The translations under genes were made by a program, and so were the position numbers. This document shows, one piece after another, positions 1 through 30,074 of a stretch of DNA of 30,074 bases; position 1 is the stretch's first letter, and each line of letters begins with the position of its first letter. Source of the stretch: a virus; the IMG/VR virus record IMGVR_UViG_3300046028_002339, positions 1-30,074 of that record, one strand, 5' to 3'. The notes beneath the pieces are model-generated. The model was given only the letters and a program-made list of their open reading frames with translations. It was not told where the DNA came from and searched no databases.

Positions 1-852
1 AACGAGACCAAGCCTACTGCTAGTTTCTTGTTCTTGGGCCCTACTGGTACAGGTAAGACGGAACTTGCTAAGTTGCTGAGTAAAAATCTTGATATGAAGC
101 TACTAAAGTATGATATGTCGGAGTACGGTGAAAAGCACAGTGTTTCTAGCTTGATTGGACCACCCCCGGGATATGTTGGCTTTGGTGATAGCCAAGTTCA
201 AGGTGGTAGATTGATTAGTGACCTTAGCAAGAACCCTCATTCTATTATGTTGTTTGATGAGGTTGAAAAGGCTCACCCTGATATTTTTAATATCTTTTTA
301 CAGATGTTGGATGAGGGCAGGATTACTGGCTCTAACGGAAAAGAAGTTAGCTGTAAGAATACTATTATCATTATGACTAGCAACTTGGGGAGTAGTGACG
401 GTGAGAGGAATAATATTGGCTTTGGTGATCAAGAAAAGCTCGGTGAGGATGACAGAGCCTTGAAGGAATTCTTCAAACCTGAATTCAGGAATAGGCTAGA
501 TTTGGTTTGCAAGTTTAACAAACTGGATATGCTGTCTATTAAGAAAATTGTTATCAAGTTTACTGAAGAACTGCAAAAAAGTCTGGTAGACAAGCACAAC
601 ATCACATTGAACCTATCTGAGCCTGTTGTTGACTACTTGGCTGAAAAGGGTTACGATAGCAAGATGGGAGCTAGACCACTCAGCCGAAAGATTGATGAAT
701 TGGTAAGAGTTCCTCTTAGTAAAAAGATACTTTTTGAGAAAATCAAGAACTCTAACATTACTGCGGTGATAAGTGAGGACAAGATTGAATTCAATGTATC
801 ACAAAAGTTAACAGCAAAGGTAAATGAAGATGGCCTTATTGAAGTCGGTTGA
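1..852 (+). CDS. clpA: ClpA-like AAA+ unfoldase, C-terminal part (5' truncated)
   Basis: The reading frame is open from base 1, so the gene begins upstream and only the second AAA+ module (about 283 residues) is seen. Visible motifs are a Walker A (GPTGTGKT), a pore-loop region with GYVGF, a Walker B (IMLFDEVEK), a sensor 1 (IIIMTSNLG), the arginine-finger region ([10 protein letters not shown]) and the C-terminal small domain ([16 protein letters not shown]). These are typical of Hsp100 ClpA/ClpB D2. The tripeptide IGF in NNIGFGD lies between sensor 1 and FKPEFRNRL, where ClpA has its IGL/IGF loop that docks on ClpP; ClpB lacks it. I therefore infer a ClpA-type unfoldase able to feed host ClpP. 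Its target is unknown. The next gene overlaps its end. Confidence 0.9.
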
Positions 853-1582
853 TACAGAGTCAGGCGTTGATTTTTGCGAGTACCGAGACAACCTCTACTA
901 CAACAGATACACATATCGCGCAAGATTTATATTAGATGGTATACGGCTAACTTGGTATAATAAGTTGCTGCATACTAGAGAGGAAACTATTAAGGAGTTC
1001 TTGCTTGGTCAAATTGAAAACGATGTAGGTTTTTACAAGGACAATCACAAGCAGCAATGGTTGAGGAATGTACCCGTGCTCATAAAGTTTGTAATATGGA
1101 AAAAATTACACGAAGGTAAGGATACCGTTACCATTAGAACAGAGCATAGTAATGTCAGTATCTTCTCTAATGATTTAGCTTTATTGAAGACCATACAGCA
1201 GATCGATCCCGAGTTACATATAGATTACAGCCAAGCACTCCCGGCAGCTAGGGTAGGAGTAAAGCAATTTGTGAGGCAACCTAAACACGCATATCGTGTG
1301 TATATGAAATCTCAACGAGTAACTTCATCCTTGCTTGGTGAGTTGCAGAAGTTCTTTTCTGCCCATTCAAACACCCTATTTCCTTGTTCAAGTTTTTATG
1401 AATGGCTAGACTCTAACCAAAGGATTACTTGGAAGCATAGATTTATTCACGGTGGATACTTTGTAGACTACGATGATGAGCAAACGCTTAGCTATTTGGC
1501 GTTGATGTACGGTGACATCTTAGGTAAGAAATACAAATTAGAAAAACGTACAGAAGACAAGGATATCCTACAAGAAAAATAA
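830..1582 (+). CDS. Conserved phage protein of unknown function
   Basis: A protein of about 250 residues overlapping the 3' end of the ClpA-like gene. Two in-frame ATGs exist at 824 and 830. The AAAGG at 816-820 is spaced 9 nt from the second and only 3 nt from the first, so 830 is preferred. I see no signal peptide, membrane segment or catalytic motif. The composition is rich in aromatic residues ([16 protein letters not shown] near the start; YFVDYDDE and GKKYKLEKR near the end). I recall similar proteins in marine T4-like phages without an assigned role. Translational coupling to the unfoldase gene is likely from the overlap. Confidence 0.75.
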
Positions 1583-1590
1583 GATAAATA
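1583..1590 (+). promoter_or_regulatory. Late-promoter-like GATAAATA
   Basis: GATAAATA matches the T4 late promoter core TATAAATA except at the first base. It lies just after the stop of the upstream gene and 19 nt before the ATG at 1610, so it could drive the 1610-3955 group. Confidence 0.5.
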
Positions 1591-1609
1591 CATATAATAG
1601 GTGAAAAGA

Positions 1610-1777
1610 ATGGCAAAAATTATTTCAGAAAATATAGTAATTACTTTTAGTAAAATCTTAAAAGATAACGAGTCCGATTCTAGCAGTGTAATAGATTCTG
1701 AAATCCAAGCAGCTTTGGAACAGGTTACACAGGAGTTAGTTGGCCCGGGCATTGTAGTTGAAGTGGTAAAAGCATAA
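1610..1777 (+). CDS. Small hypothetical protein (55 aa)
   Basis: ATG at 1610 is preceded by AGG at 1599-1601 and by a late-promoter-like motif. The 55-residue product (MAKIISENIV... ending VVEVVKA) is acidic in the middle and has no recognisable domain. Its stop overlaps the next start in a TAATG at 1775-1779, which supports coexpression with the 128-residue protein. It resembles the small proteins next to virion genes in T4-like phages, but I cannot name a function. Confidence 0.6.
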   Translation: MAKIISENIVITFSKILKDNESDSSSVIDSEIQAALEQVTQELVGPGIVVEVVKA

Positions 1778-2163
1778 TGTCACAAGCTACCACTCTTATT
1801 TTATTGCCTGAAATTTCATATTTGAATCCAGGTAATGGTGCACCATATACCGTTATCGGGAATTCGCAGCCGGCTGCAGCTTACTATTTAGGTAATCGCG
1901 ATTTACAAACAGTTAATGTCAAGTTGACCAATGTAACCGGAAATATTGTGATAGAAGCCAGCTTAGCCTCTACACCAACTTCAACCGAATGGTTTAGAGT
2001 GTATGAACTTGAAGCCAACGCTAACGCTACTGCCAACTCTGCTCCTCAAGTAGCAAGCAATGCTAGTATATACACTAATATTGAAGGTAATTTTGTTTAT
2101 ATGAGAGCAAAGGTAGAAGATTTTGATGGTGGCACAGTGCAATTTGTAAAGTTAAGTTACTAA
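1777..2163 (+). CDS. Putative virion structural protein (128 aa)
   Basis: The product is rich in Ala, Asn, Thr and Val, has alternating hydrophobic residues suggesting beta structure, and contains few charged residues. Segments such as VNVKLTNVTGNIVIEASL and EWFRVYELE look like a beta-sandwich of the kind found in phage decoration or neck proteins. No catalytic motif is visible. The start overlaps the preceding stop (TAATG). Assignment as structural is inference from composition and position. Confidence 0.6.
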   Translation: MSQATTLILLPEISYLNPGNGAPYTVIGNSQPAAAYYLGNRDLQTVNVKLTNVTGNIVIEASLASTPTSTEWFRVYELEANANATANSAPQVASNASIYTNIEGNFVYMRAKVEDFDGGTVQFVKLSY

Positions 2164-2164
2164 A

Positions 2165-2920
2165 ATGAAAGTATCTGAACTATTTGAATCATTAGAAGAA
2201 GGGGTAAATGACCCTCACCTATTCAAAGCTATTGCCATGATAGGCCCAATGGGCGCTGGCAAAAGTACTATTGCTAAACAATTGGTAGGTGGTTCAGGAT
2301 TACGTAGTCTTAATTTAGATAACTTTAATGAATTATTAATTAAGCAAGGTAAAGTTACAGGTGGCAATCTTACACCTGACCAATTAGAGCGTAGCTGGCA
2401 ATTAACACAAACACAAAAAGGTAACTGGGTTTCTGAGCGTTTGGGATTATTGATTGACGGGTCAGGAAGAAACGTTGAAGGGTTAGTTAAACCACTTAGA
2501 GAATTAGAAACATTGGGTTATAATACAATGGTGATACTTGTTAATGTAAGTTTAGAAACAAGTTTACAAAGACAACAATCCAGAGCAGCACAACAAGCTA
2601 AACAATTTGGTACAGGTAGAAATGTCCCGTTAGACTTAGCAAAGTCAAGTTATGAACAGATACAACAAAACATTCCTAAACTAAAACAATTGTATGGCAA
2701 TAGATTATTAATTATTAACAATGACGGGGCAGTTGATTTATCACAAGAACAAAGTATTGTTAGTAGATTTTTAAATTCTCCGCCATCTAGTCCTGCAGCT
2801 GCCCAATGGATTAAGTCACACGGACAAGCACAAGGACAACGATTAGATAACAGATTGGCGCAACAACAAAGACAGGCTGCGTCAGCACAAAGAAAGCCTG
2901 CATATACCCAAGGAAGCTAA
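2165..2920 (+). CDS. P-loop kinase with capsid-targeting-like leader
   Basis: Residues 27-35 (GPMGAGKST) form a Walker A. With the LLIDGSGRN and VNVSLETSLQRQQSR segments this matches the small P-loop kinase type (AAA_33/zeta-toxin/polynucleotide-kinase-like). The substrate cannot be told. The first 12 residues (MKVSELFESLEE) followed by GVNDPHLFK look like a cleavable leader ending in L-x-E; the same E-GVNDP-x-LFK junction recurs inside the 8215 protein. The C-terminal 40 residues are rich in Gln, Ala and Arg and probably disordered. The start lies 1 nt after the previous stop. A packaged, injected kinase is inference. Confidence 0.75.
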   Translation: MKVSELFESLEEGVNDPHLFKAIAMIGPMGAGKSTIAKQLVGGSGLRSLNLDNFNELLIKQGKVTGGNLTPDQLERSWQLTQTQKGNWVSERLGLLIDGSGRNVEGLVKPLRELETLGYNTMVILVNVSLETSLQRQQSRAAQQAKQFGTGRNVPLDLAKSSYEQIQQNIPKLKQLYGNRLLIINNDGAVDLSQEQSIVSRFLNSPPSSPAAAQWIKSHGQAQGQRLDNRLAQQQRQAASAQRKPAYTQGS

Positions 2921-2921
2921 A

Positions 2922-3122
2922 ATGAGTTCAGAACTTTTTAGAAAATATCTTGATATTGTAAATGAAAATACAGTTGATATTAGTCAAGTTGCAAGTCAAT
3001 TAAAATTTTTACCTACCCGTAAACAACCAAAACAATATAAATTTGTTAAAGATGGAGATGCTGGTTATTATCGTGTAGCAAAAGCTGAATACGAACAAAC
3101 ATATAACCCACCTGGCAAATAA
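2922..3122 (+). CDS. Small phage protein (66 aa), leader-like N-terminus
   Basis: The protein begins MSSELFRKYLDIVNEN, a type of N-terminus I recall from internal proteins of marine T4-like phages. A cut after the Glu at residue 15 would release a basic peptide of about 50 residues containing KFLPTRKQPKQYKF. There are no cysteines or catalytic motifs. It sits 1 nt after the kinase stop and its TAA shares a base with the next ATG (TAATG), so the three genes 2165-3955 are coupled. Function unknown. Confidence 0.6.
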   Translation: MSSELFRKYLDIVNENTVDISQVASQLKFLPTRKQPKQYKFVKDGDAGYYRVAKAEYEQTYNPPGK

Positions 3123-3955
3123 TGAAAAAAGTAGTTGTCATTTCGGGTGGCTTTCATCCATTTCACGCCGGGCATATGTCATTGTACGATGAGGCCCAGA
3201 AAGCTTTTCCTGGCGCCCATGTTATAGTAGGTGCGACTAACAATCAAAAAGACAGACCGTTCCCATTCAACATTAAACAGAAACTAGCACAGGTATCAGG
3301 TGTTCCTCCTAAAGATTTTGTTGAGGTAACCCGACAATTTAGCGTAGAAGATCCAGTCATTCTACAAAAAATAGGTGATCTAAATAACACTGCTGTAATT
3401 TTTGTTCGTAGTGAGAAAGATCGAAATGAACAACCAAAGGGATTGCCATTAAATCCCGCCGTTGATGAAATCCCGGTAGCAAGTCGAGGTCCTAATAAAG
3501 GTAAGCCAATGAAATTATTGGATTATGATGTTAACGCAGACAATCTACAACCTGCTAGTCAACATACTTATATGGCGTATTTACCAACAGTAAAGTTTGG
3601 TCCTGGTATAACTAGTGCTAGTGAGATTCGTGAGTTGTGGTATGCATGGACTAAAGTATTATTGGATCCAAATTCAACTCCTAAACAAAAAGCAAAAGCA
3701 AAAGAACTTAAAACAACAATGGTGAAGAGTTTATATCCGGCTACTCAAAAGAATCCCGAGCTAGCAACTAATGTGGTTCAGTTATTAGATTTTGGCATGG
3801 GCGTGGAGAGTGTTGAAGAAGGCAAGGGAATACCATATCCCAGTACATATGAACAAGAAAATAATATGTTTAAGAAGCGTGGCCCTGAGCGTTTCATTGC
3901 AATGACCACCGAATCTAAGGTAACCGAAAACAGCGATTATCTAGAGGAAAAATAA
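3122..3955 (+). CDS. Cytidylyltransferase-like nucleotidyltransferase
   Basis: The N-terminus carries the HxGH nucleotidyltransferase signature (GGFHPFHAGH; H15 and H18), and TSASEIR near residue 165 matches the (I/T)S-S/A-x-x-I-R motif of the family. Such enzymes join a nucleotide to a phosphorylated substrate (NMN, pantetheine phosphate, glycerol phosphate); the substrate here is unknown. After about residue 230 comes VEEGKGIPYPSTYEQE, then a basic segment, which looks like a separate short module after a V-x-E/G site. The start overlaps the previous stop. The catalytic fold is clear; the pathway is not. Confidence 0.8.
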   Translation: MKKVVVISGGFHPFHAGHMSLYDEAQKAFPGAHVIVGATNNQKDRPFPFNIKQKLAQVSGVPPKDFVEVTRQFSVEDPVILQKIGDLNNTAVIFVRSEKDRNEQPKGLPLNPAVDEIPVASRGPNKGKPMKLLDYDVNADNLQPASQHTYMAYLPTVKFGPGITSASEIRELWYAWTKVLLDPNSTPKQKAKAKELKTTMVKSLYPATQKNPELATNVVQLLDFGMGVESVEEGKGIPYPSTYEQENNMFKKRGPERFIAMTTESKVTENSDYLEEK

Positions 3956-3976
3956 TTTGATGTGATCTTCCTAGTG

Positions 3977-3982
3977 TAAATA
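3977..3982 (+). promoter_or_regulatory. Late-promoter-like TAAATA
   Basis: TAAATA sits in the 51-nt gap before the glycosyltransferase at 4007, which also has a GAGGA ribosome binding site at 3998-4002. It matches the motif seen before many genes of this window. Confidence 0.4.
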
Positions 3983-4006
3983 ATTATACATTTTTATGAG
4001 GATTAC

Positions 4007-4906
4007 ATGGCAACAAAAAAATCAAAGCAAGAAGCAACTATCCCTGTCGAAAAACTACAGGAAATTATTGAGCAACCACCAGAGCAACCCCCTGCTGCGC
4101 CCCCGCAAGCTGGACAAATTCAGGTAAATGTTGACTTTTTGAGAACTACTAAAGTTCATATAGCAATGCCTTGTTATGGAGGTATGCTAACAGAGTCGAC
4201 CTTTATGAGTTTTATCAAGTGGGCCAACACTGCTAGACAATTAAATATTGATTGGACACTAGAAACAATGGTTAATGAATCGCTCATTAGCCGCGCACGT
4301 AACACGCTTACTGCTAAGTTCCTAGATATGCCCGAAGCTACTCACCTATTCTTTGTTGATGCTGACATTGGTTGGGAGCCATGGCATCTATTAGTATTGC
4401 TAAATCGCGACAAGGATGTTATCGGTGGTTTGTATCCAATGAAAACAATGCCAATCAAATGGGTTGTGAATGGATTTGAAGGTGCTGAAGAAGGTCCTGA
4501 AGGATTACAAGAAGTTAGCAAAGCAGGTACTGGTTTCTTGCTGATGAAGAAGCACGTATTTGAAAAGCTGAACAAACATCCTGCAGTTAAGCAATACAAG
4601 AACGACATTGGTCTTGATCCCAAGTATGACGCATATTTGAAGACTTACTTTGACACTGCGGTTCGTCAAAATCGTTATTACAGCGAGGATTGGACATTCT
4701 GCGAAAATTGGCGTGATCTAGGTGGTAAGATTTGGGTTGATAAACGGGTGCTATTGCGTCACAGCGGTAGCTATGTGTTCTGCCAAGAAAATCAAGAAAA
4801 TCTATTAAGCACGATTGGTCCAATGTACATTGAGCAACAACAGCAAAAGGCAATTGCTGAAGCTGCGAAGGCAGCGGCACCCCCTGATACTCCCCCAGCT
4901 GCGTAA
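4007..4906 (+). CDS. GT-A fold glycosyltransferase
   Basis: A 299-residue protein with a core at about residues 45-260. It contains HIAMPCYGG, a stretch SLISRARNTL, the DxD metal/nucleotide-sugar motif (FVDADIGW) and GGLYPMK, a pattern I know from phage-encoded glycosyltransferases annotated in large dsDNA phages. Both ends are low complexity: a Pro/Gln-rich N-terminus (PPEQPPAAPP) and an Ala/Pro-rich C-terminus. It could glycosylate virion proteins, phage DNA or host envelope; the sequence does not decide. The gene is followed by a strong terminator, so it ends a transcription unit. Confidence 0.75.
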   Translation: MATKKSKQEATIPVEKLQEIIEQPPEQPPAAPPQAGQIQVNVDFLRTTKVHIAMPCYGGMLTESTFMSFIKWANTARQLNIDWTLETMVNESLISRARNTLTAKFLDMPEATHLFFVDADIGWEPWHLLVLLNRDKDVIGGLYPMKTMPIKWVVNGFEGAEEGPEGLQEVSKAGTGFLLMKKHVFEKLNKHPAVKQYKNDIGLDPKYDAYLKTYFDTAVRQNRYYSEDWTFCENWRDLGGKIWVDKRVLLRHSGSYVFCQENQENLLSTIGPMYIEQQQQKAIAEAAKAAAPPDTPPAA

Positions 4907-4917
4907 TATTTGAGATA

Positions 4918-4943
4918 AAAAGCCCCTTTTGGGGCTTTTGTAA
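4918..4943 (+). terminator. Rho-independent terminator
   Basis: A 9-bp stem AAAAGCCCC/GGGGCTTTT with loop TTTT at 4918-4939, directly after the glycosyltransferase stop. The A and T arms make it potentially usable on both strands. It separates the structural block from pstS. Confidence 0.9.
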
Positions 4944-4966
4944 TATTACTGTCACACATTCGAGAG

Positions 4967-4972
4967 TAAATA
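4967..4972 (+). promoter_or_regulatory. Late-promoter-like TAAATA upstream of pstS
   Basis: TAAATA lies 31 nt before the pstS ATG, which has an AGGAG ribosome binding site at 4992-4996. A CTGTCAC heptamer at 4948-4954 resembles half of a Pho box, but I see no second half 11 nt away. Confidence 0.45.
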
Positions 4973-5003
4973 TTATATGTAACACAAACATAGGAGATTA
5001 CAT

Positions 5004-6002
5004 ATGAAGAAAATACTAGCTACGTTATTAGCTATTATGGCAGTGACCGCAAGTTACGCACAAGAAATTACAGGGGCAGGGGCAACATTCCCTGCACCGA
5101 TCTATGCCAAGTGGGCAGCAGATTATCACAAAGCAACAGGTGCTAAGATAAACTACCAAAGTGTAGGATCTGGGGCAGGCATCAAACAAATTGAAGCCAA
5201 GACCGTAACATTTGGCGCAAGTGATATGCCGCTTACTGATGAAAAGTTAAAAGAAGCAGGATTGTTTCAATTTCCAACAGTGATTGGCGGTGTTGTTCCT
5301 GTGGTCAACATCAAGGGCATTAAGCCAGGTGAACTCAAGTTAACTGGCCCACTGTTGGGCGACATCTACTTGGGCAAAGTTACCAAGTGGGATGACCCTG
5401 CAATCAAACAATTGAACCCCACAGTGGCACTGCCCAGTGATGCTATCATGGTGGTGCGGCGTGCTGATGGCAGTGGTACTACATTTATCTGGACCAACTA
5501 CTTGAGCAAAGTGAGCCCCGAGTTCAAAGACAAAGTGGGAGAAGGCACCGCTGTTAATTGGCCAATCGGTGCAGGTGGTAAGGGTAACGAGGGAGTTTCT
5601 GCATTTGTTTCTAGACTGCCCAATAGCATTGGCTATGTTGAATACGCATATGTCAAGCAGAATAAAATGACCTACGTTCAAGTACAAAACAGTGCAGGTA
5701 CTTGGGTTACCCCTAGCGACACTGCATTTAAGGCTGCAGCCGCAGGTGCTACTTGGAGCAAGACATACTTTCAGGTGCTGACCAATCAAGCAGGCAAAGA
5801 ATCTTGGCCCATCAGTGGTGCTACATTTATCCTGGTACACTTAAAACCACTCAAGCCAGAAGAGGTAAAGACAGCATTGAAGTTCTTTGATTGGGCATAT
5901 ACATCAGGTGATAAAGCAGCAGATGACTTAGACTATGTTGCACTGCCAGATGCGGTTAAGAATCATATCCGCGCTGATTGGAAGCGATTAGGATTGAATT
6001 AA
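5004..6002 (+). CDS. pstS: PstS, periplasmic phosphate-binding protein
   Basis: A full-length 332-residue phosphate-binding subunit of the Pst ABC transporter. It has a Sec signal peptide (MKKILATLLAIMAVTASYA, cleavage probably before QEITGAG), the ligand loop GAGATFPAP, SVGSGAGIKQ, FGASDMPL and RRADGSGTT, all of which belong to the phosphate-binding site of PstS. A phage-encoded PstS would raise phosphate uptake during infection, as known for marine cyanophages. The gene looks richer in G and C than its neighbours and uses codons such as CTG and GGC more often, suggesting transfer from a host. It starts behind its own promoter-like motif and ends in a terminator. Confidence 0.95.
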   Translation: MKKILATLLAIMAVTASYAQEITGAGATFPAPIYAKWAADYHKATGAKINYQSVGSGAGIKQIEAKTVTFGASDMPLTDEKLKEAGLFQFPTVIGGVVPVVNIKGIKPGELKLTGPLLGDIYLGKVTKWDDPAIKQLNPTVALPSDAIMVVRRADGSGTTFIWTNYLSKVSPEFKDKVGEGTAVNWPIGAGGKGNEGVSAFVSRLPNSIGYVEYAYVKQNKMTYVQVQNSAGTWVTPSDTAFKAAAAGATWSKTYFQVLTNQAGKESWPISGATFILVHLKPLKPEEVKTALKFFDWAYTSGDKAADDLDYVALPDAVKNHIRADWKRLGLN

Positions 6003-6035
6003 AAATCGGGCACACGATTGACTGCCGATGGAACT

Positions 6036-6056
6036 CGTAACCATCACTAAGAGCCG
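6036..6056 (+). repeat. 21-nt direct repeat, copy 1
   Basis: Identical to 8029-8049. It overlaps the left arm of the terminator after pstS. Both copies also have GATTGAC about 17-19 nt upstream. The two copies flank the plcP-agt segment. Confidence 0.9.
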
Positions 6057-6071
6057 TAGGGCTCTTTTTTA
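6049..6071 (+). terminator. Rho-independent terminator after pstS
   Basis: A 7-bp perfect stem AAGAGCC/GGCTCTT with loop GTAG, followed by T residues (6065-6070). Part of the left arm lies in the 21-nt repeat. Confidence 0.9.
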
Positions 6072-6083
6072 TTGACAAAAGTT

Positions 6084-6089
6084 TAAATA
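6084..6089 (+). promoter_or_regulatory. TAAATA motif abutting the plcP-like start
   Basis: TAAATA ends only 2 nt before the ATG at 6092 and no Shine-Dalgarno is visible. If it is a late promoter, the transcript would start at or within the first codons, so either the mRNA is leaderless or the motif is not used here. It follows the terminator directly. Confidence 0.35.
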
Positions 6090-6091
6090 TT

Positions 6092-6766
6092 ATGAACACA
6101 ACCTATCGGACAATAGCAATTAGCGATGTGCACCTAGGGACAAGAGATTGTAAAGCAGATCAATTAAATAATTTTCTGAAAAATAACTCTTGTAATACAT
6201 TATACCTAATAGGAGATATAATTGATGCCTGGAGAATTCAGCAAAACAAATGGAGATGGAAGCAGAGTCATACCAATGTGGTTCGTCGTATTCTTGGTCA
6301 TGCTAAACGTGGCACTCGCGTGGTATATATCGCAGGAAATCACGATGAATTTTTGAGGCCAATGATTCCATATGGGATCGGATTCGGTATGGTGGAAATT
6401 GTTAATCAAACTGAACATATTGGAGTAGACGGTAAACACTATCTGGTCACACACGGTGACTTGTTTGATGGTATTACTAGACTGGCACCTTGGTTGGCTT
6501 TTCTGGGCGACAAAGCATATGATGTTATTTTACGTATTAATAGTAAGTTCAATTGGATACGACATAGGATGGGATTTGGATACTGGAGCTTGTCTAAATA
6601 CCTTAAAGGAAGAGTCAAGAAAGCAGTAGATTTTGTATTCCAGTTTGAAAAGAATTTGGTGACTTATTGCAAAAAGCGTGGGTTCGATGGTATTATATGT
6701 GGACATATACACAACCCAGAGATCAAGATAATAGACGATATGATATATATGAATGATGGGGACTAG
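6092..6766 (+). CDS. plcP: PlcP/LpxH-like calcineurin-type phosphoesterase, interrupted by amber codon
   Basis: All five metallophosphoesterase blocks are present: D12-x-H14, GD42, GNHDE (82-86), THGD (120-123) and GHIH (204-207). The overall pattern (GDIIDAWR, WSLSKYLKGRVKKAV, GIICGHIHNPEI, MNDGD) is that of the family annotated as UDP-2,3-diacylglucosamine diphosphatase, which also includes PlcP, the phospholipase C of phosphate-starvation lipid remodelling. Codon 225 is TAG where the family has Trp (GDWVE). The same frame then continues with VENCSALVEHHDGRWEIIFW to a TAA at 6878-6880. The catalytic residues all precede the TAG, so the short form may be active, or the amber may be read through. 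PlcP rather than LpxH is favoured by pstS upstream and the GT4 gene downstream. Confidence 0.85.
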   Translation: MNTTYRTIAISDVHLGTRDCKADQLNNFLKNNSCNTLYLIGDIIDAWRIQQNKWRWKQSHTNVVRRILGHAKRGTRVVYIAGNHDEFLRPMIPYGIGFGMVEIVNQTEHIGVDGKHYLVTHGDLFDGITRLAPWLAFLGDKAYDVILRINSKFNWIRHRMGFGYWSLSKYLKGRVKKAVDFVFQFEKNLVTYCKKRGFDGIICGHIHNPEIKIIDDMIYMNDGD

Positions 6767-6842
6767 GTTGAAAATTGTTCAGCTTTAGTAGAACATCATG
6801 ATGGCAGATGGGAAATAATATTCTGGACAAGGGTGAAAGATC

Positions 6843-7016
6843 ATGTGGACACTGATATTGATAGCAATGCACATCAATAATCCTAGCGATCAGCCGGGAA
6901 GGATAGAAATTGAGTTTAAAGATCGTGCAAGTTGCGAGTTTTCTCTAGCATCAATGAAGTTTGAATTAAAGTTTAAAAGTTTTAAAGTAGAAGGCGAATG
7001 CAGAAAACTATACTGA
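6843..7016 (+). CDS. Small hypothetical protein (57 aa) between plcP and agt
   Basis: The ATG at 6843 has an AAGGGTG ribosome binding site at 6829-6835 with 7-nt spacing. The product (MWTLILIAMHINNPSDQPGR... KLY) has a short hydrophobic N-terminus followed by an alternating charged and hydrophobic beta-like segment. It overlaps the out-of-frame tail of the plcP-like gene on the left and the first 19 nt of the glycosyltransferase gene on the right, which would couple their translation. I do not recognise a family. Confidence 0.5.
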   Translation: MWTLILIAMHINNPSDQPGRIEIEFKDRASCEFSLASMKFELKFKSFKVEGECRKLY

Positions 7017-8005
7017 TAATAACCGATAATTTAAAGGATCAGATTAATGGAGTGGTTACGACCTACAAAAATATTGAGATTTGTGCTGTTCGTGACGGTT
7101 ATAACGTTGTGGTGTTGGATCCCGGGTGGTTCAGCTACATTGATTGTCCTGGCTACAACGAAGTCAAGATTGCCTATCCCCGGAAGATGGGCGAGAAGAT
7201 TAAGAAGATCAATCCAGATTATATCCATATCGCCACAGAGGGTCCTCTTGGTGTGTGGGCTAGAGCATATCTTTCATTGGCTGGTATTCGCCACAATACC
7301 GCTTATCATACTCGTTTTCCTGAAGGGTTAAAAAAGTTATTTGGCATCCCTGAAACATTAACTTGGCGTTTTGTTCGCTGGTTTCATAAACACAGTGGCC
7401 GTGTGTTGACCACTACCAACAGCATGGTAGCTGAACTACGATCACACGGCTTTAGTGGAGAAGTTATTCCGTGGTCACGCGGTGTTGATCGTAACATATT
7501 TGAACCTACACTTAGAGAACACTTGCCCAGTAAATATCTGTTATGTGTTAGCCGTGTAAGTAAAGAAAAAAATTTAGAAAAGTTCTTTGAATTGGATTAT
7601 CCCGGCTATCAAAAGATTATGGTAGGTGGTGGGCCCATGCTAGAAGCATACACGAAACGATATCCCGACGTTACCTTTACAGGATTTAAAACAGGCACTG
7701 AGTTAGCACGTTACTATGCCAATGCTGAAGTGTTTGTGTTCCCGTCGCGGTGGGAAACATTTGGTATTGTTATGATTGAAGCAATGGCCTGTGGTACCCC
7801 TGTGGCAGCTTATCCTTGTCAAGGTCCCGAGGATGTAATTGATCCTAGCATAACAGGATTTATAGATGAAGACCTGGCCACTGCAACACATCGGTGCATG
7901 GGACTTAGCAGACACAAGGTACTTGAGGGTAGTCACAGGTGGACCTGGGATAATGCCTGGCAAATATTTAAAGATAATCTTGTTCCTGTAGTCGATGAAA
8001 GATAG
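6998..8005 (+). CDS. agt: GT4-family glycosyltransferase, Agt/SqdX-like
   Basis: A 335-residue GT-B enzyme. The N-terminal domain has the acceptor-side signature NGVVTTYKN and YHTRFPE. The C-terminal domain has SRVSKEKNLE, GGGPMLE, FPSRWETFG and the E-x7-E nucleotide-sugar motif (ETFGIVMIE) followed by AMACGTPVAA. This is the pattern of glycosyltransferases that add sugars to diacylglycerol (SqdX, Agt). In phosphate-starved marine bacteria PlcP makes diacylglycerol and Agt glycosylates it; the same pairing beside pstS supports that role here. It could also be an LPS mannosyltransferase. The stop is TAG, showing that amber is a normal terminator in this phage. A terminator follows. Confidence 0.85.
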   Translation: MQKTILIITDNLKDQINGVVTTYKNIEICAVRDGYNVVVLDPGWFSYIDCPGYNEVKIAYPRKMGEKIKKINPDYIHIATEGPLGVWARAYLSLAGIRHNTAYHTRFPEGLKKLFGIPETLTWRFVRWFHKHSGRVLTTTNSMVAELRSHGFSGEVIPWSRGVDRNIFEPTLREHLPSKYLLCVSRVSKEKNLEKFFELDYPGYQKIMVGGGPMLEAYTKRYPDVTFTGFKTGTELARYYANAEVFVFPSRWETFGIVMIEAMACGTPVAAYPCQGPEDVIDPSITGFIDEDLATATHRCMGLSRHKVLEGSHRWTWDNAWQIFKDNLVPVVDER

Positions 8006-8028
8006 CCGTTTTGATTGACAACTACTAG

Positions 8029-8049
8029 CGTAACCATCACTAAGAGCCG
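8029..8049 (+). repeat. 21-nt direct repeat, copy 2
   Basis: Identical to 6036-6056, here downstream of the glycosyltransferase. It again forms the left arm of a terminator. Confidence 0.9.
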
Positions 8050-8065
8050 ACAGGGCCCTTTTTTA
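8042..8065 (+). terminator. Rho-independent terminator after the glycosyltransferase
   Basis: Stem AAGAGCC (8042-8048) with GGGCCCTT-side bases to 8060, containing one A.C mismatch, followed by TTTTTT. The left arm is the same as in the terminator after pstS, but the right arm has drifted. Confidence 0.75.
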
Positions 8066-8074
8066 CGGCTGTAC

Positions 8075-8080
8075 TAAATA
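8075..8080 (+). promoter_or_regulatory. Late-promoter-like TAAATA
   Basis: TAAATAC followed by an AAAGGA ribosome binding site at 8085-8090 and the ATG at 8101. The layout promoter, leader, RBS, start is complete here. Confidence 0.5.
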
Positions 8081-8100
8081 CTTTAAAGGATCTATTTAAT

Positions 8101-8199
8101 ATGAGTTGGTTCAGACATCGCCCACCCAAATATCCCCCAAACAAACCTATTCAACCCAAACAACCGATTCCACAAAATAAACAACCTAAACCACAATAG
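8101..8199 (+). CDS. Small proline-rich protein (32 aa)
   Basis: The ATG at 8101 has an AAAGGA ribosome binding site 10 nt upstream and a late-promoter-like motif. The product starts MSWFRHRPPKYPPNKP and is almost entirely Pro, Gln, Lys and Asn after the aromatic-basic N-terminus. It ends with TAG. I recall similar very short MSWF-type proteins in other T4-like phages. Function unknown; it is too short for a fold. Confidence 0.55.
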   Translation: MSWFRHRPPKYPPNKPIQPKQPIPQNKQPKPQ

Positions 8200-8204
8200 C
8201 GTGC

Positions 8205-8210
8205 TAAATA
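8205..8210 (+). promoter_or_regulatory. TAAATA motif abutting the 8215 start
   Basis: TAAATA ends 4 nt before the ATG, with no Shine-Dalgarno in between or upstream. This is one of four genes in the window with this arrangement. Confidence 0.4.
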
Positions 8211-8214
8211 CTGT

Positions 8215-10149
8215 ATGGACATTAAAACACTAGAATCGTTTAAGCTAGCAGACGCAGTTACCTTTCACAACACCCTTAATCCCAAGTTGTGGCGCGGTCA
8301 AAACCTACGCCCTGAAGTGGAGCAGCAATTGAAATTGATTGCAGAGGACTTTATTGATGAATTGGGAATAAAGGGCATTGATGTGCGGGATATCACAGTG
8401 TCTGGTAGTAATGCTGCTTATAGTTATACTCCACACAGCGATTTAGATTTGCATATCTTAGTAGATTTGTCATCAATGCCAGATAATGAGGTTTATCGAG
8501 AGTTCTTTGATGCAAAAAAGACAATATACAATGATTCACACACGATTACGGTGCATGGAATCCCAGTAGAATTATATGTACAAGATGCCAGTCAGCCAGT
8601 AGTTAGTTTAGGCGAGTATAGCATATTGAACAACAAATGGATTCGTCTTCCCACTAAGCGTAGAGCAAACTTCGACCAAACTGCAACTAAATCAAAATAT
8701 CAAAAGCTATTAAGCTTGATAGAATTGGGATTGAAATCAAAAAGCTTGGATACGATTACCAATGTTCTAAAAACAATTAAACGATATCGGCAAGCTGGGT
8801 TAACTAACGGTGGAGAGTTTGGTCCAGAAAATCTAGCTTATAAAGCATTACGCAAGCAAGATTATATCACACGCTTATATCAACTACGCGATAAGTTACA
8901 TAGTGCAGATTTAACTATTGAAAATATGTATGCTGTTAGGAAGCCTGTTAAAGATAAATTTGCAGATAGGTTAGCTAAAGAATTCAAACAATACCGCGCC
9001 ACTGACGAAGATTACGATCCAAATGGTCCTCCACCTGGGCCAGAATTCAAGCCTACCATGCCCGCTGGCACTGTTAGAGTAGATGTAAGTGATGTGTATG
9101 ATTGGTACAAGTTGGGACAAAACATCAGCGACCTTAGCAGAGTAGATCCTAGTATTTTTGGTAAGGGGCCTCCTAGCACTATTATTTCTTTTGGTAGTGA
9201 AGATGCCGAACACAATTACATTAACGCATTGAAGAACTTGGGTCTTGATACCACAGACATAGATCCTGTTGATCCCAAGCAACCTAAAAATATGCAGCGG
9301 CAGAAAACAGATCCTACCTTTAATGTCAACGAAGAAGATGAGCTTACTGAAGGTGTTAACGATCCATCTTTATTCAAAGTGGTGTTCATTGTAGGCGGCC
9401 CGGGCAGTGGCAAAAGTTATGTATCTGACCGATTGGGGTTACGGGCGTTAGGATTTGTACCTATCAATAGCGACATTGCGTTTGAATATCTAATGCAGAA
9501 AAAGGGCTTGGATTTTGCAATGCCACCTGAAGAACAAGATGAGCGTAATATTGCCCGTGCCAGAGCTAAAGAACTTACAAAGAAAAAAGAAGAATTAGCA
9601 ATTGATGGTAGATTGGGTTTAATTATAGATGGTACTGGTGATTCTTGGGAGAAATTTGTTTCTATTCGCAATCGCTTAGAGACATTGCTTGGATATGAAT
9701 CGTTTTTAGTATTCGTTGACACCAGTTTAGATTTAGCACTATACAGAAATCAAATGAGAGAAAGAAAAGTTCCAAATAAAATAGTTGTTAAGAAATGGGA
9801 ACAGGCTCAAAGCAATTTAACAATGTACAAATTACAGTTTGATAAATGGGCCGTCATTAAGAATGATAACCATTCTTCTGATAAGATTGAAAAGGTACAC
9901 AAGCAGATTGCTAGTTGGGCACGTAAAATGCCAACTAATAAACAAGCACAGCAATGGATCAAGCAACAAAAACAACCTGCAGTAACAACTGAAGCAAGTG
10001 GTTACATTCCAAGCAACAAAGAAAAGAATGATCCTCGTTTTAAGACAGCACTAACAGTGGATGTTAATCCATATTCAATCCAAAAGAATGCAAAAGCATT
10101 TGGATTTAAAGTTAGCAGAGCCGGAATCCCGCCACTACTACATCCTTAA
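8215..10149 (+). CDS. Nucleotidyltransferase - P-loop kinase fusion with cleavage-like junctions
   Basis: A 644-residue multi-domain protein. Residues about 20-240 form a nucleotidyltransferase: SGSNAAYSYTPHSDLDLH has the G-S...S-D-x-D signature (D76, D78), and VELYVQD may give the third acidic residue. A Pro-rich linker follows. After LTE (377-379) the sequence GVNDPSLFK leads into a P-loop kinase with Walker A GGPGSGKS (394-401) and LIIDGTGDS, similar to the separate kinase at 2165. After VTTE (ending at 593) comes a basic C-terminal module, ASGYIPSNKEKNDPRFK and TALTVDVNPYSIQKN, which I recall from other phage proteins. L-T-E/G fits the T4 prohead protease site and T-T-E/A nearly does, so processing into three products is plausible but inferred. 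Confidence 0.75.
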   Translation: MDIKTLESFKLADAVTFHNTLNPKLWRGQNLRPEVEQQLKLIAEDFIDELGIKGIDVRDITVSGSNAAYSYTPHSDLDLHILVDLSSMPDNEVYREFFDAKKTIYNDSHTITVHGIPVELYVQDASQPVVSLGEYSILNNKWIRLPTKRRANFDQTATKSKYQKLLSLIELGLKSKSLDTITNVLKTIKRYRQAGLTNGGEFGPENLAYKALRKQDYITRLYQLRDKLHSADLTIENMYAVRKPVKDKFADRLAKEFKQYRATDEDYDPNGPPPGPEFKPTMPAGTVRVDVSDVYDWYKLGQNISDLSRVDPSIFGKGPPSTIISFGSEDAEHNYINALKNLGLDTTDIDPVDPKQPKNMQRQKTDPTFNVNEEDELTEGVNDPSLFKVVFIVGGPGSGKSYVSDRLGLRALGFVPINSDIAFEYLMQKKGLDFAMPPEEQDERNIARARAKELTKKKEELAIDGRLGLIIDGTGDSWEKFVSIRNRLETLLGYESFLVFVDTSLDLALYRNQMRERKVPNKIVVKKWEQAQSNLTMYKLQFDKWAVIKNDNHSSDKIEKVHKQIASWARKMPTNKQAQQWIKQQKQPAVTTEASGYIPSNKEKNDPRFKTALTVDVNPYSIQKNAKAFGFKVSRAGIPPLLHP

Positions 10150-10175
10150 TTAACTACTGTCATCCGATGGAATTT

Positions 10176-10183
10176 GATAAATA
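10176..10183 (+). promoter_or_regulatory. Late-promoter-like GATAAATA
   Basis: GATAAATA lies 23 nt before the ATG at 10207, which has a GGGA at 10196-10199 as a weak ribosome binding site. Confidence 0.5.
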
Positions 10184-10206
10184 ATAGACTATCACGGGAT
10201 TCCATA

Positions 10207-10767
10207 ATGAAAATCAGTCAACTACTTGAAACAACCACAGCAGGTGCAATAGCCAGCGTGGCCCAGCCAATGGGTACGCAAACTAGATCAGGCAAAAAAG
10301 CAGGATCAATGTTTAAAGGTAAAAAGACTAATAAACCTTTCTATGAGTCAGACTTGCAAGAAGACGATATTATCGTAGTTCCAGGACAGGGGCGGATTAA
10401 AAAGTCAGGTTTTGTTAAGCACGACCCTGACCAAGCAGAACACGAAGGTGAAACATTAAAGAACAGTCTACGCACAATCATTCGGGTAGCAACTGATTTA
10501 GACAAAGAACTATCAACCAGAGACAACTTCCCGGAATGGGTATCAGAAAAGATTGGTGCAGTTAAGAGTAACATGGTAAGTGTTATGGACTATTTAATCA
10601 GTGCAAAAGAAATGCAACACAATCCAGATGCCATGGAAGAAGGTGCCAAAGTAGACCGTATGGTTAAGCATATTGCCAAGACCGAGAAGAAGTTGGGTCA
10701 TTCTAAAAAAGAAGCAGAGAACATTGGCTGGGCCACTGCTAATAAACGTGGTTACTTAGACAAATAA
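10207..10767 (+). CDS. Small phage protein with leader-like N-terminus
   Basis: The frame is open from an earlier ATG at 10174, but 10207 is chosen because it follows the late-promoter-like motif and a GGGA, and because it starts MKISQLLE, a leader ending in L-x-E. The middle has basic stretches (SGKKAGSMFKGKKTNK) and the VVPGQGRIKKSGF segment. The C-terminal 45 residues after MEEGAKVDRMVKHIAKTEKK end in ENIGWATANKRGYLDK, a motif I recall at the end of many proteins of marine T4-like phages. The MEE/G junction again looks like a cleavage site. Function unknown; an internal capsid protein is the likely guess. Confidence 0.65.
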   Translation: MKISQLLETTTAGAIASVAQPMGTQTRSGKKAGSMFKGKKTNKPFYESDLQEDDIIVVPGQGRIKKSGFVKHDPDQAEHEGETLKNSLRTIIRVATDLDKELSTRDNFPEWVSEKIGAVKSNMVSVMDYLISAKEMQHNPDAMEEGAKVDRMVKHIAKTEKKLGHSKKEAENIGWATANKRGYLDK

Positions 10768-10779
10768 CACTTTAATACT

Positions 10780-13700
10780 ATGACCACACAAATTACCGCT
10801 AGTAATCTAACACCTTCATTTCTTGCGTCGATAGACGTACCAAAAATAACTGTACTTGCTTATCCAGGTGATGACCAAGCGGCAGATCCTGCCGGCGGCC
10901 AAACTATAACATTAACAGGCACTGGATTTGTCACTGGTTGTACAGTTTTTACAGGAAGTACACAGGTAGGAACAGTTACTTTTATTAGTGAAACTTCAAT
11001 CACATTTATTTCATTGGCATTAGCTAGCGCAACTTACACTGTGTATGTGATCAACCCTGATGGTGGAACCGCTGCGTTAGTTCCTGGTATCAGTTATAGT
11101 GGATTGCCAAACTGGACTACCACTGCTGGTAGTATTGCTAGCGTGTATGAATATTCATCTATTAGTTCTACTGTTACGGCAACAGGTGACGCTCCCGTTT
11201 CTTATGCATTGTATTCAGGTTCATTGCCTTCTGGTTCTTCATTGAATACCAGTACTGGTTTAATATCCGGGACAAGTATTGCAAGCGCCGGTGCCACTAC
11301 CAGTAGTTTTGTTATAAGGGCAACGGATGGCCAGCTACAAGATAGCGATAGAAGTTTTAGTATTACGGTTAATACTGATGTGGTTACTTGGGTTTCACCC
11401 GCTAATAATTCTACTGTTACCTTACCACTCAACAGTGCATCTTCTACCGCGTTGTCTGCTACCAGTGCCGCCGGCAAATCAATCACTTATACTGCAAACG
11501 CATTACCAACTGGATTAAGCATTGTGAGTTCCGCAGTGACGGGTACCCCTACTGTAACAGCAAATACTACTTCCTTGTTTACAGCCACTGCTGCCACAGA
11601 TGGTAAAACTACCACAGCTACTATCAATTGGGTAGTGTCTGTGGCGAGTGATCCATACTTTAATTCAGTTGTATTGTTATTAAGTGCCAGTACCCCAACT
11701 AGCAATTTTATTGCTGATGCCAGTGTCAACACTTTTGCCATAGCACCGGGCGGTACACCTAGTGCTAATGTTAATAATCCATTACAACCTGGTTATTACA
11801 GTGGGTATTTCAATGGTTCGACGGATTATTTGACAGTACCAAGTAATGCTGCTCTTGCATTTGGCACAGGTGAATTTACTATTGAATGTTGGGTTTATTT
11901 TACTAACTCTGTTGCGAATCATGGTGTATTTCAATTAAGTACAAGTCTTTGGCCAGCAGCAACAAGCGGATTGGCAGTTTATGTAAGTGGTGGTCTAGGT
12001 TGGGGTGCGTACTATAATGGTACAGGTAATAATGGAACTCCGGCACCAATAGTTAATACTTGGTTTCATGTAGCGTTAGTTAGAAGTGGAACTACAACAA
12101 AACTATATGTAAATGGCGCCCAAATTCTTACAGCAACAGATACTACAAATTATACTGGAACATACTTATCAATTGGAGGTTATTATAGTACGGCATTTTT
12201 AATGTCAGGATACATCTCCAACTTCCGAATAGTCAAAGGCACCGCAGTTTACACCGGTGCATTTACACCTCCTACTCTAGCACCACTTACAAATGCGGGT
12301 TCAACTTCAGCTGCCTCTTACCCAAGTACAACAAATGTAGATATAACTTTTGCATCTTCAGCAACCAGTTTATTAACTTTACAAAGCTATCGTTTTATAG
12401 ATAACTCATCTACCCCACAAACAATTACACCAACTGGACCACCAAGTATATCCGTAACTCAGCCCTTTACCTTACCCTCACCATATACTGGTTATGGTAG
12501 TGGATTGTTTAATGGTACTGGCGATTACTTAACTACACCTGCCAATACTACTTTTGTGTTTGGTACTGGAGATTTTACAATGGAAGCATGGGTATATGCA
12601 ACAGCATTGCCTACCGCTCCTCAGGGTACTATTATGGCAAATGGTGGTAATAGTAACATAACTACAAATTATTCTGTGATAGTCTATCTATCTACAACGT
12701 TATATCCTGTTTTGTATGTAGGTACAAGTAGTACTCCGTCGGTGGGAATTACTTCGTCTTCAGCAATTGTAATTAATACGTGGAATCACATTTCGGTCAC
12801 ACGATCGGGAATTACTTTTACTATTTGGTTAAATGGTGTTTCTGTTGCCAGTGGTACATCATCAGTAAATCTAAACACATCGCAAGATTTATATATTAGT
12901 AGAACATATTCTGATCTAGCTAATCGTTATTTAACTGGTTACATCTCTAATGCACGTATCCTTAAAGGCACCGCAGTTTACACCGGTGCATTCACACCTC
13001 CTACTCTAGCACCACTTACAAATGCAGGCGCAACTTCTGCTGCTGCATATCCAAGTACAACCAATGTAGACATTACTTTTGCATCTTCAGCAACAAGTTT
13101 ATTAACTTTACAAAACAATCAAGCACAGAATAACAATCAATTTAGAGATAGTAGTACTAATAACTTTGCAGTTACAAGAACTGGTACTCCAACTCAAGGT
13201 ACATTTACTCCATTCTCACAAACAGGGTGGAGTGGGTATTTTAATGGTAGTTCAGATTATTTGACAACACCTACATCGTTGAATACTGCAATGGGAGGTG
13301 GTTTTGCTGGCAACGTAGTAACGATTGAATGTTGGATATATCCTATATCGTATAGTGCTTCCAACAGTTATTATACTCCGTTAATTGGTACTTATGCAGG
13401 CGTTGCTGCCAATGGCAGGTGGTACTTTGGATATACTGGATCCGCTACATCTGCTGGATACCTTAAATTCATGTACACTACTAGTACAGGATCACAGAAT
13501 GATATACAAAGCACAATTGCGGTAAACTACTTGAATTCATGGAATCATATTGCGGTTACAATAGATGCTACTACCGCAGCTACAACCACAATCAAATTCT
13601 TTTCAAATGGTGTATTAACCGATACATTTACAAGTCAGAATTTATCTTCACAGACTGCATATTATTCTTCTCCTAGTATTGCAAATAACATGTTATTAAA

Positions 13701-15177
13701 CGGTCATGCCGGATATATCTCTAACCTAAGAGTAGTTACAGGTGTAGCAGTATACACCGGTACATTCACTCCGCCTATTACTCCATTAACTGTAACTCAA
13801 TCAGCCGGCACCAACATCGCAGCCATCGCCGGCACAGCCACCAGTTTATTAACCCTACAAGACAATCGCTTCAAAGATAATTCTACTAATAACTTTGCCA
13901 TAACACCAAGTGGCACACCAAGCATACAAGCCTTCTCACCCTTTGCACCAACTGCTCTTTATAGTGCTGCTACAGTTGGAGGTAGTATGTACTTTAATGG
14001 TAGTACGGATTGGTTAACTTTATTAACTAATGCAAACATACCATACGCTTATAAATCAGGTAATTTTTGTTTAGAGTGTTGGCATTACATGCCTTCTGCA
14101 TACTCAAGTACTAATTATTTAGTTAGTTATTGGAATAGCGCACCCGATAAAGTAATTATATTAGGCTACAGTCCAGTGACCGCTGGAAAACTATCTTTTT
14201 TCTGGACTACTAATGGCACAACGGACAAAACGATAACTTCAGCAGATGTAATCCCTATTAACCAATGGCATCACATTGCTGCAATGCGAACTGGAAATAC
14301 TATTAGCTTGTTTGTTGATGGAATTCGTGTCGCTACTGCTTCAGAGGCCGGCACATTAAACTCTACTGGGCTTGCAGGAAATAATACTATCATGGCTCAT
14401 AATGCAGGTGCAGGAGCCTTAACGCCTGGATATTTGCATAGTTTACGCTCAGTCATTGGAAATAATCCATATGATGCTACTTTAACTACTCTAACTGTCC
14501 CCACCGCACCATTAACCGCAATATCAGGTACTAGTCTATTATTAAATGCAACTAATTCAGGAATCTATGATAGTACTGGTAAAAATGATTTAACTACTGT
14601 AGGTGATGCCAGAACATCTACCGCAGTGATAAAATATGGATCAAGCTCTATGTACTTTGATGGTACTGGGGATTATTTGAACTGTGGGTACAGTCCACAG
14701 TTTGATTTTGGTACTGGCGACTTTACTGTTGAATGTTGGGTGTATACAACATCGTATGCTACTGCACAAGGACTATTTGAATCTAGAGTACAGGCAGACG
14801 TAGTAGAAGCAAATAGATTAATGCTTTCAATCCTAGTTACTTCAGGATATCCACAATTATATAATGCATCTAATGATGTAGCTGTAATTTCAACAATTGC
14901 GATACCCTTAAATACTTGGACACACGTTGCATTTACTCGTAATAGTGGAACAGCTAGAGTATTTGTGAACGGACAAGTAGGTGCAACAAACGTATCATTT
15001 ACTACTAATTTTCTTGTAAATAAACTAATAATAGGAGCAATGATACAATCATCCGGTGGTGGGGTTTATAACCGTAACTTTTTTAATGGATACATTGATG
15101 ACTATAGAATAACCAAAGGTATAGCAAGATACACTACAACATTCACCCCACCAACAGCACCGTTCGCGTTGCAGTAA
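10780..15177 (+). CDS. Giant adhesin / tail-fibre protein with Ig-like and five LamG-like domains
   Basis: A 1465-residue protein rich in Thr, Ser, Ala and Gly with almost no cysteine. Domain order: an IPT/TIG-like domain (about 20-105, GGQTITLTGTGF), a putative Ig domain (about 110-195, GSLPSGSSLNTSTGLISG), a second (about 200-290) and five concanavalin A/LamG-like jelly rolls near residues 300-500, 560-730, 800-1000, 1055-1240 and 1275-1465. Each contains a FNG(S/T)xDYLT-type strand followed by a (E/C)xWVY-type strand (for example at 340, 574, 817, 1068, 1289). Such proteins bind glycans and are common phage receptor-binding or decoration proteins. Modules 1 and 2 share a near-identical DNA segment. 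The exact virion position is unknown. Confidence 0.8.
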   Translation: MTTQITASNLTPSFLASIDVPKITVLAYPGDDQAADPAGGQTITLTGTGFVTGCTVFTGSTQVGTVTFISETSITFISLALASATYTVYVINPDGGTAALVPGISYSGLPNWTTTAGSIASVYEYSSISSTVTATGDAPVSYALYSGSLPSGSSLNTSTGLISGTSIASAGATTSSFVIRATDGQLQDSDRSFSITVNTDVVTWVSPANNSTVTLPLNSASSTALSATSAAGKSITYTANALPTGLSIVSSAVTGTPTVTANTTSLFTATAATDGKTTTATINWVVSVASDPYFNSVVLLLSASTPTSNFIADASVNTFAIAPGGTPSANVNNPLQPGYYSGYFNGSTDYLTVPSNAALAFGTGEFTIECWVYFTNSVANHGVFQLSTSLWPAATSGLAVYVSGGLGWGAYYNGTGNNGTPAPIVNTWFHVALVRSGTTTKLYVNGAQILTATDTTNYTGTYLSIGGYYSTAFLMSGYISNFRIVKGTAVYTGAFTPPTLAPLTNAGSTSAASYPSTTNVDITFASSATSLLTLQSYRFIDNSSTPQTITPTGPPSISVTQPFTLPSPYTGYGSGLFNGTGDYLTTPANTTFVFGTGDFTMEAWVYATALPTAPQGTIMANGGNSNITTNYSVIVYLSTTLYPVLYVGTSSTPSVGITSSSAIVINTWNHISVTRSGITFTIWLNGVSVASGTSSVNLNTSQDLYISRTYSDLANRYLTGYISNARILKGTAVYTGAFTPPTLAPLTNAGATSAAAYPSTTNVDITFASSATSLLTLQNNQAQNNNQFRDSSTNNFAVTRTGTPTQGTFTPFSQTGWSGYFNGSSDYLTTPTSLNTAMGGGFAGNVVTIECWIYPISYSASNSYYTPLIGTYAGVAANGRWYFGYTGSATSAGYLKFMYTTSTGSQNDIQSTIAVNYLNSWNHIAVTIDATTAATTTIKFFSNGVLTDTFTSQNLSSQTAYYSSPSIANNMLLNGHAGYISNLRVVTGVAVYTGTFTPPITPLTVTQSAGTNIAAIAGTATSLLTLQDNRFKDNSTNNFAITPSGTPSIQAFSPFAPTALYSAATVGGSMYFNGSTDWLTLLTNANIPYAYKSGNFCLECWHYMPSAYSSTNYLVSYWNSAPDKVIILGYSPVTAGKLSFFWTTNGTTDKTITSADVIPINQWHHIAAMRTGNTISLFVDGIRVATASEAGTLNSTGLAGNNTIMAHNAGAGALTPGYLHSLRSVIGNNPYDATLTTLTVPTAPLTAISGTSLLLNATNSGIYDSTGKNDLTTVGDARTSTAVIKYGSSSMYFDGTGDYLNCGYSPQFDFGTGDFTVECWVYTTSYATAQGLFESRVQADVVEANRLMLSILVTSGYPQLYNASNDVAVISTIAIPLNTWTHVAFTRNSGTARVFVNGQVGATNVSFTTNFLVNKLIIGAMIQSSGGGVYNRNFFNGYIDDYRITKGIARYTTTFTPPTAPFALQ
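12235..12385 (+). repeat. In-frame 151-nt direct repeat in the adhesin (copy 1)
   Basis: Copy 2 is at 12964-13114. The offset is 729 nt, exactly 243 codons, and I count roughly a dozen mismatches. It encodes the end of a LamG module and the linker to the next (KGTAVYTGAFTPPTLAPLTN). A more diverged third copy starts near 13740. Confidence 0.85.
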
Positions 15178-15193
15178 TCAGTTAAGGATAATA

Positions 15194-16828
15194 ATGAGAG
15201 CACAAGATTTTTTAATAGAAGGCGCAACGGATGTTTTGTATCACAAGACATCTACTAGATCGGCCGCAAATATCCTTAAAGATGGTGTGTTCAAACTGGC
15301 CAGTTCAGTAGGCACACAAGCAGAAGAACAATATGCGCCACCGGGGAGACCTTACTTTTTAAGCACCAGCCGCAGCAAAGCAGGTGACTATGCTCGATGG
15401 GTTGGCTCAAGTGAGGTTATGTTTAACTTGAATGGACAGTGGTTGGCACAGCGATATAAAGTAAAGCCAATTGATTACTGGGAACGCGCTTGGCAACATA
15501 GTCCCGAACGCACCAGTGAAGGTGAAGATAGAGTATTCTCTAAAGATCCAGAAATCTCTATAGAATGCGTTACCGCAGTTCACGCTTTTATTAAATCAGC
15601 AGATGAATGGCGCAGCCCGTATACCAGACAAGTTTTACTTGTAGCCAAGCAGCGGGGAATCCCGGCATACTTGTACACTGATCCTCAGGCTTGGAAATTA
15701 CAAGACACTAGAAAAGCCGTCAGCCCTCAACAAGCAGCAGCACTGCTTAAAGGTTCAACACCAGTTCGTAAACAATATAAGCCAGCAAGTTCATACTTGG
15801 AACCTTGGTTAGAACTTATCTATAAAAAAGCAAAAAGTGAACTCTCCCCTGCGGCAGAAAAACTACGGCATAATTTAGTTTACTATGGTCTTCGTTATCC
15901 AAATGAAGACAGTGGTCTTGCATCTGATATGAATAATAGTAGAAAGCCTGACAGTCCTGATTATGCCAATGTAGACAAACTAATCAAGTTTATGCGTGCC
16001 AATCGCCTGGCCAAGCCTACTGACTTAAAGAATGCACTCGCACAAAAATGGGACGCAATCAACACCAAAGAGCAAGAGAGTGCTAAGGGTCAGCAACCTG
16101 TGGCGGAAGGCGTACCGCAGCCGGGAGAAAGTTCCGGTGCTCCAAAACAGTTTGGTCCCGATGCTAAAATACAAACTCGCCAAATGACTGTAAAAGATAT
16201 TATATCATCTGTGCCGGGGGTGCCTTATTATAATAATGTAGTTGATGATTGGGACGCCAAAGATTATAGTTGGGGTGTCACTAAAAAGGTTATAGAGTAT
16301 GCTACTTACTTGAAGGATCATCCAGAAAGTTTAGCAAAGTTGCCACCAGCAATAGTATTAAACGGTAAGTTTGAAGATGGCGCCCATAGGGTATCTGCTA
16401 TATGGTTGCTACAACAAAGAATGGATCCTAAAAATCCAATTTGGGCTAATGCTAAATTAAATGTTCAATTTGTTAAGCAAGGTGTGGCGGAAGATACAGG
16501 AGCTAATATTCCACCAGTATTATACCATGCCACTTATAAACAACGATTGAAAAGTATTCAATTAAAAGGTTTGGGAGCAGCCGGCAAGCGCAATTGGACA
16601 GATAGTAAGCGTGGTATTGTATATTTGGCATTAGATCCCGATGTGGCTGAAAGTTATGCGGAAACAGCATTGGATGATTTAGATGCTGATTGGGATATTG
16701 TCATACTTAAAATTTCAACAAGTGGCTTAGATACAAACAAGTTTCAATTAGATAGAAATGTATTGGACAACGAAGGCGACACATTAGAGTATCACGGTAT
16801 CATTCCTCCAGGGAATATTGGATTATGA
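15194..16828 (+). CDS. Two ADP-ribosyltransferase-like domains around a ParB-like domain, with capsid-targeting-like leader
   Basis: A 544-residue protein with AAGGA ribosome binding site at 15184-15188. The leader MRAQDFLIE is followed by a first ART-like domain (VLYHKT with H17, then FLSTSRSKAGDY). A linker ending PVAE (303-305) precedes a domain with IVLNGKFEDGAHR (D395, H398, R399), like the ParB/sulfiredoxin signature. A second GVAE (431-433) precedes another ART/Tpt1-like domain with VLYHAT (H445), VYLALDP and LEYHG (E532), matching an H-Y-E type. T4 packages an ART (Alt) and injects it, so this is a plausible functional analogue. The ART calls rest on short motifs and need structural confirmation. 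The stop overlaps the next start (ATGA). Confidence 0.7.
   Translation: MRAQDFLIEGATDVLYHKTSTRSAANILKDGVFKLASSVGTQAEEQYAPPGRPYFLSTSRSKAGDYARWVGSSEVMFNLNGQWLAQRYKVKPIDYWERAWQHSPERTSEGEDRVFSKDPEISIECVTAVHAFIKSADEWRSPYTRQVLLVAKQRGIPAYLYTDPQAWKLQDTRKAVSPQQAAALLKGSTPVRKQYKPASSYLEPWLELIYKKAKSELSPAAEKLRHNLVYYGLRYPNEDSGLASDMNNSRKPDSPDYANVDKLIKFMRANRLAKPTDLKNALAQKWDAINTKEQESAKGQQPVAEGVPQPGESSGAPKQFGPDAKIQTRQMTVKDIISSVPGVPYYNNVVDDWDAKDYSWGVTKKVIEYATYLKDHPESLAKLPPAIVLNGKFEDGAHRVSAIWLLQQRMDPKNPIWANAKLNVQFVKQGVAEDTGANIPPVLYHATYKQRLKSIQLKGLGAAGKRNWTDSKRGIVYLALDPDVAESYAETALDDLDADWDIVILKISTSGLDTNKFQLDRNVLDNEGDTLEYHGIIPPGNIGL
16099..16109 (+). repeat. Junction 11-mer TGTGGCGGAAG (four copies)
   Basis: Identical copies at 16099-16109, 16483-16493, 19316-19326 and 20285-20295, always in the same frame and encoding (P/G)-V-A-E followed by Gly, Asp or Glu. 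Each lies between recognisable modules of two different genes. Confidence 0.85.
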
Positions 16829-18126
16829 GAGCAAACGAATTTTTAATTGAATATGTAAGAGAGAAAACCGCACAGGCACTTGGTGACAAGTTGATTTCTG
16901 CGTTAGCAAACTCTCGCACCGGGACCATCCCCGATAGTTGGTATAATTGGCAGACACTGGTAAACATGGCATTGCATCCAGAAAATTATGGAAGACCACT
17001 GTCATTGAATCTAGTTGGTAAGCGTATGGTTGTTGCTCCTGTCGCCACTCAGCATACTACAGAGAATGATGTGCCCACCGCTGCCGCCGCCCTACCACAG
17101 TTAAAACCACAACTTGTTAATGCCATTCTTGCAGAGATTGAAAATCATGACCCAACTGCCAATAAAGAATACACTCAATGGTTAGCCAGAGTGTGGGCTA
17201 ATGCCAATGGTAAATTGAAAATGGAAGACTTGAATCGCGGGCAATTTGAGGGAGGGTTGTTAAGTGCATACACTAGAGCTAAACGACGCAAACTAATCAA
17301 ACCCGAACACGCTGATATCAACAGGTTCAAAACCTATGGTGAATTTGAAAGAGCCATGATGGATGAGTATGATTGGGACAAGATTGAGCAATCTGAGAAG
17401 AATGTCGACAAAGGCCAATCAAAAGAATTATACACCGATGCTGATGTAAGAGTTATTGTCCCTGCAGATGAAAAAGCAGCGTGTTACTATGGACAAGGAA
17501 CTCAATGGTGTACTGCGTCAAAAAACAACAACATGTTTAATCACTATGCTAAGCAAGGTGATATGTATATACTGCTACCAAAGAAACCACAAGAACTAGA
17601 TGAGAAGTATCAGTTACATTTTGGTACTAATCAATTCATGGATTCCAGAGATGAGCCTGTTGCTTTAAAGTCTCTCTTTGACAGATTTCCTGGATTCAAA
17701 GCATGGGCAGTGGAAAATCTACCCGAGGTTCAGAATAAAATTGAATATGCTTCTGATGAATTGGTAGCTAAACTGTCTAAGCCAATTGGAGATTATATTC
17801 TTGGAGAAGCTCGCAAGATGTTTAAAGATTGGGATGAAGGTCAAGATGCGGATGTTGACGCATTCTACGAAGAAATACGAAATATTGTTAAGATGACACC
17901 AGACCAAATCAGAGCCGCCGCAGATGAGTATGCTGATCCATATGCAGATGATGTAAATGCACCTGATCTTTCGCAATTACCTGCCATCTTTGGTTTAGTC
18001 ATTGAAGACAAGCTAGAGGATTCGTATGATGTCAGCGAGCTTGTCCATAATCTAAACCAAAATGTGCAAGTTAGACAAGGCAAGTGGCCCGCAAGTTCGG
18101 GTGAATGGAATGTTTACGCTGCGTAA
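16825..18126 (+). CDS. Phage protein with WCTA motif and capsid-targeting-like leader
   Basis: The 433-residue product starts MRANEFLIE, nearly identical to the leader of the preceding gene, and overlaps it by ATGA. The central part has VIVPADEKAACYYGQGTQW followed by CTA, then a tyrosine-containing helix, YILLPKK, KYQLHFG and QFMDSRDE. I recall this GTxWCTA / KYQxHF / QFMD combination as a conserved phage domain without an established activity. The C-terminal third is acidic (DWDEGQDADVDAFYEE, YADPYADDV). No signal peptide or membrane segment. Enzymatic function is possible from the conserved W, C, H and D residues but unproven. Confidence 0.65.
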   Translation: MRANEFLIEYVREKTAQALGDKLISALANSRTGTIPDSWYNWQTLVNMALHPENYGRPLSLNLVGKRMVVAPVATQHTTENDVPTAAAALPQLKPQLVNAILAEIENHDPTANKEYTQWLARVWANANGKLKMEDLNRGQFEGGLLSAYTRAKRRKLIKPEHADINRFKTYGEFERAMMDEYDWDKIEQSEKNVDKGQSKELYTDADVRVIVPADEKAACYYGQGTQWCTASKNNNMFNHYAKQGDMYILLPKKPQELDEKYQLHFGTNQFMDSRDEPVALKSLFDRFPGFKAWAVENLPEVQNKIEYASDELVAKLSKPIGDYILGEARKMFKDWDEGQDADVDAFYEEIRNIVKMTPDQIRAAADEYADPYADDVNAPDLSQLPAIFGLVIEDKLEDSYDVSELVHNLNQNVQVRQGKWPASSGEWNVYAA

Positions 18127-18135
18127 TATAACACC

Positions 18136-18597
18136 ATGAGAGTACAAGAATTCATCACTGAGTTATTTGACCCAAAAACAGCCCTGCCCTTAAAGTGGGA
18201 TGAGCAGTTTGCTGCCAGCCACAATGAAGTTCACGTTGAAGCAATGGACGAAGAGGGTCGGGAACTTTATATATCATTTGTTCCTGTGGGTTTTCGCAGC
18301 ACTGTTATTGAGATAACATTCACCCGCGAAGGTAGTTATGATATTACTGGACAAGGCGATGCTGCCCGAGTATTAGCCACTGTTGCTAAAGCAATTGATA
18401 TCTATTTGCGTAAGTATAGCCCCAAATATGTTGTGTTCAGTTCCAAGGAAGGTAGCAGAACCGGTGTTTACTCAGCAATGGTCCGTAGATTAATGAAGGG
18501 CTATACACAAGTACCACCAGACCAGTTTCCGCCTGGATTAGAAGAGTGGGGGGGAAACACACAAGGTGGGACTGCGTTTGTATTCAAAAGAATATGA
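18136..18597 (+). CDS. Phage protein with GNAT-like features and Alt-like leader
   Basis: A 153-residue protein starting MRVQEFITELFDP. The T4 Alt protein starts MELITELFDE, so the shared ITELFD core is notable. The body has alternating strands (LYISFVPVGFRSTVIEITF) and a helix followed by YVVFSSKEGSRTGVYSAMVR, which recalls the end of a GNAT-like fold, but the acetyl-CoA loop is not convincing. No ribosome binding site is obvious; it lies 9 nt after the previous stop. The stop overlaps the next start (ATGA). Confidence 0.6.
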   Translation: MRVQEFITELFDPKTALPLKWDEQFAASHNEVHVEAMDEEGRELYISFVPVGFRSTVIEITFTREGSYDITGQGDAARVLATVAKAIDIYLRKYSPKYVVFSSKEGSRTGVYSAMVRRLMKGYTQVPPDQFPPGLEEWGGNTQGGTAFVFKRI

Positions 18598-19244
18598 AAC
18601 CCACAATAGCAATATTCCTACATCATCCTGAATGTAGTGAGGATTGTGTCGATGGCATGACTCAAGCATTAGGTGATCATTACACGATTAAAACATTTGA
18701 TGTTGAGGAATGTATACCCACTACTTTTGAAGGAGTAGACATTGTAGCATTCCCAGGTGGTATGGGAGAAGCAATTGCATACGATAGATTCTTCCGTCGT
18801 AAAGCACAAAATGCAGTTGCTGACTATATAACTAACGGTGGAAGATATCTTGGCATCTGTATGGGTGCTTATTGGGCAGGCAGCTATTACTTTGACTTAC
18901 TTGATGGAGTGAAGGTAATCAATTACATCAAACAACCCACCAGTGATATCAAACGCAGCTATGGCACAGTAGCCCCTGTACTATGGAATGGCGCCCCCGA
19001 GAATATATTCTTTTATGATGGGTGCGCCATGCTAGGGGATACAAATAAGTTTGAGACAATCGCCACATATGCCAATGGGGATGCTGCGGCAATCATTCAG
19101 GGCCGAGTGGGTATTATAGGGCCACATCCCGAAAGTCTTGAATATTGGTATCAGTCACCTTATCAATACCTCAACAAACACTGGCATCACGGCACCCATC
19201 ATAAGTTGTTATTGGGCTTTGTTGATCAACTAATGCATAAATAA
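18594..19244 (+). CDS. Class I glutamine amidotransferase-like protein (BPL_N type)
   Basis: The frame is open further upstream, but ATG 18594 overlaps the previous stop as ATGA and gives a compact 216-residue protein beginning MKPTIAIFLHHPECSED. The nucleophile elbow GICMGAYWAG places Cys at residue 89, and GPHPES places His178 and Glu180, completing a Cys-His-Glu triad of the class I amidotransferase fold. The subgroup with GGxGE and GICMGAYW is like the N-terminal domain of some biotin-protein ligases (BPL_N), whose reaction is not well defined. Unlike its neighbours it has no capsid-targeting-like leader, so it may act in the infected cell rather than be packaged. Confidence 0.8.
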   Translation: MKPTIAIFLHHPECSEDCVDGMTQALGDHYTIKTFDVEECIPTTFEGVDIVAFPGGMGEAIAYDRFFRRKAQNAVADYITNGGRYLGICMGAYWAGSYYFDLLDGVKVINYIKQPTSDIKRSYGTVAPVLWNGAPENIFFYDGCAMLGDTNKFETIATYANGDAAAIIQGRVGIIGPHPESLEYWYQSPYQYLNKHWHHGTHHKLLLGFVDQLMHK

Positions 19245-19251
19245 GAGTAAC

Positions 19252-19257
19252 TAAATA
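19252..19257 (+). promoter_or_regulatory. TAAATA motif abutting the 19263 start
   Basis: TAAATACAATTATGAA at 19252-19267 is identical to 25298-25313, so promoter-like motif, spacing and start context are shared by two unrelated genes. There is no Shine-Dalgarno. Confidence 0.45.
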
Positions 19258-19262
19258 CAATT

Positions 19263-20789
19263 ATGAAAACCTATCAATTTATTACCGAAACACAAACCAC
19301 CCTTATGCAAGATCCTGTGGCGGAAGGTGAGAATTGGTCAAAGCACAATAATAAACGTGCAGGTGGGATGAGTAAAAAGAGTGTAGCCAGTTATCGCCGT
19401 AGTCATCCAGGCAGCAAGATTCAAACAGCAGTAACAACTAAACCAAGCAAACTTAAAAAAGGTAGCAAAGCGGCTGCCCGTCGTAAATCATTCTGTGCTA
19501 GAATGCGTGGAATGAAAAAACATCGTACCGGTGCTAAAACAGCAAATGATCCAAATAGCAATATAAACAAAAGTTTGCGTAGATGGCATTGTGAATCTAT
19601 TGAAGAACTGAATGAGTTAGTACTACTTGCCGAAGCGTGGAGTCAAAAATATAAATCTAGTATTAACTGCTCGCATCCTAAAGGTTTTTCGCAAAAGGCT
19701 CATTGTGCTGGTAAGAAAAAACACAATGAAAGTATTGAGATGGAAATGGTCTGTGAGGATTGCGGGATGTGTGAAACGCACGGAGACCATACACGTGATA
19801 CATTAGATGAAGCATGTTGGAAAGGTTACCACAAAGAAGGTAACAAAAAGATGTTCGGTAAAACTGTTCCTAACTGTGTAAAGAACGAAGATATTGATGA
19901 AGACCTAAGCCGTAGAGGATTCTTACGTGGGCTAGGTGCGGCGGCTGTGGCAGGTGCAGCTGGATCTGCAATGGCACAATCACGTCCTGTTGATGTTTCG
20001 AGAGAATTCCAAAACATGCGTCAAGATGATCCTCGTGTGCAACACAATAAAGACATAGAGGAAATGGCACGATCAATCTATGAACAAATAGTTGCCACAC
20101 GTGGCCAGCCTATTGATCGCAGACAACAACAGATGTGGATGACTATTGCTAGAGAAAAAGCCACTGAAAAGTTATCTAAGTATGCCCCAGGAAGACCTGC
20201 GCCGCAATCACAAAGTTCAGGATTCCCTGCTCAAGGCAGTGAACGTAGAGTTTCTAGAAATATAGATAATTTTGAATCGCAAGGTGTGGCGGAAGAACAA
20301 CATAGTTGCCCACAATGTGGTGGTGAGATGGTCAGTGAAGAACTAATGAACGAAAAGAAAGATGCTTGCTACTACAAAGTCAAGAGCCGTTATAAAGTAT
20401 GGCCAAGTGCTTATGCCAGTGGTGCATTAGTTAAGTGTCGCAAGAAGGGTGCAGATAGTTGGGGTAACGGTGGAAAGAAGAATGAAAGTTCTATATTAGA
20501 AGGCATTGAACAAGCAGACGAAAGTTTGCACGATTGGTTCACCAAAGAAAAATGGGTACGCATGGATACTAAAGGAAACATTAAGGGGCCATGTGCAAGA
20601 GAACCGGGAGAAGGTAAACCAAAATGTTTGCCACAAAGTAAAGCACACAGTTTGGGCAAAAAGGGACGTGCCAGTGCTGCTGCTAGAAAACGTCGAGAAG
20701 ACCCCAACCCCGATCGTCGTGGTTCGGCCATCAATGTTAACACCAAACGAAAAACCAATGAAGTTAATGATGAACGTCTACCGACGTAA
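19263..20789 (+). CDS. Basic polyprotein of small phage modules with embedded Tat signal
   Basis: A 508-residue, Lys/Arg-rich protein. The leader MKTYQFITE matches the T4 internal-protein leader MKTYQEFIAE almost exactly. Further x-x-E junctions follow: PVAE/G (21), LAE/A (124), LDE/A (183), IDE/D (213), VAE/E (344) and ILE/G (413). Modules between them are a basic module (RRKSFCARMRGM, NKSLRRWHC), a Cys-containing module (AWSQKYKSSINC), ACWKGYHKEG...VPNCVK, a segment beginning SRRGFLRGLG that is a twin-arginine signal, a CPQC zinc-ribbon-like piece with YKVWPSAYASGALVKC, and a C-terminal basic module (LHDWFTKEKWVRMD, KGPCAREPGEGKPKC). I recall several modules from marine phages as separate proteins. 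Processing by a prohead protease into DNA-binding or injected peptides is inferred. Confidence 0.7.
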   Translation: MKTYQFITETQTTLMQDPVAEGENWSKHNNKRAGGMSKKSVASYRRSHPGSKIQTAVTTKPSKLKKGSKAAARRKSFCARMRGMKKHRTGAKTANDPNSNINKSLRRWHCESIEELNELVLLAEAWSQKYKSSINCSHPKGFSQKAHCAGKKKHNESIEMEMVCEDCGMCETHGDHTRDTLDEACWKGYHKEGNKKMFGKTVPNCVKNEDIDEDLSRRGFLRGLGAAAVAGAAGSAMAQSRPVDVSREFQNMRQDDPRVQHNKDIEEMARSIYEQIVATRGQPIDRRQQQMWMTIAREKATEKLSKYAPGRPAPQSQSSGFPAQGSERRVSRNIDNFESQGVAEEQHSCPQCGGEMVSEELMNEKKDACYYKVKSRYKVWPSAYASGALVKCRKKGADSWGNGGKKNESSILEGIEQADESLHDWFTKEKWVRMDTKGNIKGPCAREPGEGKPKCLPQSKAHSLGKKGRASAAARKRREDPNPDRRGSAINVNTKRKTNEVNDERLPT

Positions 20790-20813
20790 TCCTGCAATTA
20801 TATTAGATTTATA

Positions 20814-22061
20814 ATGAGAGCAACAGAGATATCCCCGCGCAAGTTGGTCATCTTCGACATCGATGATACCCTAGTCCACACCCAAACTGAAGTCCATGTT
20901 GTAAAGAATGGTCAAATAGTAGATAGTCTTAACAGTCACGACTTTACCCACTACCAGCTACAACCCGGTGAGTCATTTGATTTTAGAGCATTCCGTGATG
21001 CTAAAGAATTCTTTGAAAAATCTAGACCGATTATTCCAATGATTAATCAACTAAAGCACGACATTGCTACTGGTAATAAAGTGGCAATGGTTACTGCTAG
21101 GGCCGATTTAAATGATAAAGAATTGTTCTTAGACACCTTTAGAAAGTACGGCATTGATATGAGCAAGGTCCATGTATATCGTGCTGGCAATATGACTAAC
21201 TCTATTCAAACAGAAGAAAAGAAAAAGATTATTATTAGGGGGTTACTAAATAAGGATCATTATTCTAAAGCTATTATGTATGATGATGCTATTCCAAACT
21301 TAGAATCCTTCCTTAGTCTTAAGTCAGAATATCCCGATACTGTGTTTTATGCCTGGTATGTAAGTCCTGAAGGTAAAGCCAGTGAGTATCAGCGCAGCAA
21401 TGAAAGTATTACGGAAAGCACTAGTTTAAAAACTACTATAACTGCGATTGCTAGCGATATCGGAGAACCAGTTGCTACTGTCTACGCTACTATGGCAAAT
21501 ATGGCTAAACGCTATGTTGAAAAAAACGGAGGCTTAAAGGGATTTAATTTTATATCAGGTGGTGTGGGTTCGCGGTGGTTTCAAACATTCTATGTCAATA
21601 AAATACAGTCCGAATTATATGATTTAGTTAAGTTTAACCCACAGTTAACTGCGACATTAAAAAATTTCTTGCGCGGGCGTATCAACTCAGTGGGCAATCT
21701 AGACCAAGTAAGTGGATTCAGTGAGTTGAGTAATGCATTACCCAATATACTTATTGACTTGGGTACTAAACTTAATGCACCCCAGTTAACTAAAAGTGCG
21801 CAAATATGGATCAAAAAAAGAGATGCGTATAGACGGTACTTGCACGATTTAGAATTTGGACAAGAATCTGATGTGCCAGCCTCTACTGCTCTGCCATCAG
21901 CAACAGGTCAACAGCAACAACAAGTTGATAACATAGTTAATGATGTACTTAAATCATTGCCGAGTAGTATAGCCGGAGATATCCGCAATGCCATTTCTCG
22001 TAGTCCCAATAAACTAACTGCATTACAACAAGAATTAAAAGATCGTAATATAACACTATAA
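20814..22061 (+). CDS. HAD-family phosphatase with helical C-terminal domain
   Basis: The N-terminal half is a HAD hydrolase: D15-I-D17-D-T19 supplies the aspartate nucleophile and acid/base, MVTAR the motif II threonine, and IMYDDAIPN the acidic motif IV. Proteins of this type in phages act as 5' or 3' nucleotide phosphatases, but the substrate is unknown. After NESITE (ending at residue 201) comes a domain of about 215 residues, mostly helical, with GGVGSRWFQTFYVNK and many small polar helices, that I do not recognise. I-T-E/S is another possible processing point. The start MRATEI resembles the neighbouring leaders but lacks the Glu at position 9. No ribosome binding site is evident. Confidence 0.75.
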   Translation: MRATEISPRKLVIFDIDDTLVHTQTEVHVVKNGQIVDSLNSHDFTHYQLQPGESFDFRAFRDAKEFFEKSRPIIPMINQLKHDIATGNKVAMVTARADLNDKELFLDTFRKYGIDMSKVHVYRAGNMTNSIQTEEKKKIIIRGLLNKDHYSKAIMYDDAIPNLESFLSLKSEYPDTVFYAWYVSPEGKASEYQRSNESITESTSLKTTITAIASDIGEPVATVYATMANMAKRYVEKNGGLKGFNFISGGVGSRWFQTFYVNKIQSELYDLVKFNPQLTATLKNFLRGRINSVGNLDQVSGFSELSNALPNILIDLGTKLNAPQLTKSAQIWIKKRDAYRRYLHDLEFGQESDVPASTALPSATGQQQQQVDNIVNDVLKSLPSSIAGDIRNAISRSPNKLTALQQELKDRNITL

Positions 22062-22081
22062 TAACACAAAGGGGGCATTGG

Positions 22082-22261
22082 ATGGTAACAAAAAAGGTAA
22101 CTACTAGAAAAAAGGTTGTTGCGCCTCCCGCACCACCGGTCGCATCGCCAGCTGCAAAAGGTGTCCCGACTGCCGCCATTGGTTTAGGTATGGTTGTTCT
22201 TACAAATTATCAAGCAGAAGTGAAACAGGTATTATCATTGTTATTGAAGGTAGTAATGTAA
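22082..22261 (+). CDS. Small basic/hydrophobic protein (59 aa)
   Basis: ATG at 22082 follows an AAAGGGGG ribosome binding site at 22068-22075, one of the strongest here. The product has a basic N-terminus (MVTKKVTTRKK), a Pro/Ala linker (APPAPPVASPAA) and a moderately hydrophobic C-terminus (AAIGLGMVVLTNYQ, LSLLLKVV). It could be a membrane-associated or structural peptide. Its stop lies 1 nt before the next ATG, so it is probably cotranslated with the membrane protein that follows. Confidence 0.6.
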   Translation: MVTKKVTTRKKVVAPPAPPVASPAAKGVPTAAIGLGMVVLTNYQAEVKQVLSLLLKVVM

Positions 22262-22262
22262 T

Positions 22263-23009
22263 ATGAAAATATTGAATAAATTTTTAGAATTTAAAAAAAC
22301 TCCATACATCATCACAGGAATTATATTCCTTTGTAGCTTAGTAGTTCTAAGCTGTTTTAAAAATGCAGAAACACAGTTGTCTATTCTAAATCAAGCTGTG
22401 TCATTCAGTCGCAACATGACTAAATCATCTGACGAGTTGACCAACTACGCCAGATATTTTGTAACAACCAAAAATGAACAGTGGAGAACAGAATTTAACC
22501 ATGTTCTTAAAATACGCAACGGTTCCATAGCAGATGAAGCAGGCGTTACGAAATCATTCAAAGATAGATTAAAAGAGGTTCCCTTCCTACAATCTGAAAT
22601 AAACATAATATTAAATGCAGAACAGTTAAGCAACAATCTTGCCAAGTTAGAAGTTGCTGCATTTGCCTGGATTGACAAAGGTAAACCAGAATATAATACC
22701 GAAGTGCAAGTGCATCATTACACTGCGGCACAGATGTTAATGTTTGGTGATGACTATAAAAAATATAAAAAAGAAATCGTCAATGCCACAACTGAATTTT
22801 ATTCGTCAGTTGTCAACAGATTGCAATCACAATATTTGTTTTATATGTCAGTGGCCTGGGCGATGATTATTGTTATCAATCTGAGTTTAATTTTACTAGT
22901 GATGGTTATTAAGCATAAAGAAACACCAGTAACCAAACCTACTAGAACTATTAAAAAACCACCAATCAAAAAACCTATTGTCAAAAAAAGCACAGTGGTA
23001 CATAGGTGA
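22263..23009 (+). CDS. Chemoreceptor-like membrane protein: sensor domain without signalling domain
   Basis: A 248-residue protein with two membrane segments (about 15-32 and 195-217). The region between resembles the four-helix-bundle sensor of methyl-accepting chemotaxis proteins: SSDELTNYARYFVTTKNEQW followed by HVLKIRNG matches the LTxxARxYVxTGDxxW...IRNG pattern. A normal receptor would continue with HAMP and a long coiled signalling hairpin, but here the protein ends 30 residues after the second membrane segment in a Lys/Pro-rich tail (KPTRTIKKPPIKKPIVKK). It therefore looks like a stripped receptor embedded in the inner membrane. Possible roles are blocking a host receptor, superinfection exclusion or signalling to lysis; none is shown by the sequence. 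Confidence 0.7.
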   Translation: MKILNKFLEFKKTPYIITGIIFLCSLVVLSCFKNAETQLSILNQAVSFSRNMTKSSDELTNYARYFVTTKNEQWRTEFNHVLKIRNGSIADEAGVTKSFKDRLKEVPFLQSEINIILNAEQLSNNLAKLEVAAFAWIDKGKPEYNTEVQVHHYTAAQMLMFGDDYKKYKKEIVNATTEFYSSVVNRLQSQYLFYMSVAWAMIIVINLSLILLVMVIKHKETPVTKPTRTIKKPPIKKPIVKKSTVVHR

Positions 23010-23039
23010 GAGCAAGTATGACATTTAATGGAGTACAGA

Positions 23040-23222
23040 ATGGATTCAGTTCAAGAAATTCAAGTTAAAATGGTTAATGATTTATTGGACATAGAATCCT
23101 CTACCACGTTTGATCTAGACAAAAGAAAAATGGTTGAATTGGCATATGAAAAGGCATACTCTTTATTAATGCAGGCTAGAATCTCTGACGAATCTTCTAC
23201 TACAACATTTTTAGATAAATAA
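23040..23222 (+). CDS. Small hypothetical protein (60 aa)
   Basis: ATG 23040 is preferred over the in-frame ATG at 23028 because GGAG at 23030-23033 lies 6 nt upstream. The product (MDSVQEIQVKMVNDLLDIES... TTTFLDK) is mostly helical and acidic with no motif I recognise. It sits between the membrane protein and the Dps-like gene. Confidence 0.55.
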   Translation: MDSVQEIQVKMVNDLLDIESSTTFDLDKRKMVELAYEKAYSLLMQARISDESSTTTFLDK

Positions 23223-23237
23223 GCAATAAGGTTACAT

Positions 23238-23678
23238 ATGTTAGACACTCAACTAAAAACACTGCTAGGAAGTACTTTTGTACTTTATACTAAAGTTCAT
23301 GGATTTCATTTCAATGTGGAAGGCGAGAATTTTCCGCAATATCACAAATTCCTGAATAAATTTTATACTGATGTGTATGAAACAATTGATGTTATCGGAG
23401 AGTATATACGCACATTAGACGCCTATACTCCGGGATGCTTAACTAGAATGGTAAATCTTAGCATAATTCCTGAACAGGAGCGGATCCCTAGAGCAGAGTT
23501 AATGTTTGAAGAATTGTATGCTGATACCGCTAAGATGATTGAATTCGCTGTTGCTACCTTTGATATAGCTACTTCAGTTAAGGCTCAGGGTATAGCAAAT
23601 TATATGGCCGAACTGCAAGACTTATACAGTAAAAAGCAATGGATGCTACGCAGCATCTTAAAGAAAGCTAGGGCATAA
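23238..23678 (+). CDS. dps: Dps-like ferritin
   Basis: A 146-residue four-helix protein of the Dps family, which binds DNA and oxidises and stores iron in a dodecameric cage. The ferroxidase ligands fit E. coli Dps in spacing: H24 and H36 (FHFNVEG...YHKFL), then D51 and E55 (12, 15 and 4 residues apart, as in H51, H63, D78, E82). The ATG has an AAGG 9 nt upstream. It is shorter than most Dps and lacks a lysine-rich N-terminal tail, so DNA binding may be reduced. Likely role is protection of DNA from peroxide during infection. Its stop overlaps the next start (TAATG). Confidence 0.9.
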   Translation: MLDTQLKTLLGSTFVLYTKVHGFHFNVEGENFPQYHKFLNKFYTDVYETIDVIGEYIRTLDAYTPGCLTRMVNLSIIPEQERIPRAELMFEELYADTAKMIEFAVATFDIATSVKAQGIANYMAELQDLYSKKQWMLRSILKKARA

Positions 23679-24493
23679 TGCAGGCATATGAATTTATCAC
23701 TGAAATAGAACGCTTACCTAAATCAGGGTATGTGGGTGGCAAGTCTACTTTAAAACAAAATCCTGAATATGTCAAGCAAACGCAATTGCCTACTGCCAAG
23801 CCGTTGCCCGGGGGTAGCGGATTGTTGTACGGGATCGATGCCAGGGACTATCAAACAGTAGTTAGAATATATGACCCCGAGACCAATCAACCAATTGGTG
23901 CGCTGAAGTTATATAACCTAAAAAAATGGGAGTGGCCATTTCAGCCTGCGTACCGAGTCAACACTATTACCACTGACGAGGATTATCAGGGCCAGAGCAT
24001 TGCCAAATCCTTGTATGGCATTGTGCTGACAATAATGCAGGCTACCCTGTTGGCAGGCACACAGCAGACACCTGGCGGCAGAGCATTGTGGGTCAGACTG
24101 ACTAAGGGAATACGCGGGGTAGAAGTTACCGGCTATCTAACTGTTTCTGATTCAGATTTAGAGGCCGACACCAGTGGTATTCCAAAAAATCTTCCGGACT
24201 TTGCTAAAATGGAAAAAGCTCTGGCTCGGAACGCACAGAAGACAATCAATAGTATTAATTCCATAGGTGCTCAATACATAGGCGAGATTGTTGAGCCTGG
24301 CAGCGGCAGTAGGCGTGTATATCAATTCCCTGTTACTGTTAATATTACTGCGCGTGGTGAAGAAGTGGCCAATGCTGACAAAGAATCAAAAATTGCTATA
24401 TACAACAATTTTATGCCCAGGTACAACAGTGCAGGAAAACGTGCAACAGAACGCCCCTGGGAAACAGGATTAATGGCAAGGTGGCTAGGATGA
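23678..24493 (+). CDS. GNAT acetyltransferase with capsid-targeting-like leader
   Basis: The leader MQAYEFITE is followed by a domain with GALKLYNLKKWE (strand 4), then VNTITTDEDYQGQSIAKSLYG, where QGQSIA is the acetyl-CoA pyrophosphate loop (Q/R-x-x-G-x-A) of GNAT enzymes. It thus probably acetylates a protein or small molecule. The C-terminal 100 residues (after about 165) have no recognisable motif. The gene overlaps the Dps stop and its own stop overlaps the next ATG (ATGA). Packaging and injection are inferred from the leader only. Confidence 0.75.
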   Translation: MQAYEFITEIERLPKSGYVGGKSTLKQNPEYVKQTQLPTAKPLPGGSGLLYGIDARDYQTVVRIYDPETNQPIGALKLYNLKKWEWPFQPAYRVNTITTDEDYQGQSIAKSLYGIVLTIMQATLLAGTQQTPGGRALWVRLTKGIRGVEVTGYLTVSDSDLEADTSGIPKNLPDFAKMEKALARNAQKTINSINSIGAQYIGEIVEPGSGSRRVYQFPVTVNITARGEEVANADKESKIAIYNNFMPRYNSAGKRATERPWETGLMARWLG

Positions 24494-25206
24494 GAGCAGT
24501 TGATATTTGTAATGAAGCAGAGTTAATTAATAGACCTGTAGTTGAAGCCGATCTTGACAGTCAAGAAGGCAAAGCTATTGTGTCCCAATTAAAACAAGCA
24601 GGCTATCGTATGTTGGGCAAGGGTGCAGATGCTACAGTGTGGACTAAAGATGCAGGCACTGTGATTAAAATCATAATGCCTGATTTAGAATCTGCCGACA
24701 CTGCCGCTAAAACTTTCTACAAGTTTTATGAATTCTGTCAGCAAAATAAAGGCGTAGCACATCTGCCTAACTTTGTTGATATCAATGGTAAACATTATAC
24801 TACCTTTGAAATAGGAGGCAAAGAGTTTGTTCAAATCGCAATGGAACATCTCTATAAAATTAAAAAACATAGCTTTGAAGAAGCCATGGTGTGGAATCTA
24901 AGTGAGTTTGCAAGTAATAGGTTGTCTTGGAACAAAGCGTTAGCCGCATTACGAGCACCAGCTAGCTGGGAGCATTGGACTGCTCCTCCATCAGTAAACG
25001 CTATCACACGATATGTAAACACGTTGGATCCGCAAAGTTTACAAGAATACGAAGTTCTTTACAAACTTATGGTGATATTGTATCACACCGGCAAGATAAA
25101 TAAATTAGGTTGGGATTTACACACCGAAAATGTTATGCAACGCAATGACGGTACTCTTGTAATCATCGACCCGTGGTTTGCACTGAATGAAAAGAAACAT
25201 CCTTAG
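24490..25206 (+). CDS. Protein-kinase-like enzyme with leader-like N-terminus
   Basis: ATG 24490 overlaps the previous stop and gives 238 residues starting MRAVDICNE, similar to neighbouring leaders. Kinase-fold motifs are a glycine-rich loop (LGKGADATVW, 42-51), VIK with K60, a catalytic loop GWDLHTENVM (D209, N214) and a metal-binding IIDPWF (D227). The HxDLHxxN / IDP pattern is shared by small kinases including aminoglycoside and choline kinase types as well as Ser/Thr kinases, so the substrate is open. T7 encodes a protein kinase (gp0.7) that alters host transcription, a possible analogue. The stop is TAG. Confidence 0.8.
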   Translation: MRAVDICNEAELINRPVVEADLDSQEGKAIVSQLKQAGYRMLGKGADATVWTKDAGTVIKIIMPDLESADTAAKTFYKFYEFCQQNKGVAHLPNFVDINGKHYTTFEIGGKEFVQIAMEHLYKIKKHSFEEAMVWNLSEFASNRLSWNKALAALRAPASWEHWTAPPSVNAITRYVNTLDPQSLQEYEVLYKLMVILYHTGKINKLGWDLHTENVMQRNDGTLVIIDPWFALNEKKHP

Positions 25207-25308
25207 GACCGGTACTAGTTACCGTGGTGTGGCCGGCTGCTGGCCTGAGTATTAACCATTCGCTACGGTGAACCTCAAAAGTGAGCACAAATACTGATAA
25301 ATACAATT
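25207..25308 (+). other. Structured intergenic region
   Basis: A roughly 100-nt gap with several short inverted repeats: CGGTA/TACCG (25210-25224), GGCC/GGCC (25231-25245) and CTCA/TGAG (25274-25285). It is richer in G and C than its surroundings and has no T tract. A small RNA or a decayed terminator is possible, but no known RNA family is recognised. Confidence 0.3.
25298..25303 (+). promoter_or_regulatory. TAAATA motif abutting the 25309 start
   Basis: The second exact copy of the TAAATACAATTATGAA unit, preceded by GA. No Shine-Dalgarno is visible. Confidence 0.5.
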
Positions 25309-25884
25309 ATGAATTCTACTGATTTTATCTCTGAAACCCCTGCTATCGAATTGGCAAAAAAGTTGCCTTCATTAGAAAAACATAATTACACCACTATTGA
25401 CAAGCTAATGCAACAAATTGCACGTAAACATCGCATAACTGGCGATGCTCTTCACGACTTGTTCGTTAGAAAATATAGACGGTCACCTGACAGTTGGATT
25501 AAAGGTAAATTGGATGAAGAGGATGCAGGGCTAGACATTCAAGCTGAAGTAGATAAGTTCGTTGACTGGGCTGCTAAAAGATTAAACCTGCAATCTCTTC
25601 CCCACGTTGAATTAAGCGACGATACTAAAGAGGCACAAGACGAACATCACACTGGTGGCCACATTGTAGGTGACGATAATATTTGGGTTTATGCGAAAAA
25701 TCGTAACTTGGTAGACATACTTCGTACCGTGTTCCACGAATTGGTTCACGTTCGGCAAGGTGAGTTAAATATGATAAAACCAGGAGCTAGTTATCCCGGG
25801 AGCCCAATAGAGGTTATGGCAGATATGTTGGCTGGAAAATTTATCAAGATATATGGCGAGAAAAATCACCACATATTCCAATAA
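25309..25884 (+). CDS. Zinc metallopeptidase with capsid-targeting-like leader
   Basis: A 191-residue protein starting MNSTDFISE. A first domain (about 28-65, TIDKLMQQIARKHRITGDAL, then DLFVRKYRRSPDSW) is a helical unit I recall from other phage proteins. The second domain holds the HExxH zinc motif (HELVH, 143-147) and a downstream Glu (E168 in SPIEVMAD) as a possible third ligand. A peptidase acting on a host or capsid substrate is likely from these residues; the substrate is unknown. A hairpin follows the gene. Confidence 0.75.
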   Translation: MNSTDFISETPAIELAKKLPSLEKHNYTTIDKLMQQIARKHRITGDALHDLFVRKYRRSPDSWIKGKLDEEDAGLDIQAEVDKFVDWAAKRLNLQSLPHVELSDDTKEAQDEHHTGGHIVGDDNIWVYAKNRNLVDILRTVFHELVHVRQGELNMIKPGASYPGSPIEVMADMLAGKFIKIYGEKNHHIFQ

Positions 25885-25904
25885 AGGTAGATAATACCAT
25901 ACCG

Positions 25905-25922
25905 AGACTGCGTTCGCAGTCT
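25905..25922 (+). terminator. Hairpin after the metallopeptidase gene
   Basis: A perfect 8-base inverted repeat AGACTGCG/CGCAGTCT with a 2-base centre (7-bp stem, GTTC tetraloop). No T run follows, so termination is uncertain; it marks the end of the late gene run. Confidence 0.45.
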
Positions 25923-25935
25923 TGCCCAAACATTG

Positions 25936-25964
25936 TTGACAGTTAGTCAATATCATGCTATAAT
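25936..25964 (+). promoter_or_regulatory. Consensus sigma70 promoter for tilS
   Basis: TTGACA at 25936-25941 and TATAAT at 25959-25964, separated by exactly 17 nt. It is a full consensus match, and the ATG of tilS starts 6 nt after the -10. Confidence 0.9.
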
Positions 25965-25970
25965 ATAGCA

Positions 25971-26564
25971 ATGCTCAAATTACTTTTCCCTTTGCCAAGA
26001 CAATTAACTGTGGCATTTAGTGGCGGTCTTGATAGCGTTGCTGTTGCTGACTTTTTAAGTAGAAAACACGATATCGCCTGTGCATTTTTCCATCATAGGA
26101 CCGATAATTGTGACCGTGCCGAAGAGTTCGTAACCCGATTTTGTTCTGAGCGAGGCATTACTGTTCACCTAGGGAAAATTAGTATAGTTCCCAAACCAAA
26201 GCAAATGAGCATAGAAGAATATTGGCGCATTGAACGCTATCAATTCCTCTCTACATTTGGCCCAGTAGTAACCGCCCATCACTTAAATGATTGCGTTGAG
26301 ACTTATATTTGGGGGTCAATGCATGGCACTCCTAAAGTTATTCCAACGGTGCGTGATAATGTACTTCGTCCGTTTTTGACTACTCCTAAAGCTGAATTTT
26401 CCAAGTGGTGCCGGCAACATAATTTAGAATGGTGTGAGGACGCAAGTAATCGAAATATTCAATATACCCGTAATTATATTAGACATGAAATGATGCCACA
26501 TGTCCTAAAAGTAAATCCCGGTATCGATACAATGGTTAAAAAGATTGTTGAAAAACAAGTGTAA
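25971..26564 (+). CDS. tilS: TilS-like tRNA(Ile)-lysidine synthase (short form)
   Basis: The PP-loop SGGLDS (17-22) gives the ATP pyrophosphatase core, and FHHRTDN, TAHHLNDCVETY and RPFLTTPKAE follow the TilS order; NIQYTRNYIRHEMMP matches the tRNA-binding RNxLRxxxxP motif. TilS changes C34 of tRNA-Ile(CAU) to lysidine so that it reads AUA. At 197 residues it is about half the length of E. coli TilS and lacks the C-terminal domains. It starts at the only suitable ATG, which coincides with the expected transcription start, so the mRNA is probably leaderless. It begins the sigma70-driven replication side of the window. Confidence 0.85.
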   Translation: MLKLLFPLPRQLTVAFSGGLDSVAVADFLSRKHDIACAFFHHRTDNCDRAEEFVTRFCSERGITVHLGKISIVPKPKQMSIEEYWRIERYQFLSTFGPVVTAHHLNDCVETYIWGSMHGTPKVIPTVRDNVLRPFLTTPKAEFSKWCRQHNLEWCEDASNRNIQYTRNYIRHEMMPHVLKVNPGIDTMVKKIVEKQV

Positions 26565-26576
26565 ATGCTGTATAAT
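26548..26576 (+). promoter_or_regulatory. Sigma70-like promoter for dsbA and polymerase
   Basis: TTGAAA (26548-26553) and TATAAT (26571-26576) with a 17-nt spacer, overlapping the end of tilS. An AAAGGA ribosome binding site at 26585-26590 precedes the ATG at 26599. Confidence 0.8.
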
Positions 26577-26598
26577 AACATTTTAAAGGAAATATAAT

Positions 26599-26859
26599 AT
26601 GTCAGATCGAATTTTCAGTGGTGATCAAAAAATCAAACTCACGCAACTCATTAACGAAGGCATGGCTACCATGCACGAAATTGATACATTGCAGGGTGGG
26701 TTGAGCGATACGATTAAAGCTGTCGCCGAAGAGTTGGAAGTTAAACCCAGTATCCTCAAGAAAGCTGTGCGTATTGCACATAAGGCAAGTCTTGGTGCAG
26801 CTAATCAAGATCACGAATCACTAAATACAATTTTGGAAGCAGTGGGTCGCACCCTTTAA
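26599..26859 (+). CDS. dsbA: DsbA-like double-stranded DNA-binding protein
   Basis: An 86-residue helical protein with MHEIDTLQGGLSDTIKAVAE and ELEVKPSILKKAVRIAHKA, the pattern I know from the T4-like DsbA group, which binds dsDNA and influences late transcription in T4. It lies directly before the polymerase, with a sigma70-like promoter and AAAGGA ribosome binding site upstream. Its stop sits next to the polymerase ribosome binding site (stop 26857-26859, AAAGGAG 26858-26864). Confidence 0.75.
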   Translation: MSDRIFSGDQKIKLTQLINEGMATMHEIDTLQGGLSDTIKAVAEELEVKPSILKKAVRIAHKASLGAANQDHESLNTILEAVGRTL

Positions 26860-26864
26860 AGGAG
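26858..26864 (+). promoter_or_regulatory. Ribosome binding site AAAGGAG fixing the polymerase start
   Basis: A near-perfect Shine-Dalgarno. The in-frame ATC at 26872 is 7 nt downstream, and no ATG, GTG or TTG occurs in that frame before 27100. Confidence 0.75.
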
Positions 26865-26871
26865 TAAGAGT

Positions 26872-29589
26872 ATCAGCTATATTGATTGTATCTTAGATAA
26901 AGACAAGGATGTAATCCAAGTTGTCGAGCGGGATAAGCACGGTAATAGAATCTTTACCCAGCATCCTGTAAATTATACCCTCTACTATCCTGATCGTAAG
27001 GGTAAACATCGAACCATATTTGGAACTCAGGTTAGCAAATTCTCGACTAAAAGCCGTGCTGAATTCGAAAAAGAAAGACGCATTCATTCTGGCAAGCAGT
27101 TGTTTGAGAGCGATGTAAACCCTATATACCGATGCTTGAGTGAACATTATTTGGGTGTGGAAGCACCTAAACTACACACCTGCTTTTTCGACATTGAAAC
27201 TGATTTCTCTCAAGAGAAGGGATTTTCTCCTGCCAGTGAAGCATTCAACTCAGTAACGGCTATCTCAATGTATTTGGATTGGCTAGACCAGCTAATTACA
27301 TTGGTGATTGCTCCCAAACATATGAGTGCTGAGACTGGACAGGAAATGGTTTCACAGTTTGAAAACTGTATCCTATTCACTGAAGAAAAGGAGATGTTTG
27401 AAACTTTCTTTCAGCTAATTGAAGATGCTGATGTATTGACTGGTTGGAATTCAGAAGGGTACGACATCCCCTATATGGTAAATCGTGTCACTAGGGTAAT
27501 GAGTAAAGATGATACTCGCAAGTTTTGTTTGTTGGGTCACCTGCCTAAACCAAGAACATATGAACGGTTTGGTAAGGAAGAAACTACATATGACTTAGTT
27601 GGTCGTATTCATATGGACTACCTTCAACTATATAAAAAATACAACTACGAAAGTAGGCACAGCTATAAGTTGGATTCTATCGGTGAGATGGAAGTTGGAG
27701 AGAACAAGACTGCATACGAAGGTACTCTCGATCAGTTGTATAATAAGGACTTTAAAAAGTTCATAGAATACAATCGACAGGATACCATGCTAATGGTAAA
27801 GATTCACAATAAGCTACAGTTCTTAGAACTTGCCAATCAAATTGCGCACGAAAACACCGTGTTGCTGCCAACCGTTATGGGGTCAGTAGCAACCATTGAA
27901 ATGGCGATCATGAATGAATCTCATGCTCGCGGTATGGTAGTCCCAGATAAAAAACGAAGGAATAATAATCATGACGAAGAACAACAGCAAGCAGCAGGTG
28001 CCTATGTTGCTACTCCCAAAAGGGGCATCCATGAATGGGTCGGTGCGACGGACATTAATTCACTCTACCCCTCAGCTATCCGCGCTCTTAACTTGGCCCC
28101 GGAAACCATTGTTGCCCAGGTCCGTCAAACTTTAACCGATCAATACATGCTGGACAAGGGTATGCGACTTGCCAGAGAAAAGGCCAGACACAAAGAAGGT
28201 GACGATGATGTTACCGGTAGCGTTTTGTGGGAAGGATTGTTTGGTAGCTTAGAGTATACCGCAGTGATGAATCAGGAACGAGGAACAGTCCTCACTGTAG
28301 ATTTTGAAGACGGTAGATCAGTTGAAATGAGTGCGGCTGAAATATGGAAATTTGTATTTGATAGCAATAATCCATATATGATCAGTGCCAATGGTACTAT
28401 CTTTACCCATGCTACTGAGGGGGTAATTCCTGGATTGCTATCTAAATGGTATTCCGATAGAAAAATCATGCAGAAGAAGATGCGGGAAGCTACTACCAGC
28501 GAAGATCGAGACTTCTGGGATAAGCGGCAGCTGGTTAGAAAGATTTTGCTTAATTCGTGTTACGGTGCAATTTTGAATGAGCACTGTAGATTTTATGATA
28601 AACGAATCGGGCAAAGTGTCACATTGAGTGGTAGGCAAATTGTTCGGCATATGATGAGTAACATCAATGAGTGTGTTACTGGAGAGTATCAACACGACGG
28701 TGCTGCTATCGTATACGGTGATACCGACTCATGTATTTTCTCAGCCTGGCCTATGGTAAAGGATGAAGTTGCTGCTGGTAAGATGGAATGGAATAAAGAA
28801 ATTGCAATTGGGCTGTATGATTCATTAGCAGATCAGGTTAACATTGGCTTTCCTGCATTTATGGAAAAGGCATTTCACTGTCCGCGAAAGAACGGCGAGA
28901 TTATCAAAGCCGGTAGAGAATACGTAGGTGATCGCGGTATCTTTATTACGAAAAAACGCTATGCTATCAATATCTATGACAAAGAAGGCAAGCGTCAGGA
29001 TAAAGATGGTCGATCTGGTTCAATTAAAGCAATGGGACTTGATCTTAAGCGTGCTGATACTCCAAAGTATGTTCAAGAGTTTTTGTTGGAAGTGTTGACC
29101 ATGGTGCTAGCTGGTAAGCAGCGTGACGAAATTATCGAGGTGATAAAGACCTTCAAGCGTAAACTAAGTGAACAGGATAGTTGGACTAAGGGTTCACCGA
29201 AGGGTGTGAACAAGTTAACTATGTATGGCGATAAGGAAGCAAACAGTAAGAAGGGCCGCGAAAATATGCCCGGACACGTTAGGGCTGCACTCAACTATAA
29301 CTATCTACGTAGGGTTAATAGCGATAACTACAGTCAAAAGATTGTTGACGGGATGAAGGTAATCGTGTGTAAACTTAAACCTAACCCATTGGGATTTACC
29401 TCTGTCGCATACCCTACAGATGAACTTAGATTGCCTGCTTGGTTCTGTGAATTACCATTCGATGATAGTGCAATGGAACGCACATTGGTAGATGAAAAGA
29501 TAGATAACTTGTTAGGTGTTTTGGATTGGGATATACGAAGCAACACTGATACCAATTCTACATTTGATGATTTGTTTGTTTTTCAATAA
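26872..29589 (+). CDS. 43: Family B DNA polymerase (T4 gp43-like), apparent ATC start
   Basis: Beginning at ATC 26872 the protein has 905 residues, close to 898 in T4 gp43. The conserved N-terminal region (SYIDCILDKDK...) starts immediately, so the first TTG at 27100 would remove 76 residues. Exonuclease motifs are FDIE (D107, E109), TGWNSEGYDIPY and YNRQD; polymerase motifs are DINSLYPSAI (D394), KILLNSCYGA and YGDTDS (D617). Both proofreading and synthesis activities look intact. The C-terminus TFDDLFVFQ resembles the clamp-binding tail of gp43, and a clamp gene follows. No ATG, GTG or TTG exists between the frame opening at 26860 and 27100; AUC initiation or a single-base change from ATG are the possibilities. 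Confidence 0.95.
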   Translation: MSYIDCILDKDKDVIQVVERDKHGNRIFTQHPVNYTLYYPDRKGKHRTIFGTQVSKFSTKSRAEFEKERRIHSGKQLFESDVNPIYRCLSEHYLGVEAPKLHTCFFDIETDFSQEKGFSPASEAFNSVTAISMYLDWLDQLITLVIAPKHMSAETGQEMVSQFENCILFTEEKEMFETFFQLIEDADVLTGWNSEGYDIPYMVNRVTRVMSKDDTRKFCLLGHLPKPRTYERFGKEETTYDLVGRIHMDYLQLYKKYNYESRHSYKLDSIGEMEVGENKTAYEGTLDQLYNKDFKKFIEYNRQDTMLMVKIHNKLQFLELANQIAHENTVLLPTVMGSVATIEMAIMNESHARGMVVPDKKRRNNNHDEEQQQAAGAYVATPKRGIHEWVGATDINSLYPSAIRALNLAPETIVAQVRQTLTDQYMLDKGMRLAREKARHKEGDDDVTGSVLWEGLFGSLEYTAVMNQERGTVLTVDFEDGRSVEMSAAEIWKFVFDSNNPYMISANGTIFTHATEGVIPGLLSKWYSDRKIMQKKMREATTSEDRDFWDKRQLVRKILLNSCYGAILNEHCRFYDKRIGQSVTLSGRQIVRHMMSNINECVTGEYQHDGAAIVYGDTDSCIFSAWPMVKDEVAAGKMEWNKEIAIGLYDSLADQVNIGFPAFMEKAFHCPRKNGEIIKAGREYVGDRGIFITKKRYAINIYDKEGKRQDKDGRSGSIKAMGLDLKRADTPKYVQEFLLEVLTMVLAGKQRDEIIEVIKTFKRKLSEQDSWTKGSPKGVNKLTMYGDKEANSKKGRENMPGHVRAALNYNYLRRVNSDNYSQKIVDGMKVIVCKLKPNPLGFTSVAYPTDELRLPAWFCELPFDDSAMERTLVDEKIDNLLGVLDWDIRSNTDTNSTFDDLFVFQ

Positions 29590-29603
29590 GCTACCCAATC
29601 AAT

Positions 29604-29632
29604 TTGACTTACGCAATAAAATATAATATAAT
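29604..29632 (+). promoter_or_regulatory. Sigma70-like promoter for the clamp gene
   Basis: TTGACT (29604-29609) and TATAAT (29627-29632) with a 17-nt spacer. A second TATAAT overlaps at 29622-29627. Confidence 0.8.
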
Positions 29633-29649
29633 GCAATATATTATAAACC

Positions 29650-29655
29650 TAAATA
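29650..29655 (+). promoter_or_regulatory. Late-promoter-like TAAATA upstream of the clamp gene
   Basis: TAAATA at 29650-29655, 21 nt before the ATG at 29677, would give the clamp gene early and late promoters together. A strong AAAGGA follows. Confidence 0.4.
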
Positions 29656-29676
29656 ATACTAACACAAAGGAAAAAT

Positions 29677-30074
29677 ATGAAAGATAATCTACAAGACTTG
29701 ATCCAACATACATACGGGCTCGGATGTGTGGATTTGATTAAGATAGTGGGTACTGACACCGAAACGCAGATGTCTGCTATCGCAGAAGATAAATCAGTTA
29801 TTGTTATGGGCACTATGAAAAATCCTGTCGCAGATTTCGTTGGTACATTTGGTATGCCCAATCTATCAAAGCTGAAAATTATTCTTGGGTTTGATGACTA
29901 CGACGAACACGCTAAGATTAATGTAACTAGGACATCGCGTGATGGGGTTGATATCCCCAGCGCAATGCACTTTGAAACCAAGAGCGGAGACTTTATTAAT
30001 GATTATCGTTTGATGGCTAAGTCTATCGTTGACGAGAAAGTTAAGACAGTTACCTTCAAGGGTGCAGCTTGGAA
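29677..30074 (+). CDS. 45: Sliding clamp (T4 gp45-like), 3' truncated by the window end
   Basis: The ATG at 29677 has an AAAGGA ribosome binding site 6 nt upstream; the frame stays open to the last base (132 codons). Features such as TYGLGCVDLIKIVGT, FGMPNLSKLKIILGFDDYD and INVTRTSRDGVDIPSAMHF are typical of T4 gp45-type clamps, which tether gp43 to DNA and, in T4, also activate late transcription. Its position next to the polymerase supports the call. The remainder lies outside the window. Confidence 0.85.
   Translation, partial: MKDNLQDLIQHTYGLGCVDLIKIVGTDTETQMSAIAEDKSVIVMGTMKNPVADFVGTFGMPNLSKLKIILGFDDYDEHAKINVTRTSRDGVDIPSAMHFETKSGDFINDYRLMAKSIVDEKVKTVTFKGAAW

Follow-up and report, generated by a model that had tools for sequence, protein, structure and literature searches.

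Probable packaged effector polyproteins, assembled from cassettes at a DNA-conserved linker, in a clade of T4-like jumbo phages

Introduction

In phage T4, the internal proteins IPI, IPII and IPIII and the Alt protein carry a short leader that is processed by gp21 and ends in a F-I-x-E-type motif, ahead of unrelated bodies. The proteins described here are alike in these respects, and relatives of the phage encode, as T4 does, an S77 protease and a Gp23 that shares the cleavage motif. They differ from T4 in a leader that is one residue shorter, with the consensus MRAxEF; in its bodies, which fall into at least 24 unrelated families and are often encoded in tandem; and in having many further sites of this type within the proteins.

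Polyvalent proteins (Iyer et al., 2017), which include P1 DdrB, similarly unite several effector domains, among them ADP-ribosyltransferase (ART), ParB-like, kinase and zincin domains, in a single chain, and are thought to be injected with the DNA, as would be the case for the phage studied here. For P1 DdrB, a metallopeptidase domain within the protein has been credited with the processing, whereas the modules here start after a hydrophobic-x-E of the prohead-protease type, and a linker conserved at the DNA level joins the cassettes. The prohead protease likewise matures P1 DarA and the head and ejection proteins of the giant phages phiKZ and SPN3US, which are internal and are ejected; in phiKZ and SPN3US it cuts after Glu, sometimes at several sites. 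However, the cuts reported for these proteins in the literature consulted remove propeptides, and separation of several functional domains is not among them. The literature searched contained no report of polyproteins of this type that a prohead protease processes.

T4-GC 119 and similar proteins of T4-like cyanophages (for example SSM1_115 and SSCSM1_29) are likewise mosaics, made of basic modules that also occur here (DUF6321, DUF5872), with hydrophobic-x-E junctions, and a protein of this type is a virion protein by mass spectrometry (MS) in S-SCSM1. They differ in having a less clear leader, and in the two genomes checked there is no QGVAE DNA word.

Repeated DNA words inside genes are known, such as the Rickettsia palindromic elements, and integrons hold exchangeable cassettes bounded by a repeat. 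In contrast to both, the word described here is about 20 bp long, non-palindromic, read in one frame only and forms the domain borders of polyproteins, and no integrase was noticed among the ORFs of the DNA analysed. In non-model phages, injected effectors usually come to light singly, by proteomics.

Results

The phage and its relatives

The window, meaning the whole stretch of DNA analysed (30,074 nucleotides), belongs to a large bacterial virus from fresh water. A DNA megablast search with the region gave no match among cultured phages. The window contains no head genes, and a family search of it for an S77 (gp21-type) protease was negative, which for a fragment is uninformative. The gp21-like gene that the earlier note proposed to look for is not in the window, but G001 (335 kb) and G002 (polymerase 88% identical), two relatives, both encode an S77 protease and a Gp23 capsid protein. 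The gp21 residues H85 and S140 are invariant in the aligned S77 proteases. In the Gp23 proteins of the clade, the T4 site FLTE65/ (a slash marks the actual or predicted cut) is aligned with LLAE/, LAE/ and LLTE/, with L63 and E65 invariant. This conserved cleavage position indirectly supports a hydrophobic-x-E specificity for the protease of the clade, and the window phage, judging from its relatives, presumably encodes such an enzyme.

The N-terminal leader

The pattern M-x4-F-[IL]-x-E, with Glu exactly at residue 9, is found in six window genes (15194, 16825, 18136, 19263, 23678 and 25309; Table 1). The earlier note described the ORFs and their N-termini correctly, and these six were among the leaders that it listed, while two or three other items on its list do not fit: MRAVDICNE (24490) has no [IL]-x-E at residue 9, and in MKISQLLE (10207) and MKVSELFESLEE (2165) the hydrophobic-x-E is not of the F-[IL]-x-E type. 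The four ATGAGAGCA starts that it counted are those of 15194, 16825, 24490 and 20814, the last of which (MRATEISPRK) has no cleavage-like Glu.

In the clade pool (2.4 Mb), the strict leader occurs on 41 of 1174 distinct proteins, compared with none after 6180 internal Met residues, and shifting its spacing by -1, +1 or +2 gives no matches. The corresponding DNA pattern has at least 120 matches among 2.9 million viral contigs with the exact spacing, and none with one added codon. The bodies include an ADP-ribosyltransferase exoenzyme, a LysM+SLT lysozyme, GNAT-like proteins and an amidoligase. The leaders thus have the form of the T4-type capsid-targeting leader: about 10 residues that close with hydrophobic-x-E, at a set spacing, in front of unrelated bodies. 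The [IL]-T-E codons vary synonymously, at approximately genome frequencies, so it is the protein that is constrained; because the search pattern of this codon analysis preset F, [ILV] and E, the constancy of F6/I7/E9 there is circular and was excluded as evidence. A loose pattern, M.{2,7}[IL].E, is enriched only 1.8-fold and was rejected as evidence by itself.

Table 1. Coordinates of leaders, modules, linkers and predicted cleavage sites in the window (aa, residues of the encoded protein).
Feature	Position	Strand	Remarks
Zeta-toxin-like kinase behind MKVSELFESLEE/GVNDP	2165..2920	+	
Nucleotidyltransferase-like domain + ELTE379/GVNDP Zeta-like kinase fusion	8215..10149	+	
MKISQLLE leader-like protein	10207..10767	+	uncertain member
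Leader gene 1, polyprotein	15194..16828	+	leader, DarT-like ADP-ribosyltransferase, ParB/sulfiredoxin-like cassette, second ART (KptA)-like module
Leader MRAQDFLIE, capsid-targeting-like, Glu9	15194..15220	+	leader pattern
Gene 1 DarT-like ADP-ribosyltransferase	aa 11-298		AF2 pLDDT ~90; Foldseek to DarT E 1e-3
Gene 1 ParB/sulfiredoxin-like cassette	aa 306-433		cassette borders; ParB/sulfiredoxin fold weak
Gene 1 second ART (KptA)-like module	aa 434-544		Pfam PTS_2-RNA weak, below cut-off, aa 434-464
Linker variant CAACCTGTGGCGGAA (QPVAE/G), 2 mismatches	16094..16108	+	VAE305 border of gene 1
Linker, exact word CAAGGTGTGGCGGAA (QGVAE/D)	16478..16492	+	QGVAE433 border of gene 1
Leader gene 2, MRANEFLIE/	16825..18126	+	WCTA-containing phage protein, phrog_17056; function unassigned
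Leader gene 3, MRVQEFITE/	18136..18597	+	DUF6934-like
Leader gene 4, polyprotein, MKTYQFITE9/	19263..20789	+	modules behind internal hydrophobic-x-E sites
Internal site VAE21/G (PVAE21/)	19317..19325	+	before gene 4 DUF6321 module
Internal site LLAE124/A	19623..19634	+	before gene 4 AWSQKYKSSINCSHP module
Internal site IDE213/ (DIDE213/)	19893..19901	+	directly ahead of gene 4 twin-arginine signal
Twin-arginine (TAT) signal SRRGFLRGLGAAAVAGAAGSAMAQ	19908..19979	+	within gene 4 polyprotein; PF10518
Linker, exact word CAAGGTGTGGCGGAA (QGVAE/E)	20280..20294	+	QGVAE344, before gene 4 DUF5872 module
HAD/polynucleotide-kinase-like phosphatase	20814..22061	+	degenerate leader MRATEISPRK; fused at SITE201/ to second module
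Internal site SITE201/S	21405..21416	+	in 20814 protein
Leader gene 5, MQAYEFITE/	23678..24493	+	GNAT-like (weak), phrog_15502
Kinase, imperfect leader MRAVDICNE	24490..25206	+	Kinase-PolyVal below cut-off; phrog_15752 protein kinase
Leader gene 6, MNSTDFISE/	25309..25884	+	ATELAKKLPSLxKHNY-type domain + HELVH zincin-like motif

Internal sites and polyproteins

The earlier note did not remark on a larger feature, namely that hydrophobic-x-E recurs inside the proteins at module borders; several of the "effectors" therefore appear to be polyproteins of shuffled cassettes joined by a DNA-conserved linker. Modules seen singly behind leaders also occur fused in polyproteins, each starting after another hydrophobic-x-E. 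The modules of gene 4 are, in order, a basic DUF6321, AWSQKYKSSINCSHP, the twin-arginine signal, DUF5872 (KDACYYKVKSRYKVWPSAYASGALVKC) and LHDWF, and the module after LLAE124 stands in one relative (L133) behind the leader MRAGEFITE/. Similarly, the module after SITE201 of the 20814 protein stands alone behind MKIQEFITE/ in another (L082), and the Zeta-like kinase of 2165 recurs internally in the 8215 protein. The N-terminal domain of the latter resembles, by eye, the MS-detected virion protein S-CREM2 gp156. For leader gene 5, the relative L121 gives a weak match to Acetyltransf_1.

The 15194, 19263, 8215 and 20814 proteins each contain at least two unrelated effector domains, as polyvalent proteins do, and the polyvalent repertoire (ART, ParB, Kinase-PolyVal, zincin) is represented, several of the matches being weak and the zincin being recognised by motif only. 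The AF2 prediction for the whole gene 1 polyprotein is confident only at aa 11-298, with low pLDDT at the leader and past residue 298. Outside that segment the alignment is thin, which accounts for the low confidence there, and disorder should not be read from it.

At module junctions, hydrophobic-x-E lies at the exact residue (offset 0) in 26 of 53 cases, against a background of 1.7%; these counts are not independent of each other, and the roughly one half without a site at offset 0 arises partly from projections that are off by a few residues. Twin-arginine signals lie just behind a hydrophobic-x-E in 13 of 14 cases (p ~1e-11), as far into the chain as residue 714, and are therefore sensible only if the chain is cut there. 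The 115 linker-bearing ORFs with a 5' end comprise only 13 with a strict leader, 74 with some N-terminal hydrophobic-x-E and 28 with none.

It could be argued that only the N-terminal leaders signal packaging and cleavage, and that the internal sites are fusion scars or flexible linkers in proteins that, like classical polyvalent proteins, act uncut. Polyvalent proteins are indeed multi-domain injected proteins, and the virion RNA polymerase of phage N4 is packaged unprocessed (PMC5512222). However, a scar of gene fusion should retain the leader in full (MRAxEF), whereas many unrelated modules retain just the hydrophobic-x-E; it is kept at 18 of 18 ends of one cassette, even where the DNA differs; and the internal twin-arginine signals need a free N-terminus. 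We therefore consider this alternative unlikely, and cleavage at the internal sites the better reading.

The QGVAE linker word

Most linkers are a single near-invariant DNA word, CAAGGTGTGGCGGAA, which is translated as QGVAE and uses rare codons; a longer form, approximately AAgCAAGGTGTGGCGGAAGgc, reads K-QGVAE-G. GTG and GCG are each used in 53 of 61 linkers, compared with genome frequencies of 10% and 7%, and the synonymous difference is 0.07 in the linker against 0.38–0.45 in the cassette. A version of the word in common codons has 31 matches, the actual word at least 120. Translational pausing at rare codons was considered as a cause of GTG-GCG, but fails to explain why one exact word is kept, including its common codons. 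The cassettes on both sides are freely reassorted: there are 287 cassette families, and 76 of the 83 recurrent ones occur in two or more contexts. The word is absent, at up to 2 mismatches, from cyanophages S-CREM2 and S-SCSM1. In bacterial genomes there are 36 single matches, in unrelated taxa and mixed frames, which is chance level, and a bacterial occurrence was rejected.

The conservation of rare codons, the uniformity of the word, which resembles the outcome of gene conversion, and the exchange of cassettes at its borders would all fit a selfish or DNA-level repeat (a recombination hot spot, nuclease site or transposed word) that is tolerated in frame, with cutting incidental. We regard this as improbable. 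The word is read as QGVAE in 338 of 340 occurrences, with essentially none outside ORFs, and selection at the protein level is therefore needed; moreover, junctions of unrelated DNA sequence, lacking QGVAE, still read hydrophobic-x-E.

Leader proteins in cyanophage virions

Virion MS has been published for the T4-like cyanophages S-CREM2 (PMC10665884) and S-SCSM1 (PMC9602691). All five T4-type MK/VK leader proteins found in these two phages are among the MS-detected virion proteins. Pooled over both phages, Fisher's test gives p 0.0003, rising to 0.0015 if an atypical regex match is counted as well; it covers five proteins from a different family (Kyanoviridae) than the clade of the window phage. 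SSCSM1_30 (MKTFKQFMSE) was not detected in S-SCSM1 virions, and the authors of the S-CREM2 study caution that proteins which are abundant but not part of the virion may co-purify (PMC10665884). A very wide leader pattern was not useful (p 0.1 in S-CREM2, 0.045 in S-SCSM1), and only F-[IL]-x-E discriminates. Polyproteins with the window's modules are also virion proteins in these cyanophages: gene 4 shares modules with the MS-detected SSCSM1_29, S-CREM2 gp137 and gp160.

The ATGA start of 32 of 40 leader genes, which permits overlap with an upstream stop (as between genes 1 and 2), and the favoured ATGAGAGCA might suggest some other N-terminal signal common to accessory genes (translation coupling, degradation, membrane targeting), but this is very improbable, as F-[IL]-x-E is a protein-level feature that agrees with the positions which matter for targeting and processing in T4 (PMC9026906), and T4-type leader proteins are present in cyanophage virions.

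The central proposal of the earlier note, T4-type leaders on a set of effectors, is thus well supported, by the strictly spaced enrichment, by the gp21-type protease and T4 site of Gp23 in relatives, and by the cyanophage virions. The leader-tagged proteins are very probably loaded into the head, from which they would be injected into the host.

Discussion

On the basis of these observations we hypothesise that this T4-like jumbo phage packages an arsenal of effectors, some of them as polyproteins that its prohead protease processes and that have arisen through the shuffling of cassettes at the linker; we consider this explanation likely. Single effectors would be taken into the prohead core by the N-terminal MRAxEF[IL]xE/ sequence, and the S77 protease would cut after the leader Glu. 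Other cassettes, of about 50-200 residues, would be strung into polyproteins, each starting after a hydrophobic-x-E site, and the same protease would release them as separate proteins inside the head, to leave together with the phage DNA. Release may expose a twin-arginine signal on some of these modules, allowing the host to export them. The linker word would provide a short homology for UvsX-type recombination, swapping cassettes in frame and always leaving a protease site. More tentatively, one in-frame word of about 20 bp may itself be both the recombination joint and, once translated, the protease site in the capsid, giving each lineage a re-assorted payload.

As sequence marks, leader and linker would turn thousands of "hypothetical proteins" of uncultured phages into predicted packaged effectors, many of them probably acting in counter-defence (ADP-ribosyltransferases, kinases, ParB-like proteins, exported lysozymes). 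If the proposal is correct, a single DNA word that unites a recombination joint with a protease site would represent a novel route by which modular proteins evolve, and a bacterial virus would possess a cassette system for injected effectors, with a payload rapidly re-assorted in each lineage.

The window and its relatives

The window is a complete IMG/VR record of 30,074 bases. Its B-family DNA polymerase has 509 relatives among viral contigs; the nearest cultured ones, which include Phosso, Atu_ph07, XaC1 and GAP32, are jumbo phages (43-49% identity). The clade pool analysed here combines the polymerase loci with complete or extensive stretches of the related contigs G001 (335 kb), G002 (98 kb), G003 and G006, and with later-fetched loci. 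Outside annotated records, genes were called with a simple in-house script, and some gene starts may therefore be wrong.

Features of the window and of S-CREM2, by coordinate (a slash marks predicted cleavage here and below)
Position	Product	Remarks
3122-3955	Cytidylyltransferase/NMNAT-like (PF01467)	Internal SVEE/GKG site
5004-6002	PstS-like phosphate-binding protein	Identified by eye; phosphate-acquisition genes are typical of aquatic phages
10780-15177	1465 aa, repeated Laminin_G_3/concanavalin A-like domains	Immediately upstream of first leader gene; probably a tail or adhesion protein
23238-23678	Ferritin-like, Dps-type (PF00210, E 4e-17)	Immediately upstream of leader gene 23678
25971-26564	PP-loop ATPase, TilS/TtcA type (PF01171, E 2e-33)	Adjoins arsenal
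27100-29589	B-family DNA polymerase	
OR473000, 7704-10313, minus strand	S-CREM2 gp12 (locus L244)	...LRFASFMAE/A near N-terminus, capsid-targeting-like; annotated start may be too early

A fixed leader on unrelated proteins

Six window genes start with M-x4-F-[IL]-x-E, with Glu at residue 9. This leader is found on 41 of 1174 distinct clade proteins as against 0 of 6180 internal Met positions, and none of the 1174 carries it with the spacing changed by -1, +1 or +2. The DNA pattern ATGAGAGCNNNNGARTTYATHACNGAR matches at least 120 stretches of viral contigs, and none when lengthened by one codon; the [IL]-T-E part shows synonymous codon variation. The bodies form at least 24 clusters, with no similarity detectable from cluster to cluster, and include ADP-ribosyltransferase exoenzyme, LysM+SLT with a twin-arginine signal, GNAT-like and amidoligase types, and many unknowns.

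Residues F6, I7 and E9 correspond to F7, I8 and E10 of MKTYQEFIAE, the leader of T4 internal proteins. In T4, ten N-terminal residues are enough for packaging; residues 4 and 7 matter in targeting and 8 and 10 in processing, which is blocked by Asp at 10 (PMC9026906).

Leader proteins of ~130 aa (MRAREFITE...; L183, L181, L136 and about 80 others) form one large family, often as two leader genes side by side. The one member searched has no Pfam match, and the family may represent a protein that these phages package in large amounts.

Head genes and virion proteins

The window has no head genes. Peptidase_S77 (the gp21 prohead protease family) and Gp23 are present in G001 and G002 above Pfam cut-offs, and head gene order in the relatives is T4-like (portal, acidic core protein, S77, scaffold, Gp23). 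In alignment with T4, gp21 H85 and S140 are invariant, as are L63 and E65 at the capsid cleavage position, where FLTE65/A aligns to LLAE/S, LAE/T and LLTE/A (S-CREM2).

Published mass spectrometry lists are available for Synechococcus phages S-CREM2 (PMC10665884 Table 3) and S-SCSM1 (PMC9602691 and record notes), and were compared with annotated starts in about 500 CDS. All of the T4-type MK/VK leader proteins are virion proteins, although numbers are small (5/5; pooled Fisher p = 0.0003, or 0.0015 including one atypical regex match). They are the S-CREM2 SAM hydrolase (MKDFDSFLEE/), gp13 (MKDLHSFLTE/), kinase gp14 (VKRFDAFLTE/) and cytidylyltransferase gp154 (MKNFSSFLTE/), and the S-SCSM1 NMNAT (MKSFLQFLKE/). 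Looser leaders occur on S-CREM2 virion proteins Cas9-like gp12 (ASFMAE/) and gp136 (MQTFSMFFSE/); SSCSM1_30, another looser candidate, is absent from the S-SCSM1 virion detections. As the authors of the S-CREM2 study caution, proteins expressed at high levels may not have been removed from the virions (PMC10665884). The virion polyproteins SSCSM1_29, gp137 and gp160 have the same modules and junction type as clade proteins.

By analogy with T4 and from these cyanophage data, the proposal of the earlier note that the leader proteins are packaged in virions is well supported. Because NMNAT-like proteins are detected in cyanophage virions, the NMNAT-like window protein may be a further packaged effector, with no clear leader.

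Internal sites at module borders

Leader-borne bodies of some genes often recur mid-protein in others. Body starts were projected onto 53 distinct internal placements, a non-independent set drawn from about a dozen module families. In 26 of them, against 1.7% per position, the module starts exactly where a hydrophobic-x-E, the gp21 site type, ends. The motif is common to unrelated module families, and is therefore not homology of one domain. For example, MKIQEFITE/STSLKTTITA (locus L082) recurs as NESITE201/STSLKTTITA in window gene 20814, and MRAGEFITE/AWSEKYKRSINCS (L133) as LLAE124/AWSQKYKSSINCS in 19263, and the body of L132 (MRAEEFITE/DLRKWFKEKW) is found inside proteins in five different contexts.

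Of the sequence evidence, the placement of twin-arginine signals (RRxFLxG-type) argues most strongly for internal cleavage. In the pool, 13 of 14 distinct signals start 1-6 residues past hydrophobic-x-E (p about 1e-11 against a background of ~12%), as far in as residue 714, and at about residue 214 in the window. Such a buried signal would be useless unless the chain were cut just before it.

Cassettes and their DNA word

In the 15194 protein, the first domain is similar to DarT ADP-ribosyltransferases by Foldseek (E about 1e-3, probability 1.00). The ParB-like cassette of this protein (aa about 303-433), which shows weak similarity to the ParB/sulfiredoxin fold (E 0.06), shares 81-97% identity with 15 of 16 other aligned copies and 67% with the last. 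The polyprotein neighbours differ on both sides, and homology stops at the linker. Downstream linkers other than QGVAE (PGVAE, QDVTE, QGMAE, QGVTE, QGITE, QNINE and QGVVE) are hydrophobic-x-E every time. A census gave 446 cassettes in 287 families, 83 of them recurrent, and 76 of these occur with two or more left contexts.

Low-complexity ones aside, no 5-mer is more over-represented than QGVAE (14 distinct contexts, 0.23 expected); polyproteins have 1-7 such linkers each. QGVAE is encoded by a single word, CAAGGTGTGGCGGAA, flanked by AAg and Ggc; two exact copies and one variant lie in the window. Val is GTG and Ala GCG in 53/61 contexts each, compared to 10% and 7% in the genome, and DNA information is near zero beyond about -2 to +16 (61 contexts). 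Synonymous differences in one cassette family (11 sequences) are 0.07 in the linker versus 0.38-0.45 in the body. In viral contigs the common-codon word (GTW GCW) is found in 31 stretches and the GTG GCG word in at least 120, whereas codon usage predicts the opposite direction, about 90-fold. The word is read as QGVAE in 338 of 340 distinct occurrences; its bacterial matches were rejected as chance.

Beyond packaging, the evidence suggests that these phages build effector polyproteins from cassettes, very likely matured by the prohead protease. Cleavage would occur at internal hydrophobic-x-E sites, the effectors would be injected, as the earlier note also suggested, and recombination may take place at the DNA word.
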